Notes: generated from the sequence alone by a model not told the origin. A stretch of DNA of 64,000 bases from an uncultured Pseudomonadota bacterium (GCA_913055645.1 CAJXLC010000006.1:1-64000); one strand, 5' to 3'; shown: positions 1 through 64,000, counted from the stretch's first letter. Program-made: numbers and translations.

Positions 1-266
1 TCTTTTTTCACGGTGCTTTTCTCAATGTGATAACTGGTCAAAAATGACCAAGCGTAAGCGAGGGAATATTTTTACCATACCTTACTGTTTGCTTTTCGCA
101 AAACCTGCATCATTTAAACTCAAAACAAGAGCAAACCTCTTATTAGCATTGGGTTTTAGAGCTGCATCAACTAAAAATAAAGTACCCCCGTATTTTAAAA
201 ACTGGGTGCGCGTGGCGTGTCAGTATGAACACATAAAACTTATGCCACCGACAGATCCAAAAGTAG

Positions 267-316
267 CTGTTAACAGATGTTAACAAACGTTTACAATCGT
301 TAAAATCTGTTAACAG
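267..316. repeat. GTTAAC palindrome cluster
   Basis: The ten-base palindrome CTGTTAACAG occurs at 267-276 and again at 307-316. Between them lie another GTTAAC and the near-copies GTTTAC and GTTAAA. The regular repetition of a short palindrome in non-coding DNA suggests a binding-site array, but no cognate protein can be named. Confidence 0.6.
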
Positions 317-385
317 CCTAGAAACACACCACCGGTTCACGCATGTAACCCATACCACCGATGGTATTTTTTTCATTATTTTGTC

Positions 386-404
386 TGTGCACACGTTGTG
401 CACA
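386..404. repeat. paired TGTGCACA palindromes
   Basis: Two copies of the perfect 8-bp palindrome TGTGCACA (386-393 and 397-404) are separated by three bases. The second is embedded in TTGTGCACAA, which resembles a DnaA box with one change. It may be an operator; there is no further evidence for a replication origin. Confidence 0.5.
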
Positions 405-561
405 AAAGGAATCAAGCTATCGACATTATCGCCCTACCACAGGCAGAAATTCAAACCACTTTCCGTTCATAAGGTAGCATCAAGGGATTTCTAAAACATG
501 TGTTTTTCAAGGGTCAAGAAATATAAACGCTCCCCCTATACTCCCCTTTTCTGTATTTTAA

Positions 562-596
562 AATAAAAAAGCACTCACAGATTTCTGTAAGTGCTT
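562..596 (-). terminator. rho-independent terminator of tRNA operon
   Basis: On the minus strand a 12-bp stem (569-580 with 585-596, one G-U pair, 4-nt loop) is followed by a run of six U (complement of 565-570). It sits just downstream of tRNA-Lys, the last gene of the four-tRNA operon. Confidence 0.85.
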
Positions 597-604
597 GATT
601 TATA

Positions 605-680
605 TGGTGGGATGTCGGGGATCCGAACCCCGGGCCCGCGGATTAAGAGTCCGCTGCTCTACCAACTGAGCTAACATCCC
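605..680 (-). tRNA. tRNA-Lys (anticodon CTT)
   Basis: On the minus strand the sequence folds as a cloverleaf: acceptor stem 674-680 with 609-615, the usual TTCGAATCC T-loop region, and anticodon loop CTCTTAA giving anticodon CTT. The 3' CCA is encoded (605-607). It is the last of four co-oriented tRNA genes. Confidence 0.93.
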
Positions 681-696
681 AATGGGCAAAATAAAC

Positions 697-772
697 TGGG
701 GTGGACGATGGGACTTGAACCCACAACCACCGGCATCACAAGCCGGGGCTCTACCAATTGAGCTACGTCCAC
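697..772 (-). tRNA. tRNA-His (anticodon GTG)
   Basis: A minus-strand cloverleaf with acceptor stem 766-772/701-707 and anticodon loop TTGTGAT (anticodon GTG). The discriminator base is C, as is typical of tRNA-His, and CCA is encoded at 697-699. Confidence 0.93.
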
Positions 773-796
773 CATGAACTAAAAAACGATTCCTGC

Positions 797-873
<77 letters not shown>

Positions 874-905
874 TTATCAACTGAGCAGGTCAAAACTTTT
901 ATGAA

Positions 906-982
<77 letters not shown>

Positions 983-1154
983 ACATATTCATACTCCTTC
1001 CAAGGTTGGAAGGCGACGCAAGGTAGTGAGCAAGGCTAAGTTCGTCAACATCTTTTTTACCCTTGCATATACACTTGGATATTTTTCATTCATGAATCAT
1101 AATTGCCGTCTGAATTTAGTATGAGATATGTACATTAAAACTTTTCCACACCGT

Positions 1155-1160
1155 TATAAT
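1155..1160 (+). promoter_or_regulatory. -10 element of hslVU
   Basis: A perfect TATAAT lies about 36 bp before the chosen hslV start codon. No clear TTGACA is present at the expected upstream distance, so only the -10 element is called. Heat-shock control would be expected for hslVU, but no clear sigma-32 match was seen. Confidence 0.45.
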
Positions 1161-1196
1161 AGCCTACTTCTCACAGGGCATAAAGGAGCATCACCC

Positions 1197-1748
1197 ATGT
1201 CATCTATCAATATGCGCGGAACTACCATCTGCTGTGTTCGCAGAGGAAATGATGTCACTGTTGCAGGTGATGGGCAGGTTACACTCGGTGATACCGTGAT
1301 GAAACATGGTGCGCGTAAGGTTCGTAAAATCCGTGATGGTAAGATTCTTATTGGTTTCGCTGGCTCAACGGCTGATGCCATGTGCCTTTTTGAAATGTTT
1401 GAAGCCAAATTGGATGAGCATAGTGGCAACTTAACCCGTGCTGCCGTTGGGCTTGCCAAACAATGGCGTACCGACAAATACCTCAAAAAACTCGAAGCCA
1501 TGATGATTGTTGCAGATGCTGAACGCACACTTATTATATCTGGTAATGGCGATGTTTTAGAGCCTGATGAAGGCGTAGCATCCATTGGTTCGGGTGGCCC
1601 CTACGTTAAATCGGCTGCCACTGCTCTTTTGCGCCACAGTGAGCACTGCGCCCGTGATATTGCTGAATATGCCATGAATATTGCCGCAGAAACCTGCATT
1701 TACACCAATACATCCTTCACCATTGAATCATTGGAGCAAACATCGTGA
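1197..1748 (+). CDS. hslV: ATP-dependent protease subunit HslV
   Basis: Threonine peptidase that forms the double-hexamer core of the HslUV (ClpYQ) protease, degrading misfolded and regulatory proteins in the cytoplasm. The 183-residue product has the family's mature start TTICCVRRG, in which the first Thr is the catalytic nucleophile. It also has [19 protein letters not shown] and the [11 protein letters not shown] segment. I chose the ATG at 1197 because AAAGGAG lies just upstream. A longer frame from 1128 has no ribosome-binding site and would run across the -10 element. It overlaps hslU by four bases, so the two subunits are probably translationally coupled. Confidence 0.96.
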
Positions 1749-3088
1749 GTGATACTTTAACACCCCCACAAATCGTATCCGAATTGGATAGATATATTAT
1801 TGGTCAGGCAGATGCCAAGCGTGCCGTTGCTGTTGCGCTTCGCAATCGCTGGCGTCGGCAACAGGTCGTTGGTGATATGCGAGAAGAAATCACCCCAAAG
1901 AATATTTTATTGATTGGTCCCACTGGTGTTGGCAAGACTGAAATCGCCCGCCGTTTGGCAAGGCTTGCCAATGCACCGTTGGTGAAGGTTGAAGCAACCA
2001 AATATACTGAAGTTGGTTATGTTGGGCGTGATGTCGAGTCTATCATCCGTGATTTACTCGATACTGCGATTAAAATGGTTCGCGAAGAGCACCTTATCCG
2101 TGTTGAGAAAAAAGCCGAAGCAGCTGCTGAAGAGCATTTGCTGGACATTCTTATTCCTCATTCTGTCGAGCCCAACACCCCTGTCGATACAGAACGCCAA
2201 TCAAATCAACGTACAACACGTGAAAAAATGCGCCATAAATTGCAATTGGGTGATTTAGATGGTCGGCAAGTGGAAATCGAAGTTCAAGAAGCATCGCATG
2301 CCGCTTCATTACAAATATTCCCGCAACAAGGCACTGAGGACATGGATAACAACATCCAAGATATGCTTGGCAACCTGATGGGCGGTCAGAAAAAGAAAAA
2401 ACGTATGAGCGTTGCCGATGCCAGACAAGTATTGAAACATCAAGAAGCTGATGAATTGTTGGATATGGATAGGGTTAAAGAAGAAGCCATTGAGCGCAGT
2501 GAAAATTCTGGCATCGTATTCTTAGATGAGATGGATAAAATCACCCATAGAGAAGGCAAAGATGGCAATGTTTCCCGTGAGGGTGTGCAACGTGATTTAT
2601 TACCTCTGGTTGAAGGTACAAGCGTGAATACCAAGCATGGTTCTGTGAAAACAGATCATATTCTGTTTATTGCATCAGGTGCATTCCATTTGTCCCGACC
2701 ATCTGATTTAATTCCTGAGTTGCAAGGTCGTTTCCCTATACGTGTTACCCTGAATGCACTGACTGAAGGTGATTTCCGTCGTATTTTAGTCGAACCAGAA
2801 GCAGCATTAAGCAAGCAATACAGCGCGCTTTTGGCAACAGAAAGTGTAAAACTCAACTTCACTGATGAGGGCATTGCTGAAATTGCTCGCATTGCTGTAC
2901 AAGTGAATGAGAAAACCGAAAACATCGGCGCACGACGTTTGCATACATTGCTAGAGCATGTGCTCGAAGATATGAGTTTTAATGCTTCAGATTGTGATGG
3001 CGTGAAGCTGGATATTGATGCGGCTTATGTGCAACAGCAATTGGGTGAGATTGCCGAAAGCGAAGATTTATCCCGCTATATTTTATAA
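1745..3088 (+). CDS. hslU: HslU, ATPase subunit of HslUV protease
   Basis: AAA+ unfoldase (447 aa) that recognises and threads substrates into HslV. It starts at a GTG inside the hslV stop region (GTGA overlap). Walker [10 protein letters not shown] is near residue 57, Walker B VFLDEMDK near 258, with a glutamate-rich intermediate I-domain between and the sensor-2 region [10 protein letters not shown] near 395. The length is normal for the family. The C-terminal tail SRYIL resembles the conserved HslU tail that activates HslV. Its stop codon and that of the convergent kinase gene share the palindrome TTATAA. Confidence 0.96.
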
Positions 3089-5173
3089 CAACTGGGCAAT
3101 TTTACGATGTAAGACCAATGGCTCAAACGGCTTGCCCAAAAGGTCTGTTTTTGGCATCCAAGTGACTTCTGCCATGCTATCATTTGGATTGTATGCAGTT
3201 AAGAACAAAATCGGCACGCTGCGATGGCTGTTGCGGATGCTTTTTGCTGCTGCAATACCACCCAAATTGGGCATCACAATATCCATTAAAATCAAATCGA
3301 TCTCATCTTCGTATTCTTTATACAGTTCAATAGCTTGATAACCATCATGCGCTTGAATAACTCTAAAGCCCAAGCCTTGTAAAATATCTGTGAGTGATAG
3401 TCTAACCGTCGTATTGTCATCCACAACCATCACAGTTTTCCCAATACCATTAAGTGTTATCTCAGCAATATCTAGTTCAGTGGTGGGCTCATTTTTATCG
3501 ACTGTAGGCAAATAAATTTCAAATCGTGTGCCTTTTCCAACCGTACTATCAACATGAATATAACCATCATGTTGATTGATAATGCCATAACTCATCGCCA
3601 GCCCTAGACCAGTCCCTTTATCCAATGCCTTAGTAGAAAAGAATGGCTCAAATATTTTGTCTAGATTCTCTTTCTCAATGCCACAACCACTATCTTGAAT
3701 CGCTATCACGCAAACATCATCATCCGAAGCAATGTTCAAATGTGACCGTACCGTTTGATGAATATGATGATATTTCTTCTTACAAACTGTGACTTGAATA
3801 TTCCCCTGCTCCAATGCACTCATCGCATCTCTAGCATTATTCACCATATTGGTAATCACTTGTTGCAACTGCGTCACATCAATATTGACTGCAAGCTCAC
3901 CAGCTTTGGATACATCCAATGAATATGAAATATTCTCTGGAATACTTGCTTCAATCAATTTGGATACTTCTTTCATAAAAGGAGCCAATGAAACTTCTTT
4001 TTTATCACTCTCTTGCTGCCTTGAGAATGAAAGAAGTTGCTTAATAAGCCCTGCTGATTTTAAGCTTAACGATTCAATAACGTCAATGCGTGAAAGTGCC
4101 TTTTCATTATCAACATTCTTTTTGAGAAGGTAGGTATTTCCTAAAATACCTGCCAAAGTATTATTAAAATCATGTGCTAAACCACCTGCCAACGTGCCAA
4201 CCGCCTCTAACTTTTGCGCCTGAGTCAACTGTTTTTCAAGCGCCTTCTCTGCGGAAATATCCCTTTGTACAGATACAAAATGAGTAATCGACCCTTCATC
4301 ATCCCTGATAGGAGAAATCGTCATAAACTCATCATATTCAGAACCATCTTTGCGGCTATTGATATGATGTCCCGACCAGCTATCACCATTTTGAATGTGG
4401 CTCCACAAGCTTTTATACCATTCTTTATCGTGCTTACCACTGGATAATATTGCGGGCGATTGACCAATAGCTTCTTCAGCTTTGTAACCTGTAACTTTTT
4501 CAAATGCTGGATTTACATACTCAATGATGCCTTGGGTATCCGTGATAATCACAGATTCACTTGATTGCTCAATAGCCCTAAGCATTTTTCTCTCATTAAT
4601 GCCAGAGCATCGCTTATCTGAATGATCATGAATTAAAAAAATGTACTGATTAAGTAGTCCATTTTCTTCAAAAATAGGAATCAACTTGAGCATGGCATGA
4701 AAGATTGAGCCATCTTTACAGGATAATGGTGTAACAAGTGATAAATGTTCTTTATTTTTTATGGCATGCTGTACTTTTTCCTGCACACCTTCACCTAAAA
4801 AACTACTCAACAGATTGTTTTGCATATCTTCTAAATCAAAACCTGTTTGACTCGTAAATGCTTCATTCACATAAACAAAACGACCATTCACCAAGTGAGG
4901 GTCATAACTTAAATAGCCCATCGTTGTATGCGAAATAGCGGCGGATAATTGCGAGTTTTTCTTCATAGATTTACGAAGTGGCTTCACGAATAAAAAGTAG
5001 ACCGCCAGCGTAGCAATCAGGGTAAGTAAAAACGCACCCATACCATTCAGTACCGATGTGCTCAACAAAGCACTCAGGTTACCGTATTCAATGATGTACA
5101 TAATAGCCAATTCAGATGAAAGCACGATAGCTATCAAAAGAATAATCGCCTGAAACGAATTTAGTCTACTCAT
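3083..5173 (-). CDS. membrane-anchored PAS hybrid histidine kinase
   Basis: A 696-residue hybrid sensor kinase. Two N-terminal membrane helices (about 7-30 and 41-63) are followed by two PAS-like domains (about 75-185 and 195-310). Next come a HisKA domain with phospho-acceptor His334 in GGLAHDFNN, an ATPase domain (N-box near 442-450, DSGCGIE near 494-500, GTGLGLAM near 521) and a C-terminal receiver (VVDDN, phospho-acceptor Asp631 in MDIVMP, Lys681 in GKPFEP). I chose the ATG at 5173; an in-frame TTG lies two codons earlier. No response-regulator gene is adjacent, so its output partner is unknown. It is convergent with hslU, with overlapping stop codons. Confidence 0.9.
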
Positions 5174-5325
5174 GCCCAAATCATAACCCTAAATAAGTTA
5201 TGTGTATATTATGAACATACTAAATTTTACATCTTATGGATAAAGGCACGATACAGACAAGCATAACCATCATTTATGACATGTTTATGATAAGAGCAGC
5301 AAATCCACACTCACATTAAATAAGG

Positions 5326-5496
5326 TTATTTAAAAATACAGTGTTTGGCATAGTCCGAGGTTTCACCCGCTGTCCAATCAGCCTTGGATTTTTCTTTCAT
5401 CTGCTTACACCAGCCCTCACTTCCCACTTCTGGGGAGCAAGCTGTTACAGCACATGCAAAAATCGCTAAAAGGATAAAAGAAATCATTCTTTTCAT
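5326..5496 (-). CDS. small DUF3012-type lipoprotein
   Basis: A 56-codon frame with GGAGG at 5504-5508, correctly spaced before the ATG. The product has a lipoprotein signal peptide ending VTAC (lipidated Cys20). The mature part begins SPEVGSEGWC and continues with a K-rich stretch, then DWTAGE and DYAKHCIF. This matches my memory of the DUF3012 family of short lipoproteins (PEVGS..WC..DWT..DYAKHC). Cys30 and Cys53 could form a disulfide. The function is unknown. It stands alone between the kinase and the metal-resistance operon. Confidence 0.75.
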   Translation of the reverse strand: MKRMISFILLAIFACAVTACSPEVGSEGWCKQMKEKSKADWTAGETSDYAKHCIFK

Positions 5497-5571
5497 GACC
5501 TAACCTCCATCATTCCGAAACTTATAATCGTTCAAGTATATGAGAGAATATAGCTATTTATCATCGTAAGC

Positions 5572-5775
5572 TCAACAAGCTTTCCCTTTCTGAATCAGCG
5601 GACATGGCACATCGCCATAAGAGCAAAATACACAGCAGTCACCTTGTTTGGGTTTAAGCAAAACATGACAACGCTCACATTCATAAAACCATTGGCAGGC
5701 ATCAGTCGGCATGGTTTCTTTTTTCCTATGCCCACACGCTGGACAAGTAATCGTTGATTCAGCCTGCATATTCAT
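5572..5775 (-). CDS. GDCCVxC-domain metal/thiol protein
   Basis: A 65-67 residue Cys-rich protein with an N-terminal CPACGHRK knuckle, a CERCH pair and the signature GDCCVFCSYGDVPCP. This family is often found beside mercury or copper resistance genes and in some species carries selenocysteine; here all positions are ordinary Cys codons. It is the last gene of the merR operon and overlaps the CopZ-like gene. The second ATG (5769) has better spacing from a GGAA than the first. It probably binds soft metal ions (inference). Confidence 0.75.
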   Translation of the reverse strand: MNMQAESTITCPACGHRKKETMPTDACQWFYECERCHVLLKPKQGDCCVFCSYGDVPCPLIQKGKAC

Positions 5776-6193
5776 CTTCCATACGCTTAAAATCTACCAA
5801 ACAACAACGACCTGAAGGATTTCGGGATTCACAAGCACACAATTGATCTTTTGTTTGCTGCACAACAAATGCTTTCATTGCTTCTGACTCATTGGATTGT
5901 AATGCTTTGCTGTAATCCGACTGGGAAATATCAAAACAGTAACAAAGCATGGCTGTTTGATTGGGTTGAAATGCTCTTAGCTTATCTTTTGGAAAAACAT
6001 GACTGGCTGAAAAGTACCCAAGATGACAATCCATGTTTGCACAAAAAGCATAATCATCTTCAGGTATATGCTGATTATCAGGAGACTGCACTTGGTGTAG
6101 CATAGTCTGCCTGTTTACCAAGAAACAATGCTCGCCACATGCTGAACAAGTTATCCGCCCTTTTTTCGGCTTCGGATTACAACAACAAGACAT
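5759..6193 (-). CDS. CopZ-like zinc-ribbon / 2Fe-2S protein
   Basis: A 144-residue Cys-rich protein. The N-terminus MSCCCNPKPKK is followed by a zinc-ribbon-like CSACG..C region. A middle part has CANMDC and a BFD-like CYCFDISQSDY segment, and the C-terminal part has CACESRNPSGRCC. This layout fits the family related to archaeal CopZ (zinc ribbon plus a [2Fe-2S] BFD-like domain). Being encoded right after merF and before a GDCCVxC protein suggests it receives or buffers the metal imported by MerF. Whether that metal is mercury or copper cannot be decided from sequence. Confidence 0.7.
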   Translation of the reverse strand: MSCCCNPKPKKGRITCSACGEHCFLVNRQTMLHQVQSPDNQHIPEDDYAFCANMDCHLGYFSASHVFPKDKLRAFQPNQTAMLCYCFDISQSDYSKALQSNESEAMKAFVVQQTKDQLCACESRNPSGRCCLVDFKRMEDEYAG

Positions 6194-6195
6194 TA

Positions 6196-6423
6196 TTATT
6201 CACTCTGATCTGCATTTGTTGTCTCACGGTCTTTACGAACAAATGCATAAATCGTTATCAGTGTAAACACAGCCAATGAAGGGATAAGAACCGCATCCAA
6301 ATGTCCTACCCAAGCTGCTAATCCAACCGCTCCCAATAAAACAACCAATATCGGTGTAAAGCAGCACAAGGCAGATATACCCATACCAATCAAACCTGTT
6401 TTTAATAATGATGATGTTTTCAT
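6196..6423 (-). CDS. merF: MerF-like mercuric ion transport protein
   Basis: A 75-residue inner-membrane protein with two predicted helices. The first carries the vicinal pair in ALCCFTP and is followed by VVLLGAVGL. The second helix runs through LIPSLAVFTLITIYAF. MerF proteins have about this length and use Cys pairs to move Hg(II) across the membrane. The second Cys pair found near the C-terminus of classical MerF is absent here. The ATG at 6423 overlaps the merR stop codon (ATGA), which implies translational coupling; a longer in-frame start further upstream lies inside merR. Confidence 0.75.
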   Translation of the reverse strand: MKTSSLLKTGLIGMGISALCCFTPILVVLLGAVGLAAWVGHLDAVLIPSLAVFTLITIYAFVRKDRETTNADQSE

Positions 6424-6812
6424 ACTTCTTTTTCCAATGATTTTAAAATAGGGCAAGGGTCATGATCAGAAGATTCTTCACACTGTGCCGCTAAATCGAG
6501 CAATGTTTGACGCATGAATGATAATTTTTGAATTTTCACATTAATTTCTTGTGCCTTTGCCTCAGCCACGCTTCGTACTTCCACACAAGCACGTCCTTCT
6601 TTGCGTAGTTCGAGTAGTTGCCCAATTTCTTTCAATGTGAAACCAAGCTCTTTTGCCTGTACAATAAATCTTAAGCGTATTGCATCATGCTGCGTATAAT
6701 GTCGGTAATTCGAAGACGAACGCACAGGCTGTGGAATCAGCCCGCGCTTTTCATAATAGCGCACGGTATCAATGGATACACCAGCAATTTTTGATAATTC
6801 ACCAATCTTCAT
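6420..6812 (-). CDS. merR: MerR-family metal-responsive regulator, Hg-type
   Basis: A 130-residue MerR protein: N-terminal winged helix (GELSKIAGVSIDTVRYYEKRG), dimerisation helix, and metal site. The three Cys are at positions 76, 111 and 120, with spacings of 35 and 9. These match the Hg-binding Cys82, Cys117 and Cys126 of Tn501 MerR. ZntR-type proteins instead have a CC pair and a spacing of 10. It is the first gene of its own operon, directly behind a promoter of MerR type, so autoregulation is likely. Hg(II) is the best-supported effector; other thiophilic metals remain possible. Confidence 0.85.
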   Translation of the reverse strand: MKIGELSKIAGVSIDTVRYYEKRGLIPQPVRSSSNYRHYTQHDAIRLRFIVQAKELGFTLKEIGQLLELRKEGRACVEVRSVAEAKAQEINVKIQKLSFMRQTLLDLAAQCEESSDHDPCPILKSLEKEV

Positions 6813-6819
6813 AGGCGAA

Positions 6820-6850
6820 AGATAAAGCCTAGAGTATAGGCTAGAGTCAA
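6820..6850 (-). promoter_or_regulatory. MerR-type promoter with 19-bp spacer and dyad operator
   Basis: Read on the minus strand, -35 TTGACT (6845-6850) and -10 TTATCT (6820-6825) are separated by exactly 19 bp. That is the over-long spacer which MerR proteins untwist when activated. The spacer contains the perfect dyad AGCCTA-N5-TAGGCT (6826-6842). The expected start site is only one or two bases before the merR ATG, and no Shine-Dalgarno fits in between, so the mRNA may be nearly leaderless. Confidence 0.88.
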
Positions 6851-6856
6851 GCTTAT

Positions 6857-7570
6857 TTAATCGACAAATGATCCATGCTGATAAATTGGTTCACCGTGCG
6901 GTTTACCAAAACACCACATCACGCGGCTATGCTTATCTGCTACAAGCTCAATCTCACTTTCCTGCTCAATAAAAGCCGCTTGCCCTGCATGTATCGTTTC
7001 TCCATTCACAACCAATGAACCTTCGAGCATATATACAAAACCACGAAGCTCATTTGGAACATTTCTTTTCCATACGACATCTTGTTCAAAGCTAACATCC
7101 AAATATTCAACATCCGTTTTCAGTTGAATAGCGCCGCCCTCACCCACAATCCTGCGTATGCTAACACCATCTTTTTCCTCTACGGGTATCGCATCTACTT
7201 GCTCATAATCAGGGTCAATAGCTTTTAAGGCTTTGGGCAAATTAATCCAAAGTTGAATGCCGACAGCTTTCCCATCGGGCATTTCAGAATGTACAATCCC
7301 CTTGCCCGCCGTAAATCGCTGCGCACCACCACCAAATACTGTGCCTTGATTACCAAGGTTATCCGTATGTTTCATAGCACCATCAAACATATAGGTAATC
7401 GCTTCAAAACCACGATGTGGATGATTCGGAAAACCACCTCCTGAAATATCAAAGTGATCCCAAAGTACAAAAGGGTCAAAATTATGAAAGTTTGGCGAAG
7501 GCATAAGTCGTTTCACCTCAACACCATCACCTTCAGGAACGACAGAGGCATTTCTTATTAAAATTGTCAT
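6857..7570 (-). CDS. pirin family protein
   Basis: A 237-residue bicupin of the pirin family. The metal-binding N-terminal cupin shows FPNHPHRGFEAITY, then GIVHSEMP with the downstream His and Glu ligands. Bacterial pirins such as YhhW act as iron- or copper-dependent quercetin dioxygenases or respond to redox stress; the substrate here is unknown. It is the last gene of the long redox operon, three bases after the nitroreductase. It ends just before the mer promoter. Confidence 0.88.
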   Translation of the reverse strand: MTILIRNASVVPEGDGVEVKRLMPSPNFHNFDPFVLWDHFDISGGGFPNHPHRGFEAITYMFDGAMKHTDNLGNQGTVFGGGAQRFTAGKGIVHSEMPDGKAVGIQLWINLPKALKAIDPDYEQVDAIPVEEKDGVSIRRIVGEGGAIQLKTDVEYLDVSFEQDVVWKRNVPNELRGFVYMLEGSLVVNGETIHAGQAAFIEQESEIELVADKHSRVMWCFGKPHGEPIYQHGSFVD

Positions 7571-7573
7571 GCT

Positions 7574-8182
7574 TTACTCCTGTGAAACACCTTTACCCCA
7601 AACCCCTGAAAAGAAGTTCTCAGACATAGGTTGACGCTTGCGTTCAGCAAGCTCAACAGACTGTAAATCTTCATCCAATGCGCTTGCATCACCCTGATAA
7701 CCCAATGCAATGGCTGCCATTGGGGTAAATTGCTCAGGTATTTTTAATACCTCGCGTGCTTTATCGACATCAAAACCACCCATTTGATGCGTAACCAGAC
7801 CCAAGGCTGTGGCTTGTAAACACAAGCTTATACTGGCTTGACCAACATCATAATGAGTCCAACGATTCGGCTTGCCATTGGCACGAAACACGGAGTCAGC
7901 ACATGCCAACATCAACACAGGCGCACGTTGTGCCCACGTCTGATTACCGGGCACAAGAATACTGAACATCTGTTGCCATGCGTCTTCATCTTCAAATCGG
8001 TTTGTGACTACAAATCGCCAAGGTTCATCACCAAAACAACTTGGCGCCCAACGCGCTGCTTCCAATACTGAAAGTAGTTTTTCTTGTTCAACAGGTTTGT
8101 CAGCATCAAATGCACGCGGGCTCCAACGCTCAGAAATAACCGTGTGAATATCCGTCAATGGATTTTCTTTTCTTTCGCTCAC
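7574..8182 (-). CDS. nitroreductase family protein
   Basis: A 202-residue FMN-dependent nitroreductase-fold enzyme. Family features are RWSPRAFD near the N-terminus, AARWAPSCFGDEPWRFVV, and DVGQASISLCLQATALGLVTHQMGGFD in the middle. I chose the GTG at 8182 because GGAGG lies 7 nt upstream and it makes a GTGA overlap with the preceding gene. The upstream in-frame ATG at 8233 lies inside that gene. Such enzymes reduce quinones or nitro compounds with NAD(P)H, which suits an operon containing glutathionyl-hydroquinone reductase. Confidence 0.88.
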   Translation of the reverse strand: MSERKENPLTDIHTVISERWSPRAFDADKPVEQEKLLSVLEAARWAPSCFGDEPWRFVVTNRFEDEDAWQQMFSILVPGNQTWAQRAPVLMLACADSVFRANGKPNRWTHYDVGQASISLCLQATALGLVTHQMGGFDVDKAREVLKIPEQFTPMAAIALGYQGDASALDEDLQSVELAERKRQPMSENFFSGVWGKGVSQE

Positions 8183-9684
8183 TTCAAACCTCCATACTTC
8201 ACACCTGATAAGTCCGCCATGTCTCTTTTCCACGTTGTAATATCATGCGTATTAAACTTATTTAAATGCTCATGACCACACGCTCTTGCCATCACCTTCA
8301 TCAATTCAGTTGATGCTGAAAAGAAACGTGCCAAACGCTCTGCTCCCACATCGACATTCAATTTAGCGCGTAATTCGGGTTTCTGTGTTGCAATACCAGC
8401 AGGACACTGATTGGTATTGCACATGCGAGCCGCCACACAGCCAATGGCTTGCAAGGCACTATTGGATAATGCAATACCATCGGCACCCAGTGCCATGGCT
8501 TTGATAAAGTCTTCTGGCATACGTAAACCACCTGTAATAATCAGCGTAATATCGCCACGACCCAAATCATCCAAATGTTTCCTTGCCCGTGCCAAGGCAG
8601 GAATCGTTGGCACTGAAATATGATCGCGAAAAATACGTGGTGCAGCACCTGTACCCCCACCACGCCCATCCAAAATAATATAATCCACACTTGATGCCAA
8701 CGCAAAATCAATATCATCTTCAATATGATTGGCTGATAATTTCATACCAATGGGAATACCACCGCTCACTTCACGCACGCGATCTGCAACATGTTTAAAA
8801 TCATTGGGCGTATGTAAATCAGCAAATGTCGGTGGCGAGACTGCATCTTCCCCAGCCTTTAGGCCTCGAACTTCGGCAATTTTTTCCGTCACCTTGGTGC
8901 CTGGTAAATGCCCACCCGTACCTGTTTTTGCGCCTTGCCCTCCTTTAAAGTGGAAAGCCTGAACATTTGCCAGCAATGATTCGTCAAAACCAAACTGCGC
9001 GGATGCCAACTCATAAAAATAGCGCGAATTGGCTTGTTGCTCCTCAAAAAGCATGCCACCTTCACCTGAACAAATGCCTGTACCCGCTAATTCTGCACCT
9101 TTTGCCAAAGCGATTTTTGCCTCTTGCGACAATGCCCCAAAACTCATGTCTGACACAAACAGCGGAATGTCCAATACCAAGGGTTTCTTTGCATTGGGAC
9201 CAACCACCAATTCACTACCCACAGCAACATCTTCCATCAAAGGCTTACTAGCAAACTGTGCTGCCAATACTTGAATATCATCCCAGTGCGGCAAGTCAGA
9301 ACGCGGCACACCCATAGCAACCATTTCACCGTGATGTCCCGTTTGCTGCAAACCAAACTTCGCCAAATCATGGATGCGTTTCACTGTTGGCTCTTCGGGT
9401 GTGGCTTGAACACCTTCAACTTGAACGTCTTGTTTACCCTCTTTGGGCAGAGATTTGTGTGAACCATCGCAATACGGTGGGTTCTTAGTGTGTTTACACA
9501 TACACAAAAAGGCTTTTTCTGAAGATTGAGCTTTAAATGCAACAGGCGTAAAATCTGTACCTCGATGCGAGCCATCACAAAAAGGCTGATTTTTTGAGCG
9601 CCCACAAGCACACCAGTGATATTCTTCACCTTTTTCTAGTTCAACACCCTTCGGGGCATTTCCCGCAATCACTGGATGACTCAT
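8179..9684 (-). CDS. CDGSH x2 - glutamate synthase-like FMN domain fusion
   Basis: A 501-residue fusion. Residues about 20-85 contain two CDGSH iron-sulfur motifs (CACGRSKNQPFCDGSH and CMCKHTKNPPYCDGSH), each expected to bind a [2Fe-2S] cluster. The rest is the FMN- and Fe-S-binding domain of glutamate synthase large subunit: SDMSFGALSQEAK, GEGGM, GQGAKTGTGGHLPG, the GGGTGAAP loop, and the cluster-binding region near ARMCNTNQCPAGIATQ. The amidotransferase domain is missing, so it is a stand-alone FMN enzyme of unknown substrate. Strong GGAGG precedes the ATG. It overlaps the nitroreductase gene. Confidence 0.88.
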   Translation of the reverse strand: MSHPVIAGNAPKGVELEKGEEYHWCACGRSKNQPFCDGSHRGTDFTPVAFKAQSSEKAFLCMCKHTKNPPYCDGSHKSLPKEGKQDVQVEGVQATPEEPTVKRIHDLAKFGLQQTGHHGEMVAMGVPRSDLPHWDDIQVLAAQFASKPLMEDVAVGSELVVGPNAKKPLVLDIPLFVSDMSFGALSQEAKIALAKGAELAGTGICSGEGGMLFEEQQANSRYFYELASAQFGFDESLLANVQAFHFKGGQGAKTGTGGHLPGTKVTEKIAEVRGLKAGEDAVSPPTFADLHTPNDFKHVADRVREVSGGIPIGMKLSANHIEDDIDFALASSVDYIILDGRGGGTGAAPRIFRDHISVPTIPALARARKHLDDLGRGDITLIITGGLRMPEDFIKAMALGADGIALSNSALQAIGCVAARMCNTNQCPAGIATQKPELRAKLNVDVGAERLARFFSASTELMKVMARACGHEHLNKFNTHDITTWKRDMADLSGVKYGGLK

Positions 9685-9720
9685 ATCTCCTCCGTTTACG
9701 CTTCTCTATTGTTTAACGTT

Positions 9721-10404
9721 TCAATATTTCACACCTATAGCCCTACATAATTGCTGCATCAATGGCTGTGCTGTTTCAAAATAACTTCCGATAAGCCCAA
9801 CCAAATCATCTTGTAAAATAAGTTCAGGCACCAAAGGTGAAATACCAATAAAATCTTTACGCTTTAAATCTTCAATCATGGGATGATCCATGGGGTAACC
9901 TTTAGGTGCGCGTTTTAGACTATCACCTGATAATTGAAAGCATCGCATAAAATTTGCATCTTCAATGGCATCGTTCCAGCGGGTGGGATGGGCATCAATA
10001 TAAGTACGAATCTTTTTTAGAGTACCACTATCAGGATGCCAAATACCCGCGCCAACAAATACTTCTCTAGCTTCAATATGTAGATAAAAGCCAGGTGCAT
10101 GCACATCTTTACCTCGCTCATGACGAAACTGGATACCAATATTGGTTTTATACGGTTGTTTATTCTTTCCAAAACGCACATCACGATAAATTCGCATCAA
10201 TGAGCCACCGACTTTTTTATCCACGGCTACAAAGTGCGGAGCAAAGCGCGTTAATTCAGACCCCATCGCACGAATAAATGCTAAGGCTGGTTCACGAACA
10301 CAGGACTCATATTCATTTTTATGCTCGTTGAACCAACCACGGTTATTATTTTCGCCCAACCGCCTTAAAAAATCAAAGGTATCATCGCCAAAAAACTCAG
10401 CCAT
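9721..10404 (-). CDS. DUF2461 / TIGR02453 family protein
   Basis: A 227-residue protein of the DUF2461 family. Recognisable features are the N-terminal FFGDDTFDFLRRLGENNNRGWF, a central RIYRDVRFGKNKQPYKTNIGI, and FYLHIEAREVFVGAGIW. The family occurs in bacteria and fungi without a known biochemical activity. It sits in the middle of the redox operon, 12 bp from the yceI-like gene. Confidence 0.85.
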   Translation of the reverse strand: MAEFFGDDTFDFLRRLGENNNRGWFNEHKNEYESCVREPALAFIRAMGSELTRFAPHFVAVDKKVGGSLMRIYRDVRFGKNKQPYKTNIGIQFRHERGKDVHAPGFYLHIEAREVFVGAGIWHPDSGTLKKIRTYIDAHPTRWNDAIEDANFMRCFQLSGDSLKRAPKGYPMDHPMIEDLKRKDFIGISPLVPELILQDDLVGLIGSYFETAQPLMQQLCRAIGVKY

Positions 10405-10416
10405 GGTCTCGCCCCA

Positions 10417-10998
10417 CTATTGACGCACGCCCTCAACCGATAAAAATAATTCTACATTTTCAGATACCGGACCAAGTTTTACCGCAAAAGGCATGTTATA
10501 ATCTGACAAATGCAAGGTAGCATGCCCTTCAAAACCACGGCGATAACCACCCCATGGATCGTTACCCGTACCAATTTGATTGGCTGTAATGGCAATATCT
10601 TTGCTCACACCGCGTAATGTTAATGTGCCATGAATCAGTGCTTTTCCATTGCCTTTATCCTCATACGACGTGCTCACAAATGTAATGACTGGATATTTTA
10701 CCACATCAAAAAAGTCAGGGCTTCTCAAATGTTTATTACGTTCGGCATGATTGGTATCAATACTATCCGCTTCAATACGAACATTTACCTTATTCGTCTC
10801 TGGATGTTTTTCATCATAAGTAAAACTGCCATTAAATGTACGAAATTCCCCAAGTATCCAGCTATAACCCAGATGTTTGACCTTAAATTGAATAAAGGCA
10901 TGCTGCCCCTTGATATCAAAGGCATAATTTTCCGTTGCCTGTGCAGACATGCTCACACCTAAAGCCATCACTATCGCAAATAAATATTTCAATTTCAT
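10417..10998 (-). CDS. YceI-like periplasmic lipocalin-fold protein
   Basis: A 193-residue exported protein with a signal peptide ending SAQATE. The YceI domain shows YAFDIKGQHAFIQFKVKHLGYSW, KVNVRIEADSIDTN, HLRSPDFFDVVKYP and the ITFVSTSYE strand. YceI proteins bind polyisoprenoids or other hydrophobic molecules, and are commonly co-encoded with cytochrome b561, as here. The two are separated by a small inverted-repeat element (11025-11146), so the pairing was interrupted by an insertion or is bridged by read-through. Confidence 0.9.
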   Translation of the reverse strand: MKLKYLFAIVMALGVSMSAQATENYAFDIKGQHAFIQFKVKHLGYSWILGEFRTFNGSFTYDEKHPETNKVNVRIEADSIDTNHAERNKHLRSPDFFDVVKYPVITFVSTSYEDKGNGKALIHGTLTLRGVSKDIAITANQIGTGNDPWGGYRRGFEGHATLHLSDYNMPFAVKLGPVSENVELFLSVEGVRQ

Positions 10999-11024
10999 AT
11001 AATACTCTCCTTTTTTTAATCACT

Positions 11025-11146
11025 GTAACGGTTCATATTTCCTCTAATTTACCCAAGATCAAGGCGAAAAAGCGCAGCGTACTTCCTGTACGAGAGCATG
11101 TTTCAACGCGGAACTTGGTCAAATCAGTGGTGAGATGAACCATTAC
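11025..11146. repeat. MITE-like element, copy 1 (overlaps b561 3' end)
   Basis: A 122-bp element bounded by inverted ends GTAACGGTTCAT and ATGAACCATTAC. Its interior (AAGGCGAAAAAGCGCAGCG, then TACTTCCTGTACG and AGAGCATG) is clearly related to the element at 47564-47708. It supplies the last codons and the stop codon of the cytochrome b561 gene. There is no coding capacity inside. Confidence 0.7.
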
Positions 11147-11684
11147 AACCCAACATGCGTAATAACGTATTATCTTTATCAATCACATGATGTTTCAAAG
11201 CCGCTCCTACGTGCAAACCTGCCAAAGCCATCACCGCCCAAGCTGCATATCGATGAATCAATCCTATCAAATCCGCTTCAGTTTTCTGAAAGCTTAGGCT
11301 CGCTGGTATGGTAAACCAACCAAATACATCAATACCCACACCCTCTGCTGTCGGGATAAAATATCCACTCACCAGAAGAATAAACAACAACACATAATGC
11401 AACCTATGCACAAGAAGTCCGACCAACTTTCCCCATGGCTCACCCATAAGGGCTGGTAAAACATTCACCCATCGCCACATCAATCGAAACACCAATGCAA
11501 ACAGCAACAACATACCAAATGATTTGTGTATATACGGTGCATCGTGATACCAAGTATCATAATACCCTAAATCCACCATCCAAACACCCAATGCAAACAT
11601 GCCAAAAATCATCAGCGCCATCAGCCAGTGTATGCCAATCGATACCCATCCATAACTATCTTTCGTATTAAAAGCTGATGTCAT
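11124..11684 (-). CDS. cytochrome b561 family protein
   Basis: A 186-residue four-helix di-haem b protein of the bacterial cytochrome b561 (CybB) type. His ligands are visible in GIHWLMALMIFG, IHKSFGMLLL, VHRLHYVLLF and GLHVGAALKHHVIDKD. It probably passes electrons from quinol in the inner membrane. It overlaps the CDGSH gene by ATGA. The C-terminal codons after LLRMLGC lie inside a MITE-like repeat, so the natural C-terminus has been replaced; the four helices are intact. Confidence 0.9.
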   Translation of the reverse strand: MTSAFNTKDSYGWVSIGIHWLMALMIFGMFALGVWMVDLGYYDTWYHDAPYIHKSFGMLLLFALVFRLMWRWVNVLPALMGEPWGKLVGLLVHRLHYVLLFILLVSGYFIPTAEGVGIDVFGWFTIPASLSFQKTEADLIGLIHRYAAWAVMALAGLHVGAALKHHVIDKDNTLLRMLGCNGSSHH

Positions 11685-11935
11685 TTTTTATGCGTGCCGT
11701 CACAAAAGGGTAGGTTCTCTGATTTTCGGCAACCACATACATACACAGTTTGGTCTTTATCATAACGAACAACCATCGGCACATCATGATGTTCCCCTTC
11801 AATACTTTTATGGGCACCATCACAAAAAGGCGGTGTTTTCGTTAAACCGCACATGCAATAACATTTTGTATCACCCCGTTTGACTTCCACCACAAACGGC
11901 TCTTGCTGCCAACCTTGTTTTTTAGATTCGCTCAT
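11681..11935 (-). CDS. tandem CDGSH iron-sulfur protein
   Basis: An 84-residue protein with two CDGSH-type motifs, CYCMCGLTKTPPFCDGAH and CGCRKSENLPFCDGTH. Each expected [2Fe-2S] site has three Cys and one His. In the second positions Ser is replaced by Ala or Thr, which is common. It is a likely small electron or cluster carrier. Both junctions are ATGA overlaps (with the reductase upstream and b561 downstream), so the three genes form a coupled unit. Confidence 0.88.
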   Translation of the reverse strand: MSESKKQGWQQEPFVVEVKRGDTKCYCMCGLTKTPPFCDGAHKSIEGEHHDVPMVVRYDKDQTVYVCGCRKSENLPFCDGTHKK

Positions 11936-12876
11936 ACAAACCTCCTATTTCGGTTATGTGATTCATTAAAGTCCAACAGTGGACCTTTGGGAACAATGCG
12001 TGTTGGGTTAATACTCTCATGACTTCCGTAATAATGTTGTTTGATATGTTGCATATTCACCGTCTCGTTCACCCCTGGATACTGGTATAATTCTCGCAAG
12101 TAGTTGGATAAATTCGGATAATCAGCAATACGCTGACGATTACATTTAAAATGCCCGACATAAACCGCATCAAAACGAACCAAAGTGGTAAACAAACGCC
12201 AATCGGCCTCGGTTAACACATCACCAACCAAATAGCGTTGCTGACTTAAGCGCAGTTCGACTTCATCCAAAGCCGCAAACAACGCATCAAAGGCTTCATC
12301 ATAAGCATCTTGTGTGGTGGCAAAACCACATTTATAGACACCATTATTGATATTCTCATATACAAAAGCGTTTATCGCATCAATCTCGCCACGCAAAGCT
12401 TGCGGATAATAATCATCGTGATTACCTGTTAACGTATTAAATTCACTGTTGAACATACGAATAATTTCTGCTGACTCATTGCAAACAATGGTTTCGCGCT
12501 GCTTGTCCCATAAAATGGGTACAGTCACACGCCCTGAATAATGAGTGTCAGCTTTGCTATACAGTTGATGCGCAAACTCAAAGCCATATAAAGGTTCAGG
12601 TGTATCAAACTGCCAACCATGCTCCAACATATATGGACTAACAACACTCACACCAATAAGTTCCTCCAAGCCTTTCAGCTTACGAAAAATCAGCGTACGG
12701 TGCGCCCAAGGGCATGCTAGAGAAACATACAAATGATAACGCCCTGCTACAGCAGGAAAATCACCATCCTGTGTCACCTGATTACGAAATTGTGATGCTT
12801 TGCGCTCAAATCTTCCGCCAGTGGACTTGGTATCGTACCACTGGTCATGCCACACACCATCTACCAACAATCCCAT
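11932..12876 (-). CDS. glutathionyl-hydroquinone reductase
   Basis: A 314-residue glutathione transferase of the Xi class (YqjG/PcpF/ECM4 family). The nucleophile Cys55 is in YVSLACPWAHR. The thioredoxin-like domain contains VPILWDK and CNESAEIIRMF. The helical C-terminal domain has YKCGFATTQDAYD and RYLVGDVLTEADWRLF. These enzymes remove glutathione from glutathionyl-hydroquinones. It is the first gene of the eight-gene redox operon and lies back-to-back with the LysR regulator. Confidence 0.93.
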   Translation of the reverse strand: MGLLVDGVWHDQWYDTKSTGGRFERKASQFRNQVTQDGDFPAVAGRYHLYVSLACPWAHRTLIFRKLKGLEELIGVSVVSPYMLEHGWQFDTPEPLYGFEFAHQLYSKADTHYSGRVTVPILWDKQRETIVCNESAEIIRMFNSEFNTLTGNHDDYYPQALRGEIDAINAFVYENINNGVYKCGFATTQDAYDEAFDALFAALDEVELRLSQQRYLVGDVLTEADWRLFTTLVRFDAVYVGHFKCNRQRIADYPNLSNYLRELYQYPGVNETVNMQHIKQHYYGSHESINPTRIVPKGPLLDFNESHNRNRRFV

Positions 12877-12980
12877 GACATCTCCTTAATAACATACCTG
12901 ACATGCCGAATAGTAGTCGTAAGGTTGATATAAAAAAAATATATTGTTTTTATTATCTTGATAAATATAATCAATCAACT

Positions 12981-13862
12981 ATGACATTAGAACAATTAAA
13001 ATCCTTCTGCGCCATCGTTGAATATGGTGGTTTTCGAGCTGCTGCGAACAAGCTCTATAAAAGTCAGTCAGCAGTGAGTATTGCCTTAAGTAAATTAGAA
13101 TCAGAACTCAATCTATCATTATTTCAACGCAATCAATACCGTCCGACTTTAACCAATGAAGGCAAAGCGCTATATAAAAAAGCCGTTGTCATCCTCAAGC
13201 ATAGCGATGAATTCTCACTACTTGCACAGCATTTCACTATGGGTGAGGAGCCAGAGCTACGCATCGCCATAAGTGGCATCACACCCATTGAACCTATTTT
13301 AGATGTGTTAAAGTGCACATCAAATCAGACACCATCCACACAACTTTCTCTGCAAGTGGAAAACCTCAATGGAACCATTGAGCGCTTAAAAGATGGTGAT
13401 GCCGATATTGCCATATCGGATAGCAATAAACGTGAAGATGGGCTTGAGTATCAGCATCTCACGAGTATTGAATTGGTTGCCATTGTTTCCAGTCAATCCT
13501 CTTTTGCAAAACACGCTTCAACCTTGAATGAACGAGATATGGAAGGCAGCACACAAATCATTGTGCGCGATACAAGCATACACACACACCGCCTCACTGC
13601 AGGCGTGGTGGAAGGAACCAACCATTGGATTGTAAATGATTTTATGATGAAAAAACGTGTCATTGCATCGGGTTCAGGCTGGGGTCGCTTACCCAAGCAT
13701 ATGGTTCAAGAAGATATAAAACAGGGTATATTAACGGTTATTTCAAACAAATCTTTTCCTTCAATCAACGTTGATATTCAAGCTATTCGCCACAAACACA
13801 AACCTATCGGTCCTGTTGCAGAAGCCTTATGGCAACGATTCCAGGGCATCAAGTGGACTTAA
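12981..13862 (+). CDS. LysR-family regulator of the redox operon
   Basis: A 293-residue LysR regulator with an N-terminal winged helix-turn-helix (TLEQLKSFCAIVEYGGFRAAANKLYKSQSAVSIAL, described by its start and end only) and a substrate-binding domain. I chose the ATG at 12981, where the LysR domain begins; the longer frame from 12903 adds 26 residues of non-LysR sequence. It is divergent from glutathionyl-hydroquinone reductase with about 100 bp between starts, the usual place for a LysR operator. Control of the redox operon is inferred from this arrangement. Confidence 0.9.
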   Translation: MTLEQLKSFCAIVEYGGFRAAANKLYKSQSAVSIALSKLESELNLSLFQRNQYRPTLTNEGKALYKKAVVILKHSDEFSLLAQHFTMGEEPELRIAISGITPIEPILDVLKCTSNQTPSTQLSLQVENLNGTIERLKDGDADIAISDSNKREDGLEYQHLTSIELVAIVSSQSSFAKHASTLNERDMEGSTQIIVRDTSIHTHRLTAGVVEGTNHWIVNDFMMKKRVIASGSGWGRLPKHMVQEDIKQGILTVISNKSFPSINVDIQAIRHKHKPIGPVAEALWQRFQGIKWT

Positions 13863-13892
13863 ATACATCACCTCAATCAAGTACATACACCA

Positions 13893-14828
13893 CTAAAATT
13901 CGATATTTTCAATGCGTTTCATCTCATCGCTTACCTTTTTACTATCCATGATTTCCATCAATGTCGTGCCTTGAAGCATACGGGCAAAGCTTTCATGGGG
14001 TAACACCATGCCTGAATCACCTGTATCAAAACCCATATGAATAGCCAATAAATCAGCAAGGTAAACAGCAAACACCTCGGCACGAATATCATTGGGTATA
14101 GCATTAGCTTCCGCGTAAGCTGGGTGATGATGATAGCTGATACCTTGGATAATTTTTTCAGGTAGCTGCCAGTGTTTGGCAAGTAGCACACCCAAATCAA
14201 TATGTGTGCAAGAAAAACGATCATATTCATACTGAAGATGACCTTTATGTGTCTCAAGCTTGGCTGGTTGTATAAATTCAGGAAACAAATTCAGGCTCAT
14301 TTTCCCAATATCGTGAAACAAACCAAGTGTACTTGCCTCTTCAGCATCACAATTCGGAATAAAATCAGCAATGATTTCTGCAAGTGCTGAAACCGCCATA
14401 CCATGCTTCCATAACTTTTGAATATCATACACTTTGTCTGACTTCGCAAGACCAGCAGAAAAAGAATGGCGTGATACAATAGTTCGCACCAGTGACATAC
14501 CAAGATGAGAAACGGCTCTTGCTACATCTGTAATTTCAACACGAACACCCAAACCCGGCGCATTAGCCGTACGCAATATTGCGGCAGAAAGAACAGGGTC
14601 ATCCTTAATAATAGCAGCCAATTTCTGACTAGAATCGCCTTTATTACAAGCCCGCTGAAAAGCATTCCATAAAGCCGGCGGTAACGGCAAGTTACGAATA
14701 GCATTATGATACGTCGTCATACGACTCGGGCTACCCGTTTCAGGCAACAATAAATCATAAAGCACTTCATTTTCAGAGAGTTCTATATCAAAAACACTCT
14801 GCCCTGTTGCTAATGGTTCTTTTTGCAT
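13893..14828 (-). CDS. HDOD-domain signalling protein
   Basis: A 311-residue HDOD protein. Features include the DDPVLSAAILRTANAP segment, AVSHLGMSLVRTIV, and an HD pair in LGLFHDIGKM followed by THIDLGVLLAKHW. HDOD proteins are non-catalytic relatives of HD hydrolases that link c-di-GMP, chemotaxis or stress signals to output. Here the HD motif is retained. The N-terminal 50 residues are not assigned. It is convergent with the LysR gene and has no operon partner. Confidence 0.85.
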   Translation of the reverse strand: MQKEPLATGQSVFDIELSENEVLYDLLLPETGSPSRMTTYHNAIRNLPLPPALWNAFQRACNKGDSSQKLAAIIKDDPVLSAAILRTANAPGLGVRVEITDVARAVSHLGMSLVRTIVSRHSFSAGLAKSDKVYDIQKLWKHGMAVSALAEIIADFIPNCDAEEASTLGLFHDIGKMSLNLFPEFIQPAKLETHKGHLQYEYDRFSCTHIDLGVLLAKHWQLPEKIIQGISYHHHPAYAEANAIPNDIRAEVFAVYLADLLAIHMGFDTGDSGMVLPHESFARMLQGTTLMEIMDSKKVSDEMKRIENIEF

Positions 14829-14912
14829 ATTTTCCTCTCTTACCTGATAGACACCATCTACCTGATTACGTCTAGCGTCAATTTAAAGAGTTTCATCCAA
14901 TAAAAAACATGA

Positions 14913-14973
14913 GTAACTATTCAGCATATCTAAAAACATCCCGTAGCTATTCAGATTGCTGCTGATTAGTTAC
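14913..14973. repeat. short GTAACTATTCAGC inverted-repeat element
   Basis: A 61-bp element with 14-bp ends: GTAACTATTCAGCA on the left, and on the right a segment whose reverse complement differs by one base. The same left end occurs at 47564. The interior is much shorter than in the other copies, so it may be a solo-end or deletion derivative. Confidence 0.6.
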
Positions 14974-15017
14974 CATGGTATTTTATAAATGAGCCCATAA
15001 CATTGCCAGCAATACTT

Positions 15018-15230
15018 ATGCAATTATCCAAGAATAAAAAAATCATCTCAATATGTCATGGGCAAAACTGCCGCGATGTCGGAGGTAAGGTATTGGCTGA
15101 AAAGCTAACTGATTTAGGTATCGCGTTTGAAATCACCCCATGCCAAAGTCTTTGCACGTATGCACCTACGGCAAAAGTTGGAGAAATCGCTGTATTACAT
15201 GCCTCAATGGCTAAGCTTTTAAATGAATAA
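15018..15230 (+). CDS. thioredoxin-like [2Fe-2S] ferredoxin
   Basis: A 70-residue protein with CHGQNC near the N-terminus and CQSLCTYAPTAKVG near the middle. These four Cys in a short alpha/beta domain fit the thioredoxin-like [2Fe-2S] ferredoxin family (NuoE C-terminal type). The partner is unknown. I chose the ATG at 15018; an in-frame TTG lies five codons earlier. It overlaps the GST gene by eight bases, which suggests co-translation. Confidence 0.75.
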   Translation: MQLSKNKKIISICHGQNCRDVGGKVLAEKLTDLGIAFEITPCQSLCTYAPTAKVGEIAVLHASMAKLLNE

Positions 15231-15876
15231 CACACTACCGATTCTTTATTCTTTTCGTCGCTGCCCTTATGCCATGCGCGCACGCTTGGCGATTGCTTAT
15301 AGTGGTATAGAAGTCGAGTTGCGTGAAGTTGATCTTAAACATAAACCGCTGGAACTATTGAATATATCACCCAAAGCTACTGTGCCTGTGTTGCAGTGCC
15401 CTGACGGTCATATCATTGATGAAAGCCGTGATATTATGCACTGGGCATTACAGCAACATGACCCTGATGGCTGGCTAGAAAGCATTGAGCACCCACTGAT
15501 TGACGAAAATGATAATTCTTTCAAAAAATCTTTGGATCATTACAAGTATGCTGACCGTTTTCCTGAGTATTCACAAGAATATTACCAAACTGAATGCAGC
15601 CTATTTTTAGAAAAAATTGAAAATATATTAAAATCATCAAATTTCATACAAAATAACCATTTATCTTATGTCGATATGGCCATTTACCCCTTCATTCGAC
15701 AATGTTATTTTGTAAACACATCATGGTTTGATAATACCCCTTTTTCACACCTAAGAGCTTGGCTTAACAAACTTTTATATTCGCCTTTATTTGATAGCAT
15801 CATGATCAAACACCCCGCATGGAAAGCTCATGATAAAGCTATTATTTTCAACAGTCATAGTACCGAATTGAAATAA
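15223..15876 (+). CDS. glutathione S-transferase family protein
   Basis: A 217-residue GST-fold protein. The thioredoxin-like N-terminal domain has the potential catalytic Cys in YSFRRCPYAMRARLAI, then LDIs-type substrate-edge residues in ATVPVLQCPDG and the GSH-binding IDESRDIMHW. A helical C-terminal domain follows (SYVDMAIYPFIRQ). The specific substrate cannot be told. It is translationally coupled to the small ferredoxin gene. Confidence 0.85.
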   Translation: MNNTLPILYSFRRCPYAMRARLAIAYSGIEVELREVDLKHKPLELLNISPKATVPVLQCPDGHIIDESRDIMHWALQQHDPDGWLESIEHPLIDENDNSFKKSLDHYKYADRFPEYSQEYYQTECSLFLEKIENILKSSNFIQNNHLSYVDMAIYPFIRQCYFVNTSWFDNTPFSHLRAWLNKLLYSPLFDSIMIKHPAWKAHDKAIIFNSHSTELK

Positions 15877-15957
15877 TATTGCAGATTCAAAATAAATAGC
15901 TATGTTCATCATATGATGCAAAAAAACTCAACCTTGAAACATATAAAAAAGAAAATT

Positions 15958-16410
15958 ATGAATCCAAAGATCACCATTCGCCAAGCATCGCCCGATGATT
16001 TGTTCGCTATGACCAGCCTGCTTGCTGAGCTATTTAGTCTTGAGAAAGATTTTTCACCTAACCTTGCATGCCAAAGAGAAGGACTTGCCACGCTCATGGC
16101 AAATACGAGCAGTACAATTTTGGTTGCTATTTATAAAAATAAAATTATCGGCATGTGCACATTACAATCGCTTATATCTACTGCTGAAGGCGGTGTGGTC
16201 GGCATGGTAGAAGATTTGGTCGTGGCAGAGGAATATCGACAAAAAGGTATTGGTCAAAGCCTTTTACAGGCAATCGAACGCATCGCAAAAGAGCAGGGTT
16301 TGTTACGCTTACAACTACTCACAGAACAAAACCTCACAACCGAAAGTTTTTTCAAAGCTAATCAATGGAGTGCCACACAATTGGTCGTTAAGCGTAAAAT
16401 GTTCAAGTAA
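15958..16410 (+). CDS. GNAT family N-acetyltransferase
   Basis: A 150-residue acetyltransferase. The acetyl-CoA binding segment VEDLVVAEEYRQKGIGQSLLQAIE and the preceding strand ILVAIYKNKIIGMCTL are typical of GNAT enzymes. The start at 15958 gives MNPKITIRQASPDD, the usual GNAT opening; an in-frame ATG 15 codons upstream is possible but its residues are lysine-rich and unlike the family. The substrate is unknown. Confidence 0.82.
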   Translation: MNPKITIRQASPDDLFAMTSLLAELFSLEKDFSPNLACQREGLATLMANTSSTILVAIYKNKIIGMCTLQSLISTAEGGVVGMVEDLVVAEEYRQKGIGQSLLQAIERIAKEQGLLRLQLLTEQNLTTESFFKANQWSATQLVVKRKMFK

Positions 16411-16477
16411 TATAGCTGCATTATACAGCCTTTAACCCGCCCCACTTTTTAACTTTTCTGCAGGAGACTACCTTACC

Positions 16478-19207
16478 ATGCCTCATTTAGTTTTGATTGA
16501 TGGTCCCAATTATGTGTTTCGCGCATTTCATGCAGTGAAACACAACCTCTCCAATTCCAAGGGCGAACCAACCAATGCCGTATTTGGTTATGTGCAAATG
16601 TTGCGAGGCATTCTTAAAGATTTATCGCCGACCCATGTAGCAGTTATTTTTGACCCCAAAGGTGGAACATTTCGTAATGAAATGTACGGCGATTATAAAG
16701 CGCATCGACCACCCATGCCCGAAGATTTAGTACCGCAATGGCAATATGTGTTCGATGTTACCGACGCTTTTAACATCTCGCGTATTTGTGTCGAAAATTA
16801 TGAGGCGGATGATGTGATTGCCACACTTGCCAAACAGGCAGAAGCCAAAGATTGGGATGTGACCATTGTCTCCACCGATAAGGATTTAATGCAGCTTGTA
16901 TCAGCCAAGATTTGGATGCTCGACACCATGCGGCATAAAGAATATGGCATAGATGAAGTCAAAGAAAAATGGGGTGTTGAGCCTATTCTTGTGCATGATT
17001 TACTCGCCCTTGCTGGTGATTCAGCCGATAACATTCCTGGTGTGCCAGGCATTGGCCCTAAAACAGCATTGGAACTACTCAATACCTATGGTGATTTGGA
17101 AGGTGTATTATCACATGCCAGTGAAATCAAACAAAACAAACGCCGTGAAAATTTAATCGAATTTGCCGATGATGCGCGGCTTTCATACAAACTCGTGGCA
17201 CTGGATATGCAAACCCCACTTCCACTGGGCTTGGATGATCTCGCAAGCCAAACACCCAATCGTCCTGCATTGGCAAAATTATTTAAAAATCTTGAATTTA
17301 GACGCTTAACTGATGAATTTAGTAGCAAATCTGAAGTTATTACTGATAAAAATACATCAAAAGAACCTTTTATCGCCAAGAAAAGTGAAAAAATACGAAT
17401 CGATCATTTGGTTGATAACAAAGAAGACTTACAGCAACTTGTAAGCGCACTCAAACAAGCTGAACTCATTGCTGTCGATACGGAAACAACATCCTTAAAC
17501 TGTCATGATGCCGAATTGGTTGGTTTATCTTTTGCCGTGCAAGAGGCAGAAGGCTGGTATGTACCTATCGCACACCGCAGTGGTGATTTGCTCGCCCCTA
17601 CTCCGAAACAACTTGATAAAGACACCATTCTTCAGGCTCTTGTACCTATTTTAGAAGATGCTAACAAAGCCAAATGTGGACATAACCTTAAATATGACAC
17701 ACAAGTATTGCGTCGAGCAGGCATTACACTGCGCGGTATTACTGCTGATTCAATGCTGCTGGCTTATGTTGATGAACCTGGGCAATCCGCCAAAATGGAC
17801 AATGTTGCCAAGAAATATTTAAACCATGATTGCATCGCCTATGAAGATGTTGCAGGAAAAGGCGCAAAGAAAATTACCTTTGATTTGGTACCGATTGATA
17901 TTGCAGCACCTTATGCCAGCGAAGACGCCGAAGTCACACTTCGATTGACCAACACCTTAAAAGATAAACTCGCCACACAAATCACACGCCATGATAACAT
18001 CGAACTACCTTTGGCTGCCGTGCTTGCAGATATGGAGTGGACTGGCGCGCATATTGATGCAGCAGCACTGGCAAAACTCTCTGAAAAATTTGGTGCGCGA
18101 ATCAGAGAGTTGCAAAGCCAAATCCATACCGCTGCAGGTGAAGAATTTAATATCAACTCACCCAAACAGTTGGGAGTATTGCTGTTTGAAACATTGGGTA
18201 TTGAAGGCGGAAAGAAAACCAAGTCAGGGCAATGGGCAACCGGACAAGAGGTGCTCGAAAAACTTGCTGATGAACATGAAGTGCCACGTTTAATTTTGGA
18301 AGTTCGTGGATTATCTAAGCTCAAATCAACGTATACCGATGCATTACCCAAATTGATTCATGCACAAACTAGCCGTGTACACACCTCTTACAATCAAGCT
18401 GTTACCACCACAGGTCGTTTATCATCCTCTGACCCGAATTTACAAAACATTCCTATTCGTACTGCAGAAGGACGTGAAATCCGCAAAGCTTTTATCGCAG
18501 AAAAAGGCAACACACTGATTGCAGCGGATTATTCACAAATTGAACTGCGTTTGATGGCACATTTTTCACAAGATGCAAATTTAATGCAGGCATTCGCTGA
18601 AGGGCGTGACATTCATGCCGCAACAGCTGCTGCCGTGAACCAAGTTGCCCTTGCAGATGTGACAGGTGAAATGCGTCGCCGTGCCAAGGTGATTAACTTT
18701 GGTATTTTATATGGCATGAGTGCCTTTGGACTTGCCAAACAGTTAAACGTTAGTCGTAGCGAAGCCAAACTATTTATTGAAGCCTATTTCGAACAATTTC
18801 CAACTGTGCAAACCTTTATGGATGAGACCCTTGATAAAGCCCGTGAACAAGGATTTGTTGAAACATTGATGGGGCATCGCATGTATGTACCAGACATCAA
18901 CAGCAGCAACGGCATGCGCAAATCCTATGCAGAGCGAACAGCCGTCAATGCACCCTTGCAAGGCTCTGCTGCTGATATTATCAAGATCGCGATGATTTCT
19001 CTTCATAAGCGCCTCAAACATGAAGCACCTGACGCTCATATGATTCTACAAGTTCATGATGAATTGATTGTCGAGTGCCCAACAAGTCAAACGGATATAG
19101 TTACCCATATCATGCAAGAAGAAATGGAACATGCAGCAACATTACGTGTACCACTTACCGTTGATATTGGTACAGGAACAAGCTGGTTTGAGGCTCATCA
19201 ACTATAG
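16478..19207 (+). CDS. polA: DNA polymerase I
   Basis: A 909-residue repair and Okazaki-fragment polymerase with all three domains. The 5'-3' exonuclease begins LVLIDGPNYVFRAFHA and contains GIGPKTALELL. The 3'-5' proofreading domain retains AVDTETTSL and YASEDAEVT, so it should be active. The polymerase domain has motif A AADYSQIELR, motif B RRAKVINFGILYG and motif C LQVHDELIVE. AGGAG lies upstream of the ATG. Confidence 0.98.
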   Translation: MPHLVLIDGPNYVFRAFHAVKHNLSNSKGEPTNAVFGYVQMLRGILKDLSPTHVAVIFDPKGGTFRNEMYGDYKAHRPPMPEDLVPQWQYVFDVTDAFNISRICVENYEADDVIATLAKQAEAKDWDVTIVSTDKDLMQLVSAKIWMLDTMRHKEYGIDEVKEKWGVEPILVHDLLALAGDSADNIPGVPGIGPKTALELLNTYGDLEGVLSHASEIKQNKRRENLIEFADDARLSYKLVALDMQTPLPLGLDDLASQTPNRPALAKLFKNLEFRRLTDEFSSKSEVITDKNTSKEPFIAKKSEKIRIDHLVDNKEDLQQLVSALKQAELIAVDTETTSLNCHDAELVGLSFAVQEAEGWYVPIAHRSGDLLAPTPKQLDKDTILQALVPILEDANKAKCGHNLKYDTQVLRRAGITLRGITADSMLLAYVDEPGQSAKMDNVAKKYLNHDCIAYEDVAGKGAKKITFDLVPIDIAAPYASEDAEVTLRLTNTLKDKLATQITRHDNIELPLAAVLADMEWTGAHIDAAALAKLSEKFGARIRELQSQIHTAAGEEFNINSPKQLGVLLFETLGIEGGKKTKSGQWATGQEVLEKLADEHEVPRLILEVRGLSKLKSTYTDALPKLIHAQTSRVHTSYNQAVTTTGRLSSSDPNLQNIPIRTAEGREIRKAFIAEKGNTLIAADYSQIELRLMAHFSQDANLMQAFAEGRDIHAATAAAVNQVALADVTGEMRRRAKVINFGILYGMSAFGLAKQLNVSRSEAKLFIEAYFEQFPTVQTFMDETLDKAREQGFVETLMGHRMYVPDINSSNGMRKSYAERTAVNAPLQGSAADIIKIAMISLHKRLKHEAPDAHMILQVHDELIVECPTSQTDIVTHIMQEEMEHAATLRVPLTVDIGTGTSWFEAHQL

Positions 19208-19279
19208 CCATATCATCGAGTATAATATTGCAAATCCGTTACGCCTCATCCATAATAAAAGGAGACAATAAGGGTAGGT

Positions 19280-21163
19280 ATGATTGCACAGAAAGCTACT
19301 GCAAAAAAACATTGGAAACTTCTTCTTGGTGATAAAAATTTCGCCATGCAAGCAGGATATCAAGAGCAATTACTGAAACTTATTGTATTGATTGCTATTC
19401 CTGTGCTTCTTGGCTTCGCTATATTTAATGCAGCCTTCGATTTTCAAAGTTTAGCAATCATACAATTTGTCTTGGCAGTGCTGCTTGTGCCTATAATGCT
19501 CTCATGTTGCTTTCGCCAAATTTTTTCTATTCATGTACTTGAAACGATTATTCTATGTACTGGTATCGTTGCTTTTCAAAGCCTTATTATCTTTGAAGGT
19601 TATGCCAACGGCGGCATATATTGGGTATCAATCTTCCCATTTTTAGCATTTTTTACCGTGGGTCTCTATAAGGGCTGGCCTTGGGTTTTAGTCTATTTAA
19701 TTATTGGTATTGGCATTGTTTGTTTAAGTAAGTTTGATATTATAAACATCGCCTACACACTTGACGAATTAAGTATGTTTTTAACAAACTTCTTATTTTA
19801 CACCCTTATTGCAGCCGTCTTTGCAGGCATCCGAGAAAAACAACAATTTGAACTCAATAACATAAACAAGCAACTTAGCCAAACGCAAAAACACCTTGCT
19901 TTAGCCAATAAGAAACTTGTACAACAAGTGCACGAGCGCACCACAGAATTAAGCACAGAAACCCAAAAACACAAAGCAACCCATATCGCTTTAGAAAATA
20001 AAGAAAAACAATTTCATCAAGCACAAAAAATGGAATCTATTGGCACACTGGTCGGAGGTATTGCCCACGATTTCAACAATATGCTTTCAGGCATCAATGC
20101 CAATGTATTTATGATTAAACAAAATTGTAAGGACAACCCAAATATACAAAAGAAGCTAGCCGCTATTGAACAACTTGTATTTTATGCCTCAGATATGATT
20201 CAACAACTTCTGACCTTTGCACGAAAAGATAATGTTGAACTAAAAAGGTTTAATGCCACTCCTTTTTTCGCCGAAGCATATAAACTTGCTGAGCTTTCCA
20301 TACCTGAAACCATCAAAGTTAAGGAAAAGTTTATATCCGAGCCCTTATACATCAATGGTAGTAGCACACAGTTGCAACAAGTTGTTATGAATCTCATCAA
20401 CAATGCACGTGATGCCCTTTTGGATACCACCAACCCAATCATTCAAATACAACTGGAACATTTGCCATTTGATAAGGTATTAACATCTACCCACCCAGAA
20501 ATGAAAGACACAGACTATATCCGATTAAGTGTTCGTGATAATGGTTCAGGTATTAAAGATTCAAAACTCAAACATATTTTCGAACCTTTTTTTACCACCA
20601 AGGATACAGGTCAAGGTACGGGGCTAGGATTGGCAATGTGCTATGGTGCCATACAAAGCCATAAGGGTTTTATGGATGTTCAAAGTGACGTGGGCAAAGG
20701 CACAACGTTTTCAATATATCTGCCTGTACAACAAAAACAAAAACAATCCCCTAAATCACAAGAAGTCTCATCACCTGAACAGGGACACGGAGAACTCATC
20801 CTTATCGTTGATGATGATGAGGCTCTACGCGAATCCAATGCTGAAGTATTGGAAGTATTGGGTTATAAAACACTTCAAGCGAGCAATGGGTTAGAAGCAG
20901 TGCAAGCATTTGAACAATATCAGGCTGATATTCGTCTCGTATTCATGGATATTATGATGCCCGTTATGGGTGGCTCTGAGGCAGGACAACATATTCACAG
21001 TATTCAAGCTGATATACCCATACTCTTCACCACAGGCTACGATAAAGATAAGACTCTTGATGGTCGCCACCCTTTACCGAAAGGGGAACATATACTTGCC
21101 AAACCTTTTAGCATTGAGCAGTTAATCGAGGCTATTCAACAACACTTAAAACCTTCAGTTTAG
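19280..21163 (+). CDS. multi-pass membrane hybrid histidine kinase
   Basis: A 627-residue hybrid kinase. About six N-terminal membrane helices (residues 30-185) form the input part, followed by a coiled-coil linker (185-250). Next are HisKA with His263 in GGIAHDFNNML, an ATPase domain ([25 protein letters not shown]) and a C-terminal receiver with Asp557 in MDIMMP. The kinase core resembles that of the PAS hybrid kinase at 3083-5173, so the two are probably paralogues with different sensors. Its stop overlaps that of the convergent thioredoxin-fold gene. Confidence 0.9.
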   Translation: MIAQKATAKKHWKLLLGDKNFAMQAGYQEQLLKLIVLIAIPVLLGFAIFNAAFDFQSLAIIQFVLAVLLVPIMLSCCFRQIFSIHVLETIILCTGIVAFQSLIIFEGYANGGIYWVSIFPFLAFFTVGLYKGWPWVLVYLIIGIGIVCLSKFDIINIAYTLDELSMFLTNFLFYTLIAAVFAGIREKQQFELNNINKQLSQTQKHLALANKKLVQQVHERTTELSTETQKHKATHIALENKEKQFHQAQKMESIGTLVGGIAHDFNNMLSGINANVFMIKQNCKDNPNIQKKLAAIEQLVFYASDMIQQLLTFARKDNVELKRFNATPFFAEAYKLAELSIPETIKVKEKFISEPLYINGSSTQLQQVVMNLINNARDALLDTTNPIIQIQLEHLPFDKVLTSTHPEMKDTDYIRLSVRDNGSGIKDSKLKHIFEPFFTTKDTGQGTGLGLAMCYGAIQSHKGFMDVQSDVGKGTTFSIYLPVQQKQKQSPKSQEVSSPEQGHGELILIVDDDEALRESNAEVLEVLGYKTLQASNGLEAVQAFEQYQADIRLVFMDIMMPVMGGSEAGQHIHSIQADIPILFTTGYDKDKTLDGRHPLPKGEHILAKPFSIEQLIEAIQQHLKPSV

Positions 21164-21711
21164 CCCTTCCATTTGATTGAACAACCAATGGTTGGATGTT
21201 GTACTTTTGGTGCTGGCTCACCCGCTGACAATGCTTCTGCTGCTGGCAATAACTCTTCAGCAGTTACTTTGCTTTCATCTTTCCAATAATCATCAATGCG
21301 ACCGTGATAATACAATTTACCATTATTATCAAACATATATAAATCGGGGGTGCATTGCGCTTCAAATGTTTTGGCAACTTCTTGTGTTTCATCCGCTAAG
21401 TAAGGGAAATCAATACCCCACTCCGCCAGCTTCTCTTTCATGACAGGAATTGAATCTTCTGGAAAATCGGGGTGAATATTCGGATTAATGGCAACTATAT
21501 TGATACCTTGCTCACGCAATGTCTTAGCATGACGTATCAAACGCGGCCAAACCGCAATCGCATACGGGCAATGATTGCAAGTAAATGCGACCACCAAACC
21601 TTTTTCACCCATGCAGTCTTTCAGCGCATATGTTTTACCCAGTGAATCTGGAAGTGTGACATCTGGCATATCCCAGCCTAAATCTACATGAATTGATGCT
21701 ACCAAAGCCAT
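21160..21711 (-). CDS. thioredoxin-fold (AhpC/TSA-like) protein
   Basis: A 183-residue cytoplasmic thioredoxin-fold protein with a CXXC site in FTCNHCPYAIAVWPRL and no signal peptide. Other features are the AINPNIHPDFPEDS segment and TPDLYMFDNNGKLYYHGRIDD. It belongs to a widespread family annotated as thioredoxin or redoxin-domain proteins that probably reduce peroxides or disulfides. Its role is not fixed further by context. Confidence 0.85.
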   Translation of the reverse strand: MALVASIHVDLGWDMPDVTLPDSLGKTYALKDCMGEKGLVVAFTCNHCPYAIAVWPRLIRHAKTLREQGINIVAINPNIHPDFPEDSIPVMKEKLAEWGIDFPYLADETQEVAKTFEAQCTPDLYMFDNNGKLYYHGRIDDYWKDESKVTAEELLPAAEALSAGEPAPKVQHPTIGCSIKWKG

Positions 21712-21805
21712 AACAGCCTCCTAATCAGAAATAATCGAGAAACACTAACCCATCATGAAAAAGGATAAAACCATAGGCATTTCAAGAGGTTTCTTCCAAA
21801 CAACT

Positions 21806-21831
21806 AAAAAGGGAGCTGCAATGCAGCTCCC
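21806..21831 (-). terminator. rho-independent terminator after hsp20
   Basis: On the minus strand a perfect 9-10 bp stem (21811-21820 with 21822-21831, GGGAGCTGC) is followed by UUUUU (complement of 21806-21810). It lies about 40 bp after the hsp20 stop codon. Confidence 0.9.
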
Positions 21832-21868
21832 TCTGTCGCACGGGGTGTGCGATCTTTAACGACTCAAA

Positions 21869-22300
21869 TCAATGAATCGCAATTTCTTTGGGTTTCGCGC
21901 TTTCCAATTTAGGCAAATGCACATGTAAAATACCATCCTTCATATGTGCATCGACCTTTTCCGCGTCCACATTGCGCGGTAAGTTAAAGCTGCGTGAAAA
22001 ATGACCATATACACGTTCCAAACGGTGTACATGTTCTTCCTTCACATCCTTTTCGGAACGACGTTCACCCGATAATGTTAAAACACCATCTTTCACTTCC
22101 AGTGTAACATCTTTTTTCTGAACCCCTGGCAACTCTGCTTGCACCAACAAAGCATCATCGCTTTCGCGCACATCCACACGTGGCATCCATGTGCCTTCGC
22201 GTGCGTCCATGACTGGCAAACGCACATCGCCAATCATATCGCTGAGTTGATGTTGTAAATTTTCAAGGTCTTGCCAAGGAGACCATGGTCGTAAAGTCAT
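21869..22300 (-). CDS. small heat-shock protein Hsp20
   Basis: A 143-residue alpha-crystallin-type chaperone that holds unfolding proteins. The alpha-crystallin domain covers about residues 40-135 and contains VDVRESDDALLVQAELPGV, GVLTLSGERR and the C-terminal strand DGILHVHLPK. The C-terminal IxI-type tail appears as PKEIAIH. It is monocistronic, with a clear terminator and a heat-shock-like promoter. Confidence 0.93.
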   Translation of the reverse strand: MTLRPWSPWQDLENLQHQLSDMIGDVRLPVMDAREGTWMPRVDVRESDDALLVQAELPGVQKKDVTLEVKDGVLTLSGERRSEKDVKEEHVHRLERVYGHFSRSFNLPRNVDAEKVDAHMKDGILHVHLPKLESAKPKEIAIH

Positions 22301-22352
22301 AATAACCTCCTATATCACTTGAAATACAGCAGTTAGCACTGTCTATACTTAT

Positions 22353-22382
22353 AATATAGGCACATAAAACCTACTTTTCAAG
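22353..22382 (-). promoter_or_regulatory. hsp20 promoter (sigma-70 / sigma-32 overlap)
   Basis: On the minus strand TTGAAA (22376-22381) and TATATT (22353-22358) are separated by 17 bp, a good sigma-70 promoter. The same bases also read CTTGAAA-N15-CCTATATTA, which approximates the sigma-32 consensus. Heat induction is therefore plausible. Confidence 0.65.
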
Positions 22383-22431
22383 GCGTTTCAACGTTACACT
22401 TCGCGCCGATTTAAAAATCACCGAGGGTATT

Positions 22432-24021
22432 ATGAGCTTATTAGAACACATCGAGAAACGTCGCACCTTTGGTATCATTAGTCATCCCGATGCAGGTAAA
22501 ACTACCCTAACTGAAAAATTACTATTATTTGGTGGCGCAATCCAGATGGCTGGAGCTGTAAAATCACGTAAAACCAGCCGCCATGCTACCTCTGACTGGA
22601 TGAAAATTGAGCAAGAACGTGGTATTTCGGTGGCATCATCGGTGATGAAATTTAACTATCGTGTCAATGATATTGAATACGATATTAATTTACTCGATAC
22701 CCCTGGTCACCAAGATTTCTCGGAAGATACCTACCGCGTACTGACCGCTGTCGATTCAGCCATGATGGTGATTGATTCGGCTAAGGGTGTAGAAGCACAA
22801 ACGCAGAAGTTGATGGAAGTATGTCGCATGCGCAACACGCCGATTATTACCTTTATCAACAAAATGGATAGAGAAGGTCAAGAACCTCTCGATATTTTAG
22901 GTGAAATCGAAGAAAAACTGCAAATTGAATGCGCCCCATTGTCTTGGCCGATTGGCATGGGAAAATCCTTTAAGGGTGTGTATAATTTTTACAAGAAACA
23001 ATTACATATCTTCAAACCGGGCAGTGATGATTTGGAAGATGCCATTGTCATTGAATCGTTGGATGATAGTAAACTTGATGATTTAATAGGATTGCAAGCG
23101 GCAGACTTGCGCGATGATATTGAATTGCTTGAAGGGGCTGCCAACCCATTTGATTTGGATGAGTTTTTAAAAGGTAGCCAAACACCTGTATTTTTTGGCT
23201 CGGCGATTAACAATTTTGGTGTACGCGAATTGCTTGATGCCTTCGTGGAATTTGCACCATCACCAGCCCCGCGTGAATCCGAAACCCGCTTGGTCAAACC
23301 CGATGAAAAGGATTTCTCTGGTTTTTGTTTTAAGATTCAAGCCAATATGGATCCTGCTCATCGTGACCGCATTGCATTTTTTCGCATTTGCTCAGGTAAA
23401 TTTTCAAAGGGCATGACTGTTCGCCATCATCGCATTGAAAAAAACATCAAAATCCCCAATGCGACCATTTTCATGGCACAAGATAGAGCTCATGTCGAAG
23501 ATGCGTATGCGGGTGACATTATCGGTATTCATAACCATGGCACCATTCGCATTGGTGATACCTTTACCAGCAAAGAGCCTTTGAAATTCACAGGTGTCCC
23601 CAACTTTGCACCCGAATTATTCCGTCGTATTCGATTAAATGATCCGATGAAGCGCAAACAACTGCACAAGGGACTCGTACAACTTTCCGAAGAAGGTGCG
23701 GTGCAAGTATTCAAGACCAATCTGGGTGGTGATTATATTTTGGGTGCTGTCGGTGTATTGCAGTTTGATGTAACAGTGGAGCGTCTAAAATCTGAATATA
23801 AGGTTGATGCGGCATATGTTTCCACAGATTTCCAAGTGGCTCGCTGGGTCACCTGCGAAGATGATAAAAAACTTGCTGAATTCACCCGCGCTTTTGATGC
23901 CAACTTGGCAGAAGATGGCGATGGCTTCCTTACCTATTTAGCCCCAAGTGTTTGGAAACTCAATTACACCATCGAACAATGGCCTGATATCACCTTCCAT
24001 AAAACTCGCGAACAGATTTAG
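22432..24021 (+). CDS. prfC: peptide chain release factor 3
   Basis: A 529-residue translational GTPase that recycles RF1 and RF2 from the ribosome. G-domain motifs are [18 protein letters not shown] (G1), [14 protein letters not shown] (G3) and FINKMDREG (G4). A hallmark RF3 segment is [20 protein letters not shown] in switch I. The C-terminal domains are complete. It is followed one base later by the YaiI gene, so the two are probably co-transcribed. Confidence 0.97.
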
Positions 24022-24022
24022 T

Positions 24023-24475
24023 ATGAAAATATGGGTCGATGCCGATGCCTGTCCCGTAGTCATCAAAGAAATTCTCTTTCGTGCCGCAGAACGTTTAAAA
24101 ATAACTACGACCCTAGTTGCCAACAGCCCGATTCGTATACCCAAGTCGGACTATATTCACATGTTGCAAGTAGGTAGTGGTTTTGATGTTGCTGATGATG
24201 AAATTGTACGTTTGCTTGAAGCTGGAGACTTGGTGATTACCAGCGATATTCCTCTGGCTGCGGATGTATTGGAAAAAGGCGCTTATGCTTTAAGTGTGCG
24301 CGGTGAGATGTTTTCTTCTGGCACCATCAAAGCCAAACTCAATGTACGTGATTTTATGGAAACCATGCGTGCTAGCGGTCTTCAAACCGGTGGTTCAGCC
24401 GCACTAAACCAAGCCGACCGACAAAACTTTGCCAATCAACTTGATCGCTTACTTACAAAGATAAAAAATATCTAA
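24023..24475 (+). CDS. YaiI/YqxD family (DUF188) protein
   Basis: A 150-residue PIN-like protein of the DUF188 family. Diagnostic parts are the N-terminal [20 protein letters not shown], the middle [20 protein letters not shown], and [14 protein letters not shown]. The conserved acidic residues (VDADAC, TSDIPLA) suggest a metal-dependent nuclease fold, but no activity is established. The ATG is one base after the prfC stop. Confidence 0.92.
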
Positions 24476-24575
24476 ACAGCTTCATATTAAGCATTATTTA
24501 ATAATGCAATGACCCATCATGCACATCACATTTTTATGCTATTGCCATCAACTTGCTACACATTAAATTTCGCAC

Positions 24576-24950
24576 ATGAAATACTCTGAGCATTATTTAT
24601 TTGGCAGTTTTTTAATTGACGTACATAACATTGATACGAATGTTATTTTAGAGGCTCTAGAAATACAGCAAAAACAAACCATCCCCATTGGGCGCTTGGC
24701 AATGGACTTGCGTTATATGTCTGTACGGCAAGTCATGGACACTCTTTTTGCCCAAGGAGACTCCACAAGACTTTTCGGTGAAATAGCTATTGAACTAGGC
24801 TTTATCACCAAAGAAAACCTTATAACTTTGCTAAAAAGTCAGAAGAATGAAATGCCCGAACTTATAAAAATTCTTGTGGATATGAAAGTGATCGATCATA
24901 CGCAATGTGATAAACTTCTTACAGAGTTCGCTCAATGGGAAGAATCTTAA
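24576..24950 (+). CDS. small helical protein, MshEN/GspE-N-like repeats
   Basis: A 124-residue soluble protein I cannot assign firmly. It shows two related helical segments: one begins FGSFLIDVHNIDTNVILEAL and the other FGEIAIELGFITKENLITLL. Both have the pattern G-x-L/I-hydrophobic-x6-9-I-T-x-E/N-x-L-x-x-A/L-L. This resembles the N-terminal domain of type II secretion and pilus ATPases (GspE/MshE). As a stand-alone domain it may bind a nucleotide second messenger such as c-di-GMP (inference). Confidence 0.6.
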   Translation: MKYSEHYLFGSFLIDVHNIDTNVILEALEIQQKQTIPIGRLAMDLRYMSVRQVMDTLFAQGDSTRLFGEIAIELGFITKENLITLLKSQKNEMPELIKILVDMKVIDHTQCDKLLTEFAQWEES

Positions 24951-24962
24951 ACTAGCAAAGAA

Positions 24963-25565
24963 CTACACGCGCCGCATATAAATCGAGAAGTCATTTTTTA
25001 AATAATCATCATACAATTCACAATTCGGACATAACTGCTGACAATATAACAATATATCTTGAGGTATTTGACTGTGTAAATCATGAGCCTTTAAAAATCG
25101 CGCATCCAACATATTAAAAGCTACACCCTTACGGCATAGCGCATACATACGATCAATCACTGACTTCGCATAAGCAGAATCATCGTTAAGCTGCTCATTC
25201 AATGCACCTGATAAAATCACCCAATCAAAACTTTGCTCTGCAAAGTCCATATCAAACAAATCACCCGATAGAAATATACCATCAGCATGTCGTTTTTTAG
25301 CTTGTGTTAGTATATCAGGTGATAAATCAACACCCGTATAGTTTAACCGTACACCCTGCTCAATAGCCCAAGATTTAAAATCTCCAAAACCACAACCCAA
25401 ATCCAAGACCGAATCACCATCTTGAATGCCTATATCCGCTAAAACTTTAAAGCGAATTTCTTGAATCTCTCGACCACTCCAATAAAGGGCATTGGGATGA
25501 TAGCCATAGCGAGTTAAACTATCACGGTGCTTATCAATAATTCTTTTACGCTGTTGTTCATTCAC
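24963..25565 (-). CDS. class I SAM-dependent methyltransferase
   Basis: A 200-residue methyltransferase. Motif I is DSVLDLGCGFGDFKSW; the following acidic position is TGVDLSPDIL, and motif IV is FDWVILSGALNEQ. The substrate is unknown. The start ATG lies four bases beyond the stop codon of cbbO, in the same direction, so it is likely co-transcribed with cbbQ and cbbO. It could modify a protein or RNA linked to that operon, but this is speculation. Confidence 0.82.
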   Translation of the reverse strand: MNEQQRKRIIDKHRDSLTRYGYHPNALYWSGREIQEIRFKVLADIGIQDGDSVLDLGCGFGDFKSWAIEQGVRLNYTGVDLSPDILTQAKKRHADGIFLSGDLFDMDFAEQSFDWVILSGALNEQLNDDSAYAKSVIDRMYALCRKGVAFNMLDARFLKAHDLHSQIPQDILLYCQQLCPNCELYDDYLKNDFSIYMRRV

Positions 25566-25569
25566 GCAG

Positions 25570-27834
25570 TTATTTTGTTAATGCCATAAATATTTTTGGC
25601 AATTGCTCAGGCAATTTATCCACATGATCAATCACTGTATACTGCTTACCAAAAATGTCCGCCACATACTCATCAGCTTTCTGGTCAAGGTTGATACAAT
25701 AGCTGTAAATACCCTTTTGTTGCAGCTCTTTCACCGCTTGATGAGTGTCTTGAATCAACAGCTGATCATCATCGACATCAATATCCGCAGGCTCACCATC
25801 TGTAAGCACAAGCATCAATTTCTTATCTGCTTTTTGCGCTTCAAGATAATGTGCTGCATGGCGCATCGCAGCACCCATACGGGTTGAATATTGGGCTTGC
25901 ATGCCTGCTAAACGTCCTTTCACTTGCTCATCAAACTTTTCACTAAAACCTTTAATATGGCTATAGCGAACATCATGACGTGTATCTGAATTAAACCCAG
26001 CAATCGCAAATTTATCGCCCAGCTTATCAATCGTCCACGCGAGTAAAGTCACTGCTTCTTGCGATAATTCAAGTATCGTTTGAGAGCTTCCAGCGGCTTT
26101 TTCATTCAGTGATTGCGACAAGTCAACCACCAGCATCACAGCAATATCACGCCCATCATTTTTATGACTCATATTGATGCGCATATCAGGCTGTGATCCG
26201 CTCTTCAAATCAATCAGCGAACGAATAGCCACATCCAAATCAAGCTCTGAGCCTTCTTCTTGATAACGTATGCGCACTTTCTCTTGTGGCTTAAGTGCAT
26301 CAAGGATGGCCTTTAATCGCTTGGCAAGGGCTGCATGTTTTTCCAAAATACCATCAACAATACGCACATTGCCAGCTGCTTGCACAGCCTCATACACACT
26401 CACCCAATCAGGGCGATAGATTTGCGAGCTATAATCCCATTCATGATAATGACGCGGCGGTAATGTATCCACATCATCACGTTGCTGATCTTCCAAATGC
26501 TCAAAGGTGTCTTCTTCTTCATCACCTTGCTCAATATAAATCCATAAATGACGGTTATCATCACGGTAATCCACTTCTGTGTTATCAAAATAAATATTGG
26601 GTGACAAATCAGTTTGACGACGAGTTTTTGCAATAAAAGACAAGGCAATATCCGCCATCTCAGGGCTTGATGATTCACCTTTACCCATGGTTGCAAAAAA
26701 TCTATCCACAAATGTTTTTAAGGCATCGTTTTTAAGCTTAAATTCAGGGTCAAGAATAGCCCGTGATACCAATGCCAAACGCAGGCGAATCAAAGACATG
26801 TCTGTTTTGCTTAAATCATCTTCATCTGGCACAGGGTGCAAGGCTAAAAATAACTTTCTCAAGCCTGGAAACTGTTGCATCGCCAAATATTCAACACGAC
26901 TATCCTCAAACATTTCCACGGCAATACGTTGGAAGGGACTCCAATTGTCCACCACCATTTTACTGCTCCACTTACGATGTGCTGCGATATGAGCCAGTAC
27001 AGCGCGATAGCGGTTAATGCCTGACACGCCATTGTAATCATCGTAAACATCAGGCAAACGAATACCATAATCATCAAAATACGGCATCGGTTTGCGCAAC
27101 TCATCAAATATAAGCGAATATGGCACCAAATAATCACCATCTTGCCACAAACCACGTAAGTACAAATCAAGTTGCCGTTCGTGATCGACCATCAAAGTTC
27201 CATGACGCTCACGTTGCATCACTGCCACTGCATCAGGTGCTTGTAAACTAAAATAGTCTTTTTGACGTTCTGGATGGGTATGATAATAACGCACACCATA
27301 ATCCATCCAATTGCTCAACCCTTGCAAACTTAATTGCGACAATAAGCGCGGAGCTTGCTCCAATAGAAAGGGTAATCCCGGACTAGGAAACGTGGTATGA
27401 TGACCATGTACCGAACCTGATGTATCAGCAATCATCTTTTTCAATAATTCAAAATACTGTTGCAACTGCTCATAACTATGCAAACGACGGGTCACAGCAG
27501 CTAACGACTGCAAGAATGGTACGATTGCCTTAAAATTGGTGTTGGTCGATAAAAAGTAAGCAAAATCTTTGATATCAGGCAAGACTTTTTCACCAACAAG
27601 CGTTGCAACCGTGGGGGCTTCTTCCAAATAAACGAGCAACGGCTCTACGCCCCGCCCCATTTTACCAAGGAAACGGGCGTTATCGATATAAGACGACACA
27701 CCTTCTTCTGATAATTCGGACTTGGCTTCGACAATACAGGCATCAAATATTTTATTTGCCGCAGGAAAACGGCAGTTTAATTGTTGCCAATAAGCTTCTG
27801 ACTTTGCAGAGCGTACAATGGTTTCTTCACTCAT
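25570..27834 (-). CDS. cbbO: CbbO, VWA adaptor of RuBisCO activase
   Basis: A 754-residue protein of the CbbO/NorD family. The C-terminal von Willebrand A domain has a MIDAS site (VVDLSQSLNE, then TDGE near the C-terminus). The long N-terminal part is the CbbO helical region. Together with the hexameric AAA+ protein CbbQ it removes inhibitory sugar phosphates from RuBisCO, the VWA domain contacting the RuBisCO surface. The gene follows cbbQ by 11 bp. Form II RuBisCO (cbbM) is nearby but separated by purC and a divergent gene, so this is probably the CbbQ2O2-type pair. Confidence 0.9.
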   Translation of the reverse strand: MSEETIVRSAKSEAYWQQLNCRFPAANKIFDACIVEAKSELSEEGVSSYIDNARFLGKMGRGVEPLLVYLEEAPTVATLVGEKVLPDIKDFAYFLSTNTNFKAIVPFLQSLAAVTRRLHSYEQLQQYFELLKKMIADTSGSVHGHHTTFPSPGLPFLLEQAPRLLSQLSLQGLSNWMDYGVRYYHTHPERQKDYFSLQAPDAVAVMQRERHGTLMVDHERQLDLYLRGLWQDGDYLVPYSLIFDELRKPMPYFDDYGIRLPDVYDDYNGVSGINRYRAVLAHIAAHRKWSSKMVVDNWSPFQRIAVEMFEDSRVEYLAMQQFPGLRKLFLALHPVPDEDDLSKTDMSLIRLRLALVSRAILDPEFKLKNDALKTFVDRFFATMGKGESSSPEMADIALSFIAKTRRQTDLSPNIYFDNTEVDYRDDNRHLWIYIEQGDEEEDTFEHLEDQQRDDVDTLPPRHYHEWDYSSQIYRPDWVSVYEAVQAAGNVRIVDGILEKHAALAKRLKAILDALKPQEKVRIRYQEEGSELDLDVAIRSLIDLKSGSQPDMRINMSHKNDGRDIAVMLVVDLSQSLNEKAAGSSQTILELSQEAVTLLAWTIDKLGDKFAIAGFNSDTRHDVRYSHIKGFSEKFDEQVKGRLAGMQAQYSTRMGAAMRHAAHYLEAQKADKKLMLVLTDGEPADIDVDDDQLLIQDTHQAVKELQQKGIYSYCINLDQKADEYVADIFGKQYTVIDHVDKLPEQLPKIFMALTK

Positions 27835-27845
27835 AACGATAACCG

Positions 27846-28649
27846 TTACGCAAAGATGGTTTCAATAGCGTGATCCAACGTAACACGAATGTCCGCATCA
27901 TCAGTAATGGGGCGAACCAAAGCCATACGACACGCAGCTTTGGGCTCAATACCACCTTTAATCAGTGTTGCCGCATAGGTAAGCAAACGTGTTGAAATGC
28001 CTTCATCCAAACCATGCCCTTTCAAGTTACGCGCTGTTGCGCCAATTTTTACTAGTTTTGTTGCCAATTCAGCATCAACACCTGTTTCTTTAGCAACAAT
28101 GGTTGTTTCCGTTGCTTCAGATGGATAATCAAATTCAAAACCTGTAAAACGTTGCTTGGTCGATTGTTTCAAATCTTTCATCAAGGATTGATAGCCAGGA
28201 TTATAAGAAATAACCAACTGAAAATCTGCATGTGCTTCGATAAGTTCACCCTTCTTATCCAAAGGCAGTGTACGGCGATGATCGGTCAACGGATGAATCA
28301 CAACTGTGGTATCTTGACGCGCTTCAACAACTTCATCTAAATAACAAATGGCTCCAATACGTGCAGCTGTGGTCAAAGGACCATCCAACCAGCGTGTACC
28401 ATTGGCATCAAGTAAATAACGCCCCACCAAATCTGATGCCGTCATATCTTCATTACACGCTACAGTAATCAATGGTTTACCAAGCTTCCAAGCCATGTAT
28501 TCAATAAAACGTGACTTACCACAGCCTGTTGGACCCTTCACCATGACGGGTAAACGTGCCGCATAAGCTGCTTCATAAAGCTCAACCTCATCGGACTGCG
28601 CCTGATAAAATGGTTCTTCGTTAATATTGTACTGTGCGTGATCGTTCAT
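27846..28649 (-). CDS. cbbQ: CbbQ, AAA+ RuBisCO activase
   Basis: A 267-residue MoxR/CbbQ-type AAA+ ATPase. Walker A is [15 protein letters not shown], Walker B is [12 protein letters not shown], and the sensor segment is [13 protein letters not shown] chose the ATG at 28649, giving the typical [20 protein letters not shown] is 7 nt upstream. The longer frame from 28757 runs into the hairpin element upstream. It remodels inhibited RuBisCO with CbbO. Confidence 0.93.
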
Positions 28650-28740
28650 GAAAGTCCCCTTGAAAATTATCTGACGAATTGTAAACGATAAATAAAAAAT
28701 AACATGCTTATAATTTTTATGATAATGATAAGATTTACTT

Positions 28741-28910
28741 ATACCTAGCTCCTGCAAGTGATCGTGTGCGTAGAGTGTAAGGGCTTGGTTTCTATAGCGT
28801 ATTGAAAAAACATGCTGTCACCTTGTTGGTGATAAGTGTTTTTTCGATATACTAGAGGAATCAAGACGTTGCGCGATGTGGGTGCGAGCACTTGCAGGAT
28901 CTAGGTTATA
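28741..28910 (+). ncRNA. candidate 170-nt structured RNA (6S-RNA-like shape)
   Basis: The whole stretch folds as one long imperfect hairpin. The ends pair (28739-28760 with 28889-28910), the centre pairs GAAAAAACA with TGTTTTTTC, and the tip is CACC-UUGU-GGUG. Comparing the two arms, about ten differences are T opposite G or G opposite T when read on the plus strand; almost none are of the kind that would pair only in the minus-strand transcript. That bias favours a plus-strand RNA under selection over a DNA palindrome. Size and one-rod shape with an interrupted middle resemble 6S RNA (ssrS), but I cannot match conserved 6S sequence with certainty. A weak TAAGAT -10 sits at 28729-28734. Confidence 0.5.
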
Positions 28911-28949
28911 TTACTATACCCAATCATAATAACAGTTACTCTTGCCGAT

Positions 28950-29318
28950 ATGGCAACCTTACTTTTTAAATTACGCGGTGTTCCCGACGATGAAATTGAG
29001 GAAATTCGCGCATTACTCACAGATAATCATATCAATTATTATGAAACCACAGCAGGAAACTGGGGTATATCTATGCCCGCTATATGGCTACACAACAATG
29101 AGCAACTTGAACAAAGTAAAGCTTTGCTTGCAGACTATCAAAAAGAGCGCGCCAAACATGCGCAACAAATCTACGCAGAGCAATGCCATGAAGGCACACA
29201 ACGTACCATATTCAGCATCATTCAAGAAGCACCCTTAAAGTTCGTCCTGTATCTCCTTGCTATTCTATTTGTGCTTTATTTAGCCACCGTGCCTGTCAGT
29301 TTTTTATTCGCATCTTAA
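28950..29318 (+). CDS. DUF6164 family membrane protein
   Basis: A 122-residue protein with an N-terminal soluble domain starting MATLLFKLRGVPDDE, a middle NWGISMPAIWLHNNEQL segment and one C-terminal membrane helix (about 97-118). This is the layout of the DUF6164 family as I remember it. The ferredoxin-like N-terminal fold is an inference. Its stop region overlaps the end of the convergent purC gene. Confidence 0.72.
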   Translation: MATLLFKLRGVPDDEIEEIRALLTDNHINYYETTAGNWGISMPAIWLHNNEQLEQSKALLADYQKERAKHAQQIYAEQCHEGTQRTIFSIIQEAPLKFVLYLLAILFVLYLATVPVSFLFAS

Positions 29319-30196
29319 GAAGTCAAACGACGCAGTGCTTCTTGATATTTTTCTGAAGTCTTGTTTTTGATTGCATCGGGTAATTCAGGGCCAGGTGCTT
29401 GCTTGTTCCAATCCAAGGTCTCAAGCCAATCACGCACAATTTGTTTGTCAAAACTAGGTGGACTCATACCTTTTTGATACTCGCTCACTGGCCAAAAACG
29501 TGATGAATCAGGCGTTAGCACTTCATCAATAAGACAAAGTGTACCATCATCATCCAAACCAAACTCAAACTTCGTATCAGCAATAATAATGCCTTTCTCA
29601 AGCGCAAAGGCTGCGGCTTCTTTATACAATGTTAGGCTCACATCGCGCACTTGTTTTGCTAAATCATGACCAATGATGTCGCACATGCTTTCAAAATTGA
29701 TATTTTCATCATGCAGACCCACATCAGCCTTGGTCGATGGCGTAAAAATTGGCTTTGGTAATTGCTCTGCTAATTCCAGCCCTGTCGGTAAATCAATACC
29801 GCATACAGAGCCTTGTTTTTGATACTCTTTCCAGCCTGAACCAATCAAATAACCACGTACAATGGCTTCAATAGGTAGTGGTTTGAGACGTTTTACTACA
29901 ATCGCATGTGATGCAACACGTTCACGTTCTTCAGCATCAGGCAATGCTTCTGCAAGCGACATATCCGATACATGACTAGCAACAATATGCGAGAGTTTAT
30001 CGAACCAAAAGTCCGATACAGCATTAAGCACACTCCCTTTCTCTGGAATCGGTGTTGGCAATACCACATCAAAAGCAGACAAACGATCCGTTGTTACAAT
30101 CAAGATATGATCATCATCAACCTCATACATATCTCGGACTTTGCCGCTATGCAGTAATTTCAAACTTTTTACATTCGCATTCAACATGGCTTTCAT
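29315..30196 (-). CDS. purC: SAICAR synthase
   Basis: Phosphoribosylaminoimidazole-succinocarboxamide synthase (293 aa), the seventh or eighth step of de novo purine synthesis. It joins aspartate to CAIR with ATP. Motifs are SGKVRDMYEVDDDHILIV, TDRLSAFDVVLP, KRLKPLPIEAIVRGYLIGSGW and DEVLTPDSSRFW. The length is that of the longer purC form. GAGGGA precedes the ATG. A 20-bp-arm palindrome containing TATAAT lies directly upstream. Its place between cbbM and cbbQ breaks the carbon-fixation block. Confidence 0.96.
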   Translation of the reverse strand: MKAMLNANVKSLKLLHSGKVRDMYEVDDDHILIVTTDRLSAFDVVLPTPIPEKGSVLNAVSDFWFDKLSHIVASHVSDMSLAEALPDAEERERVASHAIVVKRLKPLPIEAIVRGYLIGSGWKEYQKQGSVCGIDLPTGLELAEQLPKPIFTPSTKADVGLHDENINFESMCDIIGHDLAKQVRDVSLTLYKEAAAFALEKGIIIADTKFEFGLDDDGTLCLIDEVLTPDSSRFWPVSEYQKGMSPPSFDKQIVRDWLETLDWNKQAPGPELPDAIKNKTSEKYQEALRRLTS

Positions 30197-30209
30197 GACA
30201 CTTCCCTCT

Positions 30210-30260
30210 AACGATTGAATAACAAAATGCGCAAATTATACATTTTGTTATTCAATCGTT
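30210..30260. promoter_or_regulatory. 20-bp inverted repeat around purC -10
   Basis: Perfect 20-bp arms (30210-30229 and 30241-30260, AACGATTGAATAACAAAATG) flank an 11-bp centre. On the minus strand that centre reads TATAATTTGCG, so a consensus -10 sits between the arms. The dyad ends 13 bp before the purC ATG. It looks like an operator or a 5' hairpin for purC. Confidence 0.7.
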
Positions 30261-30316
30261 GGATCATTACAACACGACTTACATCGCTATTCATTTTTTC
30301 ATCGTTCACAACGATG

Positions 30317-30352
30317 AAAAAAGGTCTCCAACTCTCGTTGAAGACCTTTTTA
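30317..30352 (-). terminator. terminator downstream of cbbM
   Basis: AAAGGTC-TCCAAC and GTTGAA-GACCTTT pair around a 4-nt loop, and both sides carry A or T runs (AAAAAA before, TTTTT after). It should terminate cbbM on the minus strand and could also work in the other direction. Confidence 0.85.
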
Positions 30353-30380
30353 ACAGCTTTATTGTTAAAAGTAACTGCTT

Positions 30381-31799
30381 TTATTTGTGAGCAGAAATCT
30401 TTTCACGCCAGTCAGCGCCATAAATCTTATCAGCATCGCCTGGGAATGATTCAAATGCGCGTGCAAACTCGCCATGAGTTTTCGCGTATTCGATTGGATC
30501 TTCACCAGCTTTCCAGCAATCATAGGCTTGACCCAATGATCTACCACCAGCTGCTGGGCTATCGATATGACCGAATGCACCACCACCACAAGTGTTAATC
30601 ACATTGCCATGACCCAAGTTTTCGAAGAAACCAGGTAAACGCAATGCGTTCATGCCACCAGAAATAATTGGCGTCGTTGCTTTCATGCCATACCATTTTT
30701 GGTTGAAGTAATGACCCATGCATTCGTCACGTTCAAGCATATATGCAAGAACAGTTTCGGCACCATGACCTTCCATCTTACCATAACCCATGGTACCAGT
30801 ATGCATGCCTGAAGCACCCATCAAACGAACAAGCTTCATGTAGCACAATGGATCCATACCCATTGGAGATTTATATGAAGTCAACGCACCGTGACCAGCA
30901 CGATGGAAGTGCAAGAACGTATCAGGGAATGCACGACGTGCAGTGGTAACACCTGAAGGACCAGACACAAAACCATCAATCAAGAACGCCACATGGTCTG
31001 CACTGTCATACTTGGCAAAGCATTCAAGAATAAAATCACCACGCGCAATACATTCTGCATGATGGTCAGCAGTAGCATTGGCAGAGAATAATTTTGCTTC
31101 GCCTGTTTCTTGCTGTGCCCTATCCATTGCTTCTGCGACTTTCGGCATCACTGTTTTCATTGGGCAGAAAGGTTGGTTCGCTTGAGGCTCATCATTCTTA
31201 ATAAAATCGCCACCCAACCAAAAATCGTAACATGCTTTAGCAAATGGTTCAGGACGCAAGCCTAACTTCGGCTTAATAATCGTACCCGCAATATAACCAC
31301 CATCTTTTTCAGGACGACCCAAAACTTTCCACATATTTTCAATGTTTGCAGAAGGACCATCAAAATGTTTCATCATGCATTCAGGCACCATAAAATCGAG
31401 CATGCGCAAACCTACATGATCACCCATGCCTTGGTTATTACCCAAGATTAATGACCATAAATGTGAAATATTAATAACACCATCATTGATGCTTGGATCA
31501 AACAACTCAACTGGGTAAGCAACTTTCATCAAACCGCCACCCGTAACATTGTCACCATCAGCAAATGCTGTTTCATCAATATCATATACCAATGCATCCA
31601 CACCACGTGTGAAATCATCAGTTGTAGATACTTCAACGTTGGTACCAGTTGAAGATTCAGCTGCAATATGCGCAGCTACTTCTAAAAAGCCAAAACCTTC
31701 GGCTGGAATTAATTTATAAGCCACAAGAAAATGCTTGCCACCTGCGATTAGGTCTGCTTCATTAAGACTTAAATCAGCGTAACGATTCGATTGATCCAT
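30381..31799 (-). CDS. cbbM: form II RuBisCO large subunit
   Basis: Form II ribulose bisphosphate carboxylase (472 aa), the CO2-fixing step of the Calvin cycle in a homomeric enzyme. Catalytic Lys is in [15 protein letters not shown] and the carbamylated Lys in [11 protein letters not shown]. The loop-6 region and [10 protein letters not shown] are present. I chose the ATG at 31799, with GGAGG upstream, which gives the typical [12 protein letters not shown] start. Form II is suited to high CO2 and low O2. It is divergent from cbbR and ends at a strong terminator. Confidence 0.98.
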
Positions 31800-31893
31800 T
31801 ATAGATATCCTCCAAAAAATGTTTCGGAGAAAATGACTACTCCCCCCCGACAAGACGAAGTGTACACCCTACCTGCATCATGTCGAATCAAAG

Positions 31894-31913
31894 CTTATGA
31901 TGACACACATAAG
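31894..31913. promoter_or_regulatory. CbbR-type operator between cbbM and cbbR
   Basis: The dyad CTTATG-N8-CATAAG (31894-31913) is followed by two more CTTAT half-sites up to 31937. LysR regulators bind such T-rich/A-rich dyads in divergent promoter regions. The position, about 95 bp upstream of the cbbM ATG, fits an activator site. Confidence 0.65.
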
Positions 31914-31934
31914 TTTTTCTTATACATTGCGCTT

Positions 31935-32849
31935 ATGTCATTCACTTTTAAACAACTTCGTATTTTTAAGTCCGTTGCCAAACATCAAAGTTATACACTT
32001 GCTGCCAAGGCTTTATTTCTGACTCAGCCCGCAGTGTCCATGCAAATCAAACAACTTGAAGAATATGTTGGCATGGATTTATTTGAACGTTTGGGTAAAA
32101 ACATTCAACTCACCCAAGCAGGCAACGAATTGTTGAACTACGCAGAGTCGATTCATCAACAAATGAATGAAGCCCATGATATGTTACAAGAGCTTAAAGG
32201 CTTAAAACGCGGTAAATTACATTTAACCATGGCATCGACTGCCAACTATTTTGCACCACAATTGATTGCCGCTTTTAAACATGAGTACCCTTCTATCGAA
32301 ATTAACCTAGATGTAACCAACCGCTCAGGTTTACTACATGCGGTCGAACACAACCTTACGGATATGGCAATCATGGGCATCCCCCCGCAAGGTCATCACC
32401 TCACAGGTATTCCATTTATGGATAATCCTTTGGTTGTGATTGCTGCGCCAAATCATGCTTTAGCCCATGGGAAACCGATCTCATTATCTGAAGTCGCCGA
32501 TGCGCACTTTATTGTCCGCGAGCCTGATTCAGGGACGCGCATGGCAGCCGAACGTTTTTTTGCCGAACATCAACTAGAGCTTATTCCTGGCATGGAAATG
32601 AATCGTTCCGAAGCCATCAAACAAGCAGTCATGGCAGAGTTAGGGCTTGGTATTGTATCGTTACATACCATTGAAATGGAACTTGCTCTCAAACGTCTCG
32701 TTGTACTCAATGTGGAAGATTTCCCCATCATGCGCCAATGGTTTATTGTACATCGTACGGGCAAACGCTTTGCCGCTATTCCCGAAGCATTCAAAGATTT
32801 TGCTATCAATCACGCTGAATCTTTGCTTTCATTACCCAACTATCATTAA
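31935..32849 (+). CDS. cbbR: LysR-type regulator CbbR
   Basis: A 304-residue LysR activator. The winged helix is in FTFKQLRIFKSVAKHQSYT and LTQPAVSMQIKQLEEYVG; the effector domain follows (ASTANYFAPQLIAAF, REPDSGTRMAAERFF, AELGLGIVSLHTI). The sequence is typical of CbbR, and the divergent cbbM supports the name. I chose the ATG at 31935, where the LysR domain begins; the longer frame runs back into the cbbM promoter region. Confidence 0.93.
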   Translation: MSFTFKQLRIFKSVAKHQSYTLAAKALFLTQPAVSMQIKQLEEYVGMDLFERLGKNIQLTQAGNELLNYAESIHQQMNEAHDMLQELKGLKRGKLHLTMASTANYFAPQLIAAFKHEYPSIEINLDVTNRSGLLHAVEHNLTDMAIMGIPPQGHHLTGIPFMDNPLVVIAAPNHALAHGKPISLSEVADAHFIVREPDSGTRMAAERFFAEHQLELIPGMEMNRSEAIKQAVMAELGLGIVSLHTIEMELALKRLVVLNVEDFPIMRQWFIVHRTGKRFAAIPEAFKDFAINHAESLLSLPNYH

Positions 32850-32867
32850 ATAGTACGGCAACATTGT

Positions 32868-33587
32868 TTATATTTCATGAACCTCAGAAGCTTCACTGCT
32901 TAAAGCCACCACTGCCGCAGGAATGACCAGTAGATTCAGCAGTGGAACTAGCAACATGAACATCGCCAAACCACCAAACCCCAACCAAAAGAAACGACGT
33001 TCATTGATTGCTGCTTTACGTTGTGAAAAATCCATTGCTTTGCGCGATGCTGTTGTATCCATTAACTCAAAACATAAAAAACGTACGCCGGCATAGGTCC
33101 AAATAAGCGTGCCCAATAGTTGCCCTACCACAGGAATCCAAAATACCAACAGTGCCGCACAGCCCCATGCCAGCAATGCCAATAAAGGGCGCAATGAATT
33201 CGTTAAACTCACCAAACATTGTTTCCACCATGCCGATGCACTCTCTTCGCTAACATGTCCTCGCAAAGCTTCAACTCGCACTGCCAACACATCCAACCAA
33301 GGTGCAATCGCCGCAGAACCAAGCATCGTGAAACTCAATATACCACTTAATGCTGCCAGCAATATCGCCAACACCCAAACCAACCAAGATAATAATACCC
33401 AATACCAAGCATCACCATCAGGCAACCATAAATGTGCGACATAATCTGCCAATGAAAATACCGCCACCATCAATACAATCATCAATATCGCGAGCAATCC
33501 AAGCATCCGCCATAACACAGCCCGCAATGACGCTTCTGCCAACATCAAACGCAAACCCGTCAATAATTTCAAAGCACCTTGCAGCAT
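32868..33587 (-). CDS. EI24/CysZ-like membrane protein
   Basis: A 239-residue inner-membrane protein of the EI24 domain family (CysZ-like), with about four to five helices. Characteristic parts are the N-terminal GALKLLTGLRLM, FTMLGSAAIAPWLDVLAVRVE, and the C-terminal AAINERRFFWLGFGG followed by VPLLNLLVIPAAVVA. CysZ takes up sulfate, but no cysteine biosynthesis gene is near. The start at 33587 has GGGGT upstream; the longer frame begins inside a 22-bp repeat. Confidence 0.8.
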   Translation of the reverse strand: MLQGALKLLTGLRLMLAEASLRAVLWRMLGLLAILMIVLMVAVFSLADYVAHLWLPDGDAWYWVLLSWLVWVLAILLAALSGILSFTMLGSAAIAPWLDVLAVRVEALRGHVSEESASAWWKQCLVSLTNSLRPLLALLAWGCAALLVFWIPVVGQLLGTLIWTYAGVRFLCFELMDTTASRKAMDFSQRKAAINERRFFWLGFGGLAMFMLLVPLLNLLVIPAAVVALSSEASEVHEI

Positions 33588-33603
33588 ACTTACCCCTAAC
33601 GCA

Positions 33604-33625
33604 CCAGTTACCATGCGCGTTGTTT
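33604..33625. repeat. 22-bp repeat, copy 1
   Basis: An exact 22-bp sequence starting CCAGTTACCATGCG, found again in the same orientation at 36569-36590. Both copies flank the tldD-pmbA pair in non-coding DNA. Confidence 0.75.
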
Positions 33626-33728
33626 CATATTCATAACGTTATCTCACCGCAGCGTACGTAAAGAGTTCAAATATGCAAAAATATAAAAGCAAACTTGACG
33701 CTCATCACATCCCTAGCATGATGCGACC

Positions 33729-35144
33729 ATGAATTCATCTATATTGTCCATTGCTCCTGAAACACTCTCCAACATGCTCAATACCATGGTACCGGCTCAT
33801 GCCGATGATGCTGATTTATATCTTCAACATAGTATTTCTGAATCCTTGTCGCTTGAAGAAGGACGCGTCAAACATGTCTCTGCTAGCACAGCGCAAGGCA
33901 TTGGTGCGCGGGTGATTAAAGGCGAGGTATCGGGGCATGCCTATACCGATCGCTTTGAAACTGCCGCATTGATGGATGCCGCCAAAGCAGCCCGTGCAAT
34001 TGCAGAAAGCGGACACACAAAGTCTCCACTGGCAGTACATACCTTAGCCTCACCACATAACCTTTATGTGAGCGAAAACCCTATGCAACGCGTGGATTTG
34101 GCACAGCGTAAAGCATTACTAGAGCATATCGATGCCTTGGCTCGTAGTATTGATCCACGCGTACAACAAGTCTTTGCCAATGTATCTGCATCCTTTTCCC
34201 ACATTCATATTATTCGTATGGACGGCGCACATTTATCCGATGATCGCCCACTTATTCGCCTGAATGTATCGGTGGTCGTGGAAGAAAATGGCAAACGCGA
34301 AACAGGCGGTGCAGGTGGTGGTGGTCGTTTTGATTTAACACGTTTGATTGATACCAACGAAGCCGAACGTTTAACTCGTGAAGCCGTACGTATCGCGATT
34401 TTGAATTTAGATGCCAAAGCTGCGCCTGCTGGAACCATGCCTGTTGTACTTGGCTCTGGCTGGCCAGGTATTTTGTTGCATGAGGCCATTGGTCATGGTT
34501 TGGAAGGCGATTTTAACCGCAAAGGCTCATCGGTATTTTCAGGAAAGCTTGGTCAGCGCGTGGCTGCCAAAGGTGTCACTGTGATTGATGATGGAACCAT
34601 TGCAGATCGTCGCGGCTCATTAAACTTTGATGATGAAGGCACACCCACCCAACGCAATATACTCATCGAAGATGGTATACTTACGGGATATATGCAGGAC
34701 AAACAAAATGCTAGATTGATGGGTGTTGCGCCCACAGGCAATGGTCGCCGTGAATCCTATGCAGACTGTGTGCAACCGCGCATGACCAATACCTTTATGC
34801 TAGCTGGAAAAGACAAACCTGATGATATTCAGGCATCGCTAGATGAAGGTATTTATGCTGTGAATTTTGGTGGTGGTCAGGTTGATATTACCTCTGGAAA
34901 ATTCGTATTCACCACATCCGAAGCCTATTATGTGAAAAATGGTGAGATTCAATACCCTGTCAAAGGTGCAACCTTGACGGGTATGGGGCATGAGGTTTTA
35001 CAAAAAGTTTCTATGATTGGTGATGATTTGGCTCTTGACCCAGGTGTTGGTACCTGTGGCAAAGGCGGGCAATCTGTTCCTGTTGGGGTGGGGCTACCCA
35101 CCATTCGTGTTGATGAGCTAACTGTGGGAGGTACAGAAGCATGA
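33729..35144 (+). CDS. tldD: metalloprotease TldD
   Basis: A 471-residue zinc peptidase subunit. The metal site HEAIGHGLEGD (HExxxH) is complete. Other TldD landmarks are LEEGRVKHVSAS, GSGWPGILLHE and RMTNTFMLAGKD. TldD works with PmbA (TldE) to cut unfolded or modified peptides, for example maturing microcin-type precursors or degrading CcdA. It overlaps pmbA by ATGA. No RiPP precursor is visible nearby. Confidence 0.95.
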   Translation: MNSSILSIAPETLSNMLNTMVPAHADDADLYLQHSISESLSLEEGRVKHVSASTAQGIGARVIKGEVSGHAYTDRFETAALMDAAKAARAIAESGHTKSPLAVHTLASPHNLYVSENPMQRVDLAQRKALLEHIDALARSIDPRVQQVFANVSASFSHIHIIRMDGAHLSDDRPLIRLNVSVVVEENGKRETGGAGGGGRFDLTRLIDTNEAERLTREAVRIAILNLDAKAAPAGTMPVVLGSGWPGILLHEAIGHGLEGDFNRKGSSVFSGKLGQRVAAKGVTVIDDGTIADRRGSLNFDDEGTPTQRNILIEDGILTGYMQDKQNARLMGVAPTGNGRRESYADCVQPRMTNTFMLAGKDKPDDIQASLDEGIYAVNFGGGQVDITSGKFVFTTSEAYYVKNGEIQYPVKGATLTGMGHEVLQKVSMIGDDLALDPGVGTCGKGGQSVPVGVGLPTIRVDELTVGGTEA

Positions 35145-36514
35145 ACAACCAATCTATGACAGACATCGCTAGCCAACTTGTTGACATCGCCAAACAATCA
35201 GGCGCATCTCACGCCGATGCACTTTCTGTGATTGATACAGGTGAATCTATTGACGTTCGCCATGGCAAACTAGAATCCATTGAACACGAAGATTCACGCG
35301 GTATTGGTTTACGTGCTTTTGTTGATACAGGCAAAGGTTTGGCTTTTGCATCAGCCAGCACATCCGATGTCTCTGAAAAAGGGCTTAAACAGCTTGCTGA
35401 ACAGGTGGTCAATATGGCAAATATTTCTGAACCTGACCCTGATGCTATGCCGCCTATCGGCGCAACACATCCAAGCACCGATGAATTACACGCATGGCAA
35501 GAAAAACATCCCCACCAACAACATGGCTGGACAACAGAACAAGCTAAAGAAGCGGCATTCTCGTGTGAAGCGGCTGCCCTTGCCTACTCTGATAAAATTG
35601 CTAATTCCGAAGGTGCAAGTACCAGCTTTGGTGAGACAAGTATTGCTTATGCTGCATCCGATGGTTTTGTGGCAGATTATGAACGTGCATCCAGTTCTTT
35701 ATCTATTTCGGTGATTGCAGGAGAAGGCGAATCCATGCAACGTGATTATGCATACACACGTGCCAGAAAAGCCCAAGCATTACGCAATCCCGCCGAAGTT
35801 GGACAAGAAGCATCTGAACGCACTTTAAGGCTTTTGGGTGCATCTGGGCTTAGTAGCTGCAATACTACGGTAGTTTTTGAGCCACGCATTGCGACTTCCA
35901 TTCTCAGCCACTTGGTATCTGCCATCAACGGTCGTGCAATCTTGCAAAAGCGCTCATTTCTACATGATGCTGTGAATGAAAAAATATTTCCCGACTTTAT
36001 TCATATCAACGATGACCCTGACCATATGGATGGCATGGGTAATCGCTTGTTTGATGGTGAAGGCACCCGTTGTTCAGCTCGGAATATTATTGAACAAGGA
36101 AAGCTTACAGGCTTTCTTACTGACCGCTATGCTGCCAAACGCTTGGGCACGACACCAACCGGACATGCAAGACGTGGATTAACAGGTGATACAGGCATTG
36201 GTACATCCAATCTTATATTGCAACCAAGTAAAGAAAGTTTAGATAGTATCTTGCACGATATAAACGATGGTATATTGATTACAGAGTTAATGGGCTTTGG
36301 TATCAATGGTGTGACAGGTGATTATTCACGTGGTGCATCAGGATTTTTGATTGAACATGGTAAAATATCACGCCCTATACAAGGCTTTACCATTGCAAGT
36401 AATTTGAAAGATATGTTTGCTAATATTTCCCACATTGGTAATGATCTGACATGGTTCGGCTCAACAGCAGTACCGAGCATCGCAATAGAAAATATGACCA
36501 TTGCAGGGCAGTAA
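35141..36514 (+). CDS. pmbA: PmbA/TldE, partner subunit of TldD protease
   Basis: A 457-residue PmbA protein, homologous to TldD but without the HExxxH zinc site, as is normal. Recognisable parts are DVRHGKLESIEHEDSRGIGLRAF, VVFEPRIATSILSHL and TGDYSRGASGFLIEHG. The start ATG overlaps the tldD stop, so the subunits are coupled. An alternative ATG five codons in (MTDIASQL) is possible. Confidence 0.95.
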   Translation: MNNQSMTDIASQLVDIAKQSGASHADALSVIDTGESIDVRHGKLESIEHEDSRGIGLRAFVDTGKGLAFASASTSDVSEKGLKQLAEQVVNMANISEPDPDAMPPIGATHPSTDELHAWQEKHPHQQHGWTTEQAKEAAFSCEAAALAYSDKIANSEGASTSFGETSIAYAASDGFVADYERASSSLSISVIAGEGESMQRDYAYTRARKAQALRNPAEVGQEASERTLRLLGASGLSSCNTTVVFEPRIATSILSHLVSAINGRAILQKRSFLHDAVNEKIFPDFIHINDDPDHMDGMGNRLFDGEGTRCSARNIIEQGKLTGFLTDRYAAKRLGTTPTGHARRGLTGDTGIGTSNLILQPSKESLDSILHDINDGILITELMGFGINGVTGDYSRGASGFLIEHGKISRPIQGFTIASNLKDMFANISHIGNDLTWFGSTAVPSIAIENMTIAGQ

Positions 36515-36568
36515 TAACGCGAATGTCCAGCGATACTCGTGCATAGTGAAACTCGCACAGGTCTCGCG

Positions 36569-36590
36569 CCAGTTACCATGCGCGTTGTTT
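36569..36590. repeat. 22-bp repeat, copy 2
   Basis: The second exact copy of the 22-bp sequence at 33604-33625. It lies in the gap between pmbA and the PfkB kinase gene. Confidence 0.75.
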
Positions 36591-36612
36591 ATATTAATAA
36601 TTGGAGAATACA

Positions 36613-37593
36613 ATGAGTTATGATGTTTACGGCGTAGGCAACGCCATTATGGATTTACAAGTACAATGTGATGATGCTTTTCTCGAAAACAATGGCATTG
36701 AAAAAGGCGTTATGACACTGACTGAACCAGATCGTCAGCAAATGATTTTGGATGCACTATGCAATCATCAGATTAACTATTGCTCTGGTGGTTCTGCTGC
36801 CAATACCATTGTGGGCATTGCCGATATGGGTGGCACAGCGGCTTATGCCAGCAAAACAGGGGATGATGGGTTTGGTCATCAATATTTGGGCGAGTTAAAA
36901 GAACTTGGCATTGATAGCCATGTACAAGCTGGTGATGGCGATACCGGTACATGTGTGGTGCTGATTACCCCCGATGCCCAACGCACCATGCTTACCCATT
37001 TGGGCGTATCGGTAACATTATCTGAATCGGATATTGATGCCGATGCTATTGCCAAAGCAAAGTATGTGTATATCGAAGGTTATTTGTTCGCAGGCCCTTC
37101 CACCAAAGCTGCTGCACTCAAAGCTATTGAGCTTGCCAAAGCACAAGGCGTGAAAGTTGCGCTAACTATTTCGGATCCATTTTTAATTGATATTTGCCGT
37201 GATGATTTCCTAGCCCTGATTGAAGGACCTGTTGATTTATTGTTCTGCAATGAAGTTGAAGCAACTACCCTAACGGGTGAAGATAATCCAATTGATGCTG
37301 CACATGCAGTTCACAAACATTGTGAAAATGTTGCGCTCACATTGGGCAAAAAAGGCTCCATTATTATGCATGCTGGTGAAGCTTTGCCTATTGAAGGTGT
37401 TGAAGTTGATGCTATTGATACCACAGGCGCTGGTGACATGTATGCTGCTGGTGTGCTTTATGGCATTACCAATGGATTAACTTGGCAACATGCTGGGCAT
37501 CTAGGCTCACATGCTGCGGCAAAAGTAGTTGCTCAACTGGGAGCCCGTCTTCCTAAACCTCTTAGTAAAGAAGAAATCGAAGCATTGATTTAA
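36613..37593 (+). CDS. PfkB-family carbohydrate/adenosine kinase
   Basis: A 326-residue ribokinase-fold kinase. The N-terminal glycine motif is [17 protein letters not shown] and the catalytic motif is [12 protein letters not shown] with the anion-hole GAGD. The sequence resembles proteins annotated as adenosine kinase, but substrate choice between nucleosides and sugars cannot be made here. GGAG lies 6 nt before the ATG. A hairpin terminator follows. Confidence 0.88.
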
Positions 37594-37608
37594 AATGTAA
37601 TATTGGAA

Positions 37609-37640
37609 GCGGTCTAACAAGACTTAGACCGCAACCTTAT
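37609..37640 (+). terminator. hairpin between convergent pfkB-like and VWA genes
   Basis: A perfect 8-bp stem GCGGTCTA/TAGACCGC (37609-37616, 37625-37632) is followed by a T-rich tail. It separates two convergent genes and probably terminates the kinase transcript. Confidence 0.6.
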
Positions 37641-37641
37641 T

Positions 37642-38424
37642 TTAACGAAATTTTAGCTCCAGCATGCGTCCACCAGAAATATCGGCGATTTTCTGAAATT
37701 GAACCTTGGTAGAGGTGTCACTGTTACCCAGCGGAAGCGTAAATACAGGTGCTTGAATGGCATGGTAATGTATTTTATCCGTTGATGGCTCATCACCAAT
37801 TAACATATAAGCACTAGGAATATGTGCCACTTTTGTTAAGACATCAAAGGTATGACCAATCGTTTCTTCATTACCAATAAATGGTGCGCTTTGCATCAAA
37901 TAATCAAACATTTCACCCATGGTTCCGCTATATGTACCAAGCCGGTTATCGGCATACCAAGTAATCCCACTTAAATGTTTACCTGAACGAATCGCAATCA
38001 CCCGCAAAACAGGAATTAAAAAGGCTGTTACCCCATGCATGGAGCCCGTAGCATCAATAACCAAATGCAAGTCTTTACCTGGTAAACTTCGTAAACCTTC
38101 AATCATCATTTCAAAGTCTTTGCGACCCTGCCCTTGCCCCAAACTTGCCGCAGTCAAAACTTTATTCATTTGCTCTTGACTATCTGTGCCAACCACATTG
38201 TTCATCTCTTGAAGTAATTCCAAATTTCGGGCTTTGGCAGCAGCCAATTCTTTTTCAAGACCTTCAATTTGAGCTTTGGTTTTCATCGATTCGCCTGAAT
38301 CTTGAGCCTTTGAAACCAATAAAAACATAGAAAATAAAAATATAAATGCCGCCAGCATCAACAGCGCCATATCCGAAAAAACTTCGTAAATAGAGGATAT
38401 ATCTTGCTCACGCCGTGAACGCAT
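37642..38424 (-). CDS. membrane-anchored VWA protein with MotB/ExbD-like N-terminus
   Basis: A 260-residue protein. Residues 13-39 form one membrane helix with Asp18 at its cytoplasmic start (VFSDMALLMLAAF), the position of the proton-carrying Asp in MotB, ExbD and TolR. A coiled coil (about 45-75) is followed by a von Willebrand A domain (about 110-260) with a MIDAS-like DATGSM in place of the usual DxSxS. So a VWA domain takes the place of the periplasmic peptidoglycan-binding domain of MotB. It starts two bases after the ExbB-like gene and has a good GGAGGG. Confidence 0.8.
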   Translation of the reverse strand: MRSRREQDISSIYEVFSDMALLMLAAFIFLFSMFLLVSKAQDSGESMKTKAQIEGLEKELAAAKARNLELLQEMNNVVGTDSQEQMNKVLTAASLGQGQGRKDFEMMIEGLRSLPGKDLHLVIDATGSMHGVTAFLIPVLRVIAIRSGKHLSGITWYADNRLGTYSGTMGEMFDYLMQSAPFIGNEETIGHTFDVLTKVAHIPSAYMLIGDEPSTDKIHYHAIQAPVFTLPLGNSDTSTKVQFQKIADISGGRMLELKFR

Positions 38425-38426
38425 AC

Positions 38427-39476
38427 TTAACCCTCCGACTTATTTTCTTGGTTACTTTTTGAAATAGATACTTGAAAACCCATCGCTGCCAACAACCGCT
38501 GTTTAAAGTTCGCTAGCTTCTTTTGCAGCGTCAGCTCATATCGCAAAATCTTGGCATAATGACGGTGCACAGCAATCGCTTTAAACACCTCATCATCACT
38601 AGATTTCAAGCGCGTTGCATCTTTCAAATCTTGCATTCCTTCTGTAAAATCAGACATCGCAGCTTTGCTTTGTTGCAAGGATTGCGTTAGTGCAGAAAGT
38701 CGTGTTTCCATGCCTTCCACAACCCTATCCAACTGTCTAAAATCTCGCTGCACAGATGGCGTTAAATCAACGGCCGCATATACCATACAACTGCGAGTCA
38801 ATAAATCCTGCAAAGCTTCAATCGAATTATCACCAATATAGGCAAACATCCGCAATAATATACCGCCCAGAATTGATCCCAATAATGTTGTGTAAAATGC
38901 CAAGCCCATGCCTGACATTGCTTCACGTAAAGCAATCAAAACGGACATGCCATCAGAATCAACATTTTCCAACGCACCATTCAAACCAGTTAAGGTAATG
39001 GTTAAACCCAACACTGTACCAATCAGACCCATGGTAATCATCATACTACCAAGCAGGGAAACAAAACGAGCTACACGAATATAACCTGAAAATTCCACCG
39101 TACTAAGCTCAGAGAGCTCAACCTGTCCACCATTTTCATGAATATGCTGTAAAGCGGCAATAAAACGATTGCTGACTTGCCTGCCTTTGGCAACAGCGCC
39201 ATACAAGCCTTTTTTCTCAAGTTGATATTCCAATCTGTAGGCGCAAAACCACTCCCATGTTAAGCCTGCAACATGAACAAAACTAACAAATACACCAAGT
39301 ATAAATGTCCCTAAAATCACCCATGTCACACGCGACGTGTCATAAACAATATAATCCCAAATATTCGCCATATGAAAAAGTTGAATAAATATCGAGATAC
39401 ATACTGCCGACCATATCAGCCATAATGCTAAAGTTTTTAGCCCCCGTTGATCCAGTGCTTTTTGATTCTTAGGCAT
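38427..39476 (-). CDS. MotA/TolQ/ExbB-type proton channel subunit
   Basis: A 349-residue membrane protein with four helices (about 14-36, 48-68, 137-160 and 190-212). The last two carry the family signature GLIGTVLGLTITLTG and GMGLAFYTTLLGSILGG. A long cytoplasmic C-terminal tail (215-349) is predicted helical. With the downstream VWA protein it forms a two-gene 5:2-type ion-driven motor candidate. No gliding, Tol-Pal, Ton or flagellar genes are adjacent. The closest architectural analogue I know is ZorAB of Zorya, but the ZorB OmpA domain is replaced here. Confidence 0.85.
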   Translation of the reverse strand: MPKNQKALDQRGLKTLALWLIWSAVCISIFIQLFHMANIWDYIVYDTSRVTWVILGTFILGVFVSFVHVAGLTWEWFCAYRLEYQLEKKGLYGAVAKGRQVSNRFIAALQHIHENGGQVELSELSTVEFSGYIRVARFVSLLGSMMITMGLIGTVLGLTITLTGLNGALENVDSDGMSVLIALREAMSGMGLAFYTTLLGSILGGILLRMFAYIGDNSIEALQDLLTRSCMVYAAVDLTPSVQRDFRQLDRVVEGMETRLSALTQSLQQSKAAMSDFTEGMQDLKDATRLKSSDDEVFKAIAVHRHYAKILRYELTLQKKLANFKQRLLAAMGFQVSISKSNQENKSEG

Positions 39477-39607
39477 GTATTCCCCTTTCTAACTTCACAA
39501 AATTTAAAATATATACGCTTAAAGCAAACTATAAATCAGAATCTCTTCATTAACCATTCATAGTTTGTGTGTTCACTTGCAGACAACCTTTTATCAGATA
39601 ATTTATC

Positions 39608-40909
39608 TTATTGGCCTTCTGCATAGTAATACACTGTAAAATCATCCTTCCAGCCATCATCTGTTTTGGCATGCACTATAAAACGGTGCATTCCTTGCTT
39701 CAAATTGGGTGATATATGCATAATCACATCTTTTCTACCGGCCGTTTGCCATGCCACAGCTTTCGAGTCTAAGCTATACTCAGAAGCATTCAGCCCTTTA
39801 ATTTTCAAATCCATATTGGCTGCACGGTAACGTTTATTAGAAACATTGATGCGATAGTCATTGACAGCCATACCTTGCAATAACTCTGCCTTATCAACGA
39901 CCAGAACATAAGGTTGATAGTTTGCAATACCCACTGCAAACCACACTGCACCAATCACTGCGCCCACAGTGGCAGCACGGGTGCGTGATAAAAGCGATGT
40001 TAAACCATTGCGCCCTGGTTTAGAGGGACCAAAGGCGAAACTTAGCAAGCCTGGTCCCTGCATTTTCTTGCTCTTACTATGCAAAGTATCGCAAGCAGCC
40101 ACGCAATCACCACAATTAATGCAGCTATCAAACACCACCGTCTGACGCGGATCAATATCTAAAAAGCAACTATCTTCACAATATGTACAGTTCACACAAT
40201 GGTCCGAACGGCTTTCATCATAAGCAATATGCAGGGTTTCTCTTGTTTTAAATGAATGCTGCCAAATACGGTATACACACATATACTTGCATACCAAGTG
40301 TCGCATCGCACTGATATTAATCAGCACAACCAACGTACATACAATATATATCCATAACAGGCTTTTTGCCTCAGCGACAGGTTGCAAAATCATAAATGAC
40401 CAAATCACATCAGGTGAATAAAAGTACAACAGCGGAATAATAGCAATCACCATTGAAACCAATAAAAATGATAATCCCAATACCAGCTTATTCAGCCATT
40501 TATCTTTGCGCACCGCGACCTTCATCTTTTTGCCCGTAATATCCATCATCAACGCACGCCGACCTAGCAGCTTGGAGGTCATCATGTTTGCCCATTCGGA
40601 CAATGTGTTTTGCGGACAAACCCAACCACAAAAAACAGAACCAGCCCACGAATACGTAAAAACAAGCAGCGTCGCCACCATGATCCAAAAACCCATAATA
40701 ATCGACATATCAGCAAACCAAACCTGATAGTCCAACATATGAATAGCCCCTGCCGAGACATCAATACGAAATAGTCCAGACACAGGAATAACAATCAAAA
40801 TAAATATAATGAAATATTGCGAAAATCGTCGCCAATGGCGCACCGACTGCGCTCCGGGTACATGTTCTTGTTGAATAGGAATTTGATTAAGCTTCTGTTG
40901 GGCGTTCAT
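39608..40909 (-). CDS. ccoG: CcoG/RdxA cbb3 oxidase maturation protein, copy 1
   Basis: A 433-residue membrane ferredoxin required to deliver reduced copper to cbb3-type oxidase. It has an N-terminal helix pair, CGWVCPQNTLSEW, two [4Fe-4S] motifs (CVNCTYCEDSCFLDIDP and CINCGDCVAAC), a further membrane helix and the C-terminal Ig-like FixG domain. Apart from the first and last residues it is identical to the product at 57519-58835. It stands alone here, divergent from an HxlR regulator. No ccoNOP genes are in the window. Confidence 0.95.
   Translation of the reverse strand: MNAQQKLNQIPIQQEHVPGAQSVRHWRRFSQYFIIFILIVIPVSGLFRIDVSAGAIHMLDYQVWFADMSIIMGFWIMVATLLVFTYSWAGSVFCGWVCPQNTLSEWANMMTSKLLGRRALMMDITGKKMKVAVRKDKWLNKLVLGLSFLLVSMVIAIIPLLYFYSPDVIWSFMILQPVAEAKSLLWIYIVCTLVVLINISAMRHLVCKYMCVYRIWQHSFKTRETLHIAYDESRSDHCVNCTYCEDSCFLDIDPRQTVVFDSCINCGDCVAACDTLHSKSKKMQGPGLLSFAFGPSKPGRNGLTSLLSRTRAATVGAVIGAVWFAVGIANYQPYVLVVDKAELLQGMAVNDYRINVSNKRYRAANMDLKIKGLNASEYSLDSKAVAWQTAGRKDVIMHISPNLKQGMHRFIVHAKTDDGWKDDFTVYYYAEGQ
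39615..40909 (-). repeat. 1.3-kb direct repeat (ccoG), copy 1
   Basis: This stretch matches 57541-58835 with a constant offset of 17926 and no gaps. By eye only four bases differ, all within the last 70 bp at the gene's 5' end. The flanks share nothing. Both copies have the same orientation. Confidence 0.93.
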
Positions 40910-41058
40910 TGTTTTCTCACATGAATATTATACGTATCTTTCATAATTTTCGGATACTAATATCTATAACCATAGAATATAAGTACGCACTATTTCGTTA
41001 TTTGGTTACAGTTAGTATACTGCGCTCTTAAACTATTTTAGTTATACAAGAGGGATCA

Positions 41059-41412
41059 ATGAGACACCCAGAATATTATAAAGAATTAGGCTGCCCTGTT
41101 GAGGCTACTTTGGAAGTTCTTAGTGGAAAGTGGAAAGGTCTAATTCTTTATCAATTACGTGCTGACAGTAAACGTTTTAATGAGCTTAAACGACTGATTC
41201 CAGGAATCACTCAACGCATGTTAACCAAACAACTAAAAGAGCTAGAAATAGACCAAATTATTAGTCGCGAGATATTCCCCGAAGTTCCGATACGAGTGGA
41301 ATACTCCCTCACCAAGTTTGGTAAAGATCTCTTTCCATCACTCGAAGCTTTGCAAGCATGGGGCGAGAAATATATTGAACGAATGTCACTTACACGCAAT
41401 CAAACAGAGTAA
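41059..41412 (+). CDS. HxlR-family transcriptional regulator
   Basis: A 117-residue winged-helix regulator with the HxlR hallmarks LGCPVEATLEVLSGKWKGLILYQL and RFNELKRLIPGITQRMLTKQLKELE. The N-terminal Cys (in LGCPVE) is the conserved redox- or electrophile-sensing position of many HxlR proteins. It is divergent from ccoG copy 1 and might control it. GAGGGA lies before the ATG. Confidence 0.9.
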   Translation: MRHPEYYKELGCPVEATLEVLSGKWKGLILYQLRADSKRFNELKRLIPGITQRMLTKQLKELEIDQIISREIFPEVPIRVEYSLTKFGKDLFPSLEALQAWGEKYIERMSLTRNQTE

Positions 41413-41464
41413 GCGCGCATAGCAAGAACTTACAAACTCCATCCATTTATAAACAGCTCTAATT

Positions 41465-43093
41465 TCAGCCTCTTTCAATCAAGGATGCATTTAAATCTTC
41501 AGGCACCTCATAACCCATAACTTCAAACAATGTTGCTGCCAAGTGCGACAAACCTGGCGTTACAGATAAATCATCTCCTTCTTGTGGTTGTCTAAGCTGA
41601 TATGAGCCATCAAATGCTGGGTCAAATAGAATACATGGCACAGGATTAATCGAATGTTTGGTGCAAGGTTCACTCTCATCCCCTTTAAATACCTGCATCT
41701 CTTCAGCGTTACCATGATCAGCTGTAATCAACGCACAACCACCGACTTTTTCCAAAGCTTCTACTATACGACCTACCGCAGTATCTACAGCTTCAATAGC
41801 TTCAATTGCAGGCGCAATAGCCCCGCAATGCCCCACCATGTCTGCATTGGCAAAATTCATTAATCCAAAGCCATAATCACCTGATTCAATCAACCCAACT
41901 GCCTTATCAGCAATATCGGGCGCTTTCATTTGTGGTGCATCTGCAAAGGAAATATTCTTATCCGATGGAATAAGGATATAATCTTCCATACTATCATCCA
42001 GTGGTTTGCGATAGCCGCCATTAAAGAAAAATGTCACATGTGGAAATTTTTGCGTTTCGGTCAATCGAAACTGTTTGATACCCATTTCTAAAATACGTTT
42101 GCCAAAAGGCGCATCCACTTTGGTTGGCCCCATCAACTGAAGATTTGGAAGGTTACGGTCTTCATCGTATACCATCATACCAGCAAACAATACATCTGGA
42201 CGTTGCCCCCGATCAAAACCATCAAAGTCATCGACTTCAAATGCTTCTGTGATTTCAATCGCACGATCGCCACGGAAATTCACCATGACAACTGCATCAC
42301 CATCTTGCACCGTGCCAATAGGCTTATCATGGCTATCAACAATCACAAAACCTGGTAAATCTTGATCAACGATATCGGCATTTCCAGCGCGAAAAGACTG
42401 CAAGGCTTCTTGCATGCTAGTAAACCGCTTATCACACACACCATGTACCATGGCATCCCAGCCAGGTTTGACCTTGCTCCAATTCTGATCTCTATCCATG
42501 ATAATTTGTTCACGACCACCTGCCGAGGCAAACGCATAATCACAGCCTTGACCATTCAAATCAGCGAATATACCTTCCAATTGAGCAATATAATCCTGTG
42601 CTGTTTGAATACCTACATCGCGACCATCAAGTAAAGCATGCACACGTAATACTTTCACGCCCTCTTTGGCAGCATATTTAGCAAGCGCAATAAAATGATC
42701 AATATGTGAATGAATATTACCATCAGAAAGCAAACCCAATAAATGTAGTACGCCACCTGCTTTTCCCTTAGCGACCACCTCTTCCAACACATCAGACTCA
42801 TAAAAAGAGCCATCAGCAATAGCATTATTAATCCGCGTTGGACCTTGATCAAGAATTTGACCTGCCCCCATGGTTAAATGCCCTACTTCCGAACCACCCA
42901 TATCTTTATTGGATGGTAAACCCACATATTTACCATGCGTCATCAACTGCGTATGCGCATAGTTTTTCCATAGACGATCAAATACAGGCGTATTCGCCAA
43001 TGCCACAGCATCCTCGCTGCCACCCGTACCCATGCCCCAGCCATCCATGACAATTAAAAGTGTTGGTTTTCCTTTATTAAAGCAATGAGCCAT
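41465..43093 (-). CDS. gpmI: 2,3-BPG-independent phosphoglycerate mutase
   Basis: A 542-residue Mn-dependent enzyme interconverting 3- and 2-phosphoglycerate. It starts TLLIVMDGWGMG; the phosphorylated Ser is in NKDMGGSEVGHLTMGAG, and the metal site includes ITADHGNAE near the C-terminus. I chose the ATG at 43093, with GGAGAG upstream, which gives MAHCFNKGKPT; the longer frame lacks a ribosome-binding site. It is important for carrying fixed carbon from RuBisCO into lower glycolysis. Confidence 0.96.
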   Translation of the reverse strand: MAHCFNKGKPTLLIVMDGWGMGTGGSEDAVALANTPVFDRLWKNYAHTQLMTHGKYVGLPSNKDMGGSEVGHLTMGAGQILDQGPTRINNAIADGSFYESDVLEEVVAKGKAGGVLHLLGLLSDGNIHSHIDHFIALAKYAAKEGVKVLRVHALLDGRDVGIQTAQDYIAQLEGIFADLNGQGCDYAFASAGGREQIIMDRDQNWSKVKPGWDAMVHGVCDKRFTSMQEALQSFRAGNADIVDQDLPGFVIVDSHDKPIGTVQDGDAVVMVNFRGDRAIEITEAFEVDDFDGFDRGQRPDVLFAGMMVYDEDRNLPNLQLMGPTKVDAPFGKRILEMGIKQFRLTETQKFPHVTFFFNGGYRKPLDDSMEDYILIPSDKNISFADAPQMKAPDIADKAVGLIESGDYGFGLMNFANADMVGHCGAIAPAIEAIEAVDTAVGRIVEALEKVGGCALITADHGNAEEMQVFKGDESEPCTKHSINPVPCILFDPAFDGSYQLRQPQEGDDLSVTPGLSHLAATLFEVMGYEVPEDLNASLIERG

Positions 43094-43136
43094 GCTGTGC
43101 TCTCCTAAATACATGAAGTAAGTTTTTCTCTAACGA

Positions 43137-43162
43137 AAAAAGCCCAGTCAAATGACTGGGCT
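43137..43162 (-). terminator. terminator of the globin module
   Basis: AGCCCAGTCA and TGACTGGGCT (43141-43150, 43153-43162) form a perfect 10-bp stem followed on the minus strand by UUUUUU. It lies just after the 36-residue microprotein gene and marks the end of that operon before gpmI. Confidence 0.9.
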
Positions 43163-43184
43163 TTTAAACTAAACATGTAAAAAA

Positions 43185-43295
43185 TCAACCGTGATTTGAA
43201 TTATCTGCAATGGTTGCCAATACTATTGGTGTTACTACACCCAATACAAAAAACAAAATAAGCGGATAAATAAAAGCCGTTAACTGTTGTTCCAT
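43185..43295 (-). CDS. 36-residue membrane microprotein sharing the globin anchor
   Basis: An unlisted small gene: GGGAGG lies about 11 nt before an ATG, followed by 36 codons and a stop. The first 20 residues (MEQQLTAFIYPLILFFVLGV) are identical to the N-terminal anchor of the truncated globin at 44491-45000; the rest is TPIVLATIADNSNHG after one Val. It is therefore one membrane helix with a short tail and no globin. It is the last reading frame of the module, directly before a strong terminator. It could be a helper or competitor subunit in the same membrane complex. Confidence 0.82.
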   Translation of the reverse strand: MEQQLTAFIYPLILFFVLGVVTPIVLATIADNSNHG

Positions 43296-43385
43296 AACCA
43301 CAAACCTCCCATAGAAAGTGAATCTTGGGCGGAGATTAGCCCTGATAATCTCACCTTGCAAGCTTTAGGGTTATTTTAGGGTGTA

Positions 43386-44360
43386 TTAAGCCGTCACATC
43401 AAACACAAAAGGATCTGAATAAATATCTGTCATGTTTGCGCCTGACATAAAGCATGTTTGTTTTAAAGCATTCACAATCGCAGGGTCACCACACACATAT
43501 ACGCGCCAACCTTTTAAATCAGGCTTAGATTTTTTAAGTATCTGCTGAAGATCGCCCTGCTCACCATCACGCGGGGCTTCGCCATGCAGTACACATGGAA
43601 TATAGTGTACTTGTTCGTTCTTATCCGCCAAGGCATACAACTCATCCATATAATACAGTCCTTGCACTGCCAAACTAGCATGAAACACATGTATTTCTCC
43701 ACGATGCCCACGTGCCAAAGCATCACGTAAAATACCATACAAAGGCGCAAGTCCAGTACCGACACCAACCAACAACAATGGCTGATCCAAATCCCTATCG
43801 GTATAAAAACAGTCTCCTGCAGGTCCCATAAACGAAAGCGCATCACCAAGCTTGGCATCATCATGGAAATAACCACTTACACGGCCATCAGGAACACGCT
43901 TAATATGTAATTCTAAAAAATCTTCACGGGGCAAGCTTGCCAGTGAATAACTACGTGTTACATCTGTTTCAGGATGCATTACATTGATGAATTGCCCAGC
44001 AATATAATCCAAAGGCTGTTCAGTTTTCAAACGAATACGTATAACCGATTCGTTTAATAGCGTTTTTTCAACAATGGTTGAAGATACTACCTGTTCTGCA
44101 ACATCGGCAACAGATAGTTCCATATCTTCTTCTGGCTTACAGATACATGCTAAAAAATAGTTTTGATCGACTAGCGTATCTTTCAAACCTTGCTGAGACT
44201 CAACTGGCGGTGTGCCTTTCACTGCTTTGGTGATACATGTTTGGCACACACCACTCTGACAAGATGAGGGAATCAACACGCCGTGTCGAGTCAAACTCTC
44301 AAGCACCGTTTCACCTTCTTCACAGTGGTATTCTTTTCCTTCAAAGGTAATAACTGGCAC
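43386..44360 (-). CDS. 2Fe-2S/FAD/NAD(P)H electron-transfer reductase
   Basis: A 324-residue reductase of the phenol hydroxylase / methane monooxygenase reductase type. The N-terminal plant-type ferredoxin has CQSGVCQTC and a later CIC Cys. The FAD domain has RSYSLAS, and the NAD(P)H domain has GVGTGLAPLYGILRDAL and YVCGDPAIV. I chose the GTG at 44360, which has GAGG at 8 nt; an in-frame TTG two codons earlier is too close to that site. Following two globin genes, it is a good candidate to re-reduce their haem iron. Confidence 0.9.
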   Translation of the reverse strand: MPVITFEGKEYHCEEGETVLESLTRHGVLIPSSCQSGVCQTCITKAVKGTPPVESQQGLKDTLVDQNYFLACICKPEEDMELSVADVAEQVVSSTIVEKTLLNESVIRIRLKTEQPLDYIAGQFINVMHPETDVTRSYSLASLPREDFLELHIKRVPDGRVSGYFHDDAKLGDALSFMGPAGDCFYTDRDLDQPLLLVGVGTGLAPLYGILRDALARGHRGEIHVFHASLAVQGLYYMDELYALADKNEQVHYIPCVLHGEAPRDGEQGDLQQILKKSKPDLKGWRVYVCGDPAIVNALKQTCFMSGANMTDIYSDPFVFDVTA

Positions 44361-44416
44361 GTTCAATTCCTCACTACATAGCGACTAATAAAAAAATATC
44401 ATATCTAATTACTTTT

Positions 44417-44483
44417 CAAAAAGAACGACCCAGTCTTCAGTATCCCTAGAGTGGGATGGGGGAAGAAACTTGAAGACTGAGTC
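44417..44483 (-). terminator. attenuator-like hairpin between globin and reductase
   Basis: A 13-bp outer stem (44427-44439 with 44471-44483) encloses an inner ATCCC/GGGAT stem. The single mismatch of the outer stem is a G-U pair only in the minus-strand transcript. A UUCUUUUU stretch follows. It may partially terminate or stabilise the message between the two genes. Confidence 0.6.
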
Positions 44484-44490
44484 GAAACGA

Positions 44491-45000
44491 TTAGCGGTTT
44501 AACACATCATCACGAACGCTATCTGCAATCGCAATAATTTCCGCCACTTTTTCTTCACCCACACCCAATTCAGCCAGAGTTGAACGCAAGTGTGCCAACA
44601 CATGTTCAAAATGAGAATCATTCAAACCCATTTTCTCAACCAAATGTTTGTGCCCTTCACGCATATCCATACCTGTATAGTTATTGGGTCCGCCAAATAC
44701 CATGGTTAAGAAGGCTTTTTGTTTTTGAGCCTGTCTGACCATATCTGTATCTTCAAAAAACACCTTAATATAGGCATCGGACAAGACACGACGGTAAAAA
44801 ATATCTACCGCTGCATCAATAGCTGCTGCACCACCCAACTGATCATACAAAGACTGTTCAGCAGGTTGAGCAGATTGAGTATCTACATCATTTCTCGAAG
44901 TCGCTTTATCTGCGGCACCCGCTAACAGTATTGGTACAATCACGCCAAGCACAAAAAATAAAATTAAAGGGTAAATAAACGCTGTTAGTTGCTGTTCCAT
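44491..45000 (-). CDS. membrane-anchored group I truncated hemoglobin
   Basis: A 169-residue protein made of one N-terminal membrane helix (about 4-27), a linker (28-49) and a complete group I truncated globin (50-169). Globin residues include the B10 Tyr in IFYRRVLSD, the GGPNNYTG loop, and the proximal His117 in MREGHKHL. The globin half is closely similar to the soluble globin encoded ten bases upstream, so the pair arose by tandem duplication followed by gain of the anchor. Such globins convert NO and O2 to nitrate; anchoring would place this next to membrane oxidases. AAGGG precedes the ATG. Confidence 0.9.
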   Translation of the reverse strand: MEQQLTAFIYPLILFFVLGVIVPILLAGAADKATSRNDVDTQSAQPAEQSLYDQLGGAAAIDAAVDIFYRRVLSDAYIKVFFEDTDMVRQAQKQKAFLTMVFGGPNNYTGMDMREGHKHLVEKMGLNDSHFEHVLAHLRSTLAELGVGEEKVAEIIAIADSVRDDVLNR

Positions 45001-45010
45001 AACTTAGCCC

Positions 45011-45373
45011 TTATCTGTCTAGCACATCAGCACGCACACTGTCTGCGATATTGATGACTTCTTGAATTTTATCTGCGCCAACACCCAATTCTGCCAAGGT
45101 TGAACGAAGGTGTGCCAAGATATGTTCAAAATGCGAATCATTTAGACCCTGTTTTACCAAATGTTTATGACCTTCACGCATATCCAAACCTGTATAGCTA
45201 TTCGGACCACCAAACACCATAGTCAGAAATGCTTTCTGCTTCGCTGCTTGTTTTTCCATATCTACACCTTCAAAAAAGCGAATAACATACGCATCACTTA
45301 AAACGCGACGATAAAAAATATCTACCGCTGCATTCACCGCTGCTTCTCCACCTAACTCTTCATATAAACTCAT
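45011..45373 (-). CDS. group I truncated hemoglobin, soluble
   Basis: A 120-residue group I truncated globin (HbN type). It begins MSLYEELGGEAAV and has the B10 Tyr in IFYRRVLSDAY, the GGPNSYTG turn and the proximal His in MREGHKHL. I chose the ATG at 45373, with GGGAG at 6 nt; the longer frame adds 16 unrelated residues. It is the first gene of the module, divergent from the NsrR-like regulator. Confidence 0.92.
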   Translation of the reverse strand: MSLYEELGGEAAVNAAVDIFYRRVLSDAYVIRFFEGVDMEKQAAKQKAFLTMVFGGPNSYTGLDMREGHKHLVKQGLNDSHFEHILAHLRSTLAELGVGADKIQEVINIADSVRADVLDR

Positions 45374-45417
45374 AAGACACTCCCACGAAACATTCATTAA
45401 ATTTTGATCAAATAACC

Positions 45418-45460
45418 ACATAAGATATATTTGATATGCGCTAATATAAATACCTTATGT
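45418..45460. promoter_or_regulatory. candidate NsrR operator
   Basis: ACATAAG (45418-45424) and CTTATGT (45454-45460) form outer inverted arms. Inside, AAGATATATTT matches 9 of 11 bases of the AAGATGCATTT half-site reported for NsrR, with a poorer second half. It lies between the divergent globin and regulator genes. Confidence 0.45.
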
Positions 45461-45525
45461 CAAACATGTCAAATAAATATATCTTTTTTATTGATAACCA
45501 TTCTCAAGCAGACTATTATACTGCC

Positions 45526-45993
45526 ATGCAACTAACTCTCTACACTGACTATTCACTGCGTGTTTTACTATATTTGGGGCAACATCCCAATGAACGCATC
45601 ACCATCACGCAAATTTCAGACTACTTCAACATTTCGCGCAATCACCTTGTGAAAGTCGTTCACAACCTCGGTAAACTAGAGCTTATTCATACTATCCGAG
45701 GTAAAAATGGCGGCATGCTCTTGGCTCAAGAGCCAAAAGACATCAATCTTGCCACAGTGGTTCAACATATTGAACCGCATATGAACCTATTGGAATGCTT
45801 TGATAATGAAACCAACACCTGCCCAATTACCATGAGCTGTGACCTGAAACATATACTATTCAAAGCCAAAAGAAGTTTTATTAATGTATTAAAAGAACAC
45901 ACTTTAGCTGATTTATTATCAAAAGATAATGCCGAAGCAACCATGCAATATATTCCTATTACGAAGATTCAAAGCGTACATACTAACAAATAA
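45526..45993 (+). CDS. nsrR: Rrf2-family NO-responsive regulator (NsrR-like)
   Basis: A 155-residue Rrf2 regulator. The N-terminal winged helix is in MQLTLYTDYSLRVLLYLG and SRNHLVKVVHNLG. The three iron-sulfur ligands are in ECFDNETNTCPITMSC (Cys spacing x7 and x5), the pattern of NsrR [4Fe-4S] sensors. I chose the ATG at 45526, where the family begins; the longer frame from 45457 covers the operator. NO would release it from DNA and induce the globin genes. Confidence 0.88.
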   Translation: MQLTLYTDYSLRVLLYLGQHPNERITITQISDYFNISRNHLVKVVHNLGKLELIHTIRGKNGGMLLAQEPKDINLATVVQHIEPHMNLLECFDNETNTCPITMSCDLKHILFKAKRSFINVLKEHTLADLLSKDNAEATMQYIPITKIQSVHTNK

Positions 45994-46133
45994 ACATGGG
46001 CTTATAAGCCACTCATACAATTTCATCATACCCTTCACGCACCACTTAGTTTAAGCTTCGCTCGGTCATCAATATCATGGCTTGGTTAGCCGCTGACATG
46101 ACCGCTATAAACTATTAAATAGAGAGTCCTTCC

Positions 46134-47546
46134 ATGTTGTCTAAAATTATTGATTCCATTCAACCTCGCCATATCGGTTTGCTTGCCATGTGCGGCTTGG
46201 CATTTCTATATATGGCACTGTTTCGTTACGACTCTTACGGCATTGAAGAAGGTGCAGCTCGCGCCTTGTTGATTAACTGGTCTATTATCGACAAAGTCGC
46301 CAATGCCACAGCATTATTTGGCATACCTGATTTGCGCTCCCTTATGTTTATCTTTTTAGATATTCATTGGGCTGGAAGCTTACCCGCCGCCAAGATGTTC
46401 ACTTTATTTATGGTATTTGCTACAGCACTCATGCTCTATCGCTGGGGTGAAAACAACGATAGTGCCGAAACATCCACCATTGCCACTGCCTTATTACTTA
46501 TTGCGCCCATCACCGTCATGCAAGTGGACTCTATTTCTTCTGGCGTATTTTTACTCTTCTGTTTTATCTGCGCATTTTGGCTAGAAAAAATGTACGATGA
46601 TAACAGACACACACTACCAGGCTCAATATTTATGCTTATCCTCATCTCTGCATTTGCCGTGAGTCTACACCCTATGGGGCTGGCTCTACCCATCGCATTA
46701 CTGCTGCTATGGCTACCCAAAAAAGATAACTTGGTTGATTCTAAAAAACGTCGTAACCTTATGATTGGCATTGGTAGTAGTAGCATGGTTTTGCTTATTA
46801 TGCGTTGGGGTTGGTCAGGGCTTGAAAGCCAAGGTGGTCATTTGGCAAGTCTTGGTGCCATTCTCTCTGGATCACCCATTTTACAAGCCACACCACCCAT
46901 TGGTTACGGCCTAATTGTTGCTAGTTTATTGAGCTTTACCATTGCTGTATATATTTACCGTCGCTATTTTGAGCTTTTTAGTCTCACATTGGTCATTGCC
47001 TGCCTCATTGGCTTGCTTCGCCCTGACACATCTTGGGCATTGATGGCACTCACATGCATACTATTCCTCGGACTCCCTATGCTCACCGCCTTACACCGCA
47101 AAACAGGCATTCAAAATCTTATTGGGCAACGAGGCTTGATACTCATACTCATTGTCGTGTGTACCAGCATATTTACCTCAGCCGATAAACATTACCGCAT
47201 GATTAGCCAGCTAAAACTCAAATCAGATGTTGATTACTTACTCACATCTGCCGCAGCCATCGCCAATGAAAACAAAGATGAATTTATTATTGCCAGCCAG
47301 TGGCCTGCTCGCACCATGCTTGCCACCAAACGTGATGTCTTGCCTCTGCCGCCGCAACGCATTCTCAAAGATGCAACTATTTTTAGTGAAAAAACAGCTG
47401 GTATTACACACTTCATGTTTGATCCAAACGCCACAAAGAACAAGGCCTTGGCACGCATTTCAGCCAGTCTTGGTCATCAAATGGAAGCTATCGAATTGCT
47501 ACCTGCAGGTGTGATTATTCAGGTTAATCGAGGTAAACCGAACTAA
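46134..47546 (+). CDS. polytopic membrane protein, GT-C-like
   Basis: A 470-residue inner-membrane protein with about ten to eleven helices and a C-terminal soluble tail (about 360-470). The short loop after the first helix contains YGIEEGAARALL, and the overall shape recalls GT-C glycosyltransferases or PMT-type enzymes, but I see no clear catalytic acidic pair. Function unknown. It is monocistronic, followed by a MITE-like element. Confidence 0.6.
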   Translation: MLSKIIDSIQPRHIGLLAMCGLAFLYMALFRYDSYGIEEGAARALLINWSIIDKVANATALFGIPDLRSLMFIFLDIHWAGSLPAAKMFTLFMVFATALMLYRWGENNDSAETSTIATALLLIAPITVMQVDSISSGVFLLFCFICAFWLEKMYDDNRHTLPGSIFMLILISAFAVSLHPMGLALPIALLLLWLPKKDNLVDSKKRRNLMIGIGSSSMVLLIMRWGWSGLESQGGHLASLGAILSGSPILQATPPIGYGLIVASLLSFTIAVYIYRRYFELFSLTLVIACLIGLLRPDTSWALMALTCILFLGLPMLTALHRKTGIQNLIGQRGLILILIVVCTSIFTSADKHYRMISQLKLKSDVDYLLTSAAAIANENKDEFIIASQWPARTMLATKRDVLPLPPQRILKDATIFSEKTAGITHFMFDPNATKNKALARISASLGHQMEAIELLPAGVIIQVNRGKPN

Positions 47547-47563
47547 GTAAACCTGTTGCTATG

Positions 47564-47708
47564 GTAACTATTCAGCAGTAATAAAAATAGAGATCGCTGT
47601 TCAGATTGCCATATATTTTCTAATAAAAGGCAAAAAAGTGCAGCTTACGACTGTAAGTGAGCAGTTTTTCATGCAGGGCTTAGAAAAAAAGAAAATCTGA
47701 ATAGTTAC
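47564..47708. repeat. MITE-like element, copy 2
   Basis: A 145-bp element bounded by GTAACTATTCAG and CTGAATAGTTAC. The interior contains AAGGCAAAAAAGTGCAGC, TTACGACTGTAAG and TGAGCAG, clearly homologous to the element at 11025-11146. It lies between two converging genes. Confidence 0.75.
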
Positions 47709-47711
47709 TTG

Positions 47712-47957
47712 CTATGATTCATCTTTTCTGTGCCAAAGATGAAAAAATAATGACACCGCAATGCCAAAAGCTCCACCAAATGTAAAAATCCCGCCCATCA
47801 AGGCTTCTGCTAAGAGTAATTTCGTGATTCCCGTATGAAGTTGTGGAAAAATATAAGCAAGCACGGCTATACCAACACACATGGCAATGGTATAACGTTT
47901 CATATGACGCATCCATATAGCATCATTCACTTCTGTTTGTACTTCCTCTGACATCAT
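47712..47957 (-). CDS. small two-helix membrane protein
   Basis: An 81-residue protein with two membrane helices (about 25-40 and 50-75) and a charged N-terminus. No family is recognised. Its ATG at 47957 overlaps the stop of the upstream membrane protein gene, so the two are translated together. The N-terminal length and second-helix GG repeats resemble ATP synthase protein I-type or oxidase-accessory proteins, but that is weak. Confidence 0.6.
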   Translation of the reverse strand: MMSEEVQTEVNDAIWMRHMKRYTIAMCVGIAVLAYIFPQLHTGITKLLLAEALMGGIFTFGGAFGIAVSLFFHLWHRKDES

Positions 47958-48385
47958 CAACCTGCCCCTTTTACAACAGTTGTAACGGCCGGAACAATCA
48001 ATAGCGCTCCTGTTGCTAATACCAACAAGCGCGCAACAACAATACCTAGGAACTGTTTACGATGTTCCTCTCGGGTACGCTGATGGTCTTCCGAACCTAC
48101 TGGATTTTGTAACATAGCACGCCCTGCCATAATCTGTAAAACATACAAAGCATACAATACCATGACAAAAATCAAATGGCACCAAATCAGAAAAGTGAAA
48201 ATATCACCATCTACAATAAGCCGCTTCCACCAATCGTGGGTTAAATACAAATAAACGGGGAACGAGACATCAAAAAGCATTAAAAAAGACATTGCCGCAA
48301 TATGAAAACGCCGTTGCTTACGCCAATACCATGCCGCCGCTAACAGGACGAAACTCATCAAAACCAATAAAACACTTGTTGTCAT
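47957..48385 (-). CDS. four-helix membrane protein, DUF420-like
   Basis: A 142-residue protein with four predicted helices (about 3-20, 28-48, 62-85 and 112-135). Histidines at helix edges (RFHIAAMSF, LTHDWW, IWCHLIFVM) could bind haem or copper. The arrangement resembles DUF420 proteins found beside terminal oxidases, though I am not certain. It is divergent from the haem-copper-oxidase-like gene at 48462. Confidence 0.55.
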   Translation of the reverse strand: MTTSVLLVLMSFVLLAAAWYWRKQRRFHIAAMSFLMLFDVSFPVYLYLTHDWWKRLIVDGDIFTFLIWCHLIFVMVLYALYVLQIMAGRAMLQNPVGSEDHQRTREEHRKQFLGIVVARLLVLATGALLIVPAVTTVVKGAG

Positions 48386-48461
48386 GCCCCAACCCTAATC
48401 GAACAACAAGCTATCCGTTATCTTTATTTGCTCCTTAACTTAAAAACGTTACGCTTCGCTC

Positions 48462-49007
48462 ATGTCTGAATATACCTCCAAACCAATTTCTAATCAGCCT
48501 CCAGCAAATGAAAACCGCTATCTAGGCAAGTTTCTTATCACATCCGTACTTTCCTTCTTTGTCGGCACAGTACACGGTGTACTACAAGTCATCCCAGGTA
48601 TTCGTGCTTGGCTGGACTCCATTGGCAGCCCTTATGGTGGACCTGGTCACATGATTGACCCTTTGGCACATGCCCACATCAACTTGGTTGGCGGCGTAAC
48701 CATTCTCGGTATGGCAATCACCTATTATTTGATTCCTAAAATTACGGGCAAACCTCTCCATTCTCAACGTATGGCGGAACATTCCTTTTGGTGGACTGCC
48801 ATTGGTGTCGCTATATTTTATATATCCTTAATGATTTTTGGTATTTGGGAAGGTCAACTTTGGCTCACCCATCCAGAAGAAATTCCTGTCATTCATCGCT
48901 TTTATGGTCCTATTATTTCTATTGCAGCTACAGGTCTTGCGATTGGCTTTTGGATCTATCTTGCGAATGTTTTGTTATCATTAAAAGGCATTTACAAAAA
49001 ATCATAA
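48462..49007 (+). CDS. four-helix haem-copper oxidase subunit I-like protein
   Basis: A 181-residue membrane protein with four helices (about 21-43, 70-92, 108-130 and 147-172). The segment AHAHINLVGGVTILGMAITYYLIPKITG is described here only by its ends: it resembles helices of CcoN/NorB-type oxidases. Histidines 38, 70, 72, 107 and 145 lie at helix ends and could hold haem. At one third of the normal length it cannot be a full oxidase. Proteins like this are often annotated as cbb3 subunit I. It may be a haem-based sensor or electron carrier. Confidence 0.65.
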   Translation: MSEYTSKPISNQPPANENRYLGKFLITSVLSFFVGTVHGVLQVIPGIRAWLDSIGSPYGGPGHMIDPLAHAHINLVGGVTILGMAITYYLIPKITGKPLHSQRMAEHSFWWTAIGVAIFYISLMIFGIWEGQLWLTHPEEIPVIHRFYGPIISIAATGLAIGFWIYLANVLLSLKGIYKKS

Positions 49008-49010
49008 GCT

Positions 49011-49580
49011 ATGACTGACAATCAGATAGAAGCTCAGACAAACACTCAACATCATGAACGCTTAGAGTGCGGCTGCCCTTCAAGTTATCCCGATTGGAAA
49101 CATGGTGATATTGATTTGGGCGGGCAGCTTGTTCATAAGCTAAAGATACCCATGTTTATGCATATGCCCATTGGTTACGAAGCCTATCTTCTCAAACAAA
49201 AGGATGATATTGAACGCCTTGAATTGCATGAAAAATGGCCAGGCTTTAACTTAACCCGTACAGGTGCATTGCATGGTCAAATACTCTGCCCACTGACTGA
49301 GGAAAAATCTCCTGCACGCAATTTAATGACACTTGCTCATCCATTTCAGTTACGCGTTCAACTTTTTCATGGTGATGTTACAGATATGCGTATGGCTATT
49401 CGTAAAATGCAGTCTGAAATTCTAGATGATGGGCTGATGCCAAAAGAATTATATCTAAGTTACCTCACTTGTCCTGTATGCGAAGAAGAGCGTGGTGGTA
49501 AGCGTGTGATGTTGATGCGCCGTTGGGTAAAGAGTAAAAAACTCGAAGCCCGCTTGAAAAAATCAGCCTCCAAAAAATAA
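49011..49580 (+). CDS. conserved hypothetical soluble protein with CxC and CPVC
   Basis: A 189-residue soluble protein starting three bases after the preceding gene. It has ECGCPSSYPDW near the N-terminus, an aromatic middle (KIPMFMHMPIGYEAYLL) and CPVCEEERGGKRVMLMRRW near the C-terminus; the end is lysine-rich. No family is recognised. The spaced Cys pairs could bind a metal. It is part of a three-gene unit with the oxidase-like membrane protein. Confidence 0.6.
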   Translation: MTDNQIEAQTNTQHHERLECGCPSSYPDWKHGDIDLGGQLVHKLKIPMFMHMPIGYEAYLLKQKDDIERLELHEKWPGFNLTRTGALHGQILCPLTEEKSPARNLMTLAHPFQLRVQLFHGDVTDMRMAIRKMQSEILDDGLMPKELYLSYLTCPVCEEERGGKRVMLMRRWVKSKKLEARLKKSASKK

Positions 49581-49584
49581 AAAA

Positions 49585-49791
49585 ATGGATGAAAGCACCC
49601 AGCTCTTATGGAGCGTTATCTTCGGTGGCATTGGTATGGGTTATTTTTCTTATGGCAAAAAACAAAAATCTGCGATTCCTTTTTGCACCGGGATTGCTCT
49701 ATTTATTTTCCCATATTTCACTACAAACCTCTATGCCATGATATTCGTAGGGCTTACACTCATGCTTATACCCTATTTTATAAAACGGTAG
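49585..49791 (+). CDS. small membrane protein (68 aa)
   Basis: A 68-residue protein with two to three hydrophobic segments (SVIFGGIGMGYFSYG, PFCTGIALFIFPYF, AMIFVGLTLMLIPYF). A family of about this length and pattern is common in proteobacteria, with no known function. The ATG follows the preceding stop by four bases. Confidence 0.55.
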   Translation: MDESTQLLWSVIFGGIGMGYFSYGKKQKSAIPFCTGIALFIFPYFTTNLYAMIFVGLTLMLIPYFIKR

Positions 49792-49904
49792 TTTTATACC
49801 GCTCTAATGATCAATAAAGGGAGCCCATTAGGCTTCCTCCTAACTTCTTAAAGAAACCTTTTCTCGCCTAAACTTAACTTGGCGCAGTCCCAACTTCACA
49901 CTTC

Positions 49905-50195
49905 GAGCATAAACCTACCTATATTCTGTGTTCCGCTTGTATCTTACATTGACAGATTTCGGTGGGTCTCTCCTGGTTCGTCCGAAGCACAGGGAGGTCA
50001 ATAATGATGCCACAACAGCTACAGCAGGCATGGTTATGCGGCATTGTATTGCTATCAAAGACTGCATTGCCATTAATCTCAAAGCTGTTAAGCAGACCGG
50101 ATTTTTTCAAACTTACCCAATGCCAGATAAAGGGTATTTAGTGAAAGAGATAGATGAGTGCTTTTCAGTGTTTGGTACACCTTGCGAGCAGTGAT
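49905..50195 (-). pseudogene. decayed copy of the Fur-family regulator gene
   Basis: This stretch is closely similar in DNA sequence to 54430-54720, the 3' two thirds of the intact Fur-family gene on the same strand. It retains the codons for SGLLN.FEINGNAVFDSNTMPHNHACCSCCG. An extra T in a T-run (TTTTTT versus TTTTT) shifts the frame, further changes follow, and the N-terminal DNA-binding part is absent. It is a non-functional remnant. Confidence 0.85.
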
Positions 50196-50252
50196 ATGGA
50201 TTAGTTTACGCGCCCATTCATGGGAGCGATGATATTTTTTTACGAAGGTATA

Positions 50253-50283
50253 ATATTATTATTTGATTATTAAATAATAATAT
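50253..50283. promoter_or_regulatory. 12-bp-arm palindrome upstream of cyd genes
   Basis: Perfect arms ATATTATTATTT (50253-50264) and AAATAATAATAT (50272-50283) flank a 7-bp centre, 15 bp before the cydP ATG. It is a probable operator for the cyd operon, possibly for the Fur-family regulator encoded at the far end of the block. Confidence 0.6.
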
Positions 50284-50297
50284 ACTACTGTTCGCAT

Positions 50298-50465
50298 ATG
50301 AGCAAAGGTTTGCGACAGGAATTATCCATCATATTGATTGTAAAAGTCAGCGCATTAGGGCTGATCTGGTGGATGCTGTTTTCCTCGTCACCACCCGTTG
50401 ATGTAGCTCAGCATCTGATAAACCCGGCCACAACACAAAGCGGAAATGGCCAACATGGAGAATAA
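50298..50465 (+). CDS. cydP: CydP-like small cytochrome bd subunit
   Basis: A 55-residue protein not covered by larger frames. It begins MSKGLRQELSIILIVKVSALGLIWWMLF, described by its ends, with one membrane helix and then PPVDVAQHL. This matches the CydP family of small proteins encoded just before cydA and needed for bd-I stability. It ends two bases before cydA. Confidence 0.85.
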   Translation: MSKGLRQELSIILIVKVSALGLIWWMLFSSSPPVDVAQHLINPATTQSGNGQHGE

Positions 50466-50467
50466 GT

Positions 50468-51994
50468 ATGAGTGATTTGTTAGTCGAGCTTTCACGGTTT
50501 CAGTTTGCATTTACTGCCCTGATTCACTTTATTTTTGTGCCGTTGACAATCGGCATGAGTTTTTTACTGGTGATTATGGAAACGACCTATGTAATTACAG
50601 GCAATAAAATTTACCGTGAAATGACCCAATTCTGGGGCAAGTTGTTCGGTATTAATTTCGCAATGGGGGTCGCGACAGGCTTAACTATGGAATTCCAGTT
50701 TGGTACCAACTGGGCATACTACTCACATTATGTTGGTGATATTTTTGGCGTACCCCTAGCCATTGAAGGCATGATGGCATTCTTTCTTGAGTCTACATTT
50801 GTCGGTCTGTTTTTTGTCGGTTGGAAACGACTTAGTAAATATCAGCATCTGTTGGTTACCTTTCTAGTGGCAATTGGTTCAAATATGTCGGCTCTATGGA
50901 TTCTTATTGCCAATGGCTGGATGCAAAATCCGGTCGGGGCAGCATTCAATCCGGATACCATGCGTATGGAGCTAAGTAGCTTTTCCGATCTTATTTTTAA
51001 TCCGGTGGCACAAGCCAAGTTTGTCCATACTGTAAGTGCCGGTTATACCGTTGGTAGCGTGTTTGTATTGGCCATTAGCGCCTGGTATCTGTTACGTGGC
51101 AAACATATCGAATTTGCCAAACGTTCGTTTGCCATTGCAGCAGGTTTCGGGCTGGCGGCAATTTCATCCGCCATTATCCTAGGCGATGAGTCTGGCTATA
51201 CCGTGGGTGATGTGCAAAAAGCCAAGATGGCTGCTATTGAAGCTGAGTGGGAAACAGCCCCGGCTCCAGCCAGTTTTACACTGTTCGGTTTACCTAATCA
51301 GGAAAAAATGGAAACCGATTATGCCATTCGTATTCCATGGTTACTCGGCTTGATTGCCACCCGTTCGGTGGATGAGCAGGTGAAAGGCCTCAAGGATATT
51401 ATAGCTGATAATGAAGTGCGCATTCAGCGCGGCATCAAGGCATGGAGCGCCTTGCAACAGCTACGCAATAATAAACAGGATAAAGCGGCGTCCCAACAAC
51501 TTAAGCGATATCAGGACGATCTTGGCTATGGGCTGCTTCTGCATAGTTATACGAAGCATATCGACCAGGCTACACCGGAGCAGATTCACCAGGCAGCAGT
51601 TCATTCAGTGCCCCGAGTTGCCCCGTTATTCTTTACATTCCGGCTGATGGTTATCTGCGGTATGGTGTTGCTTGTCTTGTTTATTGCTGCGTCATGGGGT
51701 GTTTACCGTAACAACTTCATGCGCAATCGCTTGTTGCTACGCGCCGCTATATTCGCATTACCTTTACCATGGATTGCTGCGGAACTCGGTTGGTTTGTAG
51801 CCGAATATGGTCGGCAGCCATGGACAATCAGCGGTATTCTGCCGACATCACTATCCACATCTAGCCTCTCAGCAGCTTCAGTGGGTACCAGTCTAGGTGC
51901 TTTTGTGGTGTTCTATGCCGCGCTGACATGTGTGGAAATGTATCTGATGATCAAATATGCACGTAAGGGTCCTGATGCCCTGCATGCCCATTGA
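50468..51994 (+). CDS. cydA: cytochrome bd ubiquinol oxidase subunit I
   Basis: A 508-residue membrane subunit carrying haems b558, b595 and d, which oxidises quinol and reduces O2 to water. It begins with LSRFQFAFTALIHFIFVPLTIG, contains MEFQFGTNWAYYSHYVGD and GWMQNPVGA, and has a long Q-loop around KMETDYAIRIPWLLGLIATRS, so it is the long-loop (E. coli-like) class. Helices and His ligands appear complete. It is part of cydP-A-B-X. Confidence 0.97.
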   Translation: MSDLLVELSRFQFAFTALIHFIFVPLTIGMSFLLVIMETTYVITGNKIYREMTQFWGKLFGINFAMGVATGLTMEFQFGTNWAYYSHYVGDIFGVPLAIEGMMAFFLESTFVGLFFVGWKRLSKYQHLLVTFLVAIGSNMSALWILIANGWMQNPVGAAFNPDTMRMELSSFSDLIFNPVAQAKFVHTVSAGYTVGSVFVLAISAWYLLRGKHIEFAKRSFAIAAGFGLAAISSAIILGDESGYTVGDVQKAKMAAIEAEWETAPAPASFTLFGLPNQEKMETDYAIRIPWLLGLIATRSVDEQVKGLKDIIADNEVRIQRGIKAWSALQQLRNNKQDKAASQQLKRYQDDLGYGLLLHSYTKHIDQATPEQIHQAAVHSVPRVAPLFFTFRLMVICGMVLLVLFIAASWGVYRNNFMRNRLLLRAAIFALPLPWIAAELGWFVAEYGRQPWTISGILPTSLSTSSLSAASVGTSLGAFVVFYAALTCVEMYLMIKYARKGPDALHAH

Positions 51995-52029
51995 TTACAA
52001 CATTTTATTGCAACATAAGGAGATAGGTT

Positions 52030-53163
52030 ATGTTTGATTATGAAACGCTAAAACTGATTTGGTGGTTGCTGCTTGGCGTGTTATTTATCGGCTTCGGTGT
52101 CACTGGCGGCTTTGATTTGGGTGTGGGTGCTATGTTACGCATTATTGGACGCACTGATGATGATCGCAAGGTGATGATCAACTGTATTGGTCCAACTTGG
52201 GATGGTAATCAGGTCTGGCTTATTCTCGGAGCAGGTGCTGTTTTTGCTGCCTGGCCATTGATTTATGCCAGCGCATTTTCCATCCTCTATCCGGCTATGC
52301 TGGCGGCGCTGTTTGCGCTGTTTTTCAGGCCAACCGGATTTGAATACCGCGCCAAAATTGCCGATACCCGCTGGCGGGCTTTCTGGGACTGGGGACTGGT
52401 GATTGGTGGTGCTGTGCCCACGCTGGTCTTCGGTGTTGCGTTCGGACTGGTACTTGAGGGTATCCCATTTCATTACGATGCCGATATGCGCATCATCATG
52501 GATGGCAGTGTGATGGATGCGCTAACACCCTTTGCCTTATTTGCTGGCGTTGTTTCACTGGTGATGGTCTCCATGCACGGCTCGGCTTTCTTAAATGTAA
52601 AAGCACGAGGCTCAGTACAGGAGCAGGCACGCCGTTGGCTGCGTATTTTGGCGATATTGCTTGTTGCCTTGTTTGCTCTTGGCGGTGTTTGGGTCGCAAC
52701 CAACCTTCAAGGTTATGTCCTGCATTCAACAGGAGACTTCAATCATGCGCTGACACCATTGAATCAACATGTGACGCGCGTAGCTGGCGCATGGATAAAT
52801 AATTTTCACAACATGCCTTGGATGTGGTTTGCCCCAGCTCTCGGCTTATTGGGTGCTGTACTGACTGCCTTGCTACGGACTATGCCGATGTTGGCTTTGA
52901 TTTCATCAGGTTTGAGCGTTAGCGGTGTGATTCTGACTGCAGGTTTTGCTGCATTCCCTTTCATGCTGCCTTCATCCAGCTTGCCTGATCAGAGTCTAAC
53001 AATCTGGAATGCCAGTGCCAGCGAGCACTCACTGGGGCTGATGCTAATCGCTGCGTGTATTTTTATACCGCTGATTTTGATGTACACATCATGGGTATAT
53101 CGGGTTCTGCGCGGACCTGTCCGGGTGGAAGAAGTTAATAAAGGTGAATATGGCACCTATTGA
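52030..53163 (+). CDS. cydB: cytochrome bd ubiquinol oxidase subunit II
   Basis: A 377-residue structural subunit of bd oxidase. It begins MFDYETLKLIWWLLLGVLFIGF; GGFDLGVGAMLRIIG, GPTWDGNQVWLILGAGA and RPTGFEYRAKI are typical. AAGGAGATA precedes the ATG, the same ribosome-binding sequence used by the next genes. A long hairpin follows before cydX. Confidence 0.97.
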   Translation: MFDYETLKLIWWLLLGVLFIGFGVTGGFDLGVGAMLRIIGRTDDDRKVMINCIGPTWDGNQVWLILGAGAVFAAWPLIYASAFSILYPAMLAALFALFFRPTGFEYRAKIADTRWRAFWDWGLVIGGAVPTLVFGVAFGLVLEGIPFHYDADMRIIMDGSVMDALTPFALFAGVVSLVMVSMHGSAFLNVKARGSVQEQARRWLRILAILLVALFALGGVWVATNLQGYVLHSTGDFNHALTPLNQHVTRVAGAWINNFHNMPWMWFAPALGLLGAVLTALLRTMPMLALISSGLSVSGVILTAGFAAFPFMLPSSSLPDQSLTIWNASASEHSLGLMLIAACIFIPLILMYTSWVYRVLRGPVRVEEVNKGEYGTY

Positions 53164-53181
53164 AAACATGATACTATCATG

Positions 53182-53256
53182 TAACCCAAGAACTGACATT
53201 GCCATTGGATGTTGGGTTGCGGCATACGCCGCATGGCAATGTCGCTTCCTGGGTTA
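53182..53256 (+). repeat. intercistronic long hairpin between cydB and cydX
   Basis: Outer arms of 24 bp (53182-53205 and 53233-53256, TAACCCA..GACATTGCCAT) pair with 21 matches. Inside, GCGGC-ATAC-GCCGC forms a second stem-loop. No U-run follows, so it is not a simple terminator. It could stabilise the 5' part of the cydAB message or set the cydX dose. Confidence 0.75.
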
Positions 53257-53284
53257 AAGATCAGATAAATAAGGAGATAAACCA

Positions 53285-53386
53285 ATGTGGTATTTTACAT
53301 GGATATTAGGCGTGCTACTCGCCTGTTCCTTTGGCATCATGGCTGCTGTATGGTATGAGTATCATCAGGATGAAACGGTAGAATAA
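53285..53386 (+). CDS. cydX: CydX small subunit of cytochrome bd
   Basis: A 33-residue single-helix protein with AAGGAGATA upstream. It begins MWYFTWILGVLLACSFGIM and continues AAVWYEYHQDE. The W-Y-x-x-W-I-L-G start and the length are diagnostic of CydX/YbgT, which stabilises haem d in the bd oxidase complex. Confidence 0.92.
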   Translation: MWYFTWILGVLLACSFGIMAAVWYEYHQDETVE

Positions 53387-53409
53387 AGATTCCAACCAAG
53401 GAGATAAAC

Positions 53410-53790
53410 ATGGCAAAAGGAATGAAAGATTTTGTAGCCGAAGCCAAGACTCGCGTGACTGAGGTATGCAAGGAAGATGTGGCCGCGTTATCCGATGGTT
53501 CGGCCTTACTGCTAGACGTGCGCGAACCGGGTGAGTTTCAAGTGGGTTGTTTGCCAGGCGCAATCAATGTGCCGCGTGGCATGCTGGAGGTGAAAGCTGA
53601 CCCGTCCATGCCGCCGCATGATATCAGACTGACGGATCGTGAACAGCCAATCATCGCCTATTGCGCCAGTGGTGCACGAAGCCTGTTGGCAGCATCAACA
53701 TTGCTGGAGATGGGTTTTACTAATGTGAAATCCATGGCCGGTGGCTTTAGTGCCTGGCAACAGGGTGGGCACGAAATCGCAGGAGTGTAA
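53410..53790 (+). CDS. rhodanese-like sulfurtransferase
   Basis: A 126-residue single rhodanese domain. DVREPGEF, GCLPGAINVPRG, the active-site Cys in AYCASGARSLLAA and the C-terminal GGFSAWQQGG are all present, so it should be active. It has no signal peptide. AAGGAGATA precedes the ATG, as in cydB and cydX, which suggests it belongs to the same transcription unit. Confidence 0.92.
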   Translation: MAKGMKDFVAEAKTRVTEVCKEDVAALSDGSALLLDVREPGEFQVGCLPGAINVPRGMLEVKADPSMPPHDIRLTDREQPIIAYCASGARSLLAASTLLEMGFTNVKSMAGGFSAWQQGGHEIAGV

Positions 53791-53858
53791 ACTTCAACTA
53801 CAGATAAATATAAAAGCAACGCGGATATGATCAAAGGTGAATAATGAAGAGGTAAACG

Positions 53859-54298
53859 ATGTTTGATGCCGTGGGCGAGTTGCCTGTGATGGAACGCGTA
53901 CACAAGCGCTTTTATGATAACGTGTATGCTCCCCCATGGCAGGGAAAGTTTTTTGAAGGTCATAGTCAGGCTACGATTGAATTGCGCCAAACCTAGTTTA
54001 TAGCTGAGAAAATGAGCCCGGACAGTATTTACCCAGGCAGAGGTTGCCCTTTGCCCACAGACAAATGTACATTACCAAAGGGTTATTAGCATTACGACGA
54101 GTCTTGCTGCGTGAAGCGCAAGAAGAAGAACTGTCCGAACCTTTGATTCGCCATTGGTTGAAAATTAACGGAGCTTTCTGGGGTAAAATAAAAAACAGTT
54201 CTCTGGAAACATTCCACAAGGTTGATTTCAAATATAAACAGCCGCTGATTGTTGCAAAACTCCCGCATGGTTGTAGTGCCCGATGTAAAAAACAATAA
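53859..54298 (+). pseudogene. broken truncated-globin gene
   Basis: Two frames together spell a group II or III truncated globin. The first (ATG at 53859) reads FDAVGELPVMERVHKRFYDNV and AFEGH-type residues up to a TAG at 53994-53996. The second, in a different frame from about 54044, continues LPFAHRQMYI and then WLKINGAFW and HKVDFKYKQPL to 54298. Both a premature stop and a frameshift separate them. The proximal-His segment (PFAHRQM) is retained, so the loss looks recent. Confidence 0.85.
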
Positions 54299-54369
54299 AT
54301 TCATAATAGACGCATAGAATGGCAATGATGAACTTATAATCAGACAGCGTGGTTAACCAGACTTTCTCA

Positions 54370-54825
54370 TTAAATACTGCCGACTCCTGATTTGTTCATT
54401 TTCCCGGCGCGATCTTCGTCCATGCAATTTGGGCACAAACCCACCCATATTCTATGTTCGGTCTGTATCTGCCATTGATTGAGCAGGGAGGGAGCTTGCT
54501 GCTCCATCTGATGCACAGGGAGGTCAATAATCACGCCACAACAGCTACAGCAGGCATGGTTATGCGGCATTGTATTGCTATCGAAGACTGCATTGCCATT
54601 AATCTCAAAGCGGTTAAGCAGACCGGATTTTTCAAACTGACCCAATGTCAGATAAACGGTATTTAGTGAAAGAGCTGGGTGATCCTCTTTCAGTGTTTGG
54701 TATACCTTGCGAGCTGTTACATGGGCCGGTTTGGAGAGTACCAGTTCCGCCACAGTTAATCGCTGAGGCGTGAGCCGAAAACCATGGCCTCGTAATAAAG
54801 ATGGAATATCAATAGCTGTTGACAT
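54370..54825 (-). CDS. Fur-family (PerR-like) transcriptional regulator
   Basis: A 151-residue Fur-family regulator. The DNA-binding helix is in RGHGFRLTPQRLTVAELVL and SLNTVYLTLGQFEKSG; the metal-binding half has NHACCSCCGVIIDL and a C-terminal CPNC that may bind structural zinc. Divergence from a di-haem peroxidase suggests a PerR-like role. A 57-bp tandem duplication repeats the start region in frame, so translation could also begin at 54882 and add 19 residues. I prefer 54825, where the family begins. Confidence 0.85.
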   Translation of the reverse strand: MSTAIDIPSLLRGHGFRLTPQRLTVAELVLSKPAHVTARKVYQTLKEDHPALSLNTVYLTLGQFEKSGLLNRFEINGNAVFDSNTMPHNHACCSCCGVIIDLPVHQMEQQAPSLLNQWQIQTEHRIWVGLCPNCMDEDRAGKMNKSGVGSI

Positions 54826-54927
54826 GAGCGCATACTTGCATATTTTTCTTATATAGTAAATATTACTAATAGTTGTTGACATGAGCGCATACTTGAATAT
54901 TGTTCGTATATAGTAAATATTACTAAG
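54814..54927. repeat. 57-bp tandem duplication of the regulator/peroxidase promoter
   Basis: 54814-54870 and 54871-54927 are tandem copies with about five differences. Each copy contains TTGACA, the regulator start codon (minus strand), and the palindrome TAGTAAATATTACTA. So the putative operator and the start codon are both duplicated in the space between two divergent genes. Confidence 0.88.
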
Positions 54928-54938
54928 AGGAGTGTCTT

Positions 54939-55934
54939 ATGAAATTAGTTTCAAGTGGAATAGGCATATTATTAATGCTGATCTCAGGGGTAGCACAAGC
55001 AGCTGAACGGCCAGCCAATATTCCTGAAGGTATGGGCGTACTACCGACCGTTGTTCCGATTCCGGCTGATAACCCGATGAGCGCGGCTAAAACAGAACTG
55101 GGTAAACAGCTGTATTTTGATCCTGTCCTGTCCAAGAGCGGACATATTTCGTGCAACTCTTGCCATAACTTGGGCACATGGGGAGTGGATAATCAGGTAC
55201 GTTCCATCGGTCATAAATGGCAGCGCGGCGGTCGAAATGCACCAACATCATTTAATTCCGGATTCTGGTCGGCGCAGTTCTGGGATGGTCGTGCGCCACA
55301 ATTGGAAGATCAGGCCAAGGGTCCGCCGATGAACCCTGTTGAAATGGCGGATGATTCCGAAGAGCAACTGGTCTCCCGCTTGCAGGAAGCAGGATATGCA
55401 CCGTTGTTCGACAAGGTATTCGGCAAAAATAGTCTTTCATTCGATAATATGGCCAAAGCTATTGGCGCATTTGAACGGACATTACTGACGCCAGATGCAC
55501 CATTCGACCTGTATGTGCAGGGCAAGGGCGAAATCAGTAAAGCAGCCAAACGCGGCATGCAGAAAGTGGCCGAAATCGGCTGCACGGGTTGCCATTCCGG
55601 TCCGTTGTTCACCAATAATAGCTATCAGCAGTTTATGTATGGCACAGATGATGGACGTAAATCAGTCACCGGCAAGGTAGATGATGATCATTTCTTCCGT
55701 GTCCAGTCATGGCGTAATGTGGCGATGACAGCACCGTATTTCCATGACGGCTCTGTAAAAACCCTTTCAGAAGCGGTACGAATTATGGCAAAAGTGCAAC
55801 TGGATACGAAGCTCTCCAATGCGGATGTTGCCGATATTGTCGCCTTCCTGAAAACGCTCACGGGCAAAGCACCTCAGGTGACATACCCAGTATTTCCGCG
55901 TCCGGCTGGTCATGCCCTAAACTGGAAAAATTAG
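54939..55934 (+). CDS. di-haem cytochrome c peroxidase
   Basis: A 331-residue periplasmic peroxidase that reduces H2O2 with electrons from small cytochromes. A signal peptide ends VAQAAERP. There are two haem c sites, CNSCHN and CTGCHSG, and a MauG/CcpA-type core with NRGRNAPTSFN-like GRNAPTSFNSGFW and HDGSVKTLSEAV. AGGAG precedes the ATG. Its promoter carries the duplicated operator described above. Confidence 0.95.
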   Translation: MKLVSSGIGILLMLISGVAQAAERPANIPEGMGVLPTVVPIPADNPMSAAKTELGKQLYFDPVLSKSGHISCNSCHNLGTWGVDNQVRSIGHKWQRGGRNAPTSFNSGFWSAQFWDGRAPQLEDQAKGPPMNPVEMADDSEEQLVSRLQEAGYAPLFDKVFGKNSLSFDNMAKAIGAFERTLLTPDAPFDLYVQGKGEISKAAKRGMQKVAEIGCTGCHSGPLFTNNSYQQFMYGTDDGRKSVTGKVDDDHFFRVQSWRNVAMTAPYFHDGSVKTLSEAVRIMAKVQLDTKLSNADVADIVAFLKTLTGKAPQVTYPVFPRPAGHALNWKN

Positions 55935-56042
55935 AAGGCTGACGGACGAGGGCATTGCCTCCAGTTGAGCTGGTTAGGTAGAAACAGGCTACTCAGAGCA
56001 ATTGCCCTATGAAGCCATCAATCCAGTCGAAAATAAGCTGCA

Positions 56043-56094
56043 GTATCGGGGATACAATACTTAACATTGAATGATGTATTGTATCCTCGGATAC
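56043..56094. terminator. hairpin between peroxidase and small cytochrome genes
   Basis: GTATC..GGGATACAATAC (56043-56060) and GTATTGTATCC..GGATAC (56076-56094) pair over about 17 bp around a 15-nt loop, with T/A-rich flanks. It lies between convergent genes and could terminate both. Confidence 0.65.
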
Positions 56095-56097
56095 TAA

Positions 56098-56451
56098 TTA
56101 TTGATTCACAACTCTCGCTTTCAACCAAGCAATAATATCATTGCGGTCGTGCTCTGACATCGCGGGAAGCAGCATACGCGTATTGGCTTTGATTTGTCTT
56201 GGGTTGATAAGCCAAGCTTGAAGTGCATCATCATCCCAAACATCAAAAGGCACACCACTAATACTCGGTTTCTTTCCATAAATACCCAATAATCCAGGCC
56301 CAACTTTCATATAATTTGAGTTTAAGTGATGACATGGACCACAACGAACACTTGCTACAATTCCACCGCGTTTTATATCACCTTCTGTCGCCATGACCGT
56401 GCTAACAAATAAGAAGTTACTCAGCAGTAGTATTCGCAGGAAACAACTCAA
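56098..56451 (-). CDS. small class I cytochrome c
   Basis: A 117-residue exported mono-haem cytochrome. A signal peptide ends STVMATEG, followed by the haem site VRCGPCHHL and the axial Met in RMLLPAMSEHDR. It starts with TTG at 56451, 35 bases inside the preceding gene; no ATG exists before the signal peptide end, so the start is uncertain. It is the last gene of an electron-transport operon. Confidence 0.8.
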   Translation of the reverse strand: MSCFLRILLLSNFLFVSTVMATEGDIKRGGIVASVRCGPCHHLNSNYMKVGPGLLGIYGKKPSISGVPFDVWDDDALQAWLINPRQIKANTRMLLPAMSEHDRNDIIAWLKARVVNQ

Positions 56452-56800
56452 AGGTTAACGCTCCTTCTTGACCATGATAGCTCAAACGAACATAAAGCTT
56501 CTCATGCTTCATATCATTGACCAACAATGATCTTCGATAAATCCCCAAAGCACCATCTGGCATTGCCTGTCTCCAAGATGAACTTGAGGTTCGTATTTTC
56601 ACCAATAAATCAGGAATATGAACCTGTCCTTTACGCCTCACAAACACCAAAAATTCATTCATGCCTTGACCCATAACCTCTGGTCTCGTTTCAAGGTGAA
56701 CATCAAACTCACCCCATTTCTGAGGGGGAGGTGTCCAAACTTGTTCCCCAGAACAAGCTGAAAGGAAACACAACATCACTGCAAATAATTTTAATTTCAT
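56417..56800 (-). CDS. lipoprotein, FixH/YtkA-like
   Basis: A 127-residue lipoprotein (lipobox FLSACSG) with a beta-rich domain: VHLETRPEVMGQGMNEFLVFVRRK, PDLLVKIRTSSSSWRQAMPDG, LRLSYHGQEG-type LYVRLSYHGQEGALTFELF. The pattern recalls the FixH/YtkA domain that helps copper delivery to cbb3 oxidase, which fits the ccoG gene in the same operon. The assignment is tentative. Confidence 0.65.
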   Translation of the reverse strand: MKLKLFAVMLCFLSACSGEQVWTPPPQKWGEFDVHLETRPEVMGQGMNEFLVFVRRKGQVHIPDLLVKIRTSSSSWRQAMPDGALGIYRRSLLVNDMKHEKLYVRLSYHGQEGALTFELFPANTTAE

Positions 56801-56805
56801 GGTAG

Positions 56806-57126
56806 CTATTCCTTTTTTGAAACAGACTTGGCATGGGTCTGTAAATAAGCCAATACTTGTTGTTGCTCGGCAGCACTCATCACCAACAAACCTCGCTGCT
56901 CTTTATGCTGCTGCATACGTGCAATCACCGCAGGCCAAGCACCCGCAACATGTGCATCAGGCATAGGTGGACGATGACAAGTCGAACACTGGTGTGAAAA
57001 TTGTTGAAACCCTAAAGATTGCTGATCAGGGTATGTTGTTACAACGTGCTCAGAACCCGAATCACAGGCTGAACACAACAATAACACAACAATCACCCCA
57101 CCTATTTTATTTTTTTTCATCACCAT
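56806..57126 (-). CDS. lipoprotein mono-haem cytochrome c
   Basis: A 106-residue protein with a lipobox (LLLCSACD) and one haem site, FSHQCSTCHRPPMPDA; the C-terminal helix has MSAAEQQQVLAYLQTHAKS. It is therefore anchored to a membrane on the periplasmic side. It overlaps the upstream membrane-protein gene by about 20 bases. The second ATG (57120) is an alternative start. Confidence 0.82.
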   Translation of the reverse strand: MVMKKNKIGGVIVVLLLCSACDSGSEHVVTTYPDQQSLGFQQFSHQCSTCHRPPMPDAHVAGAWPAVIARMQQHKEQRGLLVMSAAEQQQVLAYLQTHAKSVSKKE

Positions 57127-57517
57127 GGTCCGATGTTTTATTTTGCTTTCTCAAGCGTTCATACTCTTCCTTATCTTCTGCTTCACCACCATCATCGCCA
57201 CCAGACATCGTGGTCATAAAGTACACAAAACCACCAAACACCAAAATATATGCGAATGCTCCCACATGTCCCCATGTAAACCAAGGACGTGGATTATCTA
57301 CACGATCACCCCAAAAAGGTAAGGTCAAACCATATGCAATCAATATAACCACTACAATAATTGCCCAAAACCACTTGGGTACACGATCCTTAGACTCCAG
57401 ACCTACCCCACTGGCAATAATCTCTTCATCGCTCATACCTTGCTTTGTGATATTCCTCTTTGCTTGTGGCTCTTCACCAGCAAGCGAATCTTCATTTTTT
57501 TTATCTTCTGCACTCAT
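57107..57517 (-). CDS. two-helix membrane protein of cytochrome operon
   Basis: A 136-residue protein with a charged N-terminus, DEEIIASGVGLESKDRVPKWFW leading into a first helix (about 48-68), NPRPWFTWGHVGAFAYIL leading into a second helix (about 80-98) and a charged tail. No family is recognised. The order N-tail, helix, short periplasmic loop, helix resembles oxidase-assembly subunits. GGAGG precedes the ATG, which lies two bases before the ccoG stop. Confidence 0.65.
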   Translation of the reverse strand: MSAEDKKNEDSLAGEEPQAKRNITKQGMSDEEIIASGVGLESKDRVPKWFWAIIVVVILIAYGLTLPFWGDRVDNPRPWFTWGHVGAFAYILVFGGFVYFMTTMSGGDDGGEAEDKEEYERLRKQNKTSDHGDEKK

Positions 57518-57518
57518 A

Positions 57519-58835
57519 TTAGCCTCCTACCTTCGCCGTACCTTCTGCATAGTAATACACTGTAAAATCATCCTTCCAGCCATCATCTGTTTTGGCATGC
57601 ACTATAAAACGGTGCATTCCTTGCTTCAAATTGGGTGATATATGCATAATCACATCTTTTCTACCGGCCGTTTGCCATGCCACAGCTTTCGAGTCTAAGC
57701 TATACTCAGAAGCATTCAGCCCTTTAATTTTCAAATCCATATTGGCTGCACGGTAACGTTTATTAGAAACATTGATGCGATAGTCATTGACAGCCATACC
57801 TTGCAATAACTCTGCCTTATCAACGACCAGAACATAAGGTTGATAGTTTGCAATACCCACTGCAAACCACACTGCACCAATCACTGCGCCCACAGTGGCA
57901 GCACGGGTGCGTGATAAAAGCGATGTTAAACCATTGCGCCCTGGTTTAGAGGGACCAAAGGCGAAACTTAGCAAGCCTGGTCCCTGCATTTTCTTGCTCT
58001 TACTATGCAAAGTATCGCAAGCAGCCACGCAATCACCACAATTAATGCAGCTATCAAACACCACCGTCTGACGCGGATCAATATCTAAAAAGCAACTATC
58101 TTCACAATATGTACAGTTCACACAATGGTCCGAACGGCTTTCATCATAAGCAATATGCAGGGTTTCTCTTGTTTTAAATGAATGCTGCCAAATACGGTAT
58201 ACACACATATACTTGCATACCAAGTGTCGCATCGCACTGATATTAATCAGCACAACCAACGTACATACAATATATATCCATAACAGGCTTTTTGCCTCAG
58301 CGACAGGTTGCAAAATCATAAATGACCAAATCACATCAGGTGAATAAAAGTACAACAGCGGAATAATAGCAATCACCATTGAAACCAATAAAAATGATAA
58401 TCCCAATACCAGCTTATTCAGCCATTTATCTTTGCGCACCGCGACCTTCATCTTTTTGCCCGTAATATCCATCATCAACGCACGCCGACCTAGCAGCTTG
58501 GAGGTCATCATGTTTGCCCATTCGGACAATGTGTTTTGCGGACAAACCCAACCACAAAAAACAGAACCAGCCCACGAATACGTAAAAACAAGCAGCGTCG
58601 CCACCATGATCCAAAAACCCATAATAATCGACATATCAGCAAACCAAACCTGATAGTCCAACATATGAATAGCCCCTGCCGAGACATCAATACGAAATAG
58701 TCCAGACACAGGAATAACAATCAAAATAAATATAATGAAATATTGCGAAAATCGTCGCCAATGGCGCACCGACTGCGCACCGGGTACATGTTCTTGTTGA
58801 ATAGGAATTTGATTAAGCTTCTGTTGAGCACTCAT
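57519..58835 (-). CDS. ccoG: CcoG/RdxA cbb3 oxidase maturation protein, copy 2
   Basis: A 438-residue protein identical to the product at 39608-40909 except that it begins MSAQ instead of MNAQ and ends GTAKVGG in place of GQ. The [4Fe-4S] motifs and helices are as described for copy 1. Here the gene is embedded in an operon: it overlaps the SpeE-like gene by ATGA and is followed by small cytochrome genes. This copy may be the one tied to an electron-transfer complex. Confidence 0.95.
   Translation of the reverse strand: MSAQQKLNQIPIQQEHVPGAQSVRHWRRFSQYFIIFILIVIPVSGLFRIDVSAGAIHMLDYQVWFADMSIIMGFWIMVATLLVFTYSWAGSVFCGWVCPQNTLSEWANMMTSKLLGRRALMMDITGKKMKVAVRKDKWLNKLVLGLSFLLVSMVIAIIPLLYFYSPDVIWSFMILQPVAEAKSLLWIYIVCTLVVLINISAMRHLVCKYMCVYRIWQHSFKTRETLHIAYDESRSDHCVNCTYCEDSCFLDIDPRQTVVFDSCINCGDCVAACDTLHSKSKKMQGPGLLSFAFGPSKPGRNGLTSLLSRTRAATVGAVIGAVWFAVGIANYQPYVLVVDKAELLQGMAVNDYRINVSNKRYRAANMDLKIKGLNASEYSLDSKAVAWQTAGRKDVIMHISPNLKQGMHRFIVHAKTDDGWKDDFTVYYYAEGTAKVGG
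57541..58835 (-). repeat. 1.3-kb direct repeat (ccoG), copy 2
   Basis: The second copy of the repeat at 39615-40909, in the same orientation and with no gap. Recombination between the copies would delete or duplicate the 17.9 kb between them, including the cyd block. Confidence 0.93.
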
Positions 58836-61405
58836 TTCGACACCCTAGCATACGGACTAAGTTGATACAGTTTATCTTTCAATGCTTGGAATATTTTATC
58901 ATCGTGCTGTTGTTTGGCTAAGTCCATCATGGATTTTAATGCGCCTTCATGATCAGGACGAATCGCCAAAATCTTTTGCAGAGCTTGCTTTTGACTCATG
59001 CCAGATGGCAACCCTTGCGACAAACTGGCAAACATCGCATCTGCCAAAGAAAAACCTGCCCAACGATTATACTTGTTTGTCTGATATGCTAAAGCCTGCA
59101 AACGCCCCGACTCTGGTTTGCCTTGTAAAGCAAATAACTGTGCCCGTTGCACAAAAGATGTCGCTGCCCATGCACGTTTAAAAAATTCCATATCGTCCGC
59201 ATCCACAGACCAAGCCTTTACACCATCATTAAAAGAAATCCGATGACGCATCAACCAATACAACACATCGGGCAACACAGCATTAGCATAACGCATATGT
59301 GGCAAATCATATTCAATCACAGGAGCCCATTCGCCCTGCACTTTTCCATTTTTAGCATCATACAGCACATCCGAAACATTGCCCCAATAGCGCCCCAGCC
59401 ATGTCCATGCGCCTTCACCACCCCATACATCTTTTGCTGGCGCGGCAGTTCTTAAGAAATTCGCTGTATGATGTTGTGTAGATTGAAAACCAACCAAACC
59501 CAAACGATAACCATCGACAAACAATGCATTATTGGGAAAGACCTGTGCAAAGCTTCGCAAAACTACCTGTAAGGATGGCACATCAAACTGATTAAACGCT
59601 AACCACTGCACAAATAAACCATCATCATTCAAACGAGATTTTGCACGCCCGAATTGCTCTATAGACAACAATGCTCCACGCCCAATTTGATCAGGGTGGA
59701 ATAAGTCACCGATAATGACATCATAATGCTGCTGTGTACGCATTAAAAAGCGGCGTGCATCATCATGATACACATCTATTTTAGTTAAAACATCTCCATT
59801 TACCTTAGAAAAATATGTTTGTGCTGCTGTAATCGCACCCTTCGATAATTCCACCGCTTGCAAATGTGCATGAGACCATGCCAATGCACCCGATGCTGTA
59901 ATACCTGTTCCTAAACCAAGAAAAAGAACTTCCTTCGCCGAACCATGAAGAAATAATGGCAAACGAGCCTGATTTTTTTGAACCTCCACCGAGGTTGGAT
60001 CACTGGATGCATCCATGCGCTGTAAATCAGCCAGTAATACACGCTGACCATCAACTTTTTCCAGCACATGCGTAATCGAAACCGCATCTTCACGATGATA
60101 CAAATCCGTAGCTTTAGGTAATTCATATGCCAGCAAACGTGCAGCACTGGGCAGTTGCTGTATGGGTAATGCCAAGATGATAAAGACCAGCAGCGATACA
60201 CTGATATAGAGTACGCGCTTTTCCGCTGCCAACCAATAATAAGCACACAACATCATCAATGCTGCTGCCAGCAACCATGTTGCCGCTGTTCCTAGCCACG
60301 GAATCAACACAAATCCAGCCAACAAAGCACCGATACATGCTCCGATACTATTGGCGGCATATAAACTCGCACCATCATAATCATTGGCAATCAAGGGTAA
60401 CCATGCGCCCATCGCTAGGGTCGCTGGCAACGTACATACAGCTATCAATAAACCTTGAAACAATAATGATGCAACAAGGCTATGGAATGACACATCATGT
60501 CCCAAATCATTGATATAAGGAAACGCATACAAACCCAATATTGCCATCAACGCAGTACATGCAGGCAGCCATGTTAAGGCTTTCGTGCGCGGTAAATGTT
60601 TGGCAAGCAAGCTTCCCAAGCCAATACCCACCAAAAACACACTCAGAATCACTGCAAGCACATATTCTGTACGCAATAAAATCATGCCATAGGCACGTGT
60701 CCAGGCAATTTCCAGCATCAATGCACCAGCGCCCATGCCTGCATATGCGAATAAACATGACAACTTTGGTAATATGGCATGTTCGCGCATGTCCGCGCTC
60801 TCACCTTTCTGTACACGTAGCGAAAGCCAGAACAACGTGATACCTATCAACACGCCCAACATTGCTACACACTGCAACGCCAATACCCAACCCAACCATG
60901 GTAACAATAATAAGGGTAGTAATGCACCCAATGCACCACCCAACGTGTTCACACCGTAAAGTTTACCCAAAGAAAGCTGCCATACGTTACCCACGCGCAA
61001 CATCCAAGGAAAAGCAAATCCCAACGCCATAGCTGGCACACTCAAGACCAATAATGCCGAGATAACTTGCCAAAACTGCCACGTTTGCACACTGTCCGCC
61101 GACAACCATAAACCCTGCAGTACTTGCATCATCATCGGCAGCGATAAGGCATACAAGGCAACAGATATTTCAATCGCTGCCAATACACGCAACATGTTTT
61201 TAAATGAACTTTGCCAACGGTAGCCTAAGAAGCTCCCTAATCCCAAACCCAACATAAAGGCTGCAACCGTAACCACCACACCCAAAATACTAATACCAAA
61301 CAACAAGGACAACATACGTGTCCATAATACTTCATAGGCAAGTGCTGTTACACCCGATAGGGCATACAGCAATAATAAAACACTTGGTTTATAAAAAAGT
61401 TTCAT
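58832..61405 (-). CDS. fused MFS-like transporter / spermidine synthase-like protein
   Basis: An 857-residue fusion. Residues 1 to about 410 contain some twelve or more membrane helices with the start SGVTALAYEVLWTRMLSLLFG typical of the spermine/spermidine-synthase fused transporters. A soluble Rossmann methyltransferase-like domain follows (VLFLGLGTGITASGALAW, VYHDDARRFLM, YDVIIGDLFHPDQIG). The C-terminal 150 residues look helical, like a repeat tail. The substrate is unknown. It is the first gene of the ccoG-cytochrome operon. Confidence 0.85.
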   Translation of the reverse strand: MKLFYKPSVLLLLYALSGVTALAYEVLWTRMLSLLFGISILGVVVTVAAFMLGLGLGSFLGYRWQSSFKNMLRVLAAIEISVALYALSLPMMMQVLQGLWLSADSVQTWQFWQVISALLVLSVPAMALGFAFPWMLRVGNVWQLSLGKLYGVNTLGGALGALLPLLLLPWLGWVLALQCVAMLGVLIGITLFWLSLRVQKGESADMREHAILPKLSCLFAYAGMGAGALMLEIAWTRAYGMILLRTEYVLAVILSVFLVGIGLGSLLAKHLPRTKALTWLPACTALMAILGLYAFPYINDLGHDVSFHSLVASLLFQGLLIAVCTLPATLAMGAWLPLIANDYDGASLYAANSIGACIGALLAGFVLIPWLGTAATWLLAAALMMLCAYYWLAAEKRVLYISVSLLVFIILALPIQQLPSAARLLAYELPKATDLYHREDAVSITHVLEKVDGQRVLLADLQRMDASSDPTSVEVQKNQARLPLFLHGSAKEVLFLGLGTGITASGALAWSHAHLQAVELSKGAITAAQTYFSKVNGDVLTKIDVYHDDARRFLMRTQQHYDVIIGDLFHPDQIGRGALLSIEQFGRAKSRLNDDGLFVQWLAFNQFDVPSLQVVLRSFAQVFPNNALFVDGYRLGLVGFQSTQHHTANFLRTAAPAKDVWGGEGAWTWLGRYWGNVSDVLYDAKNGKVQGEWAPVIEYDLPHMRYANAVLPDVLYWLMRHRISFNDGVKAWSVDADDMEFFKRAWAATSFVQRAQLFALQGKPESGRLQALAYQTNKYNRWAGFSLADAMFASLSQGLPSGMSQKQALQKILAIRPDHEGALKSMMDLAKQQHDDKIFQALKDKLYQLSPYARVSK

Positions 61406-61506
61406 ACAGAAGCATTGCGCATATTTATGTCATACCCCAGCAATAACATGTAAAGTCATTTAACAGGGTCGGAATTGTAACAACATAAGAAATATTTGTT
61501 AGCCAT

Positions 61507-61533
61507 TAAAGTTTCAATTTCTACTACCGATAG
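61507..61533 (+). promoter_or_regulatory. sigma-28 (FliA)-like promoter
   Basis: TAAAGTTT (61507-61514) is separated by exactly 11 bp from ACCGATAG (61526-61533). The flagellar sigma-28 consensus is TAAAGTTT-N11-GCCGATAA, so the -35 is perfect and the -10 matches six of eight. It lies about 37 bp before the flagellar-rod-like gene. Confidence 0.72.
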
Positions 61534-61569
61534 ATACTCTGATGGATACTACCTTCATCAGGAGTAATT

Positions 61570-61881
61570 ATGAACGTTGATGCAAACCTTAAATCAATCC
61601 ATAACATTGCAATCACTCAACAAGTCTCTGCAAATAATGTTGCCAACGCTCAAAGCAATGACTTTCAAGCAAGCCGTGTCGTTCAAGGTGTAGATAAAAT
61701 AACGATTAGTCCAGCAGCTCGCCTTGCCGCTCAAAACAGTGCTGGTGAGACCATGTCTACAACAGATGTTGCTCAAGATGTCGTGCAAATGACCGTGAAC
61801 GAGTCATCTTTATCTGCTAATGTTAAAGCTATTCAAACACAAGACCAAATGGATCAAACCCTCTTTTCAATAAAAAAATAA
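61570..61881 (+). CDS. orphan flagellar rod/hook-type C-terminal domain protein
   Basis: A 103-residue protein resembling the ends of flagellar rod proteins. The N-terminal SIHNIAITQQVSANNVANAQSNDFQASR follows the NNVANAxTxGF pattern, and the C-terminal DVVQMTVNESSLSANVKAI with QDQMDQTLFSIKK follows the FlgC/FlgG C-terminal coil. No other flagellar gene is nearby. AGGAG precedes the ATG and a sigma-28-like promoter lies upstream, so it may be a late flagellar gene. Confidence 0.75.
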   Translation: MNVDANLKSIHNIAITQQVSANNVANAQSNDFQASRVVQGVDKITISPAARLAAQNSAGETMSTTDVAQDVVQMTVNESSLSANVKAIQTQDQMDQTLFSIKK

Positions 61882-61895
61882 GAGGCTAACCCCAT

Positions 61896-61921
61896 AAAAA
61901 AGGCACCTCCAATAAGATGCC
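61896..61921 (-). terminator. terminator of the hydrolase operon
   Basis: On the minus strand GGCATCT and AGGTGCC form a 7-bp stem with one G-U pair, followed by UUUUUU (complement of 61896-61901). It starts five bases after the hydrolase stop codon. Confidence 0.75.
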
Positions 61922-61925
61922 TATC

Positions 61926-62543
61926 TTATTTTATCACCAAACAGTCCGTCATATCATTCATATGCTGAGGGAAAAAGTGCCCTGCTCCATCAATAGCATG
62001 AAAATCAACATGTTTTGGCATACTTTTTATCCATGATTGCACTTGTTCAAAAGGCACAATTTCATCCGCCGTACCTGAAATAACTGTGAGTGGTCGCGTC
62101 TCTCCCTGCATGAAATCAAACGACCATAAATTCACCGCTGGAGCAATCGCAAACATGCGTTCCACACGCGCATCTTGCTTGGCTGCTCTTAGCCCTGCAT
62201 AGGTTCCAAATGAAAAGCCTGCCAACCATAACGGTGAATCAGGATGCTTCACGCGCAAATAATCCAATGCCGTTATCACATCCTCGGATTCTCCATTACC
62301 TTCATCCCACACACCTTCAGACTGCTCAACCCCACGAAAATTGAAACGCAGCACTGAAAACCCCTGATCTTCAAAGGCACGCGCAATCCAATAAACCACT
62401 TTATTACGCATCGTACCACCATACAAAGGGTGCGGATGGCATACCACAATCGCAGGTTTTCCTGCTTCACCTGATTGATAAAGCGCCTGCAATTTTCCCG
62501 CTGCACCTTGCAAAAACAACTTCTCATGATGATGACTAGGCAT
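61926..62543 (-). CDS. alpha/beta hydrolase
   Basis: A 205-residue alpha/beta hydrolase. The oxyanion region is VVCHPHPLYGGTM; the nucleophile Ser is in AGFSFGTYAG, the acid in ISGTADEIVP and the His in GAGHFF. The HPHPLYGG motif and size identify a widespread family of unknown substrate. I chose the ATG at 62543, with AAGG 9 nt before it; an in-frame TTG three codons earlier is unlikely. Confidence 0.88.
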   Translation of the reverse strand: MPSHHHEKLFLQGAAGKLQALYQSGEAGKPAIVVCHPHPLYGGTMRNKVVYWIARAFEDQGFSVLRFNFRGVEQSEGVWDEGNGESEDVITALDYLRVKHPDSPLWLAGFSFGTYAGLRAAKQDARVERMFAIAPAVNLWSFDFMQGETRPLTVISGTADEIVPFEQVQSWIKSMPKHVDFHAIDGAGHFFPQHMNDMTDCLVIK

Positions 62544-62555
62544 TGCAATCAACCT

Positions 62556-62915
62556 TCATTGAAACAAAGTCTCATAAGAAGCTGGCGAAAAGCCTACTTC
62601 CACATGTTTCCCATCGTCTTTATCACACACCAAAACAGGACGCTTAATCATACTTGCATGCTCAACCAACAAAGCCTGTGCTTTGGCTTCATTCAGCTCA
62701 TTTTTATCAGCATCAGGTAATTTTCGCCAAGTAGTACCTCGTTTATTAAGCAATACTTCCCAACCAACTTGCCCACACCACGCTTGCAAACATGCTGCGT
62801 CCACACCCTCTTTTTTGTAATCGTGAAACACATAATCAATATCATGTTCAGCCAGCCATTTTCTAGCCTTTTTGATGGTATCGCAATTCGGAATGCCGTA
62901 CATATACACTGTCAT
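62556..62915 (-). CDS. ArsC/Spx-family protein (YffB-like)
   Basis: A 119-residue thioredoxin-fold protein starting MTVYMYGIPNCDTIKKARKW, with KRGTTWRKLPDADK and IKRPVLVC later. One N-terminal Cys in PNCDTIKKA replaces the usual CxxC; this is the YffB/ArsC-like group. YffB proteins probably act as glutathione-dependent thiol reductases. The ATG overlaps the RibD-like gene by ATGA. Confidence 0.9.
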   Translation of the reverse strand: MTVYMYGIPNCDTIKKARKWLAEHDIDYVFHDYKKEGVDAACLQAWCGQVGWEVLLNKRGTTWRKLPDADKNELNEAKAQALLVEHASMIKRPVLVCDKDDGKHVEVGFSPASYETLFQ

Positions 62916-63727
62916 ATTTCACGTCCTTTTATATCGTACTGCCCAAATATTTGTTCACCGCTATGATCCAAATATAGGGCGTTCAGTTCAACCTTGCTTG
63001 CAGGCATATCCCCCTGCAATATCGTATGAAATTCATGATGTCCCAACAAAGAAAGGTGTGTGGTTAAAAACAAACGATTTAATACACCTGCCGCCAATAG
63101 TGTATGATGTATCGCAGGACCAGCAATCATATATGCACTGCGATAGCCATGCTCAATCAAAAAATCCTTCAATGCCTTACCTTGCACTTGCCCAGTGCCT
63201 GCCTGCACAACTGTTATTCCACTATCTTCAAGTAAGTTTCGGCGCGTAGCATCTGCGCCTTGCACAGTAAGCACCCAAACCCGTCGATTCGTCAATGATT
63301 GCACAGCGTACAGAGGTATATCCAAGCTTGCCGACACTATCACCACATCCGTTTGAGACTTTAACCCCTGTTCCTCTCGCCACACTGCCAAATCTGCATA
63401 ATCAGGCTCTTGCCCCACAGGCAATAAATCCTGCGCACAACCTTTATCCAATTGCCTGAAATAACGTGCCGAGGTAATCATCACATCCGCTTGTGCCGCC
63501 AACTCCTGATACAAACGCCAGTCACGTTTATTAGCAATACTGTCTGGAACAGAGAACTCACCAGTTTGCTCATGACGAAGTGCTATACGACCATCCAATG
63601 AAGCAATGTAATTGCTATAAATCAATACATCACCAGTCATCGCCTGACGATGCAAATTCAAACCCAAATAAAGCTGGTGTAAGGGAATATCTTTTTTTGA
63701 TTCAGGGAACAGACATTGAACGCTCAT
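62912..63727 (-). CDS. RibD C-terminal domain (DHFR-like) reductase
   Basis: A 271-residue protein with the DHFR-like fold of the RibD reductase domain. Residues 30-60 read YSNYIASLDGRIAL, then NKRDWRLYQELAAQADVMITSARYF, and the C-terminal part has GYRSAYMIAGPAIHHTLL and LFLTTHLSLLG. The deaminase half of RibD is missing, so it is a stand-alone NADPH-dependent reductase of unknown substrate. The ATG at 63727 is preferred over a GTG two codons earlier. Confidence 0.83.
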   Translation of the reverse strand: MSVQCLFPESKKDIPLHQLYLGLNLHRQAMTGDVLIYSNYIASLDGRIALRHEQTGEFSVPDSIANKRDWRLYQELAAQADVMITSARYFRQLDKGCAQDLLPVGQEPDYADLAVWREEQGLKSQTDVVIVSASLDIPLYAVQSLTNRRVWVLTVQGADATRRNLLEDSGITVVQAGTGQVQGKALKDFLIEHGYRSAYMIAGPAIHHTLLAAGVLNRLFLTTHLSLLGHHEFHTILQGDMPASKVELNALYLDHSGEQIFGQYDIKGREI

Positions 63728-63796
63728 TCGCACACGCTAAATAGCAATAAAACATCAAGCAACCACCGAACTTTTATCGGGCAGTAATGAAAAAAG

Positions 63797-63824
63797 TTAT
63801 GCCTAAAGTTATATTTGCTATACT
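63797..63824 (+). promoter_or_regulatory. candidate nhaA promoter
   Basis: TATACT (63819-63824) lies 16 bp after TTATGC (63797-63802). The -10 is good and the -35 weak. It is placed about 62 bp before the nhaA ATG. Confidence 0.4.
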
Positions 63825-63885
63825 TTGCCCATATTCTCTTGTGCCACGGCAAATATATGTACAAAGAATGATAAAGGATTCTTAA

Positions 63886-64000
63886 ATGAAACACCTCGAA
63901 GCATTTTTAAAAAATGAGTCCACCAGTGGTATATTATTAATTTGTGCTGCCATATTGGCATTGATATTAAGTAACAGTGCCTTTTCTGGAACCTATGAAT
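63886..64000 (+). CDS. nhaA: NhaA Na+/H+ antiporter, 5' part (runs off the window)
   Basis: A partial gene: an ATG with AAAGGA 6-7 nt upstream, then 38 codons to the window edge. The residues KHLEAFLKNESTSGILLICA, AILALILSNSAFSGTYE follow the NhaA N-terminus (short cytoplasmic helix, then GGILL..AA..A...ANS helix). NhaA exports Na+ in exchange for H+ and would suit a marine or brackish habitat. Only the first helix is visible. Confidence 0.8.
   Translation, partial: MKHLEAFLKNESTSGILLICAAILALILSNSAFSGTYE

Follow-up and report, generated by a model that had tools for sequence, protein, structure and literature searches.

A single-helix microprotein, paralogous to the anchor of a membrane globin, co-occurs with a predicted ExbB/TolQ-vWA-type motor in Zetaproteobacteria

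Introduction

An NsrR-controlled operon combining a group I truncated haemoglobin (trHb) with a ferredoxin reductase has been described for Legionella GlbN (cited in PMC3820574); it shares with the locus analyzed here the regulator type, a group I globin and a separate FNR-type reductase gene. Cassettes of NsrR-like regulator, trHb and reductase without anchors were also found in Hahella, Lentisphaeraceae, Hydrogenedentota and others, and the soluble cassette as such is already known. What sets the present locus apart from these soluble cassettes is its second, anchored globin, the anchor-only protein and the motor genes, all of which the others lack. Chlamydomonas THB1 and cyanobacterial GlbN have the group I fold in common with the anchored globin described below, and THB1 has the same Lys at E10, but both consist of one soluble domain and lack a membrane helix. 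Membrane-associated globins include HbO of Mycobacterium tuberculosis, Vitreoscilla Hb and the acylated globin X, which are placed at the membrane by membrane affinity or acylation (PMC3820574), whereas the globin here carries a transmembrane helix that appears duplicated from a free helix protein. The literature searched contained no example of a bacterial truncated globin that is anchored by a transmembrane helix and has a paralogue consisting of the anchor alone.

The second relevant group of systems consists of proton motors built from a TolQ-like protein and TPH-vWA proteins, which were recently predicted (PMC12204202, 2025); according to the same work, single helices such as those of TonB and TolA dock laterally on motors of this kind.

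Results

Organization of the locus

The window is a 64,000-nucleotide stretch of DNA from an uncultured Pseudomonadota bacterium (GCA_913055645.1, CAJXLC010000006.1:1-64000). Its relevant features, with positions counted from the first nucleotide of the window, are as follows.

45526-45993, plus strand: Rrf2-family regulator, NsrR-like; MQLT start as in homologues, the open reading frame opening at 45457
45374-45525, no strand assigned: divergent control region; two AAGATATATTT boxes in inverted orientation resemble NsrR boxes
45011-45373, minus strand: soluble group I truncated haemoglobin; ATG start MSLYEELGG, the listed open reading frame beginning at 45421; Pfam Bac_globin 9.1e-20
44491-45000, minus strand: membrane-anchored group I truncated haemoglobin; helix at about residues 5-27, globin domain at residues 50-169; Pfam Bac_globin 6.8e-19
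43386-44360, minus strand: 2Fe-2S/FAD/NAD(P)H reductase, the presumed electron donor; Pfam Fer2, FAD_binding_6 and NAD_binding_1
43185-43295, minus strand: 36-aa single-helix microprotein in a separate frame, paralogue of the globin anchor
about 43136-43166, minus strand: intrinsic terminator; strong hairpin and T-run, fold -19.5 kcal/mol
41465-43090, minus strand: gpmI (NCBIfam TIGR01307), in relatives often between the microprotein gene and c3
38427-39476, minus strand: c3, ExbB/TolQ/MotA-like channel protein with a cytoplasmic helical tail (Pfam MotA_ExbB, Foldseek)
37642-38424, minus strand: c4, MotB/ExbD-like transmembrane helix followed by a coiled coil and a vWA domain (alignment, Foldseek)

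For the reductase, a GTG start at 44360 agrees better with homologues than a TTG at 44366. All elements named in the first-pass annotation, an NsrR-like gene, two globins, a reductase and a 36-residue protein, were recovered. The region it delimited spans these cassette elements but omits the most telling neighbors, the two genes at 37642-39476. Its placing of the globin beside oxidases was loosely worded: a cydA-like gene is indeed present in the window, but it starts at 50468, 7 kb from the cassette. The predicted terminator closes the globin-reductase-microprotein operon, of which the microprotein is the last gene in the window. Between the microprotein and c3/c4 lie this terminator, gpmI, an HxlR gene and a duplicated CcoG-like gene, so the microprotein and c3/c4 do not form one transcript here. 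The position of gpmI between the microprotein and c3 is probably incidental.

The microprotein is a conserved gene

As stated in the first-pass annotation, residues 1-20 of the microprotein and of the globin anchor are identical, and overall identity is 79% over 33 residues (76% over 34 in a second comparison). The 20 shared codons differ at 13 synonymous and 0 non-synonymous positions, indicating that the match is maintained by selection at the protein level and reflects neither chance nor a recent copy. In the window, the leader ATGGGAGGTTTGTGGTT precedes the ATG. With the microprotein alone as query, the helix was found in 41 of 78 Zetaproteobacteria genomes (a profile added a few more), usually twice per genome, once in a globin frame of 160-190 aa and once in a short frame. 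Among the carriers of the locus is a cultured Mariprofundus, strain EBB-1 (locus L039). The free microprotein was identified in 40 of the 78 genomes, spanning three families, and a G-rich Shine-Dalgarno-like site, mostly GGGAGG, lies just upstream of the ATG in every one (40/40). Pairwise dN/dS was mostly 0.05-0.3. The microprotein is thus almost certainly a genuine gene under selection, and the conservation check proposed in the first-pass annotation does not refute its reading.

Searches in other Pseudomonadota (phylum sample) returned only chance-level matches to the anchor/microprotein family, and no convincing third protein with this helix was detected in the Zetaproteobacteria genomes at E<=0.5. 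Assignment of the microprotein to a known oxidase subunit was rejected; no Pfam family scored above its cut-off, and the microprotein tracks c3/c4. Cleavage of the anchor as a signal peptide, which would have undermined the first-pass reading of a membrane globin, is likewise unlikely: Lys or Arg is missing before the helix in 73/73 sequences and positive charge follows it, a pattern which by the positive-inside rule predicts an N-out/C-in topology with a cytoplasmic globin domain.

c3 and c4 form a motor-like gene pair

The c3 protein scored above the cut-off of Pfam MotA_ExbB (27 bits vs 22.9), and the top Foldseek matches of its model were ExbB, TolQ, MotA, PomA and ZorA (E 2e-3, probability 1.00, with low TM-scores). 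In alignment, c4 has a MotB/ExbD-like transmembrane helix with an invariant Asp (YEVFSDMALLML), together with weak matches to ZorB1 and MotB_plug. The C-terminal part of its model matched vWA folds in Foldseek (E 1.3e-4), the N-terminal half of the model being of low confidence. With a c4 profile, no homologue was found outside Zetaproteobacteria in the phylum sample. The pair may encode a proton-driven motor of ExbB/TolQ-vWA type.

The likeness to TolQ-TPH-vWA motors, judged by architecture, lies in a TolQ-like gene adjoining that for a vWA protein, a transmembrane helix with a conserved Asp and the lack of a separate TolR/ExbD gene. The vWA genes of those motors mostly occur as heterologous pairs, whereas each c3/c4 cluster has a single one, and the c3/c4 locus has an additional 35-aa helix protein. 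An identification as Zorya defence was considered and set aside; similarity to ZorA/ZorB is weak, c4 has a vWA domain instead of OmpA, and no ZorC/D neighbors were noted. The presence pattern of c3/c4 at first appeared to parallel stalk formation, but the gene lists in the available portion of PMC8250860 include no ExbB/TolQ, vWA or globin genes and give no support to a link with twisted stalks. At one locus (L157), a copper nitrite reductase gene and a NorB-like gene lie beside c3/c4.

The microprotein accompanies c3/c4 rather than the anchored globin

Across the 78 Zetaproteobacteria genomes, the microprotein and c3 were both present in 40 and both absent in 34; c3 occurred alone in 4, and the microprotein never did (Fisher p=5e-18, a value inflated by phylogenetic relatedness). 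The four c3-only genomes are explained by broken contigs, which stop inside gpmI (G014), after the anchored globin (G065) or within c3 itself (G058, G017). The distribution of c4 equals that of c3. On the same contig, the microprotein lies less than 4 kb from c3 in 32/40 genomes and less than 250 bp in 18/40; the gene order in relatives is microprotein, then c3 and c4, either directly or after gpmI, and in several genomes this cluster is separate from the globin operon.

The globin cassette tracks c3/c4 less tightly. Relatives of the soluble globin were found in 44/78 genomes and this type of anchor on a globin in 33. At least four genomes (G010, G016, G064 and G077) have the microprotein, c3 and c4 and an intact soluble-globin/reductase operon without the anchored globin. 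In two others (G044, G050), which lack c3/c4, the cassette consists of the soluble globin and the reductase alone. In a further two (G059, G061), which also have no c3/c4, the anchored globin carries an unrelated helix (MGFLEIILPIILLVVILVGF), of which no free copy was found anywhere in those genomes. These presence/absence patterns indicate that the helix belongs with c3/c4, and that the globin, as a client, carries a copy of it. We consider it quite probable that the microprotein belongs with c3/c4. Second c3/c4 copies without a second microprotein occur in several genomes and count against the reading as a motor subunit. Their common genomic locus could also yield the co-occurrence through co-inheritance, although within one genus (g11) the distribution is patchy, which would speak against plain inheritance.

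The leading alternative, close to the proposal in the first-pass annotation that the microprotein controls globin assembly, is a pairing of the two helices, in which the microprotein would serve the anchored globin as a partner in assembly or stoichiometry and the motor genes would be mere neighbors. The microprotein lies within the globin/reductase operon in 23/40 genomes, in the window as its final gene ahead of the terminator, and the partial correlation between microprotein and anchor (0.66, p=5e-4, with c3, c4, the reductase and the two globin domains controlled for) is the strongest computed. Corresponding values with c3 after accounting for the other locus proteins are weak (0.17 for the microprotein, 0.04 for the anchor), and the co-evolution data alone therefore favor contact between microprotein and anchor, or a constraint common to both, over a measurable microprotein-c3 signal. 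However, a simple assembly partner is hard to reconcile with the retention of the microprotein in the four genomes with intact operons but no anchored globin, with its absence from every genome lacking c3, and with its remaining beside c3/c4 where the globin operon is elsewhere. Pairing of the helices is thus possible, but rather unlikely. The primary association of the microprotein is probably with a motor-like complex whose genes lie outside the region first annotated.

The two helices co-evolve

Identity between microprotein and anchor is 83% within a genome vs 56% between genomes, and shuffling of partners within helix type gave 66% (sd 1.5%, p<5e-5). Among the 14 genomes with saturated synonymous sites, codon identity was 0.35 vs 0.38 expected from codon usage, yet the same-genome excess in protein identity persisted (0.81 vs 0.66). 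Since this excess is seen at background codon identity, recent gene conversion is insufficient as its cause, and in most genomes codon identity gives no support for such an origin of the likeness. Conversion in the distant past, with the silent sites saturated since, retains a residual probability as the source. In the 16 genomes with all parts, divergence of the anchor correlated better with that of the microprotein (r=0.86) than with that of its own globin domain (r=0.69).

These data also bear on the possibility that the helix is a generic anchor, duplicated from the microprotein onto a neighboring globin gene and homogenized by occasional gene conversion, with no specific partner. The two genes are often close, and codon identity between the helix copies is raised in a few genomes (G009, G066, G042), among which G009 and G066 may have undergone some conversion. 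Such an origin does not account for the 14 genomes that combine background synonymous identity with high protein identity, nor for co-variation retained where the copies sit on separate contigs (G001, G002, G003, G006), nor for the anchor following the presence of c3/c4, and we regard it as improbable.

Globins, reductase and regulator

The anchored globin has the sequence features of a group I truncated haemoglobin (trHb1). Its nearest structures were GlbN (1e-33), THB1 (7e-32, PDB 4xdi) and HbN (2e-18); its REGHKHL motif aligns with REAHKEL of GlbN (proximal His F8) and FYRRV with FYERV (Tyr B10), and QAQKQK supplies a distal Lys at E10 as in THB1. The reductase gene adjoins a globin gene in all intact loci except one (G019, L071). 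Genes of the multicopper-oxidase family lie between reductase and microprotein in four loci. The regulator matched Pfam Rrf2 (3.7e-35), has three cysteines with NsrR spacing (ECFDNETNTCPITMSC, C-x7-C-x5-C) and is encoded divergently from the globins in most relatives; its best NCBIfam equivalog is NsrR, at 128 bits under the cut-off of 182 bits. An NsrR-box-like site (<=2 mismatches to AAGATGCATTT) was present in 18/36 orthologous nsrR-globin regions, against a background of about 0.08 per 150 bp.

Because of the cassette and the regulator type, NO dioxygenation by the globin appears likely, and NO detoxification would be the most economical role of the cassette. The first-pass suggestion of a membrane NO dioxygenase formed by group I globin, reductase and NsrR-like regulator therefore stays credible at the sequence level, given Lys E10, the NsrR cysteines and the boxes.

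Alternatively, the globin could be a heme-based gas sensor that signals O2 or NO to the motor instead of detoxifying NO. Iron oxidizers live in steep O2 gradients, hexacoordination of the THB1 type allows ligand switching, and a heme protein that seems to be associated with motor genes would fit a sensor. Turnover is indicated instead by control of NsrR type and by the reductase gene that nearly all intact loci devote to the globin. The copper nitrite reductase and NorB-like genes beside c3/c4 in L157 also count against a sensor, and a sensory role is unlikely. Finally, that the microprotein is a leftover of the globin anchor and is not translated, as its shortness and its resemblance to the anchor might suggest, is scarcely credible given Shine-Dalgarno-like sites at every ATG, low dN/dS, a span of three families and purely synonymous changes in the shared stretch.

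Discussion

In our proposal, c3/c4 encode a proton-driven ExbB/TolQ-vWA-type motor that has the microprotein as a small helix subunit, and the helix of this subunit was duplicated onto the second globin within an otherwise ordinary NsrR-controlled cassette of soluble trHb and reductase. The second globin would insert into or beside the motor, at the same site as the microprotein or an equivalent one, and its cytoplasmic domain would be re-reduced by the NADH-dependent reductase, so that the docked globin could remove NO (or buffer O2) on the spot. Sites not loaded with a globin would be taken by the free microprotein, which would thereby set the fraction of sites with globin. Physical docking, proton-driven motion and competition between free and globin-borne helix are what we infer from the comparative data. 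For the model as a whole, in which the duplicated helix tethers the globin to the c3/c4 motor, the arguments on either side seem to us about balanced, and we would give the docking step, taken separately, an even chance. A broader proposal is more tentative and, in our view, somewhat improbable as it stands: that the helix site of a proton-driven ExbB/TolQ-vWA motor accepts the 36-residue helix whether free or joined to a heme globin, placing NO/O2 chemistry on a rotary motor or coupling it to one.

The proposed docking has a precedent in TonB-ExbBD and TolA-TolQR, where a functional domain is held at the ExbB/TolQ pentamer by one N-terminal helix. In contrast to those systems, the SHLS motif of TonB/TolA (Ser-x-His-x-Leu-x-Ser) is absent from the microprotein and anchor sequences, the predicted topology of TonB/TolA is opposite to that of the N-out microprotein and anchor, and the cargo would be a heme protein on the cytoplasmic side, whereas theirs is a force transducer in the periplasm.

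In these iron-oxidizing marine bacteria, the co-occurrence of a tiny helix protein, a copy of which anchors a globin, with a predicted motor suggests that the globin is parked on the motor. Through the ExbB/TolQ-vWA link, a little-studied class of predicted motors would gain a concrete candidate for a third subunit and, in the globin, a heme protein as client. Two helices from different loci that co-evolve while their silent sites are saturated make a clean natural case for the recognition of a membrane complex by a single helix. The system may thereby provide a way into the role of such motors in iron oxidizers, and into the siting of NO removal beside membrane machinery.

Duplicated genes in the window and the cluster beside nsrR

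Features of the window referred to here:

46134-49580: cluster adjoining the nsrR-like gene, encoding a 470-aa membrane protein, a DUF420-like protein, a truncated COX1-like protein (181 aa) and a Bact_hydrolase-family protein
39615-40910 and 57541-58836: two copies of a CcoG/FixG-like gene (DNA identity 99.7%)
54370-54882: Fur-like gene

The cluster was kept beside the globin operon in several relatives. The first CcoG/FixG-like copy (39615-40910), flanked by gpmI/HxlR on one side and by c3, the ExbB/TolQ/MotA-like channel gene, on the other, looks like a recent duplication. A fragment of the Fur-like gene at 49907-50199, 85% identical to the matching segment 54433-54724, is apparently a second, broken copy.

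Variation of the globin locus among Zetaproteobacteria

In two loci, L071 (genome G019) and L086 (G060), the anchored protein carried a tandem pair of globin domains behind a single helix. The anchored globins of L128 (G059) and L130 (G061) had a different helix, MGFLEIILPIILLVVILVGF, unrelated to the microprotein-type anchor, and both genomes bearing it were without c3, its MotB-like partner gene c4 and the 36-aa microprotein. The interval between reductase and microprotein held two multicopper oxidase-clustered genes, one with a CASCH/CATCH cytochrome-c-like segment, and an unknown 260-aa protein in L083, L084, L087 and L088. In L088, all genes across the span from soluble globin through microprotein and c3 to c4 were co-directional.

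Five genomes of the genus-level group g11 (G052, G056, G058, G063 and G064) were closer to group g1 than to the remaining g11 in their MEQQLTAF helix type, globins and c3. This resemblance suggests that the entire locus was transferred as one unit.

Neighbors of c3/c4 in other loci

In locus L157 (G072), a gene for a copper nitrite reductase of family TIGR02376 was an immediate neighbor of c3/c4, as was one for a NorB-like protein.

Elsewhere, a CcoG/FixG-like gene preceded a second c3 copy or microprotein-distant c3/c4 in six loci (L145, L146, L147, L149, L155 and L156), all with an adjoining LysR-type regulator gene and some with an additional membrane protein of 145-150 aa also ahead of c3; c4 accompanied the second c3 copies wherever the contig extended far enough. 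This arrangement hints that the predicted c3/c4 motor is tied to oxidase or copper biogenesis.
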